A stretch of 60,307 bases of DNA. Origin: Bacilli bacterium. GTDB lineage: Bacteria; Bacillota_I; Bacilli_A; RFN20; CAG-826. The position numbers were made by a program, and so were the translations under genes. The notes below the pieces were generated by a model. That model saw only the letters and a list, made by a program, of their open reading frames with translations, had not been told where the DNA came from and did no database searches. The stretch covers positions 1-60,307 of the forward strand of contig JAFUEZ010000016.1 of the NCBI GenBank assembly GCA_017470115.1, written 5' to 3'. Each line of letters opens with the position of its first letter. Position 1 is the first letter of the stretch. This document shows positions 1 to 60,307 of the stretch, one piece after another.

Positions 1-27
1 CTCTTTTGTCATATGCTTTTGTTTCAT
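1..27 (-). CDS. 5' end of a divergent gene (partial)
   Basis: Only the first nine codons (MKQKHMTKE) lie in the window; the rest runs off the left edge. The call rests on a strong Shine-Dalgarno sequence, AAAGGAGG on the minus strand at about 35-42, ideally spaced from the ATG at 27. No product can be named from nine residues. It is divergent from asnA and shares the intergenic region with it. Confidence 0.5.
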
Positions 28-186
28 ATGTTGACCTCCTTTCGACGGAAGCATAGACATATAAAACATAACATTTGTAAGAGAAAATGCCGAAAAACAA
101 AGTTTAATTCTAAAAACGGAATTAAGTTTTTCAAGTTATATTTATTTTTCTTTTTCGATATTTTTTTACACTTTTGAAGCTTTAAG

Positions 187-195
187 TGTTAATAT
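187..195 (+). promoter_or_regulatory. Extended -10 promoter of asnA, probably leaderless
   Basis: TG-T-TAATAT ends only 7 nt before the asnA ATG at 203, so the expected transcription start is at or within a base or two of the start codon. There is no Shine-Dalgarno sequence between them. A TTTACA at 165-170 could be a weak -35. Confidence 0.45.
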
Positions 196-202
196 ATCTC
201 TT

Positions 203-1204
203 ATGGATTACGAGGTAAAGAATTACAAATCAAAATTATCATTGCTCGAAACAGAAGAAGCGATTAAATTTGTTAAAGATGATTTTGAAAAGAGATTAGC
301 CAAAAAGCTTGATCTCCACAGAGTTTCTGCACCTCTTTTTGTTTATTCTCACTCAGGTTTAAACGATGATTTGAATGGTCATGAGCGTAAAGTAGCTTTT
401 GATGCAAAGTATATTGATGACAATATTGAGATTGTTCAATCTCTTGCAAAACGGAAACGCCATGCTTTATCACGTTATGATTTTCCTGTTCATAAAGGTC
501 TTTATACAGACATGAATGCTATTAGACGTGATGAAGAATTAGATAATATTCATTCTATTTATGTTGATCAATGGGATTGGGAAAAAATCATCACTCACGA
601 AGAAAGAACGAAGAAATATTTGTTCCAAATAGTTAGAAAAATATATAATGTTTTTCTTGATGAAGAAAAGCGAATTAATAAAAAATATCCTTGTTTTGCA
701 AGGAAATTGCCTAAAAATATTACATTTATTTCAACAAAAGAGCTTGAAAAAATGTATCCAAATTTAACAAGAAAAGAAAGAGAAAAAGAATTTGCTAAAA
801 AGGTAAAAGCTTATTTCTTATATCAAATTGGATGGCCATTAAAAGATGGTGAGCCTCATGATGGCAGAGCATCCGATTATGACGATTGGAAACTTAATGG
901 CGATATTATTTTTTATAATGCAGTAATCGATAATGCATTTGAAATTTCATCAATGGGTATTAGAGTTGATGAAGAAAGCGTTGTTAAGCAAATCAAATTT
1001 AAAAAAGAAGAAGAAAAGTTCAATTCTCCATTTGTGAAAGAGTTATTAAATAAAGAATTACCTTACACAATAGGAGGTGGAATTGGTCAATCAAGACTTT
1101 GTATGTTCTTCCTTGAAAAAGCTCATATTGGAGAAGTTCAAGCTTCACTTTGGGACAAAAAATATTTAGAAAAATTGAAAGAGCAAAATATCTATTTACT
1201 TTAG
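203..1204 (+). CDS. asnA: Aspartate-ammonia ligase (asparagine synthetase A)
   Basis: This enzyme makes asparagine from aspartate, ammonia and ATP in the cytosol. The 333-residue length fits the AsnA family. The start YKSKLSLLETEEAI and the block RVSAPLFV are the usual N-terminal landmarks. QWDWEK, DGRASDYDDW and the C-terminal GGGIGQSRLCMFFL are the class II aminoacyl-tRNA-synthetase-like active-site segments. The ATG at 203 is kept because the family N terminus begins here, although no ribosome-binding site precedes it. It is a single-gene unit, with a 74-nt gap to the DUF1846 gene. Confidence 0.96.
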   Translation: MDYEVKNYKSKLSLLETEEAIKFVKDDFEKRLAKKLDLHRVSAPLFVYSHSGLNDDLNGHERKVAFDAKYIDDNIEIVQSLAKRKRHALSRYDFPVHKGLYTDMNAIRRDEELDNIHSIYVDQWDWEKIITHEERTKKYLFQIVRKIYNVFLDEEKRINKKYPCFARKLPKNITFISTKELEKMYPNLTRKEREKEFAKKVKAYFLYQIGWPLKDGEPHDGRASDYDDWKLNGDIIFYNAVIDNAFEISSMGIRVDEESVVKQIKFKKEEEKFNSPFVKELLNKELPYTIGGGIGQSRLCMFFLEKAHIGEVQASLWDKKYLEKLKEQNIYLL

Positions 1205-1278
1205 TAAATCTTTAATACAAAGTTAATTATTAAAAAATATTAATAGTATTTAAAATTATTAAATGTGAGGTGATAATT

Positions 1279-2769
1279 ATGGGAAATTTTAACGCTTTTA
1301 ATAATGAGAAATATCTAAAAATTCAAAAAGAAAACATTCTTAAGAGAATTAATCTTTTTGGTGGTCGATTATACCTCGAGTTTGGCGGAAAATTATTCGA
1401 TGATTATCACGCTGCTAGAGTTTTACCTGGATTTAAACCAGATAGTAAACTTCAAATGCTTTTAACTTTAAAAGATCAATGTGAAGTTGTTGTTGTCATC
1501 AATGCAAACGATATTAAAAATAAAAAGATTCGTGGAGATAGCGGAAGAACATATGATATCGAAGTTGAAAGATTAATTACTTCATTTAGAAATGTTGGAT
1601 TATTAGTTTCTAGCGTAGTTATTTCATTTTATGAAAAGAATGCTGAAGTAGATAAATTCATGAGAAGACTTAAAAACTATAAAGTTAATGTCTATAAGCA
1701 TTATAAGATTGCGGGATATCCTCAAAATATTCCTTTAATTGTTAGCGAACAAGGCTTAGGAAAAAACGAATATATCGAAGTTAGCAAGCCATTAGTTGTT
1801 GTTACAGCACCTGGTCCAGGAAGCGGTAAAATGGCGACCTGTTTAAGCCAACTTTATCATGATAATAATAAAGGAATTAAAGCTGGTTATGCTAAATATG
1901 AAACATTCCCAGTTTGGAATTTACCTCTTAATCATCCTGTTAATATGGCATATGAAGCTGCAACAATTGATCTTAATGATGTCAACATGATTGATCCATA
2001 TCACTTAGATGCATATAACATCATGGCCGTTAACTATAATAGAGATGTTGAGACTTTCCCACTTCTTAAAGATATCTTTGTAACCATTCAAAAAGAATCA
2101 CCATATAACTCACCAACAGATATGGGTGTAAACATGGTTGGTTTTGCTATTGAAGATGATGAAGCGGTCAAAAACGCTGCAAAACAAGAAGTAATTCGTA
2201 GATTTTTCAATGCTAAGAAAGATTTCTTATTAGGAAAAATTGGTGAAGAAGCAATGACAAAAATCGAGATGTTGATGAAGAGACTCGATTTAAGTATTGA
2301 AGATAGAAACTGTGTTTCACCTGCTGTTAAAAAGGCTGAAAAGATTGGTTCACCAGTTGTTGCTCTTGAACTTAAAGATGGCACAATCATTACAGGAAAA
2401 AGAAGTACACTTTTAACATCAAGTGCTGCAGTATTATTGAATGCTTTAAAATACTTAGCAGGAATTGATGATAAATTATTATTGATTTCAAGAAATGTTA
2501 TTGAGCCTATCCAAAAATTAAAGCTTGGTGCATTGCATAATCATTCTGAGACGATTCATGCAGAAGAAATTTTGATTGCTTTAGCAATTCAAGCTAATAC
2601 TAATCCTCTTGCTGAATTATGTTTAAGTAAATTACCTGAATTAGAAGATTGTGAAGGCCATTCATCATGCTTACTTGCTCCAGTTGATTTAAAGACGTTT
2701 AAAAAACTTGGTGTTAGAATGACAGAAGAAGCAACAAGTTATTTCTATAAGGTATCGTTGTCAGTATAA
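1279..2769 (+). CDS. DUF1846 family protein
   Basis: A 496-residue cytosolic protein recognisable as the DUF1846/UPF0371 family from its N terminus (FGGKLFDDYHAARVLPGF) and the conserved segment VVTAPGPGSGKMATCLSQLYHD. The family has a P-loop-like N-terminal half, and its biochemical role is not settled. Starting at the ATG at 1279 is preferred over the GTG at 1270, because GAGGTGAT at 1267-1274 overlaps the GTG and is spaced correctly for the ATG. The stop overlaps the start of the next gene (TAATG), so the two are translationally coupled. Confidence 0.9.
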   Translation: MGNFNAFNNEKYLKIQKENILKRINLFGGRLYLEFGGKLFDDYHAARVLPGFKPDSKLQMLLTLKDQCEVVVVINANDIKNKKIRGDSGRTYDIEVERLITSFRNVGLLVSSVVISFYEKNAEVDKFMRRLKNYKVNVYKHYKIAGYPQNIPLIVSEQGLGKNEYIEVSKPLVVVTAPGPGSGKMATCLSQLYHDNNKGIKAGYAKYETFPVWNLPLNHPVNMAYEAATIDLNDVNMIDPYHLDAYNIMAVNYNRDVETFPLLKDIFVTIQKESPYNSPTDMGVNMVGFAIEDDEAVKNAAKQEVIRRFFNAKKDFLLGKIGEEAMTKIEMLMKRLDLSIEDRNCVSPAVKKAEKIGSPVVALELKDGTIITGKRSTLLTSSAAVLLNALKYLAGIDDKLLLISRNVIEPIQKLKLGALHNHSETIHAEEILIALAIQANTNPLAELCLSKLPELEDCEGHSSCLLAPVDLKTFKKLGVRMTEEATSYFYKVSLSV

Positions 2770-3419
2770 TGAGCAAAAATAAGATAACCAACTTAATTTC
2801 TTTAATAATGAACAGTCTAGTAATAATATTTACTGGACTTTCTTTTATTCAATTTTTTGTAAGTTTTGATGGCAATCAACAATTTGTAATTGGCTGGTAT
2901 TCATTAGAATATTTTACAGTTTTATCAAATTTATTTGTCGCATTTACCTGCATTCCTTTTGTTGTATTTAACATTTTAAATATAAAAAATGATACAAATA
3001 ATTTTTCAACAGTTGCTCAAATATTTAAATATGTTGCATGTGTAGCAGTAGGAGTGACTGCTTTAACTGTAATTTTCTTTTTAGGTCCTACACAAGGATT
3101 TGGAATTATGTATAAGAGTGTAAATTTGTTTTTACACCTGATTACACCAATTTTAGCCATTGCTTCTTATTGTTTATTTGAAGGCAATCCAAAATCAAAA
3201 TTCTTAGTTACATGTTTTTCTCCAATCACTGTCTTTGTTTATGGAACAGTATATTTGATTAATGTTTTAATCACAAAAACATGGACCGATTTTTATGGGT
3301 TCAATGCAAATGGCTTGTGGTATGTTTCAATATTTGCAATGCTTATAGCTGCCTATGCGATTGGAGTAGGGATATATTTCCTAACTAAATTAATCTCATT
3401 AAACAATAGAAAAGGCTGA
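2769..3419 (+). CDS. Pr6Pr-like six-helix membrane protein
   Basis: 216 residues with about six hydrophobic helices and no signal peptide. The segment YFTVLSNLFVAF is typical of the Pr6Pr membrane family, whose function is unknown. The start codon overlaps the stop of the DUF1846 gene, so it is expected to be co-transcribed. The TGA stop lies inside the first arm of a terminator hairpin shared with the convergent esterase gene. Confidence 0.75.
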   Translation: MSKNKITNLISLIMNSLVIIFTGLSFIQFFVSFDGNQQFVIGWYSLEYFTVLSNLFVAFTCIPFVVFNILNIKNDTNNFSTVAQIFKYVACVAVGVTALTVIFFLGPTQGFGIMYKSVNLFLHLITPILAIASYCLFEGNPKSKFLVTCFSPITVFVYGTVYLINVLITKTWTDFYGFNANGLWYVSIFAMLIAAYAIGVGIYFLTKLISLNNRKG

Positions 3420-3438
3420 TAACAATCAGCCTTTATTC
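3411..3438. terminator. Bidirectional terminator
   Basis: A perfect 10-bp stem (AAAGGCTGAT, loop AACA, ATCAGCCTTT) sits between convergent genes, with A- and T-rich flanks on either side. Both stop codons lie in or next to the stem. Confidence 0.8.
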
Positions 3439-5262
3439 TTCCATAATTTCATCAAATATCGGATATAAATCTTTATATGGATCTTCAATAGTTTTAACTT
3501 CGTTATCAAATTGAATTATTTTTGCATCGCTTGGATTATATAAATTCCACTCTGGATTTCCATCCCCATTTGGATCTCCAGTTTTTGCAAAATTTGTCCG
3601 ATATTTAACCATGATATCTGATAATTCATAATCTGATTTATTATATCTATAAGTTCTTGGATCTCTATTTAAATTTCCATAGCAATAAACCATTTCTCCA
3701 GAGTGATAACTCTTATAGTATCCATTCTGTTTTGAGAATAAATATTTATAAGTTTTGACTCCGCTTTTGACAGCAAATTTGCTCCATGAGTAGTGAGGAT
3801 AAACAAACCAATAAACAGAAATAATATCTAAAAAAGTTTTGAAAGCGTCGTCATCAGTTTTCAAATTATATAAATTTAACATCTGATTTGCATGGTTTTC
3901 GCCAAATTCTTGGACTAATCTTTCTTTTATATTAGATAAATTTGTTTGTGGTTGACCAGATAATAGATAAGTAGGAATTACAAATGCATCTGACTCCATT
4001 GTATTACAACCATTAAGTAATTCTTCCTCATTATTTTCTCCGGCTTCATATACTTGATATGGATATCTATTAAGTGCATAGCCATCAAGTGTCATTTCAT
4101 TTGGCTCATACTTTGTTTTTACAATTTGAGAAGCAGGAAGCTTACGTAATTCATCAATAGTTTCACATTTTTGTTCTTTCATGAATTCGTTTCCTTGTTC
4201 ATAAGCAGCATCTAATTCTCTAAAAGTATGAGGTGCTTTTTTAAGTACAACTGAACTCGATTCACCAATAGCTCTTTTAAATAATCCATGAGCTAAAGGA
4301 GAAGTGCAAAGAGCAGAAACGCTTGATGATCCAGCGCTTTCTCCAGCAATCGTTACATTGCTTTTGTCTCCACCAAAAGATTCAATATTATTTTGGACCC
4401 ATTCAAGTGCTTTAATTTGGTCCAATAATCCATAATTTCCAGTAGTATGATTTGGAGACTCTGCTTTTAAATCTTCATGAGCAAAATATCCAAAAATTCC
4501 AAGTCTATATGCAATTGTGATCATAATTACATTTTGTTTAGCAGTAGTTTCACCATTATAAGCATAAAAACCTGAGAAACCTCTAGCAAGGGAGCCACCA
4601 TGAATATATACAATAACAGGTAAATTAGTTTCAGTTGTATTAGGTTTCCAAACATTTAAATATAAACAATCCTCTGACATGATGATTTCAGGAGTACTTA
4701 TTAAATAAGGATTCCACCATCTTTCTGCATATATATCTGTTAAAGTATTTGTAATTGCGTTACTAGAATCTTGCATACATTTAGCTTTAAATTTTGAGCA
4801 ATCTAATACTCCGTCCCAGTTTTCAGCGTCAACTGGCTCTTTCCATCTTAAATCACCAACAGGAGCCTTAGCATATGGGATGCCAGCATAAACTTGAACG
4901 GTTTTATCTTTATTATAAACACCTTGTATTTTCCCATTTGCGAGAGTTAAAACTTCAGTTTTTTCAGGATTATCAAAGTCAACTGCAGATTTATAGATCT
5001 CTGAAGGATGTGAAAAAACTAGCATAGTTATCGAATATGCAATAAATCCAAACCAAGCTATTATTTTAAAAAGTATTTTTTTATTTAAAAGGAAAACACA
5101 TAAAGCGATAAAGGCTGCAACACCAATCATCAAAAAGATAAATAGTATAAGTGGACCATTTGTTAAATCGAAAAAGAAAACCAACAAAGTAGTTATTATC
5201 GCCATAACAATTGGGTATACTATCCGAAATATAAGGTGTTTTTTAAAAATAGAATTTTTCAT
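3433..5262 (-). CDS. Membrane-anchored type B carboxylesterase
   Basis: An alpha/beta-hydrolase of the carboxylesterase/para-nitrobenzyl esterase family, 609 residues. The catalytic serine is in GESAGSSSV. The oxyanion region is IYIHGGSLARG (seen as VIVYIHGGS), and SEDCLYLNVW is the family signature. GIPYAKAPVGDLRW marks the N-terminal fold. The first ~95 residues hold about three hydrophobic helices, so the enzyme is probably tethered with its catalytic domain outside; family members without such anchors are usually ~500 residues. Substrate unknown. It is monocistronic, with a TATAAT just 7 nt before the ATG. Confidence 0.9.
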   Translation of the reverse strand: MKNSIFKKHLIFRIVYPIVMAIITTLLVFFFDLTNGPLILFIFLMIGVAAFIALCVFLLNKKILFKIIAWFGFIAYSITMLVFSHPSEIYKSAVDFDNPEKTEVLTLANGKIQGVYNKDKTVQVYAGIPYAKAPVGDLRWKEPVDAENWDGVLDCSKFKAKCMQDSSNAITNTLTDIYAERWWNPYLISTPEIIMSEDCLYLNVWKPNTTETNLPVIVYIHGGSLARGFSGFYAYNGETTAKQNVIMITIAYRLGIFGYFAHEDLKAESPNHTTGNYGLLDQIKALEWVQNNIESFGGDKSNVTIAGESAGSSSVSALCTSPLAHGLFKRAIGESSSVVLKKAPHTFRELDAAYEQGNEFMKEQKCETIDELRKLPASQIVKTKYEPNEMTLDGYALNRYPYQVYEAGENNEEELLNGCNTMESDAFVIPTYLLSGQPQTNLSNIKERLVQEFGENHANQMLNLYNLKTDDDAFKTFLDIISVYWFVYPHYSWSKFAVKSGVKTYKYLFSKQNGYYKSYHSGEMVYCYGNLNRDPRTYRYNKSDYELSDIMVKYRTNFAKTGDPNGDGNPEWNLYNPSDAKIIQFDNEVKTIEDPYKDLYPIFDEIMEE

Positions 5263-5269
5263 ATTTATA

Positions 5270-5275
5270 ATTATA
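5270..5275 (-). promoter_or_regulatory. -10 element of the esterase gene, probably leaderless
   Basis: On the minus strand a perfect TATAAT ends 7 nt before the ATG at 5262. There is no Shine-Dalgarno sequence in the intervening TATAAAT. Confidence 0.4.
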
Positions 5276-5376
5276 ATTTTATTTCTTTTTAATTAAAATA
5301 TTAATGCAAAATGAGTATAATAATAACAGCCAATTGATGGTTGAATATTTTTGTATAGAAATTTGTTGATAAGTTT

Positions 5377-5973
5377 ATGAAATTTATTAAATACGTACCA
5401 AATCTCATAACAGTTATTAGAATCTTAGGAGCTATATCTCTTATTTTTCTTGAGCCATTATCGGTTCCTTTTTTAGTTGTTTACGGCGTTTGTGGTGCTA
5501 CCGATGCAGTTGATGGTTTCATTGCAAGAAAGTTCCATGTTGAAAGTAGACTTGGATCAGTTTTAGATACAATTTCAGATTTTTCTCTATATATAATAAT
5601 GATAGTAAAGATTTTTGGATTTTTACTTGATAATTTACAATTGGCAAACTGGATTTTAGGAATCGCTGGTTGTGTTTTACGTTTGATTTCCTATGGAACT
5701 TGTTTAATCAAGTACAAGAAATTCTCATCTGTTCATACCTACTTGAACAAAGCACTTGGATTTATGTTCTTCTTATATCCGTTTGTATGCTTAGCTCCAA
5801 ATCTTGCATTGATTATTTACACATATGTTATGGCAGGAGTTGCATTGCTTGGAGGACTTGAAGAATTATTAATTCATTTGATAAGTAAAGAATACAATGT
5901 TCATAATAAATCTATTTTCTTAGTTAAGAAAAATGAATTAAATCATGTTCCTACAGCAGAAAACGCTGAATAA
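5377..5973 (+). CDS. CDP-alcohol phosphatidyltransferase family protein
   Basis: An integral membrane enzyme that transfers a phosphatidyl group from a CDP-linked lipid to an alcohol acceptor. The complete family motif DG(x)2AR(x)8G(x)3D(x)3D is present as DAVDGFIARKF...RLGSVLDTISD, near residues 44-70. About five or six hydrophobic helices follow, and the 198-residue length fits. It could be PgsA (phosphatidylglycerophosphate synthase) or a phosphatidylserine or cardiolipin-type enzyme; the motif alone does not decide. No clear Shine-Dalgarno sequence precedes the ATG. Confidence 0.88.
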   Translation: MKFIKYVPNLITVIRILGAISLIFLEPLSVPFLVVYGVCGATDAVDGFIARKFHVESRLGSVLDTISDFSLYIIMIVKIFGFLLDNLQLANWILGIAGCVLRLISYGTCLIKYKKFSSVHTYLNKALGFMFFLYPFVCLAPNLALIIYTYVMAGVALLGGLEELLIHLISKEYNVHNKSIFLVKKNELNHVPTAENAE

Positions 5974-5986
5974 GATTTATAAATTT

Positions 5987-6010
5987 GAATGGTTTATCCA
6001 TTCTTTTTTT
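5987..6010 (+). terminator. Rho-independent terminator
   Basis: GAATGG, loop TTTAT, CCATTC, followed by a run of seven Ts, directly after the phosphatidyltransferase gene. Confidence 0.75.
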
Positions 6011-6031
6011 AAAATTTCTTAAGTATCTTTC

Positions 6032-6059
6032 TTTACATAAAAATTTAATTGCGTACAAT
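6032..6059 (+). promoter_or_regulatory. Promoter of the peroxidase-ohrR operon
   Basis: TTTACA (6032-6037), 16-nt spacer, TACAAT (6054-6059). The -10 element is the first half-site of the OhrR-like operator that follows, so a bound repressor would block RNA polymerase. Confidence 0.6.
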
Positions 6060-6083
6060 TTAATTGTATACAATTGAATTTTA
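6054..6083 (+). promoter_or_regulatory. Two abutting OhrR-type operators
   Basis: TACAATT-T-AATTGTA (6054-6068) is a perfect inverted repeat. It is directly followed by TACAATT-G-AATTTTA (6069-6083), a second copy with one mismatch. TACAATT-AATTGTA is the established operator core of OhrR repressors in Bacillus. An OhrR-like gene lies two cistrons downstream, so autoregulation is the natural reading. Confidence 0.7.
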
Positions 6084-6096
6084 CAGGAGGTATATT

Positions 6097-6558
6097 ATGA
6101 GTTTGTATGAAATTAAAGTCCTTAATAACAAAGGAGAAGAAGTTGAATTATCAGCTTATAAAGGCAAAGTTTTGCTTATCGTTAATACAGCTACAGGATG
6201 TGGATTTACACCTCAATATGAAGCTTTAGAAAATTTATATGAAAAATATAATGAAAAGGGATTTGAAATTTTAGATTTCCCTTGCAATCAATTCTTTGGC
6301 CAAGCACCTGGATCAGATGAACAAATCCATGAATTCTGCACTTTAAAATACAATACAAAATTCCCAAGATTTAAAAAGATTGATGTTAATGGCAAAAATG
6401 AAAGTCCATTATATACATACTTAAAGTCTCAAAAGAAGGGCAGAATTCCATGGAATTTTACAAAATTCTTAGTAAATAGAGATGGCGAAGTTGTTGTTAG
6501 ATTTAAACCAACAGATAAACCAGAAGATTTTGAAGGCGAAATTGAAAAGTTAATTTAA
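6097..6558 (+). CDS. Glutathione peroxidase family protein (thiol peroxidase)
   Basis: A 153-residue peroxidase of the GPx fold that reduces hydroperoxides, in bacteria often with thioredoxin as donor. The catalytic Cys is in NTATGCGFTPQY, in the place where selenocysteine occurs in animal enzymes. The Gln is in FPCNQF and the Trp in WNFTKFLV, completing the triad. The start at 6097 follows the strong ACAGGAGG at 6083-6090; an upstream in-frame ATG at 6064 lies inside the operator and is rejected. The next gene starts 2 nt after the stop. Confidence 0.93.
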   Translation: MSLYEIKVLNNKGEEVELSAYKGKVLLIVNTATGCGFTPQYEALENLYEKYNEKGFEILDFPCNQFFGQAPGSDEQIHEFCTLKYNTKFPRFKKIDVNGKNESPLYTYLKSQKKGRIPWNFTKFLVNRDGEVVVRFKPTDKPEDFEGEIEKLI

Positions 6559-6559
6559 T

Positions 6560-6991
6560 ATGACTGATTTAGAAATAAATGCTTTAAAGATTGAAAATCA
6601 ATTATGTTTTCCATTGTATGTAGCAAGTAAAGAAGTTATAAACAAATACAATCCTCTTCTTAAAAGTGTAGGTTTAACTTATACACAATATATTACTATG
6701 CTAGCTTTATGGGAGTATGCTTGTCTTCCAGTAAAACAACTTGGTGATATTTTAGATTTGGATTCAGGAACAATTACCCCTGTTGTTAAAAAACTAGAAG
6801 AAAAAGGCTATGTTACTAGAATTAGAGAGCATGTTGATGAAAGAAACGTTAGCGTCTCTTTAACAAAAGAAGGCCTAGCATTAAGAGAAAAACTTAAAAA
6901 TGTGCCTTTTGAAATCGCTAAATGTATGAATTTAACAGCAGAAGAAGCTCAAACGCTGTATAATTTATTACATAAGGTTATAGGAAAGTAA
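6560..6991 (+). CDS. ohrR: OhrR-like MarR family peroxide-sensing repressor
   Basis: A 143-residue winged-helix repressor. The N-terminal segment ENQLCFPLYVASKEV carries Cys16 in the position of the redox-sensing Cys of one-Cys OhrR proteins. The wing segment DERNVSVSLTKEG and the recognition region DSGTITPVVKKLEEKGYV are typical MarR. In the family, oxidation of the Cys by organic hydroperoxide releases DNA. It is in one operon with the peroxidase and the cation exporter, and operators matching OhrR lie at the operon promoter. No ohr gene is visible here; the peroxidase takes that place. Confidence 0.85.
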   Translation: MTDLEINALKIENQLCFPLYVASKEVINKYNPLLKSVGLTYTQYITMLALWEYACLPVKQLGDILDLDSGTITPVVKKLEEKGYVTRIREHVDERNVSVSLTKEGLALREKLKNVPFEIAKCMNLTAEEAQTLYNLLHKVIGK

Positions 6992-6993
6992 AA

Positions 6994-8112
6994 ATGAATA
7001 GAGAGAAAAAGATTATTCAAACTAGTTTTGTTGGGATAATTGGCAATATATTTTTGGTTGCCTTTAAAATTTTTGTTGGAATTATAAGCTCTTCAATCTC
7101 GATTGTGACTGATGCAATTAATAATTTAACTGATGCGTTATCTAGCACAATTACGATTATTGGAACTAAACTCAGCAACAAAAAACCTGATAAGAATCAT
7201 CCTTTTGGACACGGAAGAATTGAATATCTTACCTCTCTTTTTATTGCTGTTTTGGTTTTAATTGCAGGCGTTGTGGCTATTGTAGAATCTATAGAAGGAT
7301 TTTTCAAAGCAGATAATACTGCTTCATATACTATTCCTTCAATAATAATTATTTCAGCTGCAATTTTGGTTAAAGTCGGATTAGGTATTTTCTTTAGAAT
7401 AAGAGGAAAGCAATTAAATTCTCAAGCATTATCAGCTAGCGGAGTTGATGCTTTAATGGATAGCGTTTTGTCAACTTCGACACTTGTTGTAGCGATAATT
7501 TGCTTTACAGTAAAAGGGGCTGAAAAATGGCACTTAGAATGCTATCTTGGTATCATAATTGGCTTATTTATTATCAAAGCAGGATTTGATATTTTGAGAG
7601 AATCAATCTCAGAAATTATTGGCAAAAAAACTAGTCAAGAATACAATCAAAATCTAAAAGCAATGATTTTAGAATTTGATGAGGTTAAAGGTGTTTATGA
7701 TCTAATCATTAATAACTATGGACCTGAGATGTTAATAGGTTCTGTCCATATTGAAGTAAGAGATGATATAACAGCTAAAGAACTTGATATCCTTGAAAGA
7801 GATATCGCAGGTAAGGCATTTGAAGAATTTGGAACAATTCTAACTGTTGGAATTTATGCATCAAATGACACTAATGATGATCACAAGAAAATACGTTCAG
7901 AATTATCAAAAACCCTGCAAAAACACAATGAAATTGTTCAAATGCATGGATTTTATATAAATGAAAAACTACATTTAATTCAATTCGATTTAGTTATTAA
8001 ATTTGGAACTGATAATCCAAAAGAAATTGTTGATTCAATCACAAAAGAGTTAAAAGAGAAGTATCCAAATTACGATACTTATATTGTTTTAGACACTGAT
8101 TTTACTGACTAA
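6994..8112 (+). CDS. Cation diffusion facilitator transporter
   Basis: A CDF-family antiporter of 372 residues that exports a divalent metal such as Mn, Zn or Fe in exchange for protons. The N-terminal membrane domain has the signature SIVTDAINNLTDALSS with paired metal-binding Asp residues. It is followed by HPFGHGRIEY. A second D-x3-D site, SGVDALMDS, lies in TM5. The cytosolic C-terminal half is longer than in minimal CDFs and includes the family ferredoxin-like domain from about residue 215 (EVKGVYDLII). The 2-nt gap to ohrR suggests that metal export belongs to the peroxide response. Confidence 0.9.
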   Translation: MNREKKIIQTSFVGIIGNIFLVAFKIFVGIISSSISIVTDAINNLTDALSSTITIIGTKLSNKKPDKNHPFGHGRIEYLTSLFIAVLVLIAGVVAIVESIEGFFKADNTASYTIPSIIIISAAILVKVGLGIFFRIRGKQLNSQALSASGVDALMDSVLSTSTLVVAIICFTVKGAEKWHLECYLGIIIGLFIIKAGFDILRESISEIIGKKTSQEYNQNLKAMILEFDEVKGVYDLIINNYGPEMLIGSVHIEVRDDITAKELDILERDIAGKAFEEFGTILTVGIYASNDTNDDHKKIRSELSKTLQKHNEIVQMHGFYINEKLHLIQFDLVIKFGTDNPKEIVDSITKELKEKYPNYDTYIVLDTDFTD

Positions 8113-8131
8113 TTTTTATTGAAAAATTAGT
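8108..8131 (+). terminator. Stem-loop after the peroxide operon
   Basis: A perfect 10-bp stem (ACTAATTTTT, loop ATTG, AAAAATTAGT) at the stop codon of the CDF gene. It lacks a following T-run, so it may stabilise the 3' end rather than terminate. Confidence 0.4.
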
Positions 8132-8141
8132 GGGTTAATAT

Positions 8142-8169
8142 TTGATAAACTTATAATATTAAGTATAAT
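8142..8169 (+). promoter_or_regulatory. Promoter of the FAD oxidoreductase-cdaA operon
   Basis: TTGATA (8142-8147), 16-nt spacer, TATAAT (8164-8169), followed by GAGG at 8179-8182 and the ATG at 8190. This is a standard vegetative promoter with a short leader. Confidence 0.65.
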
Positions 8170-8189
8170 ATTATAGTTGAGGTTTTCAC

Positions 8190-9611
8190 ATGGAAAAATT
8201 TGATGTCATTATAGTCGGTGCTGGTCCTTGCGGTTTATATGCTGCATATGAATTAAGCGAAAAGAATAAGGACCTTAAGATTTTATTAGTTGATAAAGGA
8301 AAAGATATCTATCATAGAACTTGCCCTATTCTTGAAGGAAAGATTAAACAATGTCCACAAGACATTTATGGCAATTCAGGTTGTTTCCCATCATGTTCAA
8401 TGACTAGTGGTTTTGGCGGATGTGGAGCATTTTCTGATGGAAAATTTAACATCACTAATGAATTTGGTGGTTGGATGAGTGAATACCTTCCAAAAAATGA
8501 AGTCATTGACTTAATTAAATATGTCGATCAAATTAATTTAAAACATGGAGCACCAAAAGAATTGACAGACCCTAATACAAAAGCCGTTTTAGACATCGAA
8601 AGACGTGGATTAGCTGTTGGATTAAAACTTTTACGTAGTCAAGTTAGACACCTTGGAACTGAAGTTAACTTAAAAGTTTTAGCTTCAATTTATGAAGAAC
8701 TCAAGAGCCGTGGTGTTGTCATGGAATTTGGTTGCGAAGTTAGTGATATTATTGAAGATAATCGTGAAATTAAGGGTATTCTTACAAAAGACGGAACAAC
8801 TTATGAAGCTAATTATGTATTGCTTAATGTTGGTAGACCAGGTTCACAATGGTTATCAAAAACATTAAGAAAACACAAAATTAAACTCACAAATAACAGA
8901 GTCGATATTGGTGTTAGAGTTGAAACTAATGATGTCATCATGAAAGAGATTAATGAAAATCTTTATGAAGGCAAATTCATATATAACACAAGTGTAGGAA
9001 CAACTGTTCGTACTTTCTGTTCAAACCCTAGTGGTCATGTTGTTATGGAAAATAATAATGGAATTATTACTGCTAATGGTCACGCATATAATTCAAGTGA
9101 ACTTGGAAGCCACAATACCAATTTTGCTATTTTGGTTTCTCATAAATTCACTGAACCATTTAAAGATAGTAATGAATATGCTGAAGATGTTTCAGCGCTT
9201 GCTAATAAACTTAGTGATGGTAGCGTAATTATTCAAAGATATGGAGATATCAAAAAAGGTAGAAGATCAACAGAAAAAAGAATTGCTGAAGGGTTTGTTG
9301 AACCAACACTTAAAGAAGCAGTTCCTGGCGATTTAGCTTTGATTCTCCCTTATAAAACACTTCAATCGATTATTGAGATGATTGAAGCTTTAGACCATGT
9401 CACTCCAGGTATCGCTAATGGTCATACATTGTTATATGGTGTTGAAGCAAAATTCTATAGCGATAGAGTTGAGTGCGGAAATAACTTTGAAACAAAAATT
9501 AAGAACCTTTATGTAGGTGGAGATGGTGCAGGTATTACTCGTGGCCTTGCTCAAGCAGGAGCAAATGGTGTTTATGTTGCACGTGATATTTTAGAAAAGG
9601 TAGGTAAATAA
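8190..9611 (+). CDS. NAD(P)/FAD-dependent oxidoreductase (COG2509-like)
   Basis: A 473-residue flavoprotein. The N-terminal GAGPCGLYAAYEL binds the FAD ADP moiety. The Cys-rich stretch CPILEGKIKQCPQDIYGNSG to GFGGCGAFSDGKFN and the C-terminal GGDGAGITRGLAQAG are characteristic of the COG2509 dehydrogenase family. Its substrate is not established. It opens an operon that continues with cdaA, whose start is 2 nt downstream. Confidence 0.85.
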   Translation: MEKFDVIIVGAGPCGLYAAYELSEKNKDLKILLVDKGKDIYHRTCPILEGKIKQCPQDIYGNSGCFPSCSMTSGFGGCGAFSDGKFNITNEFGGWMSEYLPKNEVIDLIKYVDQINLKHGAPKELTDPNTKAVLDIERRGLAVGLKLLRSQVRHLGTEVNLKVLASIYEELKSRGVVMEFGCEVSDIIEDNREIKGILTKDGTTYEANYVLLNVGRPGSQWLSKTLRKHKIKLTNNRVDIGVRVETNDVIMKEINENLYEGKFIYNTSVGTTVRTFCSNPSGHVVMENNNGIITANGHAYNSSELGSHNTNFAILVSHKFTEPFKDSNEYAEDVSALANKLSDGSVIIQRYGDIKKGRRSTEKRIAEGFVEPTLKEAVPGDLALILPYKTLQSIIEMIEALDHVTPGIANGHTLLYGVEAKFYSDRVECGNNFETKIKNLYVGGDGAGITRGLAQAGANGVYVARDILEKVGK

Positions 9612-9612
9612 T

Positions 9613-10461
9613 ATGGTTGGTTTAGTCGATCTTGAAAACGTAACAATTTTTTACCCATTTAGCACAAGAAGTCTTATTGATTTAATTGCTTCGATAGTTG
9701 TCTTAGTTTGTGTAAATATTTTTGTTGATTTCTTCGTTAAAAGAAAATTTGTTGTAATTTCAAATGCAATTGCATCATTAGCTTTTATTGCAGTTTCAAT
9801 TTTTAAACTTGATATTGCCAGAATCGTTTTACTTTTTACAATCATGAGCTTATCAGTTGTTTCAATTTTTATTAACCTTGCTGAAACACGTTATTTGCTC
9901 GCAAATAAAGCATCTCAAAGAGCAAATGATAAGGGGTTAAATAAAAAAGCAGAAAACGACACTCTTTTCTCACATGAAGATTTATATAAGACAATTAATG
10001 ATGTAACTCTTTATTTATCAAAACACAAAATCGGTGCGATTATGACTTTCGAAAGAAAAGACAATTTGACCGATGTTTCTAAAAACGGAACCATTTTATT
10101 TGCGCCAGTTAATTACGAACTTTTAATTACAATTTTCTATCCTGGAACTAGACTCCACGATGGAGCAGTTGTTATTAGAGGCAACACAATTTTAGCTGCT
10201 TCAGTCTATTACACACCAACAACAAAACCATTAATTGGTAAATATGGTTCAAGACATAGAGCTGCTATTGGTATTTCTGATATTTGTGATGCTGTTACTG
10301 TTGTTGTTTCTGAAGAAACAGGAAGAATTTCTATCGCTTATAATGGCGAACTTGAATCATATTCAAGTGATAATTTCTATAAAGCATTTGTCAATATTAT
10401 GTCTGAAACAGATGTTTTAAGTGCTGATGCATCAACTGGAGGTCATGAAATTGAAGAATAA
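9613..10461 (+). CDS. cdaA: Diadenylate cyclase CdaA
   Basis: A membrane enzyme that condenses two ATP into cyclic di-AMP, the Bacillota second messenger for potassium, osmotic and wall homeostasis. The first ~95 residues give three hydrophobic helices. The DisA_N catalytic domain follows, with LHDGAVVI (DGA motif) and GSRHRAA (RHR motif), both complete. The 282-residue length is normal for CdaA. The usual partners ybbR (cdaR) and glmM do not follow; instead a Nudix hydrolase overlaps the 3' end by 17 nt. Confidence 0.95.
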   Translation: MVGLVDLENVTIFYPFSTRSLIDLIASIVVLVCVNIFVDFFVKRKFVVISNAIASLAFIAVSIFKLDIARIVLLFTIMSLSVVSIFINLAETRYLLANKASQRANDKGLNKKAENDTLFSHEDLYKTINDVTLYLSKHKIGAIMTFERKDNLTDVSKNGTILFAPVNYELLITIFYPGTRLHDGAVVIRGNTILAASVYYTPTTKPLIGKYGSRHRAAIGISDICDAVTVVVSEETGRISIAYNGELESYSSDNFYKAFVNIMSETDVLSADASTGGHEIEE

Positions 10462-11086
10462 AGGAGAAAAATATTTCAATTTTTATGACTATGTAATCAA
10501 GGTTTTATCAATTTGTAAAATTGGCAAAATATATTCTACTGATCCTTACGCAATTGAAAACTATACTGAACTAGAAAAATTATCTATGAAGATGTTAGGT
10601 AATTTTGACGAATTAGCTTTCGATAAACCAAATATCTTTTTAAGAAACGTTTATCCAACACCAAGTATTTCATGTAGATGTTTGATATTTAACGATAAAG
10701 GTGAAGTATTACTCGTTCAAGAATCAAGTGATGGAACATATTCTTTCCCTGGAGGATGGTGCGATTTATATGATTCTCCTAGCGAAGCGATTTTAAAAGA
10801 AATCGAGCAAGAAGCAGGAGCAGAAGTTGAGAACTTATCTTTACTTGGAATTATCAATGAAACACCTTTAAGGAAAGATATGAAGCATGAATGGGATAGT
10901 GTCCCTTCATATGCCTTGCTATTTAAAGCAAGAGTTAAAAAAATGAGTGGAGAACACACTCACGAAACAAATGATATTGGATTTTTTGATATCAACAATC
11001 TACCAAAAATGTCTAGAAAAATGGTAGATGAAGATATAAAAAGAGCGATAACTGCCGCTCTTAATAACGAAATGATAGTGGACTAG
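10445..11086 (+). CDS. Nudix hydrolase with N-terminal extension
   Basis: A 213-residue pyrophosphohydrolase for nucleoside diphosphate-type substrates. The Nudix box is GGWCDLYDSPSEAILKEIEQ then EAG. The first Glu of the consensus is replaced by Asp and the Arg by Lys, conservative changes that leave the metal-binding EIEQE intact. About 65 residues precede the catalytic domain, like the Nudix N-terminal helper domain found in ADP-ribose or GDP-sugar hydrolases. The start at 10445 lies inside cdaA. The start is not firm, because GGAGG at 10438-10442 is unusually close. Confidence 0.85.
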   Translation: MKLKNKGEKYFNFYDYVIKVLSICKIGKIYSTDPYAIENYTELEKLSMKMLGNFDELAFDKPNIFLRNVYPTPSISCRCLIFNDKGEVLLVQESSDGTYSFPGGWCDLYDSPSEAILKEIEQEAGAEVENLSLLGIINETPLRKDMKHEWDSVPSYALLFKARVKKMSGEHTHETNDIGFFDINNLPKMSRKMVDEDIKRAITAALNNEMIVD

Positions 11087-11096
11087 GAGGAAAGAT

Positions 11097-11807
11097 ATGT
11101 CAACTCATATTAATGATAACGCAAAATTTGCTAAAACAGTTTTAATGCCAGGAGATCCTATCAGAGCAAAATGGATTGCTGAAACTTTTTTAGCTGATTA
11201 TGAAGAAGTTACAAATACTAGAGGAATTTTAGGTTTTACTGGTCATACAAAAGATGGTAGAGAAATTTCTGTTATGGCAAGTGGTATGGGAATTCCTTCA
11301 ATTGGAATTTATTCATTTGAACTTTTTAGCTACTATGGCGTAGAAAATATTATTAGAATTGGTACTTGTGGAAGTTATAGTGAAGATTGCCATGTTGGTG
11401 ATGTCATTATTGCTACAGGAGCTTCAACCAATTCAAATTATGGTAAATATTTTGAACAAAGAGGTTTAAAACTTGCACCATGTAGCGATTTTGGTTTAGC
11501 TTTCAAAGCTTATCAAAATGCTCAAAAATTAGGCATTAAAGTTCATATGGGTCCAATTTATAGTAGTGATATTTTCTATGATTTAGATGATACATTCTAT
11601 AAAATACCTCAACAAGTTGGTATTTTAGGAGTTGAAATGGAAAGCTATGGTTTATTCTTAAATGCTATGAGACTTAGAAAGAAAGCAGCATGTCTTTTAA
11701 CTGTTTCTGATAGTTTTGTTCATAAAGATGAACCTGATATGACAAAGGAAGAAAGAAGTAATAAGCTTGTTAACATGGTTAATATTGCTTTAACATTGGC
11801 TGAATAA
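11097..11807 (+). CDS. deoD: Purine nucleoside phosphorylase DeoD
   Basis: A cytosolic hexameric phosphorylase that splits purine (deoxy)nucleosides with phosphate into base and (deoxy)ribose-1-phosphate. The 236-residue length and the motifs MPGDPIRAKWIAETF, MGIPSIGIYSFELF, RIGTCGSY and GVEMESYGLF are those of DeoD-type PNPs. VSDSFVH holds the Asp that selects for both 6-oxo and 6-amino purines. A strong AGGAGGAAAG precedes the ATG. It is in the same transcriptional run as cdaA and the Nudix gene, which fits a nucleotide-salvage theme. Confidence 0.96.
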   Translation: MSTHINDNAKFAKTVLMPGDPIRAKWIAETFLADYEEVTNTRGILGFTGHTKDGREISVMASGMGIPSIGIYSFELFSYYGVENIIRIGTCGSYSEDCHVGDVIIATGASTNSNYGKYFEQRGLKLAPCSDFGLAFKAYQNAQKLGIKVHMGPIYSSDIFYDLDDTFYKIPQQVGILGVEMESYGLFLNAMRLRKKAACLLTVSDSFVHKDEPDMTKEERSNKLVNMVNIALTLAE

Positions 11808-11809
11808 TT

Positions 11810-12505
11810 ATGTTTAATATTTTAAGTGATTTACCTTCGTTTTTAGATAGAGAAAATAACCCTAGAGGTTTTATTGTTTTTATCATCCTTGTAATCTTAA
11901 TTGGAATATTATTAGTATTCTTATTAACTTTTCCTTTTGTTAGAAAAAGATATATTTATAAAAACTACAAAAAGATTTATTACAAGAAAGTTAGAAAAAT
12001 AGCTGACCTAAATGATTACTATTTAATTAACAATTTAGTAATTAAAAATAACGATCAAATTGTCTGTTCAATTGATCATGTTTTGTTTGGTGATAAATAT
12101 ATTTACGTTATCAAAGACAGATTCTATAGAGGTGCAATTTCAGGAAATAAAGCGGATTCTGCATGGTTTTTCTATTCAAATGATGGTAAAAAGTTTGAAA
12201 TGGAGAATCCAATGCAACTAAACGAGAAGAGACTTGAAAAGCTATCTCTCATTACTCAAATTGATCCAAGTTTCTTTGTATCTATCGTTTTAATTAATGA
12301 TAATTGTGCTATTAAAAATCCTAAAGATTTAAATAAAGAAAATAGTTTCATCGTTTCTAAAAAGAATTTAAAGAAGATTATTAAAGCAGTAGAGAAGAGA
12401 AATGTTAAGAGTATGGATCAAAAGCAATTAGAATACGCTGTACAAGACATTTCTAGACTTTATGGAAGAAACCCTGGAGCGAATGGAGAGACAACTTTTG
12501 AATAA
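11810..12505 (+). CDS. Membrane protein with NERD-like domain
   Basis: 231 residues with one strong hydrophobic helix near residues 20-43 followed by a basic stretch (RKRYIYKNYKK). The remaining soluble domain resembles the NERD (nuclease-related) fold: YYLINNLVI, IDHVLFGDKYIYVIKDR and the later NPMQLNEKRLEKL follow the family order. Catalytic acidic/Lys residues cannot be assigned with confidence, so nuclease activity is not claimed. The gene starts 2 nt after deoD. Confidence 0.6.
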   Translation: MFNILSDLPSFLDRENNPRGFIVFIILVILIGILLVFLLTFPFVRKRYIYKNYKKIYYKKVRKIADLNDYYLINNLVIKNNDQIVCSIDHVLFGDKYIYVIKDRFYRGAISGNKADSAWFFYSNDGKKFEMENPMQLNEKRLEKLSLITQIDPSFFVSIVLINDNCAIKNPKDLNKENSFIVSKKNLKKIIKAVEKRNVKSMDQKQLEYAVQDISRLYGRNPGANGETTFE

Positions 12506-13619
12506 GGAAATAAATTTCTCATCTATATATAAAGCTGCATTTAAAAATAGTGGCTTTACAGTAATGTGTAGCGGAATCATATCGCTATGCATTATTATTT
12601 TTTATGCTCTTTTTTCTTTAATTTATAATTCGATTAATTTTGAATTTACACTCTCAACTTTTGAAATTTTAATTGCTTTAGCTACAATAGGCTTAATTAC
12701 AGGGCTAATCACACCTTTTGTTTATAGTTTTTTTGCTTGCTATCAAGTGATGAAAACTCCTAAAGGTGATGAAGTTACAATGAAAAATTTCTTTAAAACT
12801 TATATGATTGGAATCTCTAAGCCATTTAGAACTGCTTTAAGCAATTTTAAAACTGTAATAATCACATTTCTTATTTATATTTTGCTTGGCTTTGTAGCGA
12901 TGATAATCGTGCTTGGTGTTGCTAGATTTACAACAGGTGAATTACATGAATTTATTATAGAATTTAATAACATCGATTTTTATGCTGATACTGCAATTGA
13001 TGAAGTATCTAATCTATTAACAAAATATCAAGAAACATTAAATACTGTATCTCTTTATGTTGAGTTTTTCTCTTTAATTTTTGCTGGATATTTTTATATT
13101 CATTCAACCGCTAAAAATACTTCTAAATATTTTTATGCGATGATGTCTGATCCAAAAAATCCAAATTCTGTAAATGTAATTATGTTTATTTATAAAAGAG
13201 GAATTAAGGGTCATAGAATTGAATACCATAAATATTTTTATAAAATATTGTGGCCTATGACACTTTTATATTTTGTAACTTTTAGTGTGACTTATTTTTT
13301 AGCAGCATTTTTGCTTAGTCTTGATTTAGTAATAGTAGCTCTTACTGCTTTTATTATCCCTCTTGTCTTATTAACTCTATTTTTGCCAGTTGTATTCGAA
13401 CTAAATGATAATTTATTTCCAATTTTCCAAAAATATTATTTTAAATCAGCTAGTAAAATTATGCGTTCACAATTTGATGAATATAAAGCAAGTAATTCAA
13501 ATGAAAAATCTGAAGAAGAATTAAAAGAAATTGAAAATAGTTTAAATAGTTTAGATGAATATATAAAAGAAGCTAACGAAAGCGAAGAAGAGGAGAAAGA
13601 AGAAGACAAAGAAAATTAA
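12483..13619 (+). CDS. Multi-helix membrane protein, unknown function
   Basis: About 378 residues with five or six hydrophobic helices in two groups. The C-terminal tail is strongly acidic (about the last 45 residues, rich in Glu, ending EEEEKEEDKEN). I do not recognise the family. The start is uncertain: ATGs at 12462 and 12483 are both in frame and both inside the preceding gene. 12483 is chosen for the nearby GGAG, although its spacing is short. The overlap indicates coupling to the NERD-like gene. Confidence 0.65.
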   Translation: MERQLLNKEINFSSIYKAAFKNSGFTVMCSGIISLCIIIFYALFSLIYNSINFEFTLSTFEILIALATIGLITGLITPFVYSFFACYQVMKTPKGDEVTMKNFFKTYMIGISKPFRTALSNFKTVIITFLIYILLGFVAMIIVLGVARFTTGELHEFIIEFNNIDFYADTAIDEVSNLLTKYQETLNTVSLYVEFFSLIFAGYFYIHSTAKNTSKYFYAMMSDPKNPNSVNVIMFIYKRGIKGHRIEYHKYFYKILWPMTLLYFVTFSVTYFLAAFLLSLDLVIVALTAFIIPLVLLTLFLPVVFELNDNLFPIFQKYYFKSASKIMRSQFDEYKASNSNEKSEEELKEIENSLNSLDEYIKEANESEEEEKEEDKEN

Positions 13620-13701
13620 TTTGATGTAATTTAATCTTAAAAAGGCGTATGATTATTAAGAAATTTTATTTATAAAATTTTAAAGTCGCTTCTCTAGAAA
13701 T

Positions 13702-13728
13702 AAAAAAAGCTTTGAATCTTTTCAAAGC
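13702..13728 (-). terminator. Terminator of the tRNA-Gly gene
   Basis: On the minus strand GCTTTGAA, loop AAGA, TTCAAAGC is followed by seven Ts. It stands 13 nt beyond the tRNA 3' end. Confidence 0.85.
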
Positions 13729-13740
13729 GATAAATCAAAT

Positions 13741-13814
13741 TGGAGCAAGTGACGGGAATCGAACCCGCATATTAACCTTGGCAAGGTTACGTTCTACCAC
13801 TGAACTACACCTGC
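13741..13814 (-). tRNA. tRNA-Gly(GCC)
   Basis: 74 nt including an encoded CCA. The acceptor stem is GCAGGTG with CACTTGC (one G-T pair). The anticodon loop is in CCTTGCCAAGG, giving anticodon GCC. The T-arm is GCGGGTTCGATTCCCGT. All four arms fold. Confidence 0.96.
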
Positions 13815-13869
13815 GAGTGCTTGATTATTATATTATAAAAGAGAATTAATTGTCAACAAGGAGTTAAAG

Positions 13870-15534
13870 ATGAACTTAAAAGAAGAATTAGCTAATCTTA
13901 TTTTCCCTAATATTAAGGAAACAATTGAAGATTTAGAGAAGAAATATCCAGAAAGAGATTTAAAAGAAGGTGCCAAGGTCACTCGTTTTGCTCCTTCACC
14001 AACTGGCTTTTTACATACAGGTAGTTTATTTACTTCAATGATTGCTAGTAAGATTGCAAAAGATACTGAAGGAATATTTTATACACGTTTAGAAGATACT
14101 GATACAAAACGTGAAATCGAAGGTAGTGATAAACTTCTTTTAAAGCAACTTAAAGAATTTGGCATCGTACCAAATGAAGGCTATTTTGGTGATCATGAAG
14201 AAGGAATTTATGGCCCTTACGTTCAATCAAAACGTAAAGAAATTTATGAAACCGTTATTAAAGAACTTCTTATTAGAGGCGACGCTTATCCTTGTTTTTT
14301 AAGTGCTCAAGATTTAGAAGAATTAAGAGAAGAACAAACAAAAAACAAAGAAATCACTGGAGTTTATGGCAAATATGCTAAATATAGAGATTTAGATGAA
14401 GCTACAGCAATTTCTTGGATTAAAGAAGGAAAGCCATACGTCATTAGATTTAAATCAAGAGGAAATCATGAAAATAAAATTAAAGTTCATGATGAGATTA
14501 AAGGCGATTTACTTTTAACTGAAAATGATCAAGATGTTGTTATTTTAAAAAGCGATGGGCTTCCAACATATCATTTTGCTCATGTAGTTGATGATCATTT
14601 CATGCACACTAATTTAGTTACAAGAGGTGAAGAATGGCTTGCTTCTTTACCAATTCATGTAGAGATGTTTAGAGTTTTAGGTTTTAAAGCACCAAAATAT
14701 GCTCACCTTCCAGTTATTATGAAACTTGATAACGGAAATAAGAGAAAATTATCAAAACGTAAAGACCCAGAAGCGAGTGTAGATTATTTCTTATCTCAAG
14801 GATTTGAACCAAATTCATTACTTGTTTATTTAATGACAATCGCAAATTCGAATTATGAAGAATTTATTGTTCAATCAAAAGATTATGATTTAGATCATTT
14901 TAAATTCTCTCTTAAGAAGATGTCTCTTGATGGTGCTTTATTTGATAATGATAAATTAGCATTCTACGCTAAAGAAATCTTATCAAAGATGAAAAAAGAA
15001 GAAATTGCAGCAAAATCTTATGCCTGGGCAAAGGAATTTTCACCTGAATTAAAAGCGTTCATAGAAGAAGATTACTCAAGATATGAAGAGATTTTAAATA
15101 TTGATAGAGAAAAGAAGAATCCACGTAAAGATTATGCAAAATATGCTGATATTTATCCTGTTATTAAATTCTTTAAGCATGATGAATTCTTAGAAATTTT
15201 AAAATCTCCATTAGAATTCAATGAAAATATTTCTAAAGAAATCATCAAAGAATTCTTAAAAGCATATTTAGGAAATTATGCTCTTGAAGCTGATGAAAAT
15301 GCATGGTTCCAAAACGTAAAAGAAATCGCTGTTAAGTTTAACTTCTGTGCTGATAATAAACTTTATAAAGAAGATCCAAGTAAGTGGAGCGGCAATATAA
15401 ATGACGCTTGTGAAATCATTAGACTTGCTATTGTAGGAAGAAAAGTTACTCCTAACTTATTTGCTATTATGAAGATTCTTCCAAAAGAAGAAATTGATTT
15501 TAGAATTGAATCAGTTATTTCCACAATAAACTAA
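13870..15534 (+). CDS. gltX: Glutamyl-tRNA synthetase (class I)
   Basis: Charges tRNA-Glu with glutamate; 554 residues. FAPSPTGFLHTGSLF is the HIGH-type motif and KRKLSKRKDPEAS the KMSKS-type loop. YTRLEDTDTKREIEG and the ARFSPSPTG-like opening are typical of GluRS/GlnRS catalytic cores. It is longer than canonical bacterial GluRS (~480-500), with a ~45-residue N-terminal extension before the catalytic core. The start at 13870 has AAGGAGTT immediately upstream. A tRNA-Glu gene lies 40 nt downstream on the same strand, so enzyme and substrate may share a transcript. Confidence 0.93.
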   Translation: MNLKEELANLIFPNIKETIEDLEKKYPERDLKEGAKVTRFAPSPTGFLHTGSLFTSMIASKIAKDTEGIFYTRLEDTDTKREIEGSDKLLLKQLKEFGIVPNEGYFGDHEEGIYGPYVQSKRKEIYETVIKELLIRGDAYPCFLSAQDLEELREEQTKNKEITGVYGKYAKYRDLDEATAISWIKEGKPYVIRFKSRGNHENKIKVHDEIKGDLLLTENDQDVVILKSDGLPTYHFAHVVDDHFMHTNLVTRGEEWLASLPIHVEMFRVLGFKAPKYAHLPVIMKLDNGNKRKLSKRKDPEASVDYFLSQGFEPNSLLVYLMTIANSNYEEFIVQSKDYDLDHFKFSLKKMSLDGALFDNDKLAFYAKEILSKMKKEEIAAKSYAWAKEFSPELKAFIEEDYSRYEEILNIDREKKNPRKDYAKYADIYPVIKFFKHDEFLEILKSPLEFNENISKEIIKEFLKAYLGNYALEADENAWFQNVKEIAVKFNFCADNKLYKEDPSKWSGNINDACEIIRLAIVGRKVTPNLFAIMKILPKEEIDFRIESVISTIN

Positions 15535-15546
15535 GTTGAAATTTAA

Positions 15547-15568
15547 GACATATTTGATAAAATATGTC
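15547..15568 (+). other. Stem-loop between gltX and tRNA-Glu
   Basis: GACATATTT, loop GATA, AAATATGTC forms a perfect 9-bp stem with no T-run, ending 6 nt before the tRNA. It could be a processing signal rather than a terminator. Confidence 0.4.
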
Positions 15569-15574
15569 ATACCT

Positions 15575-15651
15575 GCTCTGTTGGAGAAGCGGCTTAACTC
15601 AATGCCCTCTCAAGGCATCATTCATGGGTTCGAATCCCATACAGAGTACCA
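15575..15651 (+). tRNA. tRNA-Glu(CTC)
   Basis: 77 nt including an encoded CCA. The acceptor stem is GCTCTGT with ACAGAGT (one G-T pair). The anticodon stem-loop ATGCC-CTCTCAA-GGCAT puts CTC at positions 34-36. The T-arm is ATGGGTTCGAATCCCAT. A CTC isoacceptor is unusual for an AT-rich genome, where TTC normally reads both Glu codons. Confidence 0.9.
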
Positions 15652-15660
15652 AAATCTCTA

Positions 15661-15688
15661 AAATCCCTATTGAAAGATAGGGTTTTAT
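15661..15688 (+). terminator. Terminator after tRNA-Glu
   Basis: CCCTAT, 6-nt loop, ATAGGG, then TTTTAT, 13 nt after the tRNA CCA. Confidence 0.65.
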
Positions 15689-15752
15689 CTTGTATTTTAT
15701 AGGTGTCAAAGGGAAACCTCTTGATAGGGTGCCGTTTAGGTCCCACCAAACC

Positions 15753-15777
15753 GCGAGAGACAGTCTCGCTTTTTTAT
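15753..15777 (+). terminator. Terminator hairpin in the island boundary
   Basis: GCGAGA, loop GACAG, TCTCGC, followed by seven Ts. It has no intact gene directly upstream, which suggests that the gene it served has been lost. Confidence 0.6.
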
Positions 15778-15782
15778 TAAAT

Positions 15783-15929
15783 ATGAAAAAAATATTAAGT
15801 GTTTTTGTCGATGAAAGTGGTGATACAGGCTTTGAAAATGGGGCTTCAAATTATTATGTTGTATCACTTGTTTTTCATGAGCAAAATAATAATTTTTCAT
15901 CATATTTTGTGTTAGAGATATGCCTTTAA
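15783..15929 (+). pseudogene. DUF3800 protein remnant
   Basis: The 48 codons from the ATG at 15783 give MKKILSVFVDESGDTGFEN and following residues, the N-terminal signature of DUF3800 proteins (VDESG), which normally run to 200-250 residues. The frame ends after HEQNNNFSSYFVLEICL. A further piece resembling the family IIRxREG motif can be read in another frame at about 15932-15955, consistent with an internal deletion. DUF3800 genes are common in mobile and defence islands. An upstream in-frame ATG at 15690 lies before the terminator hairpin and is ignored. Confidence 0.7.
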
Positions 15930-15968
15930 AGCATTATTCGTGTTAGAGAAGGTTAAAGAACTAAATGC

Positions 15969-15999
15969 GACATTCTGATGGTATCGGGATGTCTTTTTT
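15969..15999 (+). terminator. Terminator after the DUF3800 remnant
   Basis: GACATTC and GGATGTC pair (one G-T) around an 11-nt loop, followed by six Ts. Confidence 0.6.
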
Positions 16000-16211
16000 A
16001 ATCCTTAATGGGTAAAACATTATGACGATAAAATTATGAGGCGTATTTTTTCACATAAAAAACTCATCAAAAAATACCTTTTAAAATTTCGCATTGCATA
16101 ACCAGCAACGCAACTATGAATCCGCTAATAGTTAGGGATTTTTATTCTTATAAGAATTTTTGTGGTTAAGTACCACTAAAATTTATAGAATTAAAAAAAG
16201 AGGTATTTGAT

Positions 16212-17246
16212 ATGCTTGATGATGCAAGACTAGAAAAATTAGAAAATCTATATGATAAGTATGATTCAGCCACAACTAAAAGTGAAAAAAGGCGTGTTCT
16301 AAATGAAATTCTTGAAATAGATCCAACTGATATTGACTCTATGCATCGTTTAGTGGATTTGCTTCCAGAAAAGCAACAACTTGATGCACTTTTAAAATTA
16401 AAAGAAGATGCTTGGCAAATTATCAAAAATAATTTTAATGATATCGAAGACCTATATTATGACCACGACACAAGACCATATATGTTTATTTTGATGGACT
16501 TATTAGAAAGATATGAAAGAAATAAAAAAGTAGAAGAGGCTTATCAAATAATTAAGGAAATGATGGAATTAAATCAGGGTGATAATTTAGGAGAAAGATT
16601 CCATCTTGTGGCTTATTATATTGGGCAAAACAAAATAAATGAATTAAGAGACTTTGTTAAAAATAGCCCAGAGAATTCTAGTGTCGCCTTAAGGTTTGCT
16701 ATTCTATATTTAGATAATCTTGCTAAAAAAGATAAAGAATTCAAATCACTATATGATGAATTTCCTTATTTATATGCCTTAATAGGCAAGGAATTATATT
16801 TTAAAAAATATCAATTTCAAAAAATAAAAGGTTTGATTAATTATTATCGTCCGGATGGATTTTTTGAATGTTTTCTTTTCTATGAGATGCTTATCACATA
16901 TTGTGATACTCTAACAATGTATTTGCTGCAGCATAAATGTGCTTACTATAAAGATATGCCAATAATATCAATTACCGAATCTTTACCAAGAAATACAAAA
17001 TCATATCTATTCGCTCTTGTTAATATATACGATGGGTCGTATAAAACTTTTTTGAAGAAATTAAAAGATTTTAATATAGAAGAAAAAGAGTTTTTAAAAG
17101 ATTATGAAAAATTAGAAAAAATGCAAATTCTAGAAAAAAGAGAAGATAAGATATGTTTTAGTGAAGCATCTTATGCATTATTAATTTATTATGTTAAAAA
17201 AGAAGAACAGACTCTAGATTATATAAAGGAAGTGATTGGTATTTAA
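16212..17246 (+). CDS. TPR-like protein (ST7-like repeats)
   Basis: 344 residues, helical, cytosolic. The block DTRPYMFILMDLLERY...EAYQIIKEMMELNQGDNLGERF follows the TPR pattern of the ST7-type repeat family seen in bacterial accessory genes. The N terminus (LYDKYDSATTKSEKRRVLNEILEIDPTD) looks like another repeat. The C terminus after residue ~290 is winged-helix-like but unassigned. AAAGAGG at 16197-16203 supports the start. It overlaps the region of the next gene by a shared TAA-TATG junction, so the two are coupled. Confidence 0.65.
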   Translation: MLDDARLEKLENLYDKYDSATTKSEKRRVLNEILEIDPTDIDSMHRLVDLLPEKQQLDALLKLKEDAWQIIKNNFNDIEDLYYDHDTRPYMFILMDLLERYERNKKVEEAYQIIKEMMELNQGDNLGERFHLVAYYIGQNKINELRDFVKNSPENSSVALRFAILYLDNLAKKDKEFKSLYDEFPYLYALIGKELYFKKYQFQKIKGLINYYRPDGFFECFLFYEMLITYCDTLTMYLLQHKCAYYKDMPIISITESLPRNTKSYLFALVNIYDGSYKTFLKKLKDFNIEEKEFLKDYEKLEKMQILEKREDKICFSEASYALLIYYVKKEEQTLDYIKEVIGI

Positions 17247-17247
17247 T

Positions 17248-17733
17248 ATGAATGAGAAAAATAAACAAAAAATAATCGATTTAAAATCTAAAGAAGAAGA
17301 AATGGATTATGATGCTTGGGTTGAAGAAATAAGCAAAGCAAATAACAAAATTATCGATGAATTCGAACAATTTTTAAAAACAGAAAAATTATCTAAAAAG
17401 ACAATTAATCGACATATTAATAATGTTGATACTTTTGCTAATTATTATTTAACTGACTATTCCTACTGTGGAACTATCTTTGATGGATATAAGTATTTCG
17501 GAGATTTTTTCGGTTATTGGCTTATAACAAAATATCTTGGAATTAGTAAATCCTTTATGATTGCGATGATTACCACGATGAAGGAATTTTATACTTTCTT
17601 ATTCCTAAAGGAATATATTGATGAAAATAGCTGTGCAGACGCTTTTGCGACTCTTACAGATGGTAAAGAAGAGCGGCTAGAACAACTTGAGATGTTCGAA
17701 AATGGTACATATTATTCCCAATTTCTTAACTGA
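17248..17733 (+). CDS. Integrase core-binding-domain-like protein without catalytic domain
   Basis: 161 residues. FLKTEKLSKKTINRHINNVDTFANYYL resembles the N-terminal SAM-like DNA-binding domain of tyrosine recombinases. None of the catalytic R-H-R-Y residues follow, and the protein ends at FENGTYYSQFLN. Proteins of this size and type occur beside TPR/SEC-C genes in other genomes, so it may be a domesticated stand-alone protein and not a truncation. The start at 17248 follows GGAAGTGAT; the 17236 alternative lies inside the preceding gene. What it binds is unknown. Confidence 0.55.
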   Translation: MNEKNKQKIIDLKSKEEEMDYDAWVEEISKANNKIIDEFEQFLKTEKLSKKTINRHINNVDTFANYYLTDYSYCGTIFDGYKYFGDFFGYWLITKYLGISKSFMIAMITTMKEFYTFLFLKEYIDENSCADAFATLTDGKEERLEQLEMFENGTYYSQFLN

Positions 17734-17875
17734 TAGGAGGAATAATTTGCTGATTATATTAATCTGATATAAAGGTAAAGATGGCAAAGCTAAAAAATTA
17801 TCAATGAAATGATATCTTCTTTCATTGTTATTGCATTGATAACTTTGTTTAAGAAAAAACGTATTTGATGTACCT

Positions 17876-17911
17876 AACGACTTTCTAGCCAAAGAAAGTC
17901 GTTTTGTTTTT
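17876..17911 (+). terminator. Rho-independent terminator
   Basis: An 11-bp perfect stem (AACGACTTTCT, loop AGCCAA, AGAAAGTCGTT) followed by TTGTTTTT. Confidence 0.85.
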
Positions 17912-18007
17912 AAACGAAAATATATTTATGAAACTAAGTCTATTATTGAAGTATTGCAATTGATGCATATATTTTTATATCCAATATTTTCCATGAAAAT
18001 AATTCAA

Positions 18008-18032
18008 ATCAACCCCCAAAAGTATGGGGGTT
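18008..18032 (+). promoter_or_regulatory. ATCAACCCCC motif and C5/G5 hairpin upstream of the receptor gene
   Basis: ATCAACCCCC at 18008-18017 is followed by AAAAGTAT and GGGGGTT, giving a 7-bp inverted repeat 25 nt upstream of the -10 box. The same decamer recurs at 18125-18134 and 20189-20198, around the same gene. A binding site for the LuxR-type HTH encoded next is an inference only. Confidence 0.35.
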
Positions 18033-18053
18033 CTATATGGTTAGTAGAAGTTT

Positions 18054-18062
18054 TGTTATAAT
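18054..18062 (+). promoter_or_regulatory. Extended -10 promoter, probably leaderless
   Basis: TG-T-TATAAT ends 8 nt before the ATG at 18071. No Shine-Dalgarno sequence separates them. Confidence 0.5.
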
Positions 18063-18070
18063 ATAACATC

Positions 18071-20185
18071 ATGGAAATAAAGACCTTCACGCTATCAATT
18101 GCTGTTTGCTCATTGATGTTATGTATCAACCCCCTTTCAATAAAGAGAGTTTATGCGACTGATTTAATTAATTCACGTTCTGAACTGATGAACGCCATCT
18201 CATATGCACATGATGGCGATATATTATATATAGATGATATAGATTTTACCAGCCACACTGATGGGGAATATAACCTCTATGAGAGGGTTGATATTAGAAA
18301 GAGTATCACAATTAGAGGCAAAGATTCTGGTTCGTTATTAACTAGAGGGAGTTTTAATATTATCGGTGGTAAAACCTATAATGATTTATTAAATGTCAGA
18401 TTTGAAAATATCAATTTCAAGTTATATGACAACAATAAAGGACTTACTTCTAGTGACTGGGATGACATCGCTAAAAGTCAGTACGCTACTTATTTTTCTG
18501 GCAATGTGAATGTTAGTTTCTTTAATTGCTCATTTAAAGGATACATGAACTATGAAGGTGGAGCGATGTTTGGGATGTATGGCGATTATAGCCAATTTGA
18601 TTATTATTTAGAAAAATATGGTGACCAAACATCATGCAAATTGAATGTTGATATAGAAAACTGTTCTTTTATTGATAACGCTTCGAGCCATGGTGGCGGC
18701 GCTTTATATTTTGAAGGATATGAAGATAATATCGCGGTTGATATTAAATCATCTTCTTTTAAAGAAAACATCGCTGGATTAGTTGGTTATAGTGGTAGAG
18801 GTGGAGGAGCCATTTATGGTTCAGATATCAAGTTAACGGCTAGTGATTCAACTTTTGATAGCAATATTGCTAACTACATCTATTCTGGAAATGAAGCGAC
18901 TGGTGACAGTACAAATGGTGGGGCGATTGCTTTATATAATTCGGAACTAGAATTAAATAATGTGATCATCTCTAATAACGTAGCTTCCTATGGAGGCGGT
19001 TTATATTTAGGCAATACAAATGGCAAGATTATTTCTACTTTAATTGATAACAATAAAGCGGACCGCTCCAGTGAAGAAGAAATATATCAAGGTAAATATG
19101 CAAACACCGAACTTGGTGGTGCAATGTATTTTGTCGGAAGCGGACACTCATTAAACATTTTAAATAGTCAGATTATTAATAATCTTTCAAATAATGTTTA
19201 TTCCGGTATTGCTCATCCAGTGATTTTTACTGATAACGATGTTAGTAACATCAAGATATATTACTCAATTTACGCGAATAAACCTTCTTTAGCGGATACT
19301 TTTGTTTTTGATTTTGATCCTCCTGATGATGTTTTAGCTTATCGATCTTTTGATATCAAAGCTTCTCTTATTTTGGATGAAATCTATGAAGAGGCATTTT
19401 CAAGAAACGAGATCCCTTCTATTGATAATGGCTTTAATCTGCTATCTAGTATCACTAAAGGGAAAAATGAAGGAATTATTAAAGAAGATAATAATGGTGA
19501 CTACAAGGTAGATGCATCTAAATTATCTAGTTATATTGTGCCTAAAGAAATCTTAAACGACATATTTGGGGAAAAAGCTAATTTATTTAATAACGTCTCT
19601 TTAGGAACAAGTTTCTCTAAAAAGGTGAATATCAATATTCATGATAAAGGTGAAGTAATTGATACGATTAGCGCCCATTTCTTAGATGAAATAGTGTTAA
19701 CGCCAAGAGAGGGCAATCTTTTTAATTCTTTTGTTAATTATGTTGATGACTCGCATAATGTTTACGAAGACAAAATCATCATCATTAACCAAAGTGACAT
19801 TAATCTATATGCCCAATACGAGAAAACTGGTGCGTTCTATTTCTTAGCAGTCGGTCTTCCTCTTATTGTAATGGGCGTCATCGGAATTAGCGTTTTAATA
19901 TTTATCATTTTATATCGAAAAAAGATTAGAAATAGCAAGAAAGAATCTATTGTTTTTAGCGATAAAAATATCGAAAAATTTATTTCCGCTTATAGCGATG
20001 TATTAACTGATAAAGAAAAAGAAATTACCACCATGATCTTAAAAGGTAAGAAGCGCGATGAGATCGCAAATGAGTCATTTATTAGTAAATCCACTGTCAA
20101 AACGCACATCAATCATATCTATAGCAAACTTAACGTTCTCAGTAGAGAAGATTTCTTGAACCTTGTAAGAGAAACAATCAAATAA
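18071..20185 (+). CDS. Transmembrane one-component regulator: secreted beta-helix, TM, LuxR-type HTH
   Basis: 704 residues in four parts. Residues 1-29 are a signal peptide ending VYA. Residues ~35-400 form a right-handed beta-helix of the polymorphic-repeat kind: GGGALYFEG, GGGAIYGSD, NGGAIALYN and YGGGLYLGN recur, each followed by a short strand and Asn/Asp turns. Residues ~515-585 resemble an InlB-type B repeat ending NLYAQYEK. One membrane helix spans ~589-616. The cytosolic tail (642-704) is a GerE/LuxR HTH: LTDKEKEITTMILKGKKRDEIAN then SKSTVKTHINHIYSKL. Extracellular sensing coupled directly to DNA binding is inferred from topology. Two lipoprotein genes follow. Confidence 0.85.
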   Translation: MEIKTFTLSIAVCSLMLCINPLSIKRVYATDLINSRSELMNAISYAHDGDILYIDDIDFTSHTDGEYNLYERVDIRKSITIRGKDSGSLLTRGSFNIIGGKTYNDLLNVRFENINFKLYDNNKGLTSSDWDDIAKSQYATYFSGNVNVSFFNCSFKGYMNYEGGAMFGMYGDYSQFDYYLEKYGDQTSCKLNVDIENCSFIDNASSHGGGALYFEGYEDNIAVDIKSSSFKENIAGLVGYSGRGGGAIYGSDIKLTASDSTFDSNIANYIYSGNEATGDSTNGGAIALYNSELELNNVIISNNVASYGGGLYLGNTNGKIISTLIDNNKADRSSEEEIYQGKYANTELGGAMYFVGSGHSLNILNSQIINNLSNNVYSGIAHPVIFTDNDVSNIKIYYSIYANKPSLADTFVFDFDPPDDVLAYRSFDIKASLILDEIYEEAFSRNEIPSIDNGFNLLSSITKGKNEGIIKEDNNGDYKVDASKLSSYIVPKEILNDIFGEKANLFNNVSLGTSFSKKVNINIHDKGEVIDTISAHFLDEIVLTPREGNLFNSFVNYVDDSHNVYEDKIIIINQSDINLYAQYEKTGAFYFLAVGLPLIVMGVIGISVLIFIILYRKKIRNSKKESIVFSDKNIEKFISAYSDVLTDKEKEITTMILKGKKRDEIANESFISKSTVKTHINHIYSKLNVLSREDFLNLVRETIK

Positions 20186-20188
20186 AAA

Positions 20189-20198
20189 ATCAACCCCC
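20189..20198 (+). promoter_or_regulatory. Third ATCAACCCCC motif, upstream of the lipoprotein pair
   Basis: Identical to the decamers at 18008 and 18125. It stands 4 nt after the receptor stop codon and 76 nt before the first lipoprotein ATG. The C5 tract is conspicuous in this AT-rich sequence. Confidence 0.3.
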
Positions 20199-20273
20199 TA
20201 TATTTATAGAGGCCGATATAAATAAAATCCTATTTTTGCTACTTTATTCTTAAGGGAATATAGGAGGTTTAAT

Positions 20274-21002
20274 ATGAAAATTAATAAGTTCCTTTTGGTT
20301 GGTTTGCTCTTGAGTACATTCTCATTATCTGCTTGTGATTTAAGTAGTTTAATCAATGATTCTGGTAATGATAATGATGATGAAAATACCGATGTCGGCG
20401 GTGATTCAAATGGTAATACCGGTGGCAATAGTTATGATGATTCCATCTTTGATGAAAGCGAATCTCTTGAAAAGTTAATTGCCTATGGCAAAAACACTGG
20501 TTTTGAAATCACCACAAAAGTCACAGCGGCTGACGGAACCAATGACGAAATGACTTTAGCCATGAAAGGCAACCTCTGGTGGCATATTAATAGCGATGGT
20601 TCTGGTACTGGTTATCGTTTAGAAAATGGCAAATGCGCGATGCTTAGTTATGATGAAGGTACTTGGTCTGTTTTCATTCCTAATGTTGGTGAAACACAAT
20701 TTGAAGCGATGTTTGAAGGTATATCAAATTATTTATATAAAGCTAATGGCTACTTCGCAAATGAAGGTTTTACATTTGATAGTAATGGTAAATATGCCGG
20801 TAGAGATGTTTTAAAGTTCAAATATGAGCGTACAGTTGGTTGGGTTAGTGTTAAACATGATTACTATGTTGATAAAGATTTAGGTATCTCCCTTTATCAA
20901 TACGCCGAAACCACAAACGAAAGTGAAAAAGATTGGGCTAAATTAGAAACAACATCATTTAAATCTGGTAATGATGTCACTCCAATTACAATTGCTGAAT
21001 AA
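20274..21002 (+). CDS. Lipoprotein, possible LolA/LppX-like fold
   Basis: 242 residues. The signal peptide ends in the lipobox LSAC (Cys21), so it should be anchored to the outer face of the membrane. A low-complexity Asp/Asn/Gly linker covers residues ~28-60. The rest is a single beta-rich domain (EITTKVTAADGT, MKGNLWWHINSDG, DVLKFKYERTVG) whose pattern recalls lipid-binding LolA/LppX-type proteins, but this is only a resemblance. AGGAGGTTTAAT precedes the start. It is placed after the beta-helix receptor, suggesting it may be a partner or target. Confidence 0.75.
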   Translation: MKINKFLLVGLLLSTFSLSACDLSSLINDSGNDNDDENTDVGGDSNGNTGGNSYDDSIFDESESLEKLIAYGKNTGFEITTKVTAADGTNDEMTLAMKGNLWWHINSDGSGTGYRLENGKCAMLSYDEGTWSVFIPNVGETQFEAMFEGISNYLYKANGYFANEGFTFDSNGKYAGRDVLKFKYERTVGWVSVKHDYYVDKDLGISLYQYAETTNESEKDWAKLETTSFKSGNDVTPITIAE

Positions 21003-21019
21003 CTTTTAGGTCAAAATAC

Positions 21020-22156
21020 ATGAAAAGAAAACTATTATTAGTAGCTTCTTTGTTTTTAACATTGGGCGTTATCGGCTGCAGTGGTCCAAAATCAGATCAA
21101 AGTGATAGTGGTTCAACGCCTAGTTCTGAACCGAATTCTGATACGAATAATGACAGTTCGATTGACGATAAAACCGCTGATAAAGAAACATTGAAATCAG
21201 AAGAAGAAATTAAAACAGCTATTGGGGACATTTTTAAAATAAGTGCTGATTCACTTCCTGGAGGAACTTCTTCAACTTCCGCTAGTGATGGAACGTATCA
21301 CTATTATTCATCATTAGTTAGAACGGGTTTTTATAAGAAGATTGGTGATAAGTTTTATCAATACACTAAACAGAGTGGCAGTGCTAAATACAATAGATTA
21401 GCAGATCCTGTCACTGGCCTAAATGTCATTGGTAGAGATAATGTTGGTGGTTTATTTATGTATGCTGGTTGTGAAATATCATATAAAAGCAAAGAAAATG
21501 TGACATTTTTAAACCGTCAATGCACGAAATATCTTTATGAAAATAATAACGCAATGGGATATAACCAAGAATTTAAAGAAGAAATTATCATAGATAATAT
21601 AACTGGAGCGTGTTTCAAACACGAAGCGCATGGTGTGGCTTCAGATGGTTTTACTGGTTCAGGCGCTAAAGAAAACTTCCAAATTACCGAATTCATTTTA
21701 GGTAATGATGCCCAAACATACGTTAATAATCTATTAGAAAATGTTGATATTTATGAATGGGATACTTCGTTTTTAAACCAAATAGGTTTAAGCAATGTTA
21801 TTCAACCTAACTTTGAACTCTTTGAAAGTGAATGGGATGATAGTAAGCGCACCGATGAAGAGGCGTTATGGCACGTACAATATTTAAATCGAGTCAATAA
21901 AAAAGATGGCGTTGACGCTGTTAAAAACATTATGCAAGCTTTTTATAATGCAGGGGCAAAATTAGATGAAGAAGGAAATGTTTCCTCCAGTTATGATGTT
22001 GCGCCAATCTATTACGATAACTTAGAAGATAATGATAGTCTTTATTTTAGTGCACATATTCAAAGCCACCCAACTTTAGGAGTTAGAATTAACGCTGATT
22101 ATATAAATGCCACTAATTATTGGAGAATAGATTTTGATATTGGCTACATAGATTAA
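21020..22156 (+). CDS. Lipoprotein, unknown function
   Basis: 378 residues with a signal peptide and lipobox VIGC (Cys20). A Ser/Asp/Asn-rich linker follows up to residue ~50. The body is beta-rich and shares general layout with the preceding lipoprotein (threaded sequence on fit to a residue state, then ENNNAMGYN, EEIIIDNITGACF). The C-terminal ~120 residues form a separate domain (FELFESEWDDSK onward). No family is recognised. It begins 17 nt after the first lipoprotein and lacks a strong ribosome-binding site, so it is probably co-transcribed. Confidence 0.75.
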   Translation: MKRKLLLVASLFLTLGVIGCSGPKSDQSDSGSTPSSEPNSDTNNDSSIDDKTADKETLKSEEEIKTAIGDIFKISADSLPGGTSSTSASDGTYHYYSSLVRTGFYKKIGDKFYQYTKQSGSAKYNRLADPVTGLNVIGRDNVGGLFMYAGCEISYKSKENVTFLNRQCTKYLYENNNAMGYNQEFKEEIIIDNITGACFKHEAHGVASDGFTGSGAKENFQITEFILGNDAQTYVNNLLENVDIYEWDTSFLNQIGLSNVIQPNFELFESEWDDSKRTDEEALWHVQYLNRVNKKDGVDAVKNIMQAFYNAGAKLDEEGNVSSSYDVAPIYYDNLEDNDSLYFSAHIQSHPTLGVRINADYINATNYWRIDFDIGYID

Positions 22157-22247
22157 TCTTCTAACATATTTCAGCAAGAGTTATGAACTTGTGTGAAGGG
22201 CACGAGATTGTATCAAAATTGATCTAAGGTTCCATATTGAAACAACA

Positions 22248-22278
22248 AGCCTAATAAGATTTTGTATTAGGCTTTTTT
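22248..22278 (+). terminator. Terminator of the receptor-lipoprotein region
   Basis: A 9-bp stem (AGCCTAATA and TATTAGGCT) with an 8-nt loop, followed by TTTTTG. Confidence 0.85.
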
Positions 22279-22345
22279 GATCTTTATAAAATAATTAATT
22301 TATTCCAATAACTACTAAATAATAGTAGTAACCGGAGGATATTAT

Positions 22346-22618
22346 ATGATTAAGACTATTGATATGTTGACTTATGAATATCTTAAATATTCTAATATTT
22401 ATAACAAAATTGCATATGAAGAAAAGAATAATAATATAATCAAATTAAAAAGAGGATTGTATGAAATGGATAAAGATGCTGATCCTATTACAATCGCTAA
22501 TGCATTATTATCACTATCATATATTTTTTTTGAGACTGCTTTAGCATATTACGGAATGATACCGGAAAGAGTGTATGCTATAAAATCGGCTACATTCATA
22601 TTGATTGAATTAGATTGA
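22346..22618 (+). pseudogene. Truncated AbiEi-type antitoxin
   Basis: The 90 residues match the start of AbiEi family antitoxins of type IV toxin-antitoxin systems: an N-terminal wHTH (IIKLKRGLYEMD), then LSYIFFETALAYYGMIPERVYAIKSATF. Intact proteins continue for ~100 residues with the C-terminal antitoxin domain. Here the frame ends in ILIELD right after the conserved KSATF. No AbiEii toxin gene follows. CCGGAGGATATT supports the start. It is a remnant in the decaying island. Confidence 0.75.
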
Positions 22619-22857
22619 TACAATGTTTCAGTCAGTATTTTATGGTTCCAATCCCACCATAGGTCTTTTATACAAAAATAATACCAAAAGTAAGCTGTTT
22701 AGCCGAAATTCTAGGCGCTTTTTTATTTTCTCTTGAAGTTTGTGGTGACGAAAGATATTTTTTATTTTTTTAAGATTTGTACTCGGATATTTTTCTCCAA
22801 CTATATATTGATTATGTGTATAAAATATGTATAATGTGTATAGAAGGAGTTGATATT
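22619..22857 (+). other. Intergenic, island debris and relB promoter
   Basis: It holds a T-arm-like GGTTCCAATCC at about 22645 that does not fold into a tRNA, and a weak hairpin (GCC...GGCGC) followed by TTTTTT at about 22710-22725 that may terminate. Then comes the relB promoter: TTGATT (22808-22813), 16-nt spacer, TATAAT (22830-22835). The direct repeat ATGTGTATA occurs on both sides of the -10. Confidence 0.4.
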
Positions 22858-23127
22858 ATGGCTAAAATTAATACTAATATATCTATAGATGCGAATTTAA
22901 AAAAAGATGCGGTATCTTTATTTAATGATTTTGGATTAGATTTATCTACAGCTATAACTTTATTTTTACAACAATCAGTAAGAGAACAAAGAATTCCCTT
23001 TGAAATAAAAAAAGAAATACCTAATAAGGTTACTAAAGCAGCATTAGATGAATATGAAGAAATGAAACAAAATAAAGATAAATATAAAAGATATAATTCA
23101 TTTAAAGATATTTTGGATGAAGTATAG
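22858..23127 (+). CDS. RelB/DinJ family antitoxin
   Basis: 89 residues. TNISIDANLKKDAVSLFNDFGLDLSTAITLFLQQSV is the ribbon-helix-helix dimer and DNA-binding unit of RelB/DinJ antitoxins. The C-terminal part that would wrap the toxin is charged (YEEMKQNKDKYKRYNSF). The ATG at 22858 follows GAAGGAG and has a complete promoter 23 nt upstream; the upstream in-frame start overlaps that promoter. Its toxin partner, just downstream, is frameshifted, so the antitoxin may now be an orphan. Confidence 0.88.
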   Translation: MAKINTNISIDANLKKDAVSLFNDFGLDLSTAITLFLQQSVREQRIPFEIKKEIPNKVTKAALDEYEEMKQNKDKYKRYNSFKDILDEV

Positions 23128-23397
23128 TGTTAACGATTGTTAGATCTAATAGATTTTTAAAAGATTTAAGATTAGCCAAAAAAGAGGATTAGATTTATCT
23201 TTATTAGAAGAAGTTGTTAATAAACTTGCAAATCAAGAAAAATTAGATGAAAAATATCATGACCATCTTTTATCAGGAGATTATTCTGATTTTAGAGAAT
23301 GTCATATAAAACCAGATTGGTTATTAGTTTATACAATTGATGATGAAGAATTAGAATTGTTCCTATTTAGAACAGGTAGTCATTCGGATTTATTTTA
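23127..23397 (+). pseudogene. Frameshifted YafQ-type mRNA interferase toxin
   Basis: A GTG start overlaps the relB stop. The first 21 codons read VLTIVRSNRFLKDLRLAKKED then stop. In the next frame the protein continues as GLDLSLLEEVVNKLANQEKL, KYHDHLLSGDYSDFRECHIKPDWLLVY and FRTGSHSDLF, covering the YafQ catalytic His and Asp residues. The break sits in a run of six As at 23178-23183, where seven would restore the frame. It may be a true inactivation or a homopolymer sequencing error. Confidence 0.8.
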
Positions 23398-23657
23398 ATA
23401 TTTAGTTTAATTTATTTATTTTTGAATTAATAAATAATATAAGGTTAATACAGAAATGTGTTAGCCTTTTTCTTCGTTTGAATTGTACTTATATAATTGT
23501 TATTTCCCAATAAGTAAAATTTATTGACTCATAAATGAAATTTTGTGAAAAATTGAGCAGATTAAGTGCATTAATTAATAATTATTATATAATTATTTAT
23601 TCTGAAGTTCAAAAATTTGAATTTCAGTTCTTAATTAAATTAAAAAAAGGAGAATTT

Positions 23658-24455
23658 ATGACAAAGAAATATTTTGATTACACTGGTAAGGTTGTTGTTA
23701 TTACAGGAGCTTCCTCAGGCTTAGGAAAACAAATGGCTGAAGGATTTGCTGCAGTACATGCAAATTTAGCTTTACTTGCTAGACGTGTTGAAAGACTTGA
23801 AGCATTAGCAAAAGAATTACATGAAGAATTTGGTGTAGATGTTTTACCTGTTAAATGTGATGTTACAAGCGCAGAATCAATCGAAGCAGCTGTTGCAGCA
23901 GTTAAAGAACACTTCGGTCATGCTGAAGTTTTAGTTAATGATGCTGGTGGTGAAAAAGGAACAGGAACACCATTACTTGATTTCAAAGATAGCGATTGGG
24001 ATTTCACATTAGGACTTGATTTAACTTCAATTTATAAAGTTACAAAAGCATTTGGAAACTTAATGAAAGAAGGTATGGCAAGCGGTAAACAAACATATGG
24101 ACGTGTCATTAATATAGCATCAATTTATGGATTAGTTGGAAATACAGCTATCCCAACAATTGCTTATCACACAACAAAGGGTGGTGTTGTCAATTTCACA
24201 CGTGGTGCAGCTGCCGAGCTTGCTCCATTTGGAATTACAGTCAATGCAATTTGCCCTGGATATTTCTTCACAGAATTAACAGAAGAAACATTAAAGAGCG
24301 AATACTTCCAAGAATTTGCAAATCGTTCAGTTCCAATGAAGAGATATGGAAATCCTGGCGAATTAAATTCAGCAGCAATTTTCTTAGGTGCTGAAGAATC
24401 AAGTTATGTTACCGGCCAAGCATTAGCAGTTGATGGCGGTTATACTTGTATCTAA
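23658..24455 (+). CDS. Short-chain dehydrogenase/reductase
   Basis: 265 residues, classical SDR. The cofactor site is TGASSGLGKQMAEGF, followed by ALLARRVERL, which favours NADP. The catalytic Ser is in NIASIYG and the YxxxK in YHTTK. The C-terminal CPGYFFTELT and VTGQALAVDGGYT are standard. The pattern is like gluconate 5-dehydrogenase and 3-oxoacyl-ACP reductase relatives; the substrate is not fixed by sequence. The start at 23658 is chosen for AAAAGGAGAA just upstream. The 41-codon upstream extension is AT-rich and not SDR-like. Confidence 0.92.
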   Translation: MTKKYFDYTGKVVVITGASSGLGKQMAEGFAAVHANLALLARRVERLEALAKELHEEFGVDVLPVKCDVTSAESIEAAVAAVKEHFGHAEVLVNDAGGEKGTGTPLLDFKDSDWDFTLGLDLTSIYKVTKAFGNLMKEGMASGKQTYGRVINIASIYGLVGNTAIPTIAYHTTKGGVVNFTRGAAAELAPFGITVNAICPGYFFTELTEETLKSEYFQEFANRSVPMKRYGNPGELNSAAIFLGAEESSYVTGQALAVDGGYTCI

Positions 24456-24476
24456 TCTAATTTATATTAAAATATA

Positions 24477-24505
24477 AAAAGCAAAGGTTAACTTTTGCTT
24501 TTTCT
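24477..24505 (+). terminator. Terminator after the SDR gene
   Basis: GCAAAGG, loop TTAA, CTTTTGC, followed by TTTTTC and preceded by five As. Confidence 0.75.
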
Positions 24506-24526
24506 CTTATTTAAGGAGTAAATACA

Positions 24527-25384
24527 ATGTATAAAATTGTTAGCAAAAAAGTTTTAAATCCAACAGTAGTTCAAATGGAAATTGATTCTCCACTTGTTGC
24601 TAAAAAAGCTAAACCTGGTCAATTCATTATTTTAAGAGTTGATGAAAGTGGTGAAAGAATTCCTTTAACTGTTGCTGGAACTGATAAAGAAAAAGGCACA
24701 ACAAAGATTATTTTCCAAGTAGTTGGTGCAACAACTGAAAAGTTAATGCACAAAGAAGAAGGCGAATATATTGCTGATTTTGTTGGTCCACTTGGAGTTG
24801 CAACACATACTGAAGGTATCAAAAGTGTTTGTATCATTGGTGGTGGAGTTGGATGCGCTATCGCTATGCCTGTTGCTCAAGAATTTCATCGTTTAGGAGC
24901 CAAAGTTACATCAATTATTGGCTTCAGAAACAAAGATTTATTAATTCTTGAAGATGAATTTAAAGAAGCAAGTGATCGTTTAGTTGTTATGACTGATGAT
25001 GGATCATATGCTAGACAAGGAAATGTAACTGTCCCTTTAAAAGAAATGTTAGAAGAAGATCCAAATCAATTCGATTTAATCATTACAATCGGTCCTCTTA
25101 TCATGATGAAATTTGTTGTATTAACAGCAAAACCATATAATGTCCCAGTTACTGTAAGCATGAATCCAATTATGATTGATGGAACAGGTATGTGTGGTGG
25201 ATGTAGATTAACACTCATTCAAGATGGAAAACGTGTAATGAAATTTGCATGTGTTGATGGTCCAGATTTCAATGGTTATGAAGTTGATTTTGATGAAGCT
25301 ATGTCTAGAGGTCGTCAATATTATGACTTTGAAAGACATGCTTATGAAGAAACATGCAACTTATTTAAAAAGGAGGTCAAATAG
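24527..25384 (+). CDS. nfnA: Ferredoxin:NADP oxidoreductase, small subunit NfnA
   Basis: 285 residues, FAD/NAD-binding ferredoxin-reductase fold. KPGQFIILRVDESGERIPLTV binds FAD, and CIIGGGVGCAIAMPVAQE binds NAD. The C-terminal DGTGMCGGCRLTL...FACVDGPDFNG carries the Cys ligands of a [2Fe-2S] cluster. Together with NfnB it forms the electron-bifurcating NADH-dependent ferredoxin:NADP reductase of anaerobes. The nfnB gene follows at once, its Shine-Dalgarno sequence lying in the nfnA 3' end. Proteins of this type are also annotated as glutamate synthase or sulfide dehydrogenase subunits. Confidence 0.92.
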   Translation: MYKIVSKKVLNPTVVQMEIDSPLVAKKAKPGQFIILRVDESGERIPLTVAGTDKEKGTTKIIFQVVGATTEKLMHKEEGEYIADFVGPLGVATHTEGIKSVCIIGGGVGCAIAMPVAQEFHRLGAKVTSIIGFRNKDLLILEDEFKEASDRLVVMTDDGSYARQGNVTVPLKEMLEEDPNQFDLIITIGPLIMMKFVVLTAKPYNVPVTVSMNPIMIDGTGMCGGCRLTLIQDGKRVMKFACVDGPDFNGYEVDFDEAMSRGRQYYDFERHAYEETCNLFKKEVK

Positions 25385-25386
25385 TT

Positions 25387-26838
25387 ATGGCAAATATGAC
25401 TCCTAAAAAACATGAAATGCCAACTCAAGATCCAAAAGTTAGAGCAGCTAACTTCTTAGAAGTTGCTACTGGCTACACTTTAGATATGGCTGTTGCTGAA
25501 GCAGAAAGATGCTTACATTGTCCAACTCAACCATGTGTTAGTGGCTGCCCAGTTCATATTAATATTCCTGATTTTATTTCTAAAGTTAAGGAAAAAGATT
25601 TTGAAGGTGCTTATAAGATTATTTCTATGTCATCTTCATTACCAGCAGTTTGTGGAAGAGTTTGTCCACAAGAAAGCCAATGTGAAAGCTTATGTGTCCG
25701 TGGTAAAGGCGCTGTTCCTCAAAAAGATGAAAATGGTCAATTAGTTAAAGATGCCAATGGCAAACCAGTGATGATTAAATCAGAAGCTGTTGGTATTGGT
25801 AGACTTGAAAGATTTGTTGCAGATTATCACAACGCTTATAACACTGAAAAACCTGCTAAACCTCAACCAAATGGTCATAAAGTAGCCGTTATTGGTAGTG
25901 GTCCTTCAGGATTAACTTGTGCTGGAGATCTTGCAAAATTAGGTTTTAAAGTTACTGTTTTTGAAGCTCTTCACGTTGCTGGTGGTGTTCTCGTTTATGG
26001 TATTCCTGAATTTAGACTTCCTAAATCTATCGTTCAAAAAGAGGTTGATAACTTGAAAGCTCTTGATGTTGATATTGAAACCAACGTTGTTATTGGTAAG
26101 ACATTAACAATTGATGAATTATTTGAAGATGGTTATGAGGCAATTTATATTGGATCAGGTGCAGGTCTTCCAAAATTCATGAATATTCCTGGAGAAGGAC
26201 TTAAAGGTGTTTTATCAGCAAACGAATTCTTAACAAGAATCAATTTGATGAAAGCTTATAAAGACCACTCAGATACACCAGTCAATCACTCTAAAAAAGT
26301 TGCTGTTATTGGTGGAGGAAACGTTGCAATGGATGCAGCAAGAAGTGCTAAACGTCTTGGTGGAGATGTAACAATTGTTTATCGTAGAACCAAAGCTGAA
26401 CTTCCTGCAAGAGCTGAAGAAGTCGAGCATGCCATTGAAGAAGGTATTAAATTTGCTTTCTTAACAAACCCAACAAAGATTAATGGTGATGAAAATGGAA
26501 ATGTTAAATCAATCACTTGTATCAAGATGGAACTTGGTGAACCTGATGCATCAGGCAGAAGAAGACCAGTTGAAGTTGAAGGTAGTGAATTTGATATTGA
26601 TGTTGATGAAGTCATTATGGCACTTGGTACTTCACCAAACCCATTAATTAAATCAACAACTTCAGGACTTGATACTCAAAGATGGGGTGGAATCATTGCT
26701 GATGAAGAAACTGGAAAAACATCTAGAGATCACGTTTATGCTGGAGGGGATGCAGTTACAGGTGCTGCAACAGTCATCCTTGCAATGGGTGCTGGTAAGA
26801 AAGCAGCTGCTGCAATCGCTAAAGAATTATTAAAATAA
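25387..26838 (+). CDS. nfnB: Ferredoxin:NADP oxidoreductase, large subunit NfnB
   Basis: 483 residues. The N-terminal domain has two [4Fe-4S] Cys sets: CLHCPTQPCVSGCPVH and CGRVCPQESQCESLC. Then come two Rossmann units: VIGSGPSGLTCAGDLAKLG (FAD) and AVIGGGNVAMDAARSAKRLG (NADPH), with YRRTKAELPAR after the second. The end, HVYAGGDAVTGAATVILAMGAG, is typical of the GltD-like family. No glutamate synthase large subunit is nearby, which supports Nfn over GltB/D. The expected role is balancing NADH, NADPH and reduced ferredoxin. Confidence 0.93.
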   Translation: MANMTPKKHEMPTQDPKVRAANFLEVATGYTLDMAVAEAERCLHCPTQPCVSGCPVHINIPDFISKVKEKDFEGAYKIISMSSSLPAVCGRVCPQESQCESLCVRGKGAVPQKDENGQLVKDANGKPVMIKSEAVGIGRLERFVADYHNAYNTEKPAKPQPNGHKVAVIGSGPSGLTCAGDLAKLGFKVTVFEALHVAGGVLVYGIPEFRLPKSIVQKEVDNLKALDVDIETNVVIGKTLTIDELFEDGYEAIYIGSGAGLPKFMNIPGEGLKGVLSANEFLTRINLMKAYKDHSDTPVNHSKKVAVIGGGNVAMDAARSAKRLGGDVTIVYRRTKAELPARAEEVEHAIEEGIKFAFLTNPTKINGDENGNVKSITCIKMELGEPDASGRRRPVEVEGSEFDIDVDEVIMALGTSPNPLIKSTTSGLDTQRWGGIIADEETGKTSRDHVYAGGDAVTGAATVILAMGAGKKAAAAIAKELLK

Positions 26839-26875
26839 TTTATTATATATAAAGGATATAGTAATTTTATCGATT

Positions 26876-26901
26876 AGGAGGATTTGAAATCCTCCTTTTT
26901 G
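26876..26901 (+). terminator. Terminator after nfnB
   Basis: AGGAGGATT, loop TGA, AATCCTCCT, followed by TTTTG. Confidence 0.8.
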
Positions 26902-26938
26902 ATTAAAAGTGATATGATTAAAGCTAGAGGTTAAATAT

Positions 26939-27847
26939 ATGAAGAAAATGAGATTACATATCTATATTGTTCTTGGAGTATTTATTATTGGCTTTATTCT
27001 TGGAACATTTTTAGATATATCTGTTACTGAAGCAATATTTTCTAGAGATAATGGATTTGGCTTAACAGTAGCAGCTTTAGGAGTAACTCCAGGTTACATG
27101 ATTTTAGCAATCCTTGGAGGCGGATATTTTGCTTTAGCACTTCATAAGCAATATAAGGTTGTCTATAAAGTACTAATGTATATATTTGCAGTTGTCTTAT
27201 ATGGCCTTGCAGTTTATTACTCAGGAAGAGAAATATTTGGTGTCAATGGCTTTAATCAAAAAGGATTAATGTGGCTTGGCTATCTTATTTGTGGCGTTAT
27301 TGGATTAGGATGTGCCTATTTAGGATACGTGTTAACAAAGAAAAGTAAAAATGAAAATTTATGGTTGATTTACGCTATTGTTGCAGCATGTATTTTTATG
27401 GCTTTAGTTCCAGGAGTTTCACTTATTAAATCGATTTTTCATCGTCCAAGATATCGTACACTTTCTTTATATGATGGAATTGATTTTTATCCATGGTATA
27501 AAAGATGCGGAAATTATAAAGAATTGATGGAAACATTTAATTTAACTTCAGAAGAATTCAAATCATTTCCATCAGGGCATACTGGAGCTAGTGGTGTCTT
27601 TATGATCTTCGCTTTAATTCTTCCTTTGTTAGATTTAAAGTATGAAAGATTACAATTACCTTTATTTTATGCTGGATTTGCATTCTGTTTGTTCGTGGCT
27701 TTTACAAGAATCTTAGTTGGTGCACATTTCTTAAGTGATGTATCAATGGGTGGAATTTTAACTAGTGTATTTATGCTTGTTAACAATGAAGTAATAATTG
27801 CAGTTGATAAGAAAAAGAAACTTATACTTGAAGCTGAAGTAGAATAA
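26939..27847 (+). CDS. PAP2-family membrane phosphatase
   Basis: 302 residues with about seven hydrophobic helices. All three phosphatase motifs are present: KSIFHRPRYR (KxxxxxxRP type), PSGHTG, and TRILVGAHFLSDV (SRxxxxxHxxxD type). Members dephosphorylate lipid phosphates such as phosphatidic acid or undecaprenyl pyrophosphate, with the active site facing outside. The long first half (residues 1-150) has four helices before the first motif. AGAGG precedes the start. It is monocistronic. Confidence 0.9.
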   Translation: MKKMRLHIYIVLGVFIIGFILGTFLDISVTEAIFSRDNGFGLTVAALGVTPGYMILAILGGGYFALALHKQYKVVYKVLMYIFAVVLYGLAVYYSGREIFGVNGFNQKGLMWLGYLICGVIGLGCAYLGYVLTKKSKNENLWLIYAIVAACIFMALVPGVSLIKSIFHRPRYRTLSLYDGIDFYPWYKRCGNYKELMETFNLTSEEFKSFPSGHTGASGVFMIFALILPLLDLKYERLQLPLFYAGFAFCLFVAFTRILVGAHFLSDVSMGGILTSVFMLVNNEVIIAVDKKKKLILEAEVE

Positions 27848-27865
27848 TTTATATTAATTCAATCA

Positions 27866-27892
27866 AAGGCATTCCTTAGTGAATGTCTTTTT
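27866..27892. terminator. Convergent terminator
   Basis: AAGGCATTC, loop CTTAGT, GAATGTCTT (one G-T pair), with TTTTT on the right side, between the PAP2 gene and the minus-strand antitoxin gene. Confidence 0.7.
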
Positions 27893-28100
27893 ATTTCCGA
27901 TAAATATCGATTTCTTTTTGATTCTTAACGCAATCTAATAAATAGAAATTAATTAATGTTTGATAAGGAATCGAAGTTTTTAATGAAAGTTCTTTAAAAT
28001 AGTCTAAGACTTCCTCGCTTAAATTAATTGTTACCTGTTTCTTCAATAATTTAGTATAAGGGTTCTTTTTTGCATCTTTAAAATCGTATTCTTTTTTCAT
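27891..28100 (-). CDS. BrnA/CopG-like orphan antitoxin
   Basis: 69 residues from the ATG at 28100. YDFKDAKKNPYTKLLKKQVTINLSEEVLDYF and PYQTLINFYLLDC form the ribbon-helix-helix unit of BrnA/CopG antitoxins. No BrnT-like toxin is found on either side. Alternative starts at 28133 and 28151 lie upstream; none has a Shine-Dalgarno sequence, and 28100 is chosen because family proteins begin with MKxEYDF. If there is no partner it may act as a plain repressor. Confidence 0.65.
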   Translation of the reverse strand: MKKEYDFKDAKKNPYTKLLKKQVTINLSEEVLDYFKELSLKTSIPYQTLINFYLLDCVKNQKEIDIYRK

Positions 28101-28364
28101 AATCTTAAATATTGTTTTTGCTCTTATTATCATCCATTTGAATTGTAACATATTGTTAATATAATTACATTATAATTATGAATTCTCCTTTCTATTTTTG
28201 TTGATGCGTTTATAGCAAGTTATGAAAAAGCCAAATATTTGATTCTTAGTTTCAAAATTTAATAATTTTAGTTTCAAATAATTATATAGTTGAAAAATAA
28301 CGATATTTATTGAAGAAAATGATGAAAGGGTATAAAATGTAAGAAAAGTAAGAAAGGTAAAGAT

Positions 28365-28565
28365 ATGAAGGAAGAAAATGATAGATTCATAGTATCTGTT
28401 AAAGTAGGGCCTAAAGGACAAATTACAATTCCTAGTGAAGCTCGTAAGATGTTCAACATTAAAGAAGGTGATACTTTAATGGTTTTAGGTGACAAAAATC
28501 GTGGAATTGCATTAGTTAAATCAGAAGATTTTTACTCTTTAATGGAGGATAAATTCAATGGATAG
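28365..28565 (+). CDS. AbrB/MazE-like transcriptional regulator
   Basis: 66 residues with a SpoVT/AbrB swapped-hairpin DNA-binding domain: VKVGPKGQITIPSEARKMFNIKEGDTLMVLG. Such small regulators often head ABC-transporter operons. The stop overlaps the start of the ATP-binding gene by 8 nt, so autoregulation of the operon is likely. GAAAGGTAAAG precedes the start. Confidence 0.88.
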   Translation: MKEENDRFIVSVKVGPKGQITIPSEARKMFNIKEGDTLMVLGDKNRGIALVKSEDFYSLMEDKFNG

Positions 28566-29427
28566 CATTTTAAGAATTGAAGGGTTAAATAAGAAATATC
28601 CTTCCTTTAGTTTGAAAGATGTTTCTTTTGAAGTTAGACCTGGACAAATCATGGGATTTATAGGAAGAAATGGTGCAGGTAAAACAACAACTTTAAAAGC
28701 GATCATGAACTTAATTCATTATGAAAGCGGAAAGATTGAAGCTTTTGAAAAGGATATGACTGAATTCGAACTTGAGAATAAACAAAGAATTGGTTTTGCC
28801 TTAAGCGAACTCAATTATTATCCAAACAAAACAATTAGACAATTAATGGATGTAACAAAGCGATTCTATAAGAATTTTGATCAACAAAAATTTGATGAAG
28901 TTTGTAAACTATTTAACTTAGATATCGACAAGAAACTTGAAGAGCTTTCTAGTGGTATGAAAGTTAAATATTCGGTCGCTATCGCACTTTCTCATAATGC
29001 GGAATTATTAATTCTTGATGAGCCTACATCAGGACTTGATCCAGTTTCTAGAGATGAAATCTTAGATATTTTTAGAGAAATTGTAAGAAGAGGAGATAGA
29101 GCAATTTTATTTTCAACTCATATCACAAGTGACCTAGATAAATGCGCAACTGATATAACTTATATTCATAATGGAGAAATTATTTATACGGGTAAGAAAC
29201 AAGCATTTATAGACTCATATTTATTTATTAAAGATAAAACAAAGAATCATTCTTTAGAAAGTAGTTATGTTGCTTTTAAGGAACTTGATGATCGAATTGA
29301 AGGATTAATAGAGGCTAGAAATAGATATAAATTCGAATTAGAGAATATAGAAATAAAAGAACCAGATCTTGAAGAGATTATGATATATATGGAAAGGAGA
29401 GAAGGCCATGAAAGCTTTACTTTATAA
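28558..29427 (+). CDS. ABC transporter ATP-binding protein
   Basis: 289 residues. Walker A is GRNGAGKTT, the signature LSSGMKVK, Walker B LLILDEPTSGLDP, and the H-loop STH. The signature has SSGM in place of SGGQ, as in the YtrB/BcrA-type exporters that pair with a single permease. A C-terminal extension of ~75 residues ends the protein. It overlaps abrB-like upstream by 8 nt and the permease downstream by 20 nt. Confidence 0.92.
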   Translation: MDSILRIEGLNKKYPSFSLKDVSFEVRPGQIMGFIGRNGAGKTTTLKAIMNLIHYESGKIEAFEKDMTEFELENKQRIGFALSELNYYPNKTIRQLMDVTKRFYKNFDQQKFDEVCKLFNLDIDKKLEELSSGMKVKYSVAIALSHNAELLILDEPTSGLDPVSRDEILDIFREIVRRGDRAILFSTHITSDLDKCATDITYIHNGEIIYTGKKQAFIDSYLFIKDKTKNHSLESSYVAFKELDDRIEGLIEARNRYKFELENIEIKEPDLEEIMIYMERREGHESFTL

Positions 29428-30097
29428 GGAATTTAAATTAGCGCTACATCCAATTTGCTATCTTTTCATGTTTGTTTTCCCTTTAATGATACTTATTCCT
29501 CAATATCCTTTAGCAGTTGGATTTATTTACATTTTAAGTGCTTATCCTATTTTATTTTTAGGAGCTAACAAAGGACAGCAAAGTAATGATTTATTATTCT
29601 CAACTCTTTTACCTGTAAGAAAAAAGGATATTGTTCTAGCTAGAATAATTATTGTTTTATTGATGCAAGCGATATTTATTGGAATGCAATGTGCATTATT
29701 TCCTTTAGCAAAATTTATTAATGCTAATATTGATGCACCAGCAGAAGAATTCCCAGGATTATCTTTAGATGGATTTGTTTCAATAGTTGCTATTGCTATT
29801 TTAGGATACGCGATTGCTGATCTGATTTATTTTTCAATATATTATAAAAGAGGTAAATCAATTGTAATGTCGACATTATTAACAATTTTAGGTTTCCTTG
29901 TTTATTTATCTATATTTACTATTGTTTTAGTTTATACTCCATATGTTGAAGGTGGTAATGCTTATTATAAATTCATGTGTGAGTCAGGCTTAGGTGTTCA
30001 ATTTGCCTTACTTGGTGGAGCGCTATTAATATCTGCAATTTTACATTTCTTAGTATATAAAATATCATCTAAGGAATTAGAACAAGTCGATTTTTAG
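29408..30097 (+). CDS. ABC-2 type transporter permease
   Basis: 229 residues with six hydrophobic helices, no signal peptide. It has the ABC-2 permease layout (short N terminus KALLYKEFKLALHP, then TM1). LPVRKKDIVLARI matches the cytosolic coupling helix seen in this group. The gene overlaps the ATPase gene, so both are made together. Substrate unknown; homologous three-gene sets are usually linked to antibiotic or cell-envelope stress. Confidence 0.88.
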   Translation: MKALLYKEFKLALHPICYLFMFVFPLMILIPQYPLAVGFIYILSAYPILFLGANKGQQSNDLLFSTLLPVRKKDIVLARIIIVLLMQAIFIGMQCALFPLAKFINANIDAPAEEFPGLSLDGFVSIVAIAILGYAIADLIYFSIYYKRGKSIVMSTLLTILGFLVYLSIFTIVLVYTPYVEGGNAYYKFMCESGLGVQFALLGGALLISAILHFLVYKISSKELEQVDF

Positions 30098-30416
30098 TTT
30101 AGTTGTCAAAGAACAGTAAGTAAATTTACTCGGTAGTAAAGATACTTGGTTTATGTGTAAATTTACGACAAATGAAGTAGAGCAATTCTGCATTAACTAC
30201 CTAAGGGGTGAGAAAGAGGATGAAGGGTGAATTACTCTACTCACTAATATAAGTGGTTTGAAAGTGAAATTTTTCCGATATTTTTATATAAAAGTCGAAA
30301 ATACATTAACTTTATGACAAAAATTTGAATTTTTATGACAAAAATCAATATGAAAAATTTATTTAAATCTTAATTGAGATACTTTAAAATAAATCTATAA
30401 GAAAAGAGATTAAATT
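30098..30416 (+). other. 319-nt gap with 21-bp-spaced direct repeats
   Basis: No coding sequence is recognised. The repeat TTTATGACAAAAAT occurs at 30311-30324 and 30332-30345, exactly 21 bp (two helical turns) apart, 72 nt before the next ATG. The left part (30140-30260) contains short imperfect repeats around GTAGAGCAATTCTGC and GAATTACTCTACTC that could pair in RNA. Confidence 0.45.
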
Positions 30417-30650
30417 ATGAAAACATTTGCAGTTATATTTACTTATCCTGATGGCCATACTGAAGAAATCGAAGAAATCTTCAGTGAATTAAAAGTGGCT
30501 ATTGAATATGGGTCAAATTTGTTAAACCAAGTTCGTCACACAGAAGCTACTAAAAAAGCTGGCGTATTTGGCGAGAAAAGTGGCGAACCATCATTTGCTG
30601 TTGTTGAAGTCACTGACCATAAGAAAAAGATTGTTTATACAAGTTTCTAA
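30417..30650 (+). CDS. Small conserved-looking protein, unknown function
   Basis: 77 residues, soluble, mixed alpha/beta. TFAVIFTYPDGHTEEIEEIF and AVVEVTDHKKKIVYTSF read as two beta hairpins around a helix. It has no recognised domain. AAGAGATTAA gives a modest ribosome-binding site. A strong terminator follows, so it is a monocistronic gene of its own. The 21-bp-spaced direct repeats upstream suggest a dedicated regulator. Confidence 0.6.
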   Translation: MKTFAVIFTYPDGHTEEIEEIFSELKVAIEYGSNLLNQVRHTEATKKAGVFGEKSGEPSFAVVEVTDHKKKIVYTSF

Positions 30651-30673
30651 AAAAGCTAAAAACTATATAAAAA

Positions 30674-30706
30674 GAATGAAAACCCTGCAGTTTTCATTCT
30701 TTTTTA
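30674..30706. terminator. Terminator between convergent genes
   Basis: A perfect 10-bp stem (GAATGAAAAC, loop CCTGCA, GTTTTCATTC) followed by TTTTTTATT. Confidence 0.88.
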
Positions 30707-30714
30707 TTAATATT

Positions 30715-31881
30715 TCAATTTTCTTTATAAGAATCTATAGCTTTTTTAAGTCGCTTTAAGCCATCTATTACTCTTGCCTTTGTAGTGGCTATATTCATTC
30801 TTAAGAAGGTATTTCCTTCTTTTCCATATATCGATCCGCTAGATAAATATAATCCTGTAGTTTCTCTAATATATGCTTGTAGTTTATCAGCGTCTTTAGT
30901 GATTTTAGAGCAATCTAGCCATAAAAGATAAGTTGCTTCACATTTTATTAAAGCGATTTGAGGTAATTGATTTTTAATAAATTCATTAACTTCTCTAATA
31001 TTTTCGTCTAAATAAAGTCTTAATTCATCAAGCCAGTCTTCACTCTCTTTATAAGCTAAGAAAGGCGCTATTTCAGCAAGTACATTAGGTTCAGCACACT
31101 CATCTGTATTTAAGCCACGTTCAACAAGATGTTTAAGTTTAGGATTAGGAATAATGATTGCAGAAGTTTGAATTCCCGCTAAATTAAATGCTTTAGTTGG
31201 AGCAACGCAAGTTATAGAAATTTCAGCATTTAATTTAGATACGCTAGCAAAAGGAATGTATTCTAATCCTGTACGAGTTAAATCACCATGAATTTCATCA
31301 CTAATTACAGTGACATTATATTTAGCGCATAATTTTCCAATTTTATCTAATTCATCTTTCGACCAGATTTTTCCAACTGGATTATGAGGGTTACATAAAA
31401 TTAGAACTGTTGTTTCTTCTAAGGCAAGTTTAGCTTCTAGATCTATAAAATCAATTTCGTATTTTCCATCTTTATAAATTAATGGTGAAGTAAGTACATG
31501 ACGACCATTATTTAAAATAGAGTTGAAGAAGATATTATAAACTGGAGTCATAATGACTATGTTATTTGCGACTTCACTAACTCGTCTAATTGCACTAGAA
31601 AGCGTAGGAATTACACCTGTAGAAAAGATGATCCATTCTTTTTTAATATTGAAGTGATGGCGTTTTTTAAACCAATAGATATATGAATTATAAAAATCAT
31701 CGCTTAAAGCAACATAGCCAAATACCCCATGGTCGATACGCTTTTTAAAGCCTTTAACGATAGCAGGAGAAGTTTCAAAATCCATATCTGCTACCCACAT
31801 AGGAAGTTCGTTTTCTTTTACATCCCATTTATATGAAGATGTATTAAATCTATTTGTTTCTTTATCAAAGTTATATTTCAT
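30715..31881 (-). CDS. patB: MalY/PatB-type aminotransferase (cystathionine beta-lyase)
   Basis: 388 residues, PLP enzyme of fold type I. The N terminus NTSSYKWDV...LPMWVADMDF is diagnostic of the MalY/PatB group, which cleaves cystathionine or cysteine conjugates. The PLP lysine is in APTKAFNLAG; NPHNPVGKIW and SDEIHGDL complete the site. The DUF3737 gene lies immediately upstream with a 1-nt gap, a pairing also seen in other Bacillota, so the two are one operon. Confidence 0.92.
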   Translation of the reverse strand: MKYNFDKETNRFNTSSYKWDVKENELPMWVADMDFETSPAIVKGFKKRIDHGVFGYVALSDDFYNSYIYWFKKRHHFNIKKEWIIFSTGVIPTLSSAIRRVSEVANNIVIMTPVYNIFFNSILNNGRHVLTSPLIYKDGKYEIDFIDLEAKLALEETTVLILCNPHNPVGKIWSKDELDKIGKLCAKYNVTVISDEIHGDLTRTGLEYIPFASVSKLNAEISITCVAPTKAFNLAGIQTSAIIIPNPKLKHLVERGLNTDECAEPNVLAEIAPFLAYKESEDWLDELRLYLDENIREVNEFIKNQLPQIALIKCEATYLLWLDCSKITKDADKLQAYIRETTGLYLSSGSIYGKEGNTFLRMNIATTKARVIDGLKRLKKAIDSYKEN

Positions 31882-31882
31882 A

Positions 31883-32725
31883 TTACTTTTTTATAATAAT
31901 TTCAGTTTTTGTAATATCACAATCATCAGTTATAAGTTCATCAATACCCTTAGAGATGATTCTTCCACTAATTGGATTTTTAACACTATCAATTCTTGAA
32001 TTGATTTCTGCATCAACAGTTGAATATTCAAATGAGAGAGTTGTATTTTTAAGTGTGCAATTTATTAATTTAACATTTTCCATGTAGCAGAAGCCCTGAT
32101 TACTTTCGATGTGGCAATTAATAAGTGTAATGTTTTTTGAATTCCATCCAAAATATTCACCAATAATAGTAGAGTCGATGACTGTCACGTTTTCACAGTT
32201 CCAGAAAGCATCTTTTGAATTTAATCTAGAGTTTTTGACAATGATGTTTTTGCCTCCATCTACAAAATAGTTACCATCAAGATCAAGATTTTCTACTTCA
32301 ATATTTTCGCTATTCATGAGCAGATAATCACCAACAGCTTTAACATTTTGAAGTTTAATATTTGTGCATTTCCGCATTGTCTCTTTTGCATCTAAAAAGC
32401 TTGAATTTTTAACTACAATGTTATCGCATCTTCTGAATTCTTTTGGTGCTTTAACTAGGCAATTAGAAAATGTCGAATTATTGGTGTACCAGATTCCAGA
32501 TTTTGCTGTTTCTTCAAAAATTACATCATGAACTTTAGCATTATTACAATACCATAAAGGATATTTCCATCTAAAAGTAGTTGAAGTTACTTCAATATTT
32601 CTGCTTTCTTTTAAAGGAGATTCACCATTTTGAAAAGTAGCGTTTTTGATTAAAGCATCCTTTGTTTTAAAAAGAGCTCTTTCTCCTTCATAAATTCCGC
32701 CATCAATTACTTTCAATTTTTCCAT
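31883..32725 (-). CDS. DUF3737 right-handed beta-helix protein
   Basis: 280 residues. The protein is built of short repeats of the form x-N/D-I-x-V-x-N-S/C (NIVVKNSSF, NIEVENLDL, NIIVKNSR, NVTVIDSTI, NITLINCHI, NVKLINCTL), which predicts a single-stranded beta-helix. The N terminus KVIDGGIYEGERALF is typical of DUF3737. No signal peptide, so cytosolic. Function unknown. It heads the operon with patB; a minus-strand TATAAT stands 6 nt before the ATG. Confidence 0.88.
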   Translation of the reverse strand: MEKLKVIDGGIYEGERALFKTKDALIKNATFQNGESPLKESRNIEVTSTTFRWKYPLWYCNNAKVHDVIFEETAKSGIWYTNNSTFSNCLVKAPKEFRRCDNIVVKNSSFLDAKETMRKCTNIKLQNVKAVGDYLLMNSENIEVENLDLDGNYFVDGGKNIIVKNSRLNSKDAFWNCENVTVIDSTIIGEYFGWNSKNITLINCHIESNQGFCYMENVKLINCTLKNTTLSFEYSTVDAEINSRIDSVKNPISGRIISKGIDELITDDCDITKTEIIIKK

Positions 32726-33048
32726 GGTAAAATTATACTTATAATTTTTAGATAATGCTAATTATTTGCTTCTCTTATTCAAATAATCATGAAAATGCAT
32801 TAAGCAAAAGAAGAAACTTAGATTCATAAAAGTAAAATTTAATAAAAATAGAAAACCTTGAATTTTATCAAAAACCCTGCAAAACCCGAATATTTTCTTG
32901 AAAAACCATACAAAAATAAGTTATTTGTTTCATTTAAAATACTCAAGAAAATTTATAAAAAAAAGATTTATGAATCATAAATTTTATAAATTGAATTAAA
33001 GATGGTTTTATCTTTTAAATAAATGACAAAAGTATTATAAATAAAATA
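32726..33048 (+). other. Divergent regulatory region with phased AAAACC repeats
   Basis: No gene. Minus-strand TATAAT at 32737-32732 serves DUF3737. AAAACC occurs at 32852, 32871, 32881 and 32902, spaced 19, 10 and 21 bp, so on one face of the helix. TATAAA at 33036-33041 lies 7 nt before the LytTR ATG. LytTR regulators commonly bind direct repeats with ~21-bp period, so autoregulation is possible but unproven. Confidence 0.4.
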
Positions 33049-33783
33049 ATGGAAGAAATTAAAACCTTTAATATTGCTGCAGTCGATGACTCAAACGAAG
33101 ACCTTAACGATTGTGTTGAAGCCTTAGAAAAGATTTCTAAAGCTCACAATATCGTTTTTAATATAAGCAAGTTCAGTTCTGGAAATACTTTTTTAGATAG
33201 TTTTAAGAGTCAATACGATATTATCATTCTCGACATTAATCTTCAGTTATCAAATGGAATTGATATCGCACATAAGATTAGAGATTTTGATAAAGATGTA
33301 TTGATTTTCTTTGTTACGAATCTTGCTAAGTATGCAACAGAAGGCTATCAAGTAAATGCAATTGATTTTATTTTAAAACCTATCAACTACGAAAGCTTTA
33401 AATTAAGATTTGAAAGAGCAATTGCATCTCTTCTTTCGAAAAAAAGAGAATCCATCACTATCCAAATTAATGAAACATTTAAGAAAATTCATTTAGATGA
33501 AATTCTTTATCTTGAAGTTTATGGCCATAATATTATTTTTTATTTAGATAGTGGTAATTTTGAGGCTTATGGCTCTTTGAAGAAATATGAAGAAAAATTA
33601 AGGAAATTTGGTTTTTTAAGATGTCACAATAATTACTTAGTAAATGCCAAAAGAATAGATAATATTGAGAAACATACAATTGTGCTTGATAATGGAAAAG
33701 AACTTGAAATTTCTCACCCAAGAAAGAAAAGTTTTATGAACGATTTTAAGAAGTACATTGTCTCAAGCGAGGGGAACATATGA
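33049..33783 (+). CDS. LytTR-family response regulator
   Basis: 244 residues. The receiver domain has the phospho-acceptor Asp in DIIILDINLQLSNGIDIA (about residue 62), the acidic pair in AVDDSNED and the Lys in FILKPINYESF. The C-terminal LytTR DNA-binding domain covers residues ~140-240 (ILYLEVYGHNIIFYLDSGNFEAYGSL, FLRCHNNYLVNAKRI). It is of the AgrA/ComE/VirR type. The histidine kinase gene overlaps by 4 nt. No peptide pheromone precursor is recognised nearby. Confidence 0.93.
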   Translation: MEEIKTFNIAAVDDSNEDLNDCVEALEKISKAHNIVFNISKFSSGNTFLDSFKSQYDIIILDINLQLSNGIDIAHKIRDFDKDVLIFFVTNLAKYATEGYQVNAIDFILKPINYESFKLRFERAIASLLSKKRESITIQINETFKKIHLDEILYLEVYGHNIIFYLDSGNFEAYGSLKKYEEKLRKFGFLRCHNNYLVNAKRIDNIEKHTIVLDNGKELEISHPRKKSFMNDFKKYIVSSEGNI

Positions 33784-35117
33784 ACGTAGATAGTTTTATT
33801 TCATTTTTACAAATGTTTTTCTTAAACTTCATTATTGAAATGATAGTTGCTGTTTTAATGTTTGTCCCTTCACTAAAGAAAACAAGGTTAAAAGGATGGA
33901 AGTTAGCACTTTTAATTTTGGCAGGATTAACAATTATTGGTGGCGGAACAGTAGGAGTTGCCGCTGCTTGTGCTAGTTTGGAGTGGAACATTTATGTCAA
34001 TATTTCAGCATATTTAGTAATGTTCGTTTTTATAATTCTCGGTTTTTATGTTGTATTTGATTATAAATTTAGCGAAATTGTTTTTGTATCTATTTTAGGA
34101 TACTCTGTACAGCATATCAGTTATCAATTTGCACGAATAGTTTTAGATACAGGCCTCTATGGTGTACTTTATGAAAATGTTCCTGATTACATAAATTTGA
34201 TTTATGGCATTTTGACTTATGCAATAAAAATTATTGTTTTAGTTTCCTCATATTTCTTGCTTGCTAAAAGATTTAAAAAATATAAGAAGTACGCCTTGTC
34301 TAATGCCCAAATCTATATAATCAGTGTTGTTGCAGTTTTACTTATTGTTGTTGGAAATGCAATTATTGTACAAAATACTTTTTGGTTCAGCTATTGGTTA
34401 ATTGGAACATGTGCATCTGTTTTAATTCTTAGTACATTATTAGTTGATTATATTGCTATTTGGGGTTTGAAAATAATCGCAGATAAAGAGAAAGAAAGCA
34501 TCTATAAATCTAATTATGAAGCTAGGATTAAGCAACACGAGATGGAAATAGAAAATATTAATTTTATTAATATGAAATGTCATGATTTACGTAAGCAAAT
34601 CAGATTCTTAAAAACTAAAAAAGATAGCATTACTGACGCAGATTTAGAACAATTAGAAGAAGCATTAAGAATCTATGATACCGGTGTTAGAACAGGTTTT
34701 TCAAACCTTGATATTTTGATTCAAGATAAGGGAGTTTATTGTAAATCAAAAGGTATCGATTTTACTACTTTAATTGATGGAAAAATGTTTGAAAATTACG
34801 ATTCTAATGATATTTATTACTTATTTTTAAATTTAATTGATAACGCTATTGAAGCAGTTGAACAAATTGAAGATAAATCTAAAAGATCAATCTCTTTAAC
34901 TGCTTATAAAAAGCAAGGAATTGTTGTTATTGAAGAAAGAAATTATTTCATTGGTAAGCTTGATTTTAATAGCGACCATTCAATTAAAACTACAAATAAA
35001 GATAGTTCAATTCATGGACTTGGAACAAAGTCTATTGTTTATATTGTAAACAAATATAATGGAAAAATAACACATACCATTAATGGTGAAATTTTAGATA
35101 TTAAGATTGCCCTTTAA
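33780..35117 (+). CDS. AgrC-like sensor histidine kinase (GHKL)
   Basis: 445 residues. Six hydrophobic helices fill residues ~8-235, with no extracellular domain of note. A coiled linker (KEKESIYKSNYEARIKQHEMEIENI) leads to the H-box KCHDLRKQIRF. The N-box is NLIDNAIEAVEQI and the G-box IHGLGTKSIVYIV. This is the HPK10 (AgrC/ComD-like) layout that partners LytTR regulators. It is translationally coupled to the regulator gene. Ligand unknown; the GH3 and esterase genes next door are possible targets. Confidence 0.9.
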   Translation: MNVDSFISFLQMFFLNFIIEMIVAVLMFVPSLKKTRLKGWKLALLILAGLTIIGGGTVGVAAACASLEWNIYVNISAYLVMFVFIILGFYVVFDYKFSEIVFVSILGYSVQHISYQFARIVLDTGLYGVLYENVPDYINLIYGILTYAIKIIVLVSSYFLLAKRFKKYKKYALSNAQIYIISVVAVLLIVVGNAIIVQNTFWFSYWLIGTCASVLILSTLLVDYIAIWGLKIIADKEKESIYKSNYEARIKQHEMEIENINFINMKCHDLRKQIRFLKTKKDSITDADLEQLEEALRIYDTGVRTGFSNLDILIQDKGVYCKSKGIDFTTLIDGKMFENYDSNDIYYLFLNLIDNAIEAVEQIEDKSKRSISLTAYKKQGIVVIEERNYFIGKLDFNSDHSIKTTNKDSSIHGLGTKSIVYIVNKYNGKITHTINGEILDIKIAL

Positions 35118-35149
35118 GCTTACTTATGTCTTTTAAAATTAAGGTTATG

Positions 35150-35163
35150 CGAAAGCGCTTACA
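35150..35163 (+). promoter_or_regulatory. cre/LacI-type operator upstream of the GH3 gene
   Basis: CGAAAGCGCTTACA has the AAGCGCTT core and differs from a TGAAAGCGCTTACA-type catabolite-responsive element at one base. It stands 113 nt before the GH3 ATG. Binding by CcpA or a local LacI-type protein is inferred. Confidence 0.5.
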
Positions 35164-35203
35164 TTTTAATGTGGACTTATATAAATTGTATTTATATTAG
35201 ATT

Positions 35204-35252
35204 GGCAAAAAGTGGTTCTTTTGCCGTGGATGAAATAGTTCGTATTCATCCA
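35204..35252 (+). promoter_or_regulatory. Two-hairpin leader of the GH3 gene
   Basis: GGCAAAA with TTTTGCC (35204-35225, 8-nt loop) and TGGATGAA with TTCATCCA (35227-35252, 10-nt loop) form two adjacent perfect stems. Neither has a T-run. They end 13 nt before the Shine-Dalgarno sequence ATAGGAGGAA. No known riboswitch class is recognised. Confidence 0.4.
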
Positions 35253-35275
35253 ACAGTCTACTATAGGAGGAAAAG

Positions 35276-38269
35276 ATGGACAATTTTAGAATCTTAGGCT
35301 GGGAAATTGTTCCTGGCTACGACCTTGCTGAAGTAGCTTGGTGGATTGCTGGAATTATTGCTGGAGTCGCAGTATTAATCGCAGCAGCCGTCTTTGCTTT
35401 ACTTTATTTCCTCAGTTGGAGAAGAATGTCTCCAGAAGAAAGACAAGCTTTCAAGGAAACAAAAAAACAAGCAAAGAGTATTAAAAATAGGTCTGAAAAG
35501 GCTGAATTCGTTAAAGGACAAAGTGCTCCTACAAGAGCAATGTTAGGTTGGTCAAGAGCAAAACCAATCGTCATTCCTATTTTCTCTGTCATTACAGTTA
35601 TTTCAATGCTTGCTGGCCCTATCCTTTATACATGGGGTGGTGCATTATGGGCAACTTTATTCTATACAGATAAAGTTAACTACGATGAAGTTACAGAGCT
35701 CGCAATGAAAGAAGCGACAGAAAACGTCATTACAATTGAAGAAGAAGGTATCGTTTTAATGAGAAACGATGATAATATCCTTCCACTTGATAAATCAAAA
35801 CCTCTCAACATCTTCGGTATGAACGCCAATAATATGTTCTTAGGAGGTGGTGGATCAGGCGAATTTGCTCAAGATTACACATATTCAAACGGTAAAGTTT
35901 TAAAGAGTGTTAAATTCTATGAAGCTATGGAAGAAGAAGGTTTCACATATAATCCTTATTTATTGAACCTTTGCAAAAACTACTCATCAGGAAATAACGT
36001 CTCTATTGCAGATAGCAACGTAAGATTACATGCCTCAATCGCTACATTTGGAACCACAGGTAGATACGAAGGTATTCAAGGAAAATTCTTACCATATGAA
36101 CACGAACCACCAAAGAGCGCATATGAAAGAGCATTCGATCAAATCGAAGGCAAAACTTTATTAAATTATTCAAAAGAATATAGTGACACTGCTATTTTCT
36201 GTATTTCACGTTATGGAACTGAGCAATACGACTTACCATTTACTCAAGATTCACAACGTTTTGACCAATTAACTCTCTCACAAACTGAAAGAGATTTACT
36301 TGGAATGATTACTGAAAACTTTGAAAAGGTAGTCGTTTTACTCAACACTCCTGGACCAATGGATATTACTCCACTCGATGAATTTGGTATTAAAACAGTT
36401 TTATTCGTCGGTAGTCCTGGTTTAACTGGTACAAAAGCTATTGCTAGAGTACTTTCTGGACAAGTTAACCCATCAGGTAGACTTGTTGACACATGGCCTG
36501 TTGATTTAAAAAGTAATCCAACTTATGAAACATTTGGAACAAGATCAACAAGATATTCAAGTGGTGGTGCCACCTACAACTTCTCAAATTACTATGAAGG
36601 CATCTATGTTGGTTATAGATATTACACAACAAGAGCATTAGTAGATGAAGACTTTGATTATGATGAACAAGTTAGATATTCATTCGGACATGGTTTATCA
36701 TATACAAACTTCAACGTTTCTTTACATGATTATAAGATTGATCAAGCAGAAGGAACTGGTAAATTAACTGTTCAAGTTAAAAACGTCGGTGATGTTGCTG
36801 GTAAATATGTTATTGAAGCTTATCATAAAGCTCCATATTATGCAGATCATGGTATTGAAAAATCAGAACGTAATTTACTTACATATTTAAAAACAAACCT
36901 CATTGCTCCAAATACAGAAGAAACATATGAACTTAATTTCAAATTAAGAGATATGGCAAGCTGGGACAATGCTAATGCATGTTACGTCTTAGAAAAAGGC
37001 GATTACGAAATTGCTATTAGAGATAATTGCTGGGATTTATCAGTTGATAGTATTCATGGCAAAGAAAATAAATTTACATTCAATTTAGCAAACGATATCG
37101 TCTACGATAAGTCATATCAAACAGGCGCAGAATATAAGAACTTATTCGCCGATATGGAATTTGGTGGAAATGCTGAAAAATTAACTTACTTATCAAGAAA
37201 CGATTTTGAAGGCACATACACAAAGAACGCTGACGTCAATAAAGTTTGGTCTGGAACTGGTAAAGTTAATAACAATACTCTTCCAAGTAAAACTTATACT
37301 GATGGGCAAGTTGAATATGAAGATTTCGAATTAGACGCAATCTTAGATGAAGAAATTACACTTCACGATATGAAAGATGCTGCTTGGGACGATCCAAGAT
37401 GGGATGATTTCTTAAGTCAATTATCACTTAATGATATGAAGAATCTTGTCGCTAATGGAAACTTCGCAACTCCAAGAATTGCTTCAATCAAAAAGCCTGA
37501 AACACTTGAAGGCGATGGTCCTGCATCATGCTTCAATTCTGGTACTGGTCATCCATGTGGAACAATGTTAGCTTCAACTTGGAACAATAATGCTGCTGTT
37601 CTTTTTGGAGAATCATGTGGTAAAGAAGGTGCTGCTTCTGGTTTAACTGGTTGGTATGCTCCTGGTATGAATATCCATAGATCACCATATGCTGGTAGAA
37701 ACTTCGAGTATTATTCTGAAGATCCATTAATCTCAGGTAATATGGGTGGTTATGTTGCTAAAGGCGCTCTCAAATATGGTGTCTATACATTTGCTAAACA
37801 CTTTGGTTTAAACGAACAAGAAACAAATAGAGGTGGTTTAAACGTTTGGTGTAGTGAACAAGGCATTAGAGAAATCTACTTAAAGCCATTTGAAATCTAT
37901 TCAGATTTAGGTGGAATTGGAATGATGACAGCATTCAGCCATATGGGTACAACATGGGCTGGTGCATCTAAAGCACTTTGTACAGATCTTTTAAGAACAG
38001 AATGGGGCTTCCATGGTTCAGTTATTACTGACTATAACAACTCAAATATGCCATGTTCAGGTGGTTTAAGAGCTGGTAACGATGAATGGTTAATTCCTGC
38101 AATGACTGGTTCAGGTAACTTAAACGGCGCATATAATCAAGCTCCAAAAGATATGAAATACTGGTTAAGAGTTGCTTCAAGAAATATTCTTTATTCAGTT
38201 GCTCATTCAAATTCAGCATGGGACGATGCAGATTTCGAAGCAGTCGGAATCCAAAACCCAAGAAGTTAA
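35276..38269 (+). CDS. Membrane-anchored GH3 glycosidase with swapped domain order
   Basis: 997 residues. Two hydrophobic helices lie at ~18-45 and ~95-120, separated by a charged loop. The GH3 C-terminal-type alpha/beta domain comes first (EEGIVLMRNDDNILPLD, residues ~155-380), then an Fn3-like domain (RYSFGHGLSYTNFN...VKNVGDVAGKYVIEAY). The (beta/alpha)8 barrel comes last (LSLNDMKNLV...YSEDPLISGNMGG, KHFGLNEQETNR), with nucleophile Asp919 in SVITDYNNS. Reversed order is known for some ruminal beta-glucosidases. Expected to hydrolyse beta-glycosides at the cell surface. The esterase gene 23 nt downstream is probably co-transcribed. Confidence 0.92.
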   Translation: MDNFRILGWEIVPGYDLAEVAWWIAGIIAGVAVLIAAAVFALLYFLSWRRMSPEERQAFKETKKQAKSIKNRSEKAEFVKGQSAPTRAMLGWSRAKPIVIPIFSVITVISMLAGPILYTWGGALWATLFYTDKVNYDEVTELAMKEATENVITIEEEGIVLMRNDDNILPLDKSKPLNIFGMNANNMFLGGGGSGEFAQDYTYSNGKVLKSVKFYEAMEEEGFTYNPYLLNLCKNYSSGNNVSIADSNVRLHASIATFGTTGRYEGIQGKFLPYEHEPPKSAYERAFDQIEGKTLLNYSKEYSDTAIFCISRYGTEQYDLPFTQDSQRFDQLTLSQTERDLLGMITENFEKVVVLLNTPGPMDITPLDEFGIKTVLFVGSPGLTGTKAIARVLSGQVNPSGRLVDTWPVDLKSNPTYETFGTRSTRYSSGGATYNFSNYYEGIYVGYRYYTTRALVDEDFDYDEQVRYSFGHGLSYTNFNVSLHDYKIDQAEGTGKLTVQVKNVGDVAGKYVIEAYHKAPYYADHGIEKSERNLLTYLKTNLIAPNTEETYELNFKLRDMASWDNANACYVLEKGDYEIAIRDNCWDLSVDSIHGKENKFTFNLANDIVYDKSYQTGAEYKNLFADMEFGGNAEKLTYLSRNDFEGTYTKNADVNKVWSGTGKVNNNTLPSKTYTDGQVEYEDFELDAILDEEITLHDMKDAAWDDPRWDDFLSQLSLNDMKNLVANGNFATPRIASIKKPETLEGDGPASCFNSGTGHPCGTMLASTWNNNAAVLFGESCGKEGAASGLTGWYAPGMNIHRSPYAGRNFEYYSEDPLISGNMGGYVAKGALKYGVYTFAKHFGLNEQETNRGGLNVWCSEQGIREIYLKPFEIYSDLGGIGMMTAFSHMGTTWAGASKALCTDLLRTEWGFHGSVITDYNNSNMPCSGGLRAGNDEWLIPAMTGSGNLNGAYNQAPKDMKYWLRVASRNILYSVAHSNSAWDDADFEAVGIQNPRS

Positions 38270-38292
38270 TTTAATTTAAAGGGGAAAATATA

Positions 38293-41205
38293 ATGAAAAA
38301 AAGAAGATTTTTAATTCCTTTACTTGCATTAAGCATGTTAAGTATTGGCACATTAGTAGGATGTGGTGGAAATAATGATAATCCTACAGATAATCCAGAT
38401 AATCCTGATAATCCAGATAATCCAGATACACCTGATAATCCAGATACACCTGATACACCAGATGAAAAGCCACAAATTGTTATCACAGCAGAAAAGACAA
38501 AGATTTATGTCAATGAAACATTACAACTTCAAGCAAATGTTGAAGGTGTTACATGGTCTTCAAGAGATGATTCTATCGCAACAGTTAGTGAAACAGGTTT
38601 AGTTACAGCTTTAAAACAAGGTGAAGTTATCATTCTTGCTCGTAAAACTGATCACAAGGTTGGTCAATTCACATTAACAATTGAAAAAGCTCCTGCAAGA
38701 GAAGATCAATTAGCAGTTTTAGAATTTGAATTTGCTGATCACTATTCACCAAGTGGCTCATGGGGCTATCCACAATGGGGCATGGTTCCAAGCCATGATG
38801 GAGATGGTTCTTCACCATTAGAAGATGTTGAAAGTGCAAGTGGTGGTATCTCAGTTGGTTATTTCAATCAAGGATGTAAAGAAACTTTATATTTCACATC
38901 TGATAAAGCAGGCACATTAGATTTTGGAATTGATGTTGCTTATAACGCTGAAGTTGATTTAAGTACAACTTTAAAGATCACTGTTAATGGTGTTGAAATC
39001 AATATGGCAGGAAAGGTCTGTGAAGGTCCAGAAACAGAAGGTTCATATACTGATTGGCATACAACAATGCTTGGCTCAGCAGCTGTTAAAACAGGTGAAG
39101 AAAACGTTGTCGTTGTTGAATGTATTGGTTCACAAGGTGTTAACCTTGACTGTATGAGAGTTTATGGTACAGGCTATACTGTTGCTCAAAGAAAAGTCAT
39201 GCCAAAAGAAAAACTTGTTTATGACAATACACCTATTACAATTGAAGTTGGTAAAACTGCACAATTAAATGTCACAACAGAAGGTGTTACATATACTTCT
39301 GAAAATACTGAAGTCGCTACAGTTTCTGCAACAGGTTTAGTTACAGCTAAAGCTGCTGGTGTTACAAACATTTTAATTACAAAAGAAGGCTTTAAAGATG
39401 GTTCAGTTCAAGTTAGAGTTACAGAACCTGCTCCAGTTGCCGATCACGTCTACACATTAGAATTTGAAGATGCTGAACACTATTCACCAAGTGGCTCATG
39501 GGGCTATCCACAATGGGGTATGGTACCAAGCCATGATGGAGATGGTTCATCACCAATTGAAGATGTTGAAAGCGCAAGTGGAGGAATGTCGCTTGGCTAT
39601 TTACAACAAGGTTGTAAAGAAACATTCACATTCACATGTAACAAAGCTCAAACCGTCATCCTTGATATGGTTGCTGCTCATAATGCAAGTATGACAATAG
39701 CTAACAACATTAAACTCACTGTCAATGGTAGAGAAGTATCACTTGCTGGTATAGTTCTTGATGGTACTGGTTATACTACATGGAAAGATGTATTTATTAA
39801 AGACGTTGCCTTAAAAGAAGGTACAAATACTATCGAATTTGAAGGTATTGGACAAATGCCTAACTTAGATTGCTTAAAGATCATGAGTAATGAAGAATTA
39901 GTAATCGAAATGAAAAAACCTGTTGCACCAGTTGCATTTGGTAAATTAGATTACTATGTTGAAGGTTTTGAATGGGGACCAGCAATTACTGGTGTCAAAT
40001 TAAAACTCAATGGTAGTGTTAATAAAGCAATCCTTGATAAAGAAAACTTCACCGTCAAAACAAAAGGTACTGCAAGAGAAATCTTAGATGTATATTTTGT
40101 TAATGAAAAGGATGAAAAGATTACTGCTGATACAGGTAGTGTCATTAGATTTGACTTAAAAGTTTCAGTCACTGCAAGTCAATGGGGAACAAACGATAAT
40201 GGTTCAAGTCCATTCACATATACAAATAACTACAATTCTTGGACACAAAACATTAAATGTGAAGTTAAATTAGCAGCTGGTAAATCAATGACAGTTGGTG
40301 AAGAAACTTTTAATGATGAACATCCTGGTATTGATAATGAAGTTGAAGGAAGAGTTATTCTTTCTACAAAAGATTGGGGTGAACAAAAATCAAATACACT
40401 TGATGATGTCACTTTAACTTATAAAGCATATGAAACAGATACACTTAAAAATGATGGTGTCAAGAATCCATTAATCATCTGGTTACATGGTCAAGGTGAA
40501 GGTGGTACAGATGTTGATATCGCTTTACTTGGTAACGATGTTACAAATTTAGGTGAATCAAAAGTTCAAAATCACTTTGTTAAAGGCTCACAAAAAGGCG
40601 CTTACGTCTTAGCAGTTCAAACTCCAACAGCTTGGATGAATAATGGTACAGATGGAACAAATGGTGGTGGTCACTCCATTTATAGAGCAGCTTTAAAAGA
40701 TACAATTGATAAATATATTGCTGCAAATCCAGATGTCGATTCATCAAAACTTATCCTTGGTGGATGTAGTAATGGTGGTTACATGACTATGGAAATGGCA
40801 ATTAATTATCCTACATTCTTCAAAGCTTATTATCCAGTTTGTGAAGCATATGCAGATTCATTTATTACAGATGAAAACATCCAAACATTAAAGGGTTTAT
40901 CAATTTGGTTCACACATGCTGCAAATGATACAACAGTTAGACCAGATAACTACACAGTTGCTACATATAAGAGATTAATGGCAGCTGGAGCAACTGATGT
41001 ACATTTCTCATACTTCGTAGACGTTAGAGGTAAAGAAGGTGGACAAGAAAATAAATACATGGGTCACTATTCTTGGATTTACACATTAAAAGATGAATGT
41101 GCTTTAGATCAAGCAGATCCAGAAAACGTTGCAGCTCCATCAACAAAAGCCGTTAAAGTTGGCGATGAAGAAGTAACACTTTGGGGTTGGGCAGCAAGCA
41201 AATAG
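38293..41205 (+). CDS. Modular lipoprotein esterase with two CBM-like and two Ig-like domains
   Basis: 970 residues. The signal peptide ends in lipobox LVGC (Cys24). An Asn-Pro-Asp/Thr-Pro-Asp linker spans ~30-57. A Big_2 Ig-like domain (IYVNETLQLQANVEGVTWSS) is followed by a CBM6/35-like beta-sandwich starting LEFEFADHYSPSGSWGY, a second Big_2 domain, and a second, closely similar CBM. The C-terminal ~300 residues are an alpha/beta-hydrolase of CE1/PHB-depolymerase type: LIIWLHGQGEGG, nucleophile in GGCSNGGYM, Asp in HAANDTTV, His in GHYSW. It probably removes acyl groups from plant polysaccharide at the surface, next to the GH3. Confidence 0.88.
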   Translation: MKKRRFLIPLLALSMLSIGTLVGCGGNNDNPTDNPDNPDNPDNPDTPDNPDTPDTPDEKPQIVITAEKTKIYVNETLQLQANVEGVTWSSRDDSIATVSETGLVTALKQGEVIILARKTDHKVGQFTLTIEKAPAREDQLAVLEFEFADHYSPSGSWGYPQWGMVPSHDGDGSSPLEDVESASGGISVGYFNQGCKETLYFTSDKAGTLDFGIDVAYNAEVDLSTTLKITVNGVEINMAGKVCEGPETEGSYTDWHTTMLGSAAVKTGEENVVVVECIGSQGVNLDCMRVYGTGYTVAQRKVMPKEKLVYDNTPITIEVGKTAQLNVTTEGVTYTSENTEVATVSATGLVTAKAAGVTNILITKEGFKDGSVQVRVTEPAPVADHVYTLEFEDAEHYSPSGSWGYPQWGMVPSHDGDGSSPIEDVESASGGMSLGYLQQGCKETFTFTCNKAQTVILDMVAAHNASMTIANNIKLTVNGREVSLAGIVLDGTGYTTWKDVFIKDVALKEGTNTIEFEGIGQMPNLDCLKIMSNEELVIEMKKPVAPVAFGKLDYYVEGFEWGPAITGVKLKLNGSVNKAILDKENFTVKTKGTAREILDVYFVNEKDEKITADTGSVIRFDLKVSVTASQWGTNDNGSSPFTYTNNYNSWTQNIKCEVKLAAGKSMTVGEETFNDEHPGIDNEVEGRVILSTKDWGEQKSNTLDDVTLTYKAYETDTLKNDGVKNPLIIWLHGQGEGGTDVDIALLGNDVTNLGESKVQNHFVKGSQKGAYVLAVQTPTAWMNNGTDGTNGGGHSIYRAALKDTIDKYIAANPDVDSSKLILGGCSNGGYMTMEMAINYPTFFKAYYPVCEAYADSFITDENIQTLKGLSIWFTHAANDTTVRPDNYTVATYKRLMAAGATDVHFSYFVDVRGKEGGQENKYMGHYSWIYTLKDECALDQADPENVAAPSTKAVKVGDEEVTLWGWAASK
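38382..38463 (+). repeat. Tandem 9-bp repeats encoding NPD/TPD linker
   Basis: About nine imperfect copies of GATAATCCA or GATACACCT encode Asp-Asn-Pro and Asp-Thr-Pro after the lipobox. It is a flexible surface spacer and a likely site of length variation. Confidence 0.85.
38741..39585 (+). repeat. Duplicated CBM module (two near-identical ~105-bp cores)
   Basis: The DNA at 38741-38845 (encoding HYSPSGSWGYPQWGM and on to ESASGG) recurs at 39479-39585 with only a few silent or conservative changes. The distance is ~738 bp, matching one CBM plus Ig unit. This points to a recent internal duplication or gene conversion. Confidence 0.75.
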
Positions 41206-41224
41206 AATTTAAATTTCTATAAGG

Positions 41225-41250
41225 AAAGGGCAAGTTTTTGCCCTTTTTGT
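41225..41250 (+). terminator. Terminator after the esterase gene
   Basis: AAAGGGCAA, loop GTTT, TTGCCCTTT, then TTG with further Ts. It also marks the left edge of the defence island. Confidence 0.88.
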
Positions 41251-41341
41251 TTTGGATAAATAGAAAAGTTAAATATTATTTGATTAATATTAACTAATTA
41301 CAATCTATATCTATATTTATAAATATAATCATTTTTTCATA

Positions 41342-41350
41342 TGCTATAAT
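41342..41350 (+). promoter_or_regulatory. Extended -10 promoter of the TIR-NB-ARC gene, probably leaderless
   Basis: TG-C-TATAAT ends 9 nt before the ATG at 41360, with only A/T sequence and no Shine-Dalgarno sequence between. Confidence 0.5.
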
Positions 41351-41359
41351 AAATTAAAT

Positions 41360-43366
41360 ATGAAACATTATGATGTATTTCTTTCCTGGACAGGAAATGA
41401 TAGAGACCTTAAAAATAAAATAAGAGAGGTTTTAGAAAAACATAATTTTCCTTGCTACGATAGTGATCGAGATTGTAGAGGAGATTATAGTGAAAATTTC
41501 GCTATTAGTTTAGATAATAGTGATGTTTATTTTTTGATTTTAACTAATTCTCTTTTTAAAGATCCTTATTTAAAAAAGGGCGAAAGATTTTCACTTGTTA
41601 GAAAAGAATTACGCTACGCAAGTGATTTAGAAGCATTAGGAAAATTAAATTTTGTTATTTTTTCTACAGTAATTGATAAAAAATCTTTATCTACTAATAT
41701 AGAAAAATTTTATGCTGCTCATACAGCAGGATTTCATAAAATTTATTTTGATGTTAGTCTTGATGATTTAGAAGAAAAGGTTGAAGATTTGCTTAAAGAA
41801 GTAGATGAATTTATTAGAAATAGAAAAGAAGGTCATCCAATTCCTAGTGTTCAACCTGAACTTCCTATAATGCGCGATACAATTATTGATACTTCTGTTA
41901 AATTTGTTGGTCGTGAAAATGAAGAAAAAGAAGTACTCGATTCTTTTAATGATAATAGAGTAATTATTTTAGAAGGATTAGGTGGGATAGGTAAAACAGA
42001 ATTTGCTAAAAAAGTTTTACAAGAATCAAAATATATTACGCCTCAAATCATCACATTTGGTGATGAAGAAATACCTACTTTAGAAAACTTAGTTTATAAA
42101 ATCAAATATCCTAAAAAAGTGTATGAAGTTACACCAACTTTAGATGAACAAGGAAGAACAAATTATTTATTATCAATATTAAAAAAACTCGATGATAATG
42201 TTATTTTGCTTCTTGATAATGTTAATTCGCTTAATACAAGTTTTATATATTCTTTGCTTACTAATTTTTCTTGTCGCTTTTTAATTACTACTCGAGTTGA
42301 TACATCTTTTTTCCCTAATATTAAAGAAGTTAAGAAAATGGTTATTTCTAAATTATCTTTAGAAGAAGTTAAAACTATTTTTGAAAATTATTATGGAAAG
42401 CTAACTAAAGAAGAAGCAGAAGATTTTGAAGAATTAATATATTCAAAATATTCAGGAAATACACAAGCAATTATTTTAATTGCTAAGATGCTTTTTGAGC
42501 ATGGCGTCTCGCTAAATGAATTTTATGAAGCAAGTGAAGAATATTTAAAGAATAATTATGTAAGTGCTTCGCTTCATAACATTGATAATTTTGAACCTAT
42601 TTCTAATGTCTTATCAGAATTCTTTAAAATTACTAAATTCTTAGAAAGTAGTGAAGTAATTAAAGACATCTTACGCATTATGATCATAATTGAATATTTT
42701 GGTATTAAAGAAAAAGATTTAAAAGAGATGTTAGGCATTAAAAGTAGTAATGAAATTATAGTTCTAGCTAAAAACGGGTTAATAAAGCGAGTCAACATAA
42801 ATGGAATTTATTATTTATATATGCATTCAATTATTTCTGAATCATTAGTACTTAATGGACTTCTTCCTAGTAAAGAACAAATAGAACTTTTAAGAAAACA
42901 TATTTTAAGTCGACTTGATGAAGAAGATGTTAATAGCAGTAGAGATATAGATTCTTTACAAGAAGTATTAATTAAATTAGTGAAATTTAAAAATGCTGAT
43001 AATGATGGTAAAACTTTTGATTCAATAAGTAGTGAAAAAGACCCACGCTACACATATAATCTAGATAAAACAGATATTTTAGATATTTTACTTGATGAAA
43101 ATAATTCTGATCCAATATTTTTAAGTAATGGCAGCAAAACAGTTGCTTTTGATCAAATTGCTGTAATTCCTTATGAAGAAGAAATATATTGCATATTAAA
43201 ACCACTTGAAGAAATTCCTGGCGTCGGTAAACACGATGCGGCTGTGTTTTATGTTAAAGAAGGAGAAGGCGACACACCAACTCAACTCATTGCAGTAAGT
43301 GATGAAAAAAAGGCAGTGGCTGTTTTTAAAGAGTATTATCGTCTTATAATAGAAGCAAATAAATGA
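41360..43366 (+). CDS. TIR-NB-ARC (STAND) protein with DUF1292-like C terminus
   Basis: 668 residues. The TIR domain (1-150) opens with YDVFLSWTGND and has Glu83 in VRKELRYA, the position of the NADase Glu. The NTPase follows FVGRENEEKEV: Walker A GLGGIGKTE (206-214), Walker B VILLLDN (281-287), and FLITTRVD as an RNBS-B/sensor motif. A winged-helix region covers ~425-505. The last ~80 residues (DPIFLSNGSKTVAFDQIAVIPYEEE and onward) resemble the small beta-rich DUF1292 protein. The C terminus of STAND proteins is usually the sensor. Antiphage NAD depletion on activation is inferred from family knowledge. Confidence 0.9.
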   Translation: MKHYDVFLSWTGNDRDLKNKIREVLEKHNFPCYDSDRDCRGDYSENFAISLDNSDVYFLILTNSLFKDPYLKKGERFSLVRKELRYASDLEALGKLNFVIFSTVIDKKSLSTNIEKFYAAHTAGFHKIYFDVSLDDLEEKVEDLLKEVDEFIRNRKEGHPIPSVQPELPIMRDTIIDTSVKFVGRENEEKEVLDSFNDNRVIILEGLGGIGKTEFAKKVLQESKYITPQIITFGDEEIPTLENLVYKIKYPKKVYEVTPTLDEQGRTNYLLSILKKLDDNVILLLDNVNSLNTSFIYSLLTNFSCRFLITTRVDTSFFPNIKEVKKMVISKLSLEEVKTIFENYYGKLTKEEAEDFEELIYSKYSGNTQAIILIAKMLFEHGVSLNEFYEASEEYLKNNYVSASLHNIDNFEPISNVLSEFFKITKFLESSEVIKDILRIMIIIEYFGIKEKDLKEMLGIKSSNEIIVLAKNGLIKRVNINGIYYLYMHSIISESLVLNGLLPSKEQIELLRKHILSRLDEEDVNSSRDIDSLQEVLIKLVKFKNADNDGKTFDSISSEKDPRYTYNLDKTDILDILLDENNSDPIFLSNGSKTVAFDQIAVIPYEEEIYCILKPLEEIPGVGKHDAAVFYVKEGEGDTPTQLIAVSDEKKAVAVFKEYYRLIIEANK

Positions 43367-43422
43367 TAATTAAAAATGAGACAACTATATTTAATATAAT
43401 TAAATTTATATATCTAAAGATT

Positions 43423-43513
43423 ATGGAGACCTTTATGACCTTTTAAAATAATTGATCCGTTAGTTCCTGAAAGTGAATATAAGCCAGAATATTTTTTGTT
43501 TAATGAGGAATAA
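43423..43513 (+). pseudogene. Short ORF with an apparent one-base frameshift
   Basis: ATG GAG ACC TTT ATG ACC TTT TAA stops at 43446. Skipping one T at TTTTAAAA gives KIIDPLVPESEYKPEYFLFNEE before a stop at 43513. The second part reads as a sensible peptide tail. Whether this is a dead gene, programmed frameshift or chance cannot be told from sequence alone. Confidence 0.25.
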
Positions 43514-43525
43514 AGAAAATACAAT

Positions 43526-44440
43526 ATGATTATCTATAAATATTTGAATGAAAATGGAGCTTTAAAAACGATTAAAAACGGTTGTGTTTTGCTTAGGCAC
43601 CCAATTGAATATAATGATCCTTTAGATTCAATTGTTTATTGTTCTCAAAAAATACATGATAACACTTTTAAACTTATAAAAAATTATGCTTTGTTTACAC
43701 ACTTAAAAAGTCTTTTTGATAATAACGTTAAAGACCCTATTACTCGAATACCAGGATTAAAAATGCAAATTAACAGCATTGACAAAAGCATTAAAAAGGA
43801 TGGTCTTTATACTTATATGCCATCAATTGAATTTTTTATTAAGCAAAAAAAAGAACCTTTAAGAAGTTTCATTGAATCTAATAAAAAGAATTATAAAAAA
43901 CAAATTGATAAAGTTTTTAAAGATATTAAGCATAAAGTTTTGATTTCTTGCTTTAGCTTGGATCCCTATAATTTTTTAATGTGGTCACATTATGCAGATA
44001 AGCATAAAGGTGTTTGCTTAGAATATGAAATTGATGATAATGATAAAGTTTTTAAAAAAGTAAAGTATTATAAGCAAATTCCTGATTTTGATTTATACAA
44101 GTATGAAGAACTAGATTTAGCAAGAGCATACAATAATGCTTCTAATGAAATATTTAGCAAGATTGAAGATGTTTTATATAAACCTTTTATATCTAAAGGA
44201 TTATGTTGGAAATACGAAAAAGAAATTAGAATCATCGTAAGTGATGATGAGAGAATGAAGTCTTTATATAGTGATAATAAAGGGAATTATTTTTATAAGA
44301 TGCCTAAGATCAAAAGAATATTTGTTGGATGTGAAGCCAGTGAATCTTTAATTAATGAATTAAAAGAAGTTGCAGGCGATATTCCGTTTACAAAAATGAA
44401 GTTAAAAAATGGAGAATATGATTTGGAAAGGTTTGATTGA
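43526..44440 (+). CDS. DUF2971 family protein
   Basis: 304 residues, soluble. YKYLNENGALKTIKNG at the start, SCFSLDPYNFLMWSHYADKHKGVCLEYEI in the middle and KEIRIIV toward the end are the hallmarks of DUF2971. The family is widespread in defence islands and phage-related loci; its fold suggests a link to ADP-ribosyl-type chemistry, but activity is unproven. The ribosome-binding site is weak (GAGG is 17 nt away). It stands alone between the TIR-NB-ARC gene and the type I restriction operon. Confidence 0.85.
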   Translation: MIIYKYLNENGALKTIKNGCVLLRHPIEYNDPLDSIVYCSQKIHDNTFKLIKNYALFTHLKSLFDNNVKDPITRIPGLKMQINSIDKSIKKDGLYTYMPSIEFFIKQKKEPLRSFIESNKKNYKKQIDKVFKDIKHKVLISCFSLDPYNFLMWSHYADKHKGVCLEYEIDDNDKVFKKVKYYKQIPDFDLYKYEELDLARAYNNASNEIFSKIEDVLYKPFISKGLCWKYEKEIRIIVSDDERMKSLYSDNKGNYFYKMPKIKRIFVGCEASESLINELKEVAGDIPFTKMKLKNGEYDLERFD

Positions 44441-44569
44441 ATTTAGCCAGATTTAAATAAATTTGATTTATAAAATTATTAACCTAACAAAAGAAATAAA
44501 TAATGCGATTTTAATCGCCTATATGGTAGAATTTAATAAATAAATTCTATTATTTTATGGAGAAATATT

Positions 44570-46123
44570 ATGCCAGTTAATAATGAACGAGAAGAATTAC
44601 ATAGAGCCATTTGGAAAATTGCGGATGATTTAAGAGGAAGTGTTGATGGATGGGACTTCAAACAATATATTTTAGGTGTAATGTTTTACCGTTACATTTC
44701 AGAGTATTTAGAAAAATACATTAACTCTAATGAATATGAAAGTGGCAATACATCGTTTTCTTACGCAAAGTTAGATGATGAACAAGCAGAGACAATTAGA
44801 AATGAAATGGTAAATGATGTTGGCTTTTTTATTCTTCCAAGTGAATTATTTTGCAATGTTAGAGAAAGAGCAAAGACTGATGAGAATCTTAATGAAACTT
44901 TAGAAAGAGTATTTAAAAATATTGAAGAATCAGCTAATGGAACAAGTAGTGAAAACGATTTTAAAGGCCTTTTTGATGACATCGATGTTAATTCCAATAA
45001 ATTAGGTTCTACCGTTGCTAAAAGAAATGAAAAACTTGTTAAAGTTCTCAATGGAATTGGTGGAATGAATCTTGAATATTCAAACAATAATAAAAATGAT
45101 GCATTTGGCGATGCTTATGAATATTTGATGTCAATGTATGCTTCAAATGCAGGTAAAAGTGGTGGAGAATTCTTTACTCCTCAAGAAGTCTCTGAACTAT
45201 TAATGAGACTTGCTACAGTAGGTAAGACTGAAGTTGATGGTGTTTATGATCCTGCTTGTGGCTCTGGTTCTTTACTCTTAAAAGCTGAAAAAGTTTTAGG
45301 TAGAGGAAAAGTTAGACGTGGTTTCTTTGGCCAAGAAATCAATATTACAACCTATAACCTTTGTAGAATTAATATGTTCTTGCATGGTGTAGGTTTTGAT
45401 AAATTCAATATCGCTTGTGAAGATACTTTAATTTCTCCTCAACACTGGGATGATGAACCATTTGAAGTAATTGTTTCTAATCCTCCATATTCAATTAAAT
45501 GGGCTGGGGATGAGAATCCATTATTAATTAACGATCCTCGTTTTGCTCCTGCCGGGATTTTAGCTCCTAGAAAGAAAGCAGATATGGCATTTATTATGCA
45601 TTCTTTGTCGTGGCTAAAAACAAATGGAACAGCAGCTATTGTTTGTTTTCCTGGAATTATGTATAGAGGAGGAGCGGAGCAAAAAATTAGAAAATACTTG
45701 GTTGACAATAATTTTGTTGATTGTATTATTCAACTTCCTGATAACTTATTTTTTGGCACATCAATTGCCACATGTATTACGGTTCTTAAGAAAAATAAAG
45801 TAGATACAAATGTTTTATTTATAGATGCTTCTAAAGAATTCTTAAAAGTTACAAATAATAATAAATTAGAAGATAAGAATATTGACAACATTGTTAAATA
45901 TTTTACTGATAGATCAGATTTAGAATATATAGTTAAAGTTGCACCTTATGAATTAGTAAAAGAAAATGACTATAACTTATCTGTATCAACTTATGTTGAA
46001 AAAGAAGACACAAGAGAAAAGATTGATATTGTTAAATTGAATAAAGAAATTGATGAGATTGTTGCTAGAGAAGAAGTTCTTAGAACAGAAATTAAAAAGA
46101 TTATTGAAGAGATAGGTGATTAA
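44570..46123 (+). CDS. hsdM: Type I restriction-modification methyltransferase subunit HsdM
   Basis: 517 residues. The N-terminal helical HsdM domain ([35 protein letters not shown]) precedes the N6-adenine methyltransferase core, with SAM motif [18 protein letters not shown] and catalytic [25 protein letters not shown] is the usual linker. It methylates host sites as M2S1. It begins the six-gene operon 44570-53287, in which gaps never exceed 5 nt. TGGAGAAATATT precedes the start. The N terminus resembles type IC enzymes, in line with the HsdS repeats. Confidence 0.96.
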
Positions 46124-46128
46124 TTCAA

Positions 46129-46785
46129 ATGCTTTTGAAACAATTGGATAATTTAAACAATACAAATAAATATGGAATCTCAAAAAAATGGATTTATAAA
46201 GATTCAAATGCTTTTGAAATGTGTGGAAATTACATTCAAAAAATTAATTTTTCAATTGAAGATTTTAATAAGGAACTTAACTTAGAAAAAAAAGAGGCAA
46301 AAGATATAATTTATATGATTTTGCTAGGTAATTGGATTAAAGATACTTTTAATTTATTATTTGATTTGTTTAAGAAATCACTAATTATTCCTTTTAAAAA
46401 AAGTGATTTGAATGTTGAAAAAGACTATTTAGAAGCTATTAGATCTTTTGTTGTTGCACATCCAATGAAAACTACTAGACATAAAAAGTTTAATTTTGAT
46501 GGAAGCTTCATTTGCTCTGATATTCTAATTGAAGATAGATATTTTTTTGGTTTTATGAATGATAAAAACATATTTAATATAGACTTAAATGGATTAAACG
46601 AAGGAAAATCTAAATTCGATTATCTTCTTAAAGTTTATAGCAAAGAGAATAAGATGAGATTCTTTAAATATATTTGTTGCTCTCTTGAGGATTTAACATA
46701 TTGTGTTTCTAAATATGTTGACGAATTACTTAATTTTGCTCGTTTTTTAAAGACTTTAAAGAAGAAAGAATTTAAGAATATTTAA
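46129..46785 (+). CDS. Unknown protein inside the hsd operon
   Basis: 218 residues, predicted mostly helical and soluble, rich in Lys, Phe and Asn. No motif is recognised. HPMKTTRHKKFNFDGSFICSDILIEDRYF is a distinctive central stretch. It lies 5 nt after hsdM and 1 nt before hsdS, so it is certainly co-translated with the restriction system. A role as an accessory or anti-restriction-balance factor would be guesswork. It is best described as a type I RM-associated protein. Confidence 0.75.
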   Translation: MLLKQLDNLNNTNKYGISKKWIYKDSNAFEMCGNYIQKINFSIEDFNKELNLEKKEAKDIIYMILLGNWIKDTFNLLFDLFKKSLIIPFKKSDLNVEKDYLEAIRSFVVAHPMKTTRHKKFNFDGSFICSDILIEDRYFFGFMNDKNIFNIDLNGLNEGKSKFDYLLKVYSKENKMRFFKYICCSLEDLTYCVSKYVDELLNFARFLKTLKKKEFKNI

Positions 46786-46786
46786 T

Positions 46787-47959
46787 ATGAGTAGACTAGA
46801 AGAACTTATAAATAAACTTTGTCCTTGTGGCGTACCTTTTATTAGACTAGGCGATTTTTGCATTATTCAAACTGGAAGAGGAATCACTAATAAAGATACA
46901 ACTGAGGACGGGCAATATCCTGTTATTAGTGGTGGAGTTGAACCAATGGGTTTTTATCACGAATTCAACAGAAATGAAAATACAGTTACTATCGCAAGAG
47001 CTGGCGGAGCTGGCTTTGTTAACTTTATAACCACTAAGTTTTATTTGAACGACAAATGCTTTTCGATAATTCCTGACAATAGGACGAATACAAAGTACCT
47101 TTATTATGCTCTTAAGAATATTGAAAAAGATATCATTGGTATGAAAAGCACAGGCTCTGTTCCGACGGTCAACACAACCAAAGTGTCATCCATCAAAATT
47201 CCTATTCCTCCTATGGAGGTTCAGTGTGAAATTGTCCGTATTTTGGATAATTTCACAGAGCTTACAGCAGAGCTTACAGCAGAGCTTACAGCTAGAAGAA
47301 AACAGTATGAATATTATAAACAGAGTGTTTTTGATTCACTTTCCAACTATCCAATTGTTCATATTACCGATATTGCATTAATTAAAGCTAGAGTAGGATG
47401 GCAAAGACTGACAAAAGCAGAATATTTGCAAAGCGGAAATTATTATTTGATTACAGGTACAGATTTCAAAGGTGGAAAAATAGACTTCTCTTCTTGTGTT
47501 TATGTAAGTAAGGAAAGATATGAGATGGACACCAATATCATTGTGCATAAAAGTGATGTTTTGATTACAAAAGATGGCACTTTAGGAAAGGTTGCATTTT
47601 TGCATGAAGAACCAGACAAACCGACCACGCTGAATAGTGGGGTGTTTAGGATTAAATCGGATGTATCAAAAGTTTATCCTAAATACATTTACCATTATTT
47701 TACTTCAAAAAATTTCACTGATTTTGTTGAATCGGTAAAAACGGGATCAACAATTCCCCACTTAACTCAGGAAGGACTTGTGACATTAGACATTCCTTTA
47801 CCGCCAGTTAAAAAACAAAAAGAAATAAGTGATTTACTTGATAATTTTGAGTTTTATTCATCAGACCTGTCACAAGGTTTACCTAAAGAAATTGATTGTA
47901 GAAAATCTCAATATGAATATTATCGCGACAAACTATTAACGTTTAAGGAGGCTGAATAA
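46787..47959 (+). CDS. hsdS: Type I restriction specificity subunit HsdS
   Basis: 390 residues. Two target-recognition domains: TRD1 follows VPFIRLGDFCIIQTGRGITN, and TRD2 follows YPIVHITDIALIKARVGWQR. Each ends in a conserved helix (PIPPMEVQCEIVRILDNF; PLPPVKKQKEISDLLDNF). Between the TRDs is TELTAELTAELTARRKQYEYYK with three TAEL-type repeats, the spacer that sets the distance between the two half-sites in type IC enzymes such as EcoR124. The N-terminal PCGVPFIRLGD is typical. The recognition sequence cannot be predicted. The stop overlaps the hsdR start (TAATG). Confidence 0.95.
   Translation: MSRLEELINKLCPCGVPFIRLGDFCIIQTGRGITNKDTTEDGQYPVISGGVEPMGFYHEFNRNENTVTIARAGGAGFVNFITTKFYLNDKCFSIIPDNRTNTKYLYYALKNIEKDIIGMKSTGSVPTVNTTKVSSIKIPIPPMEVQCEIVRILDNFTELTAELTAELTARRKQYEYYKQSVFDSLSNYPIVHITDIALIKARVGWQRLTKAEYLQSGNYYLITGTDFKGGKIDFSSCVYVSKERYEMDTNIIVHKSDVLITKDGTLGKVAFLHEEPDKPTTLNSGVFRIKSDVSKVYPKYIYHYFTSKNFTDFVESVKTGSTIPHLTQEGLVTLDIPLPPVKKQKEISDLLDNFEFYSSDLSQGLPKEIDCRKSQYEYYRDKLLTFKEAE
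47258..47293 (+). repeat. Three 12-bp TAEL repeats in hsdS
   Basis: GAGCTTACAGCA, GAGCTTACAGCA, GAGCTTACAGCT in direct tandem, two copies identical. Slippage changes the TRD spacing by four residues per unit and is a known route to new type I specificity. Confidence 0.95.
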
Positions 47960-50900
47960 TGGCTCAATATACTGTTATTTCTCAATCTAACGAAGAAACC
48001 GTAGTAGCAGAATATAAGCCTGCTATGACTCGCTCTGATGGATATCAAAGCGAAGCAGCTCTTGAAAAAGAGTTCATTTTGATGCTCCAAGAACAATCAT
48101 ATGAGTATTTAAATATAAAAGAAGAAAAAGATTTAATTGTTAATCTAAGAGAACAATTATCTCTTTTAAATAATTATGAATTTTCTGATGAAGAACGGAG
48201 ACAAATCTTTAATAATTACATTGCTAAGCCAACAGCAGGTATTAAAGAGAAAACTCAAATAATTCAAGAAGATAGTGTTTTTCCTTTAAGAAGGGATAAC
48301 GGAGATACAAAAAATATCAAAATTATCGATAAATCAAATATTCATAACAATAAATTACAAGTAATTAATCAGTATGAAGTTAATGATGGCAACTATAAAA
48401 ATAGATATGATGTAACAATTCTTGTTAATGGACTTCCACTAGTTCACGTTGAACTTAAAAGAAGAGGAGTTGCATTAAAAGAAGCATTTAATCAAATTAA
48501 TAGATATCAAAGAGATTCTTTCTGGGCTGGGTGTGGCTTATTTCAATATGTTCAAATATTTGTAATTTCAAACGGTACAAATACAAAATATTATTCAAAC
48601 ACAACTAGAGAATCTCATATTAAAGAACAAAATAAACCATTAAAAACAGAAAGAACAAGTAACACATTTGAATTCACTTCTTTTTGGGCTGATGCTACAA
48701 ATAAGATTATTCCTGATTTAGTTGATTTTACTAGAACATTTTTTGCTAAACACACATTATTAAATATTCTTACAAAATATTGTGTATTTACAGCAGAAGA
48801 AAAGTTGCTTGTCATGAGACCTTATCAAATCGCAGCAACTGAAAAAATACTTAATAGAATTGAAATAGCTACAAATTATAAAAAGTATGGGTCAAGAGAT
48901 GCTGGAGGATATATTTGGCATACAACAGGTAGTGGAAAAACACTAACTTCATTTAAAACAGCTAGACTTGCTTCTAAACTTGATTATATTGATAAAGTAG
49001 TTTTCGTTGTTGATAGAAAAGATTTAGATTATCAAACAATGAGAGAATATGACAGGTTTGAAAAAGGAGCTGCAAACAGCAATACTTCAACAACAATTTT
49101 AAAAAGGCAATTAGAAGATTCAACGTCTCATATTATCATTACAACAATTCAAAAATTATCGATTTTTATCGACCAAAATAAAAACCACCCAATATATGAT
49201 AAGAAAGTTGTTTTAATTTTTGATGAATGTCATAGAAGTCAATTTGGTTCAATGCATTCAGCAATAATTAAAAACTTCAAAAAGTATTACATTTTTGGAT
49301 TTACAGGTACTCCAATTTTTGCAGTTAATAGTGCAAGTGGAGGAAATCCAAATCTAAAAACAACTGAACAAGCATTTGGTGACAAACTTCATACATATAC
49401 AGTTATTGATGCTATTAATGATAGAAATGTTTTACCTTTCAAACTCGATTATATTAAGACAATGGACGAAGATGAGGATATCGAAGATGAACAAGTTAAA
49501 GATATTAATAGAGAAGCAGCGTATAACGCAAAAGAAAGAATTGCTCTAATTACAAAATATATCTTTGATCATTTTAGTCAAAAGACTTATAAAAACGAAA
49601 AAACTTATGTTAAGACAGTTATTACAAACGTTAATGAAGTAGCAAGAGGAAAAGAAGAACAAAGAGAAAAGATTAGATTAAGTGGTTTTAATTCAATTCT
49701 TGCTACATCATCAATTGAAGCCGCAAAACTTTATTACAGTGAATTCAAAAGAAGGAATGACTTAGTTGATTCAGTTCATAAACTCAAGGTAGCTTTAATC
49801 TATTCTTATGGGGCTAATGAAGATTTAGGTGACGGAATTTTAGATGAAGAAAATTCTGAAGATACATCAAGACTCGATAAGTCATCGAGAGATTTCTTAG
49901 AAGAAGCCATTCAAGATTATAATGAGATGTTCCAGACTAATTTTTCAACTCAAGGAGACGGATTCCAAAACTATTATCGTGAACTTTCTTTAAGAATGAA
50001 AAATAGAGATATTGATGTTTTGATTGTAGTTAATATGTTCTTAACTGGATTTGATGCTACAACATTAAATACACTTTGGGTTGACAAAAATTTAAAAATG
50101 CATGGACTTATGCAGGCTTTTTCTAGAACAAATCGTATTTTGAATAGCATCAAAACCTTTGGCAATATTGTCTGCTTTAGACCATTACAAACAAAAGTAG
50201 AGGAAGCAATTTCTTTGTTTGGCGATAAAGAAGCTGCAGGAATTGTTTTACTTAAAACATTCGGAGATTACTTTAGCGGTTATGATGATAAAGATGGAAA
50301 ACATCATGCAGGCTATGTTGAACTTATTGATGCGTTGCTTGAAAATTTCCCATTATATGATCCTGATATTGTGGGTGAGCAAAGAGAAAAAGAATTCTTA
50401 AAACTCTTTGGCCAAATCTTAAGAATGAAGAATTTGTTATCTTCATTTGATGATTTTGAAGGAAAAGAAATTTTGTCAGAAAGAGATTATCAAGATTATA
50501 TAAGTAGATATTTAGATTTAAGACAAAACATCATTAAATCTAATGATGAGGCTGCAATAATTAATGATGATATCGTATTTGAAATCGAACTAATTAGACA
50601 AGTTGAAGTTAATATTGATTATATTTTAATGCTTGTTACGAAATATCATGATTCACATTGTAATGATAGAGAAGTCCTTATTTCTATTCAAAAAGCGATT
50701 GATTCATCTCCAGAATTAAGAAGCAAAAAAGCTTTAATTCAAACCTTTGTAGAAGGAATTGTTGATGCTAATGATGTTATGGAAGAGTGGCATAAATTTA
50801 TTGCTGAGAAAAAAGAAAAAGAAATTAAAGAAATTATTGCCGAAGAGAATTTAAAAGAGAAAGAAACTAGAGAGTTTATATCGAATTCTTTAAGAGATGG

Positions 50901-51048
50901 TTTTGTTAAAACGAACGGAACTGATTTAGATAATTTACTTCCTCCAATGTCTAGATTTGGAAATAATAATAGATCGGAGAAGAAGAAAAGCGTTTTACAA
51001 AGAATTTTAGATTTTTTCGATAGGTTCTTTGGAATTAGTGAGAATTAA
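47959..51048 (+). CDS. hsdR: Type I restriction endonuclease subunit HsdR
   Basis: 1029 residues. The N-terminal nuclease domain has the PD-ExK residues in NRYDVTILVNGLPLVHVELKRRG. The SF2 translocase follows: Walker A HTTGSGKTLTSF, DECHRSQFG (motif II), FGFTGTPIF (motif III), MFLTGFDATTLNTLWVDK and QAFSRTNRI (motifs V and VI). The C-terminal ~200 residues are helical and would bind the methyltransferase core. With HsdM and HsdS it cuts unmethylated DNA far from its site. It overlaps hsdS by 1 nt and abuts the ASCH-PIN gene with no gap. Confidence 0.96.
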   Translation: MAQYTVISQSNEETVVAEYKPAMTRSDGYQSEAALEKEFILMLQEQSYEYLNIKEEKDLIVNLREQLSLLNNYEFSDEERRQIFNNYIAKPTAGIKEKTQIIQEDSVFPLRRDNGDTKNIKIIDKSNIHNNKLQVINQYEVNDGNYKNRYDVTILVNGLPLVHVELKRRGVALKEAFNQINRYQRDSFWAGCGLFQYVQIFVISNGTNTKYYSNTTRESHIKEQNKPLKTERTSNTFEFTSFWADATNKIIPDLVDFTRTFFAKHTLLNILTKYCVFTAEEKLLVMRPYQIAATEKILNRIEIATNYKKYGSRDAGGYIWHTTGSGKTLTSFKTARLASKLDYIDKVVFVVDRKDLDYQTMREYDRFEKGAANSNTSTTILKRQLEDSTSHIIITTIQKLSIFIDQNKNHPIYDKKVVLIFDECHRSQFGSMHSAIIKNFKKYYIFGFTGTPIFAVNSASGGNPNLKTTEQAFGDKLHTYTVIDAINDRNVLPFKLDYIKTMDEDEDIEDEQVKDINREAAYNAKERIALITKYIFDHFSQKTYKNEKTYVKTVITNVNEVARGKEEQREKIRLSGFNSILATSSIEAAKLYYSEFKRRNDLVDSVHKLKVALIYSYGANEDLGDGILDEENSEDTSRLDKSSRDFLEEAIQDYNEMFQTNFSTQGDGFQNYYRELSLRMKNRDIDVLIVVNMFLTGFDATTLNTLWVDKNLKMHGLMQAFSRTNRILNSIKTFGNIVCFRPLQTKVEEAISLFGDKEAAGIVLLKTFGDYFSGYDDKDGKHHAGYVELIDALLENFPLYDPDIVGEQREKEFLKLFGQILRMKNLLSSFDDFEGKEILSERDYQDYISRYLDLRQNIIKSNDEAAIINDDIVFEIELIRQVEVNIDYILMLVTKYHDSHCNDREVLISIQKAIDSSPELRSKKALIQTFVEGIVDANDVMEEWHKFIAEKKEKEIKEIIAEENLKEKETREFISNSLRDGFVKTNGTDLDNLLPPMSRFGNNNRSEKKKSVLQRILDFFDRFFGISEN

Positions 51049-52908
51049 ATGAATTACTTTTATCTTAAGATACGTGATTATTATCTTTCTTTGATTAAAG
51101 ACGAAAAGAAAAAGCATGAATATCGACTAGGAGGAAAATATAAGGCACAGATAGGCGATATTTTTGTTATTACATCTAATAAAAATAATTTAGATTTCAT
51201 TAAAATGGAAGTCGTTAAAGTTGAACATTATAAGAGTATCGATGATGCAATAGATAAATATTGGAAAGATGATTTTGGAGGTTTGTTTGATTCTAAAGAA
51301 GAAATTATAAAAGAGTTTGGCAAATACTATTCTTATGATGATATGAATACTTTTGGTATTGATGTTTTTTCGTTAAAGAAATTTGAAAGAAATTTCAAAG
51401 GTGCAAAATATTTGCTCGATACAAATATTATTATCGAAAGAGAAGGGCTAAATAACGTTCTTAAGGATGTTGCGCTGCTTTATAAGACTATAGAAAAATT
51501 GCAAGGATTTAAATACATTCATGGCGTTACCAAAGAAGAAATTAATAAATATAAAGATGAAGCTGTTAAAAAATCAATTTTAGTTAAATTGAATTCATAT
51601 AATTTACTTTCTGATTCAACAATCAATGATGAATATTTTAAAAAGATTATTGGTATTAACAGTTCTAAAATCAATTCGATTAACGACGATAAACTTTTAT
51701 ATGAAGTTTATAAAGGAAATGTTGATTACTTTATTACTTCAGATAAAGGAATAATTGAAAAAGCAAAGAGATTAAGAATCGATGAATTAGTCTTAACTCC
51801 CGAAGATTATTTAAACAGCATTAATGCGCTATATCCAAAACTAATCGAATATGATGTTCTTTCTATCAAATTATCAAAGTTTAAGGATACTGACATTAAT
51901 GATGAATTCTTTAAAACATTAATTGACGATTATCGTGATTTTGGCTTTCTTGATCGGTTCAAGAAAAAAGCCGAAGTCGATGTTTATACTTTTAGATTTA
52001 AAAACAAATTAGAGGGGTTTTTATATTTAAAGATTGAAGATAGAGGTGAAGATTATTCGGATATACAGCCAATATTTAAAAAATGTAGAAGGCTAAAGAT
52101 TGGAACTTTTAAAACAAGTTATAAAAAACTTAGATTAGGTGAAAGGTTTTTAAAAATCATTTTTGACTATGCTGTTAAAGCTAATGTTGATGAAATATAT
52201 GTAACGATGTTTAAAAATAAAAGAAAAGATGTTGATGCATTAATATCTTTAATGAAATTACGGGGATTTAAAGAATGGGGAGTCAAAAAAAGCACAAAGG
52301 AGATAGTCCTTGTTAAAGATATGAAACACTATGATTATACTAAGGATCCAAAATTTAATTTTCCACTTGTAAAAGATCTTGTATTAGTAAAGAAAACATT
52401 TTTACCTATAAAGGAGATTTATCATAGTAGACTATTTCCCGACTTACATACAAAAAATGAATGCGCTGATTTATATGATTTTGAAGCTTGCCAATACGCA
52501 ATTGAAAAAGTTTATGTATGCAAGAACTATAAATACGATGTTAATCCTGGAGATGTAGTGTGCATCTACAGAATGTCAGATTACAATAAAAAATATAAAT
52601 CTGTTACAACTGGAATTGGTATTATACAGGAGATTATAGTTGCTAATGATGATAATGCTTTAATAAATGAATGCAAAAACAAAAGTGTATTTTCTGAAAA
52701 TGAACTTAAAGAGTTTTATAATAATCGAATTTATAGATATAATGTAATCGTAAAGATTCTGTTTTTAAAAGCGTTCGAGAATAAAGTTAATCGGAATGAT
52801 ATGAATGAAAATGGGATTTTAAATGATAATGTTAAGCCAATGCTTGGATGTTCAATTCCAGATGAAGAATTTTGCAAATTATTAGAATTGGGAGGCACAG
52901 AAATGTAG
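51049..52908 (+). CDS. ASCH-PIN-GNAT-PUA-like fusion protein
   Basis: 619 residues, cytosolic. Residues 1-~80 are ASCH-like (YFYLKIRDYYLSLIKDEKKKHEYRLGGKYKAQIGDIFVI). Residues ~119-255 are a PIN nuclease with the acidic set Asp124 (YLLDTNIII), Glu164, Asp214 and Asp232 (FITSDKG). Residues ~310-425 resemble a GNAT acetyltransferase (KLRLGERFLKIIFDYA as the acetyl-CoA loop and helix, GFKEWG near the end). Residues ~450-619 contain another PUA/ASCH-like barrel (AIEKVYVCK, NPGDVVCIYRM). It starts directly at the hsdR stop. ASCH/PUA barrels read RNA or modified bases, so a nucleic-acid-sensing effector backing up the restriction system is plausible. Confidence 0.75.
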   Translation: MNYFYLKIRDYYLSLIKDEKKKHEYRLGGKYKAQIGDIFVITSNKNNLDFIKMEVVKVEHYKSIDDAIDKYWKDDFGGLFDSKEEIIKEFGKYYSYDDMNTFGIDVFSLKKFERNFKGAKYLLDTNIIIEREGLNNVLKDVALLYKTIEKLQGFKYIHGVTKEEINKYKDEAVKKSILVKLNSYNLLSDSTINDEYFKKIIGINSSKINSINDDKLLYEVYKGNVDYFITSDKGIIEKAKRLRIDELVLTPEDYLNSINALYPKLIEYDVLSIKLSKFKDTDINDEFFKTLIDDYRDFGFLDRFKKKAEVDVYTFRFKNKLEGFLYLKIEDRGEDYSDIQPIFKKCRRLKIGTFKTSYKKLRLGERFLKIIFDYAVKANVDEIYVTMFKNKRKDVDALISLMKLRGFKEWGVKKSTKEIVLVKDMKHYDYTKDPKFNFPLVKDLVLVKKTFLPIKEIYHSRLFPDLHTKNECADLYDFEACQYAIEKVYVCKNYKYDVNPGDVVCIYRMSDYNKKYKSVTTGIGIIQEIIVANDDNALINECKNKSVFSENELKEFYNNRIYRYNVIVKILFLKAFENKVNRNDMNENGILNDNVKPMLGCSIPDEEFCKLLELGGTEM

Positions 52909-52909
52909 T

Positions 52910-53287
52910 ATGAAAAATAGAATTATTATTTCAATCAATCCAGAATATGTTGAGAAAATTCTTTCTGGCGCAAAGAAATTTGAATATAGAACTAAAGCTG
53001 CAAAAAAAGATATTGATAAAATTATTATCTATGAAACAACTCCAATTAAAATGGTTGTGGCAGAAGCTGAAATTTTAGATGTATTAATAATGAAGCCTAA
53101 TGATTTATGGGAACATACAAAAGAATATTCAGGTATTAGTAAAGATTTTTTTGATGAATATTTTAAAGGCAGAAGTATTGCGTATGCTTATAAAATTGGA
53201 AAAGTTACGAGATATCCTGAACCAATTGAATTATCAAAATATGGCATTAAATCTGCGCCTCAATCTTTTATATATTTAAAGAGTTAA
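52910..53287 (+). CDS. Stand-alone ASCH-domain protein
   Basis: 125 residues. NRIIISINPEYVEKILSGAKKFEYRTKAAKKDIDKIIIYETTP is a typical ASCH opening, including the GxKxxEyR motif at residues ~19-26. RYPEPIELSKYGIKSAPQSF closes the barrel. ASCH proteins bind RNA or modified nucleotides, and some are nucleases or amidohydrolases. It follows the fusion gene by one nucleotide and is the last gene of the hsd operon. It may be the partner or regulator of the PIN fusion. Confidence 0.85.
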   Translation: MKNRIIISINPEYVEKILSGAKKFEYRTKAAKKDIDKIIIYETTPIKMVVAEAEILDVLIMKPNDLWEHTKEYSGISKDFFDEYFKGRSIAYAYKIGKVTRYPEPIELSKYGIKSAPQSFIYLKS

Positions 53288-53323
53288 TATTTTAAGAAAT
53301 ATTCGATAAGTTGCGATATTTAC

Positions 53324-53371
53324 TAATCTTTAAATGGCAATTATGATATTAGCAATTTAAAGATTATTTTA
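53324..53371 (+). terminator. Terminator of the hsd operon
   Basis: A perfect 12-bp inverted repeat (TAATCTTTAAAT and ATTTAAAGATTA) with a 19-nt loop that can itself fold, followed by TTTTATT. Confidence 0.65.
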
Positions 53372-53478
53372 TTATGTAGATTTATATTTAGAAAATAAAG
53401 TCAATGTGTTTATATACTTTTTGTTTTAAATACTAGATAATATTAATATAAATATTAATCTTGATAAAAGGTAACAAT

Positions 53479-55566
53479 ATGGGAATCTTTGTAGCTATCA
53501 TATTTTATATAGTAGAATTAAGTTTGCTTTTTTTGCTTGCTTCGAAAATTAGAAGATATAAAACTTTAACGCTTAAGGATACTGTTGCTTATCCGCTACT
53601 TTTAGTTGCGACTTTCCTTTTGATGGTTTTTACTAGATTAATTTATCTTAGTGATATGAATTTTTGGGATATCACAAAAGATTCTTTTAGTGATGCTTTT
53701 GATATTATTAAGCTTTCTTTTAATAAAGATATGCTTGCTTTACTTAAAGAAAAAGATATTGCTATTTTAATTGCTTATTATGGAGCTTACTTAGTTTCAT
53801 TTGTTGCTTTAACAAGTTTAACAATTTATTTAATTTTTATTGCTATAAAGAATTTTTCTCGTTTATTAAAAGTAGTAGCAAATGGAAAAAAGATTGTTTT
53901 AATTTTTGGTTTTAACGATGATGCAAAACAAATGATTAAAAATTTTAAAGACAATAAAGTTAAGATGATTGTCGTACTTGATAGTTCAATTTTAGCTAAA
54001 AGAGTAGATGAAAAAACATTTATCGATCAATTTAAAATTAGTTTTGTTGAGTATCCATATAAACTTAAGAGCGATTATATTAAAACTATTACTAAACTCA
54101 CACGTTATAAATCTAGGGAATATACAATATTAACTTTTTTTGAAGATGATAAGAAAAACGATGAGTTTTCTAGTGAAGTTATAAGATTTTTAAATGATGA
54201 AAAATTGAATAGAAAGAACGTTAGATTTATCATGTGTGTTAATAATGTTCAGGATAAATATATAACAAATAAGATTTATGATCCTGTAAGTAATCTTGAT
54301 ATCACAAAAGGAAAATTAAGAACTTTTAATAAATATAATCTTAATTCACTTTTAGTGATGCGAGATTATGACTTTGCCGGATTAATTAGAAACTTAGAAA
54401 ACGATAATTTGCATTTTATCAACGATGATTGCACTATTGAAAATGCTGATATCCATGCATATTTTTTAGGTTTTGGAAAAGTAAATCAAGCGATGCTTAA
54501 AGACACATTAATTAATAATCAATTTGCTAGAAAAGTTAAAACAGAAGAAGGAAAATTTACTCTTTCGCCTTTAGAAATAAAGGTACATATTTATGATGAA
54601 AATATTCGTTTAAAAGCGATCGATTTAAATAATGGAATTTTTAAATATAATAAAGCCTCATTTAATCATAATGAATATTTAGATTTACCTAAAGATTATA
54701 TTTCTAATGTTGATTTTCATTTAAATACTAATATTGAAGATAGAGATTTTATTAATTCGATTTATGATGAAATTAAAAATAGAATTAAAGAAAACAAAAC
54801 TAGACAAATTAATTTCTTTTTCATTTCTTTAAATTCAGATATGTATAACTCTTTGATTGCCGATGCTATAAAGAAGAGTTTATCATCTATAGAAAATGCA
54901 TTTAATTATTATTTTGTAAGGAATGCTATTGGTGATCCAAATCTTAATAAAGCTAAAGATATCATTTACATGGGACAAGTAAAAGATATTTTCTCTTATA
55001 GAAATGTCTTGCTTAATGAAGTATATTCACAAGCAAAGTTTGAGCATTATTTATATCAAGGAAAAGAGAACGAAGACATTGAAAAATTATGGCAAGAATT
55101 ACCAAAAACTAAGCAAAAGTCCAATATTTATTCAGTTTTATCTTTAAATTTTAAAGCTCATCTTTTAAATTTAAGCGAGAATAATTATAAAGAAAAATAT
55201 ATTAAAGATGATAATAATGACATTAAGCGTTTAATTACGCCTAGTGAAAAATTCTCTGCTAGAGATGTTTTAGCTTTTATAGAACACGAAAGATGGAATG
55301 CTTTTGAACTTTCTTGTGGAGTCTTACCATTAAAAATTTCAAGTTTCTTAAAAATTAATGAAAACACAAAAGAAGGCGAAGATGCAATAAACCAAATAGA
55401 GCCTAACTATCATTTATGTATTGCCTCCTCTTATGGGTTAGTCGAATATTATGAGCATTTTAATAAATATAAATTTGGTGGAGCAGATGTAATAAAACGG
55501 GATTATACATTGATGGATAATTTTATTGCTCATAAAGAAAAAGCTAAGGAAGCAAAGGAGGCATAA
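53479..55566 (+). CDS. Three-TM protein with two Rossmann domains and RyR-like tail
   Basis: 695 residues. Membrane helices lie at ~2-22, 37-57 and 96-124. A TrkA-N/RCK-like Rossmann fold starts at 138 (KKIVLIFGFNDDAKQMIKNF). A second starts at 326 (HAYFLGFGKVNQAML). Residues ~600-690 resemble the RyR domain seen in bacterial conflict systems (DVLAFIEHERWNAFELSCG and the later HLCIASSYGLVEYYEHF). This is the layout of a nucleotide-gated membrane effector. The start at 53479 follows AAAAGG; the TTG at 53461 is less likely. The TIR-STAND gene starts 1 nt downstream, its Shine-Dalgarno sequence inside this gene. Confidence 0.75.
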   Translation: MGIFVAIIFYIVELSLLFLLASKIRRYKTLTLKDTVAYPLLLVATFLLMVFTRLIYLSDMNFWDITKDSFSDAFDIIKLSFNKDMLALLKEKDIAILIAYYGAYLVSFVALTSLTIYLIFIAIKNFSRLLKVVANGKKIVLIFGFNDDAKQMIKNFKDNKVKMIVVLDSSILAKRVDEKTFIDQFKISFVEYPYKLKSDYIKTITKLTRYKSREYTILTFFEDDKKNDEFSSEVIRFLNDEKLNRKNVRFIMCVNNVQDKYITNKIYDPVSNLDITKGKLRTFNKYNLNSLLVMRDYDFAGLIRNLENDNLHFINDDCTIENADIHAYFLGFGKVNQAMLKDTLINNQFARKVKTEEGKFTLSPLEIKVHIYDENIRLKAIDLNNGIFKYNKASFNHNEYLDLPKDYISNVDFHLNTNIEDRDFINSIYDEIKNRIKENKTRQINFFFISLNSDMYNSLIADAIKKSLSSIENAFNYYFVRNAIGDPNLNKAKDIIYMGQVKDIFSYRNVLLNEVYSQAKFEHYLYQGKENEDIEKLWQELPKTKQKSNIYSVLSLNFKAHLLNLSENNYKEKYIKDDNNDIKRLITPSEKFSARDVLAFIEHERWNAFELSCGVLPLKISSFLKINENTKEGEDAINQIEPNYHLCIASSYGLVEYYEHFNKYKFGGADVIKRDYTLMDNFIAHKEKAKEAKEA

Positions 55567-55567
55567 T

Positions 55568-58534
55568 ATGTACTCTGTTTTTATTGCTTATCATGGTTCA
55601 AATAGCGAACTTGGAAGTGGAGCTGTTGCGCTAGAACTACGAGAACTCTTATCTAGAGAAAATTATAGATATAGACCATATTGTGGTCCAGAAACTGATG
55701 AACATAATTTTCTTGAACATATGAATGTTGTGATTCCTCAATCTGAGCTTTTTGTTTTAATCATAAACGATAATGTTCCTAGAAAAGAAAATGGAGCTTT
55801 AGACATTGATAGATCGTATTATTTAAGTGAAGAAATTAAATCATTTAGAAAATTAATTAAAAACAAAAAAAGAAATGTTAAAGATTTTTGTGTTTGCTTT
55901 TTAAGTAACAAAATAAAAAACGAGGCAAAATATGGATTTGTTAAGTCACTACTTTCTGAAATTGATGAAGACGATACTTTATATAATGGAAATCACGATT
56001 ACATTCATTCTTTTTCTCAAATTGTAGATTGGTTTAGAAGCAGAACAAATTCTAAACTTTATAATCAACCATTTTCAATTAATTATGTTCCAATACCTAT
56101 GCTTGAAGAAGAAGTTAAATCTTTAGCTCAAAAAAATAATTCCTCAAAAGCATTACTTATTGAAATGAAGAAGGGAATGGGAAAAACTACATTTATAAAG
56201 CATATTAGAGATGATCTATTTCCTAATTCTTCAGCAGCTTTATTTTTTAATAAAGATGAAGGATATTTATCAGTAGGTAAATTTAAAAAAGATTTTATAC
56301 CTCAACTTATTAAGAAGAATGAGGAAACTTTCTATTTAGATGATTTCGGATATTTTAGTATTACGTCTTTTGCTAAATATCTAAATAAAATTAAAGAAGA
56401 ATATTATAAAAATGAGACACTTGTGATTTTGCTTGATTCAATAGATGATGCAAGGCTTGTTAATGGAATCAATCCAATATTAGAATTATTTAGTGATTTA
56501 AGTCTTTATGATGATGGAATTATTTTTGTCATCACTAGCAAACTTCCTGAAGGCAATCTTAAATATAATAGATATATATCTAATTTTATCGATAACTTCA
56601 AAGGTAAAAGAATTACAGTAGATGAGAATAACATCGAATATTTAAGATTCTTATATCTTTATTATAGTGGTAGATTTTATGAAAGTTTTAAAGATACAGA
56701 TTTAGAAGTTGATGAACTATTTGAAAACGTTAAACCTAAAAACATTTTAACTTTCTCTTTGATGTTTTATATTGCTAATTTATATCTAGAAGAAAACAAA
56801 AATAAGTCACTTGAAATTGTCAAGTCAGTTGAAAACGCTTTAACTTATTATTATGAATATTTAAAAGAACATAGTGAGGCAAGCGAAGATTATGAACGCT
56901 CAATGGCAGCCTTATATTTACTTGCTATATCTAACAAACCTTTAACTTATGATGAACTCGATAAGATAAGTTTGAAAGTCTTTAATTTCCTTGTCTCTCC
57001 ATCTCTTATTAAATATAAAGATACTTTAGCAATTCTTGTTGAATCAAGTTATGATTTGACTGGCAAAATTAGATTTAATATTAAACATGAAAAATTAAAA
57101 GAAATGATCATCTTAGATAGCGCTAATAAAAAATTTAAAAGTGATATTAAAGGCAGCATCGAGTTTACTTTTATGGGGCTAAATTGTCAAAAGAAGCTTT
57201 TAGATTTTATTAATGAAAATATTGAAATTTCTTATTTATTTAATTTTTATTATGATTTATTAAATGACGAAAAAAGGCCAAAATTGATAAAAAACATTGC
57301 TAATTCAATATCAAATTTAAGTTGGGGCGATAAAATGAATCTAATAAATAAGGAACAATATTTTTTAGAAAAAGTAGTTTCGCTAGCTGAATTTAAAAAT
57401 TTTGATGAAATTTCTAGAGCAAAAATTTTAACGCGAATTGGGATAGATGAGCAACTCATGGAATATAATTTTGATTCTATTCATCATTTAGAAGAAGGTT
57501 ATTGGATATTTAGGCATCATGAAGCTCTACTTACTGATTTAGAAAAATATTCTTATTTAGATAATGTTGCTTCATTTGCAAATATGGCAGTGCGTCTTGA
57601 CTCAGACTATTCAACAATAGGTCTATTTAAAAAATCATATAGATTATCAAAAGAACTATTTGAAAAAGGAATAGTTCCTTTAAGAGATCATACAAATACG
57701 ATTCTTGCTTATGGAAATGTTGCTGATAATTTCGCTCAAAATTCAGCGCTAGATTTAAAAATGATAAATGAAGCTAAAGAAATTTTATTTAATTCAAAAG
57801 AAGATATAGATTTAGGTCAAAGAGGTTGGTATTATCAACGCTTATCAAATTATTCATATTGTGTAAAAGAATTTGATAAAGTTCACCCTTATTTATTGAA
57901 ATCTTTTGATGCATATTTATATGCCTTTGAAAAAGCACCAGAAAGTTTCTATTTTGGTAATCTAGTCCAAGTTTCAGGCGCTATTATTAGATCAATTAGT
58001 GAAGAAAATATAAGTGTCGAAGAAAAAGAAGCAAAAATTAAAGAAATCGAAAATAAAATTATGACAAATGCTAAGAAAATTAATTTCAATTCAGTAGGAG
58101 TTTTTGCTTATTTTTATGATTCAATTGGAATGTTTTATGAAGCAAAAGGTAGTAAAGAAGTAGCGAGAGAATATTACGAAAAAGGATTAAATGGAATTGA
58201 AGCTTTAAAACAAAAAAGAGTTGTATTAACTGATGAATTAAATAAAGCTAGAAATTTATTGTTAAAAAAGATTTCTTCTCTTGAAAATGAAAAAATTGAT
58301 GATAATAATCATGAAATTTCTCAAAGTATAGTAGAAGATAAATATCTAAAATTAAAATACAAAATGCTTGATGAAGTCATTTTTAAAGATGATCAAAATA
58401 ACTTAATTAAAGGTGAAATTGTAACAATTGATAGATATGGTAAAGAACCATTTTATGAATATGATATTGAAAATGGAAATATGCGCTATAAACACGTAAA
58501 TTATCAATCGATTGTTGATTATGATGAATCATAA
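55568..58534 (+). CDS. TIR-STAND-TPR protein
   Basis: 988 residues. The N-terminal TIR-like domain (YSVFIAYHGSNSELGSG, SELFVLIINDN) has Glu88/Glu89 in YLSEEIKSF as NADase candidates. A P-loop NTPase follows, with Walker A MKKGMGKTT (200-208), Walker B LVILLDSIDD (285-294) and GIIFVITSKLPEG. The C-terminal half (~from 640) is helical TPR-like repeats (REYYEKGLNGIEALKQKR as the last), the usual ligand-sensing part of STAND proteins. The last ~60 residues (DEVIFKDDQNNLIKGEIVTIDRYGKE) look like an SH3/Tudor-like barrel. The start at 55568 has AAAGGAGG 6 nt upstream; 55526 is rejected. Confidence 0.85.
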   Translation: MYSVFIAYHGSNSELGSGAVALELRELLSRENYRYRPYCGPETDEHNFLEHMNVVIPQSELFVLIINDNVPRKENGALDIDRSYYLSEEIKSFRKLIKNKKRNVKDFCVCFLSNKIKNEAKYGFVKSLLSEIDEDDTLYNGNHDYIHSFSQIVDWFRSRTNSKLYNQPFSINYVPIPMLEEEVKSLAQKNNSSKALLIEMKKGMGKTTFIKHIRDDLFPNSSAALFFNKDEGYLSVGKFKKDFIPQLIKKNEETFYLDDFGYFSITSFAKYLNKIKEEYYKNETLVILLDSIDDARLVNGINPILELFSDLSLYDDGIIFVITSKLPEGNLKYNRYISNFIDNFKGKRITVDENNIEYLRFLYLYYSGRFYESFKDTDLEVDELFENVKPKNILTFSLMFYIANLYLEENKNKSLEIVKSVENALTYYYEYLKEHSEASEDYERSMAALYLLAISNKPLTYDELDKISLKVFNFLVSPSLIKYKDTLAILVESSYDLTGKIRFNIKHEKLKEMIILDSANKKFKSDIKGSIEFTFMGLNCQKKLLDFINENIEISYLFNFYYDLLNDEKRPKLIKNIANSISNLSWGDKMNLINKEQYFLEKVVSLAEFKNFDEISRAKILTRIGIDEQLMEYNFDSIHHLEEGYWIFRHHEALLTDLEKYSYLDNVASFANMAVRLDSDYSTIGLFKKSYRLSKELFEKGIVPLRDHTNTILAYGNVADNFAQNSALDLKMINEAKEILFNSKEDIDLGQRGWYYQRLSNYSYCVKEFDKVHPYLLKSFDAYLYAFEKAPESFYFGNLVQVSGAIIRSISEENISVEEKEAKIKEIENKIMTNAKKINFNSVGVFAYFYDSIGMFYEAKGSKEVAREYYEKGLNGIEALKQKRVVLTDELNKARNLLLKKISSLENEKIDDNNHEISQSIVEDKYLKLKYKMLDEVIFKDDQNNLIKGEIVTIDRYGKEPFYEYDIENGNMRYKHVNYQSIVDYDES

Positions 58535-58562
58535 TTGTTAAATAGTATTATTAAGGTAAGAT

Positions 58563-58721
58563 ATGAACGAATATGTAATTACTTATAATTATAAAGGACA
58601 AAGAAGAACTGAACATATTTTTGCTATGTCACCAGAGGAAGCAAAAGACTTATTTAAAGGAAGACATAGCGAACCAATATCTAGTTGTATATTAGCTAAA
58701 TATTCTACAGATAAAAGATAG
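58563..58721 (+). CDS. 52-residue small protein
   Basis: Begins MNEYVITYNYKGQRRTEHIF and ends AKYSTDKR. ATTAAGGTAAG supplies a ribosome-binding site, and the ATG is 28 nt after the TIR-STAND stop. It is soluble and basic, probably a beta hairpin plus helix (MSPEEAKDLFKG). It may be a small third component of the TIR-STAND pair; no family is recognised. Confidence 0.5.
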   Translation: MNEYVITYNYKGQRRTEHIFAMSPEEAKDLFKGRHSEPISSCILAKYSTDKR

Positions 58722-58752
58722 TGGATTTTTAAAAGTATAAAATTATAAAATT

Positions 58753-58842
58753 TCAATTTTTTGTCACAAAGTGAACCAAAACTGGTTCATTTTTCATTTT
58801 TATCGGAAAACTTAGACCTTTGAACTCCTCATATTTAGTGAA
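58753..58842 (+). repeat. ~90-bp direct repeat, left copy
   Basis: Matches 59689-59778 over its whole 90-nt length with about ten differences. It contains the inverted repeat TGAACCA-AAAC-TGGTTCA and the invariant TTTTTCATTTTTATCGGAAAA. It ends just before the ribosome-binding region of the PIN toxin gene. Confidence 0.85.
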
Positions 58843-58877
58843 GGCTACTTTTTTGAGCAAGCGAAAGGAGTTCAAAA

Positions 58878-59300
58878 ATGAAATACTACGCAGTAATAGA
58901 TACAAATGTTATTGTTTCAGCTTTATTAAAAAAGGATTCGATACCAGGACAAATAGTAAAAAGAGTTTATGATGGAATAATTATTCCGCTTATTAATGAA
59001 GAAATATTAAGTGAATATTTAGAAGTAACGACAAGAAATAAATTTGATATTTCTAATGAAGAAATAAATAAACTAATAACTAGTTTTAAGAAAGTTGCGC
59101 TTTATGGGGAAAAAGAAAAAGTATTAGAAATGTTTATAGACCATGATGACATTGTTTTTTATGAGATTGTTATGAATGCAAGAAAAGAGCGTGACGCATA
59201 CTTAATAACAGGTAATATGAAACACTTCCCAAAAAGAAGCTTTATTGTAACACCTAAAGAGATGATAGATATAATTGAAAAAGAAAGTTTTAAAAGATGA
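58878..59300 (+). CDS. PIN-domain toxin (COG1569-like)
   Basis: 140 residues. YYAVIDTNVIVSALLKKDS holds the first catalytic Asp (Asp8). EEILSEYLEV supplies the Glu, and KERDAYLITGNMKHFP the C-terminal Asp. This is the putative toxin family COG1569, Mg-dependent RNases. GAAAGGAGTT precedes the start. A RelB-type antitoxin gene follows with its own promoter. PIN toxins more often pair with other antitoxin folds and lie second, so both the pairing and the order are unusual. Confidence 0.88.
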   Translation: MKYYAVIDTNVIVSALLKKDSIPGQIVKRVYDGIIIPLINEEILSEYLEVTTRNKFDISNEEINKLITSFKKVALYGEKEKVLEMFIDHDDIVFYEIVMNARKERDAYLITGNMKHFPKRSFIVTPKEMIDIIEKESFKR

Positions 59301-59301
59301 T

Positions 59302-59330
59302 ATTGTAATTACAATGTCATATATTATAAT
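59302..59330 (+). promoter_or_regulatory. Palindromic operator and -10 box of the antitoxin gene
   Basis: ATTGTAATTACAAT (59302-59315) is a perfect 14-bp palindrome. TATAAT at 59325-59330 follows. Both lie between the toxin stop and the antitoxin start, so the antitoxin can be made independently and is probably autorepressed. Confidence 0.5.
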
Positions 59331-59351
59331 TAGGTTAGGGAGGAAATAATT

Positions 59352-59675
59352 ATGGCATTAATTCAAGTAAGAGTTGATCAAGAATTAAAGGATAAAGTAA
59401 CAGAAATTTATGATGATATTGGATTAGATTTATCTACAGCAATTAGATTATTTTTAATTAAAAGTGTAAAAACAAAAGGACTACCATTTGAAGCAAATAA
59501 TTTAGGGGTTGAAGTTGAAGCACTTAGAATATTAAGAGCTATTCAAAAACATTCTGAAGAAAAAGGATTATCTAAAATGACTCTAGATGAAATAAATGAA
59601 GAAATTCGCCTTGCTAGAGATGAGCGTAGAGCTAGAGAGGCTAAAGAGCAAGAGGTAAATAACAAAAATCAATAA
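59352..59675 (+). CDS. RelB/DinJ family antitoxin
   Basis: 107 residues. IQVRVDQELKDKVTEIYDDIGLDLSTAIRLFLIKSV is the ribbon-helix-helix domain of RelB/DinJ, closely similar in pattern to the antitoxin at 22858. The C-terminal half is a long charged helix (EEIRLARDERRAREAKEQE) suited to wrapping a toxin. TTAGGGAGGAAA precedes the start. Partner: the PIN toxin upstream. Confidence 0.88.
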   Translation: MALIQVRVDQELKDKVTEIYDDIGLDLSTAIRLFLIKSVKTKGLPFEANNLGVEVEALRILRAIQKHSEEKGLSKMTLDEINEEIRLARDERRAREAKEQEVNNKNQ

Positions 59676-59688
59676 ATTCTTTTTAAAT

Positions 59689-59778
59689 TCAATTATTTGT
59701 CATAAAGTGAACCAAAAATGGTTCATTTTTCATTTTTATCGGAAAAATTAGACCTTTGAACTCTACTTATTAAGTGAA
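59689..59778 (+). repeat. ~90-bp direct repeat, right copy
   Basis: Second copy of 58753-58842. The internal inverted repeat TGAACCA/TGGTTCA is retained (loop AAAA). It is followed by AAGGAGTATTG, which resembles the ribosome-binding site that follows the left copy, so a former second toxin gene may have stood here. Confidence 0.85.
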
Positions 59779-59834
59779 AGGAGTATTGCTGTTTATTTAT
59801 CACAAATTTTACTAGTCGATATAGAAATTTAATT

Positions 59835-60176
59835 ATGCAGAATAATAAATATGACGAAAATATTATAAAAGCTTTAAAGCAATTAAAAATCCCTCTAAAA
59901 AATTTTAAAGGGAACGATGTGTATTTTGATAAAGATAAAAGAGGTGAAACAATTTATGAACATATCGCAAATAAGAATCATCATCTATATGTAAAGGATA
60001 TTGTAGAAATTCCTAAAATTCTGTTAGACAAGAAATCGAGTAAAAACGATAAAAAGAATAGGCAATTTTGCAATTATATAGGTAAAAGAGGTAAGAAAAA
60101 AGAGAAAGCTAAATATTTAAAAATAGTAACAAGAGTAAAACAAGTAAACAAAGAGTTTATAATTACGGTTAATTGA
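59835..60176 (+). CDS. Small basic protein, possible PBECR/RelE-like nuclease
   Basis: 113 residues, very Lys-rich. The C-terminal half (YVKDIVEIPKILLDKKSS, NYIGKRGKKKEKAKYLKIVTRV, EFIITVN) resembles the phage-Barnase-EndoU-ColicinE5/RelE (PBECR) nuclease-like domain found in toxins and phage proteins. The first half has no recognised motif. The ribosome-binding site is poor (AGAAATTTAATT). The similarity is by eye only; it may be a toxin without a visible antitoxin. Confidence 0.45.
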   Translation: MQNNKYDENIIKALKQLKIPLKNFKGNDVYFDKDKRGETIYEHIANKNHHLYVKDIVEIPKILLDKKSSKNDKKNRQFCNYIGKRGKKKEKAKYLKIVTRVKQVNKEFIITVN

Positions 60177-60184
60177 AATTTAAA

Positions 60185-60251
60185 ATGCACCAAGTCTTTG
60201 AAATATTAAAGAAATTAACTTTTGAAAGAATAATTTTACTTTTTGGTGCAT
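60185..60251 (+). repeat. Inverted repeat ATGCACCAA / TTGGTGCAT
   Basis: Perfect 9-bp arms 49 nt apart, downstream of the last gene. No T-run follows, so it is not a standard terminator; a recombination or processing site is possible. Confidence 0.4.
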
Positions 60252-60307
60252 CCAATAATACTAAATATTGAATTTTTCATAAATTTGAAGGCAAAAAATG
60301 GTAAAAA

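Follow-up and report, generated by a model that had tools for sequence, protein, structure and literature searches.

A probable one-component regulator joining an exported beta-helix to a LuxR-type HTH in one family of Bacilli

Introduction

The beta-helix is a fold of enzymes, adhesins and phage tailspikes, and beta-helices of the type considered here frequently bind polysaccharides. Can such a domain, placed outside the cell, also serve as the input of a transcription factor within a single polypeptide? This question is raised by one gene of the window, by which we mean the whole stretch of 60,307 nucleotides that was analysed. Its product had been predicted to be a one-component receptor in which an exported beta-helix is joined to a cytosolic LuxR-type HTH. 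The sequences analysed are MAGs, and "family" and "genus" are used here as labels of the search tool. Going by the names of its relatives' records, the host bacterium probably comes from the gut of a ruminant (rumen).

Domain architecture of the receptor

The receptor gene is a single uninterrupted ORF of 704 codons, as had been predicted, and not two separate genes. Its parts are as follows.

18071..20185, + strand: receptor gene, 704 aa, with signal peptide, beta-helix, one TM helix and GerE HTH
18071..18157, + strand: signal peptide, aa 1-29 (sequence; hydropathy)
18158..19186, + strand: right-handed beta-helix ectodomain, aa 30-372 (AF2; Foldseek/VIA)
19187..19825, + strand: membrane-proximal ectodomain, aa 373-585, less conserved and poorly modelled (AF2); the place of a claimed InlB-like repeat
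19826..19912, + strand: single transmembrane helix, aa 586-614 (AF2; hydropathy)
19913..19996, + strand: basic juxtamembrane linker, aa 615-642, with 32-39% identity in two full-length orthologues
19997..20182, + strand: GerE/LuxR HTH with dimer helix, aa 643-704 (Pfam; AF2; PDB alignment)

Read from its sequence, the N-terminus is signal-peptide-like, with a cleavage-like site between VYA and TD. Using a shallow alignment of only four sequences, AlphaFold2 (AF2) modelled residues of about 30-370 as a right-handed beta-helix, mostly at pLDDT 70-95. We found by VIA-align that this region resembles a PL6 alginate lyase (Z 24.1), the pneumococcal adhesin PfbA (Z 21.4) and the Lactobacillus reuteri SRRP (Z 20.9), the likeness to polysaccharide lyases being one of fold matches only. 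Z values of 20-24 over 234-293 residues place it in the pectate-lyase-type right-handed beta-helix fold. The predicted GGGA-type repeats are borne out by the modelled beta-helix and by GG[GA] turns at residues 163, 208, 244, 283, 308 and 349, and Pfam adds a Chlam_PMP repeat (3.4e-5) and, below its threshold, Pectate_lyase_5 at residues 37-145. The InlB-like repeat was not recovered: PF09479 (Flg_new/InlB, List_Bact) has no match to the receptor at E<=1, and residues of about 515-583 have low pLDDT.

The AF2 helix at 587-620 contains the TM segment, which is centred near residue 605 and immediately followed by RKKIRNSKK. Because this basic stretch follows the TM segment and the chain has an N-terminal signal, the positive-inside rule would place the HTH in the cytosol. 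GerE (PF00196) matches residues 643-694 at 2e-14, with 53.4 bits against a curated cut-off of 23.5, and the helices at 647-657, 662-668, 673-686 and 692-703 are all present at pLDDT of about 80-90 (AF2), the last being the dimer helix. In the PDB alignment the receptor has the recognition-helix TVKTH in common with 4wsz/4wt0. The signal peptide, single TM helix and full GerE/LuxR HTH of the original prediction are thus confirmed by sequence, hydropathy, Pfam and AF2. Neither a receiver domain (PF00072) nor an autoinducer-binding domain has a Pfam match at E<=1, the N-terminal part being the beta-helix. A single chain carries both the TM segment and the DNA-binding domain and has no two-component domains; this anatomy supports the description of the protein as a one-component receptor.

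Relatives, distribution and selection

Full-length orthologues are present in two other species (L034, 56% identity; L035, 55%), and a third genus (RGIG4495, roe-deer omasum; L036) has a partial receptor, the 3′ part, that is 93% identical. The full-length orthologues, the partial receptors L036 and L010 and the diverged relatives L011, L014, L033 and L013 (23-33% identity) agree in their domain order, from an exported beta-helix-like part through a TM segment to GerE. PF00196 scores 44-60 bits in the relatives. Loss of the dimer helix or of the contact residues in homologues had been named as the observation that would speak against the prediction; we looked for it and saw no broken HTH among the receptor relatives found.

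A search at the level of the taxonomic order matched the whole receptor tail at ten loci, which belong to nine genomes of six genera, all in one family. In evenly drawn samples of 395 genomes of the class and 392 of the phylum, no strong tail match had the beta-helix/TM/GerE build, in a tail-based search that could miss members with a very different tail; the strong matches are ordinary response-regulator-, MalT- or multi-TM-type proteins. Strong tail matches in viral contigs likewise included no such protein. The suggestion that the same TM-HTH tail would be found with varying ectodomains did not hold, since all full tail matches with a known ectodomain are beta-helix-like and all full-length relatives found keep an ectodomain of this type, although very diverged (23-33% overall). 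In L011, L014 and L033 the N-terminus carries, as read from sequence, a lipobox-like motif (LSSC, VTGC and NTGC) instead of a type I signal cleavage site. These ectodomains may therefore be doubly anchored, by a lipidated N-terminus and the TM segment.

Across the receptor comparisons dN/dS is 0.05-0.18. Between the window and L034 the identity is 63% for the beta-helix, 66% for GerE, 41% for the TM segment and 32% for the linker, and in the two full-length orthologues together the beta-helix (62-63%) and GerE (66-68%) are best conserved, with the TM segment and linker at 32-41%. GerE has a dN/dS of 0.09 between the window and L036, and both beta-helix and GerE have 0.05-0.06 between L034 and L035. 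Since orthologues in other genera share the domain order and are under purifying selection, we take the receptor to be a fusion of exported beta-helix and cytosolic GerE HTH and consider a chance or frameshift fusion excluded. It is also very improbable that the protein is a surface adhesin whose C-terminal HTH is accidental or decaying, with regulation lost. The beta-helix does resemble the PfbA and SRRP adhesins and the gene is sporadic, being present in 1 of 26 congeners; however, few parts are as well conserved as GerE (dN/dS 0.06-0.09), and the HTH is retained even at 23-33% overall identity (PF00196 at 1e-11 to 1e-16).

Adjacent lipoprotein genes

Two lipoprotein genes follow the receptor gene.

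20274..21002, + strand: lipoprotein 1, 242 aa, the conserved next gene and a candidate target
21020..22156, + strand: lipoprotein 2, 378 aa, elsewhere seen only in the RGIG4495 locus (L036)

Lipoprotein 1 is the next gene in the window, L034, L035, L036 and L010 (60-91% identity, four aligned), and a relative stands in divergent orientation next to the L011 receptor (L083). By profile search, 224 family genomes contain about 23 strong members of this protein family. The AF2 model of lipoprotein 1 has a pLDDT of 44.7, and neither the best Foldseek match (LolA, E 4e-3) nor VIA (Z no higher than 5) makes a LolA/RseB-like fold more than a lead. Homology of lipoproteins 1 and 2 was considered and is unsupported (best cross-match E 0.02). 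The third genes in receptor relatives encode large secreted proteins, several with List_Bact repeats (clear PF09479 matches).

Most lipoprotein 1 relatives found have no adjoining GerE regulator. Others do: in another family one lies beside a multi-TM LuxR (L087), and at L159, L161 and L164, which are one lineage and therefore count once, the neighbours are a 7TM protein, a histidine kinase and a NarL-type response regulator. Because some relatives adjoin other GerE regulators in this way, the regulatory front ends seem to be exchangeable on a common lipoprotein output. The L159, L161 and L164 cassettes are very similar across three genera and form a parallel to the beta-helix cassette.

Candidate operators

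Just upstream of both the receptor gene and the next (lipoprotein) gene, in the window and in orthologues, we observe the dyad ATCAACCC-N13-GGGTTGAT. The regulatory features of the locus are as follows.

17876..17903, + strand: intrinsic-terminator-like hairpin that parts the receptor gene from the upstream gene
18008..18036, + strand: candidate operator 1, ATCAACCCCCAAAAGTATGGGGGTTCTAT, before the receptor gene, with a perfect left half-site and 5/8 matches in the right one
18057..18062, + strand: TATAAT, a -10-like hexamer of the receptor promoter, ending 40.5 nt from the dyad centre
18125..18133, + strand: third ATCAACCCC copy, within the 5′ coding sequence of the receptor gene
20189..20217, + strand: candidate operator 2, ATCAACCCCCTATATTTATAGAGGCCGAT, before the lipoprotein 1 gene
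22247..22274, + strand: terminator-like hairpin that closes the receptor-lipoprotein unit

AAATCAACCCCC occurs in both intergenic regions concerned, the one preceding the receptor gene and the one preceding its neighbour. It is the GC-richest word of at least 10 bases shared among the intergenic regions of the window (462 comparisons), and orthologues at 55% protein identity retain this motif at both places. The dyad, a motif noticed post hoc, is found in 7 of 7 aligned promoter regions with the half-site spacing constant at 21 bp; none of 2000 shuffles gave as good a score in the seven regions. At this spacing the right arm matches at 5-8 of 8 positions in every region, and other spacings give means of 3.6 or less. 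Judged by NarL-type sites, half-sites 21 bp apart do not simply fit one GerE dimer. Upstream of the receptor genes of L034 and L035 there are six half-sites, spaced by 20-21, 43, 20, 72-73 and 21 bp, which lie near one helical phase in both orientations; random arrangements were as good with frequencies of 0.0007 and 0.005 at these two loci, which are not independent.

Genome-wide searches with up to three mismatches show that the dyad is nearly private to the receptor loci, whose sites rank first in the orthologue genomes. The only perfect dyad in each of G139, G143 and G144 precedes the lipoprotein gene, and the only dyad with one mismatch in G139 and G144 precedes the receptor gene (the G143 contig begins inside that gene). 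In G181 the lipoprotein-side dyad ties for the best genome match. In the 1.41-Mb genome of the window (G000), ATCAACCCC has 4 copies, 3 of them in the receptor locus (18008, 18125 and 20189). The dyad evidence is weaker in this genome because both locus sites, whose right half-sites are degenerate (5/8), are only among six three-mismatch matches and tie with four unrelated ones. The predicted link between the receptor and the adjacent lipoprotein gene gains support from this nearly genome-unique dyad, which lies upstream of both genes and is conserved in orthologues.

The L014/L033 receptor branch offers a natural control. Its recognition helix reads SENTIKRDL, versus SKSTVKTHI in the branch of the window, and the ATCAACCC-N13-GGGTTGAT dyad is absent from it. 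These loci bear TACCCAWATGGGTA about 50 nt before the receptor start codon and a copy with one mismatch before the next gene, and each genome has only one further match. G181 carries both receptor types, each with its own motif. The ATCAACCC-type dyad was not seen before the L083 and L084 receptors. At L084:2783-3000, a perfect 10-bp dyad, ATGTCGCAGT-N13-ACTGCGACAT, lies upstream of a short (460 aa) beta-helix receptor; it may be an operator or a terminator and was left out of the dyad count.

Dyads can also be terminators, RNA hairpins or sites of another factor, in which case the receptor would regulate something else. The lipoprotein-side dyad of L034 and L035 does resemble an intrinsic terminator (A-tract, stem, T-tract), and on the minus strand both window dyads have terminator-like scores. 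We nevertheless think this unlikely: the six half-sites before the L034 and L035 receptor genes lie near one helical phase in both orientations, the dyad is nearly absent elsewhere in the genome, no Rfam family is over threshold, and the other receptor branch bears a different motif at the same places.

Promoter geometry and direction of regulation

The receptor-lipoprotein unit (18071-22156) is bounded by the two terminator-like hairpins. A -10-like hexamer lies 40.5-41.5 nt from the dyad centre in only 5 of 7 promoter regions, and from this distance the dyad centre would fall near -48 and its inner arm would adjoin or overlap the -35 region, which would be a usual activator position for the GerE domain family. 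The transcription start of the receptor gene is predicted to fall almost at the ATG, so that its mRNA may be near-leaderless.

Given a candidate site near -48 that adjoins or overlaps -35, the tethered receptor most likely acts as an activator. The position of operator 1 is common to activators and repressors, and the HTH could instead block both promoters until ligand removes it. Such a tethered repressor would have to stay docked at its sites, however, and the characterised 12-TM LuxRs activate (PMC9734109); we give repression only a small chance.

Genomic setting and mobility

The receptor gene lies downstream of gltX and tRNA-Glu(CTC), and L034 and L035 are at the same place. The content downstream of these genes differs in almost every congener, and the position looks like an insertion hotspot. 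Congener cargo after gltX and tRNA-Glu(CTC) (15535-23534 in the window) comprises type I restriction genes, phage-like genes, secreted proteins and others. Receptor identity to L036, of a different genus, is 93%, as against 69-93% for gltX within the genus, which suggests recent horizontal transfer of the receptor locus.

A 165-aa ORF at 17236-17733 has a weak match to the N-terminal SAM-like tyrosine recombinase domain (XerD, 6e-5), without the catalytic domain, and is a possible integrase remnant beside the cassette. At 22346-23127 we observe a short ORF related to a longer congener protein (L178) and apparently truncated, together with a RelB-type antitoxin (PF04221, 3e-11) for which no partner toxin gene was identified in this interval. 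Farther away, 41360-58534 holds a defence-like cluster with a TIR/NB-ARC protein, type I restriction-modification genes (HsdM, HsdR) and a 1002-aa protein that weakly matches NPHP3_N/AAA, and 35276-38269 encodes a GH3-type protein with permuted domains, the C-terminal model at 159-447 and the N-terminal at 748-921.

Mechanism

Taken from sequence and prediction, the receptor is probably a transmembrane one-component regulator whose sensor is the beta-helix and whose targets are its own gene and those of surface proteins next to it, its HTH presumably binding the dyad. The exported beta-helix would be held at the outer face of the membrane by the one TM helix and would recognise a ligand of the surface or the environment; judged from the fold, this ligand is probably a glycan. 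A change of dimer state, or of position, could carry the signal inward, and GerE, still tethered, would bind ATCAACCC-N13-GGGTTGAT both before the receptor gene and before the lipoprotein gene or operon that adjoins it.

Regulated proteolysis, which is reviewed for membrane-bound regulators in PMC7593790, would alter only the final step. The beta-helix would then be a sensor or adhesin, and a signal or shedding would lead to site-1/site-2-type cleavage that frees GerE to reach the same two promoters. A single TM segment and a short, basic, poorly conserved linker are compatible with such release. Yet no cleavage motif was identified in the receptor, no protease gene is conserved beside it, and targets that adjoin the receptor gene suit a tethered factor, so release is an improbable variant compared with regulation by the tethered protein.

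With somewhat less assurance than for the receptor itself, we favor on balance a reading in which the receptor belongs to a regulator family not described before: a pectate-lyase-type beta-helix sensor, predicted to be doubly anchored in some relatives, with branch-specific and near-private operators, would control itself and adjacent lipoproteins or giant secreted proteins, in exchangeable cassettes.

Comparison with known regulators

ToxR and CadC have the opposite polarity, with an N-terminal OmpR-type winged helix and a C-terminal exported domain. The receptor differs from them in its N-terminal exported domain and C-terminal GerE, but all are single-TM one-component regulators, and ToxR and CadC act while tethered (PMC5430869, PMC6320335).

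The idea that a membrane-tethered LuxR HTH is without precedent does not stand, since 12-TM LuxRs (PMC9734109) and transmembrane transcription regulators (TTRs; PMC10269533) are known. DadR, HcdR and CadR of Eggerthella lenta are 10-12-TM LuxR regulators that activate neighbouring genes and, like the receptor, have a membrane N-terminal sensor and a C-terminal GerE HTH in one chain with adjacent targets (PMC9734109). They are polytopic and have no exported domain, unlike the receptor with its signal peptide, beta-helix and one TM helix. TTRs are a recognised class with an enrichment in certain gut bacteria and a slight one in Bacilli, and the receptor fits their general definition as given there; among common extra domains the main text names two-component and Y_Y_Y domains and no beta-helix (PMC10269533).

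SusR of Bacteroides and SusR-like proteins, with topology compared from PMC3878776 only, share with the receptor an exported sensor, a membrane anchor and a cytosolic HTH. We also count as a likeness that SusR is tied to polysaccharide genes and to predicted, widely spaced binding boxes (67-77 bp apart; PMC3878776). It belongs to a different phylum, however, and its DNA-binding domain has no significant similarity to other known regulators (PMC3878776). PL6 lyases, PfbA and the L. reuteri SRRP share the ectodomain fold but are enzymes or adhesins without a DNA-binding domain.

Our literature search, of incomplete coverage, found nothing relevant on a beta-helix/LuxR or beta-helix sensor/HTH protein. 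We regard the receptor as a variant of a known regulator type, because its plan is alike but it lacks a defining feature of the 12-TM LuxRs and of ToxR/CadC. Membrane-tethered GerE regulators are already known; the beta-helix/one-TM/GerE build looks new and confined to one family of Bacilli MAGs.

As the input of a one-chain transcription factor, a beta-helix would give a Gram-positive lineage a very short route from surface polymer to gene expression. Since each branch seems to have a private operator with its target next door, receptor, operator and promoter could be moved together to a laboratory host, where the ligand could be found and one-pass signalling to GerE studied.
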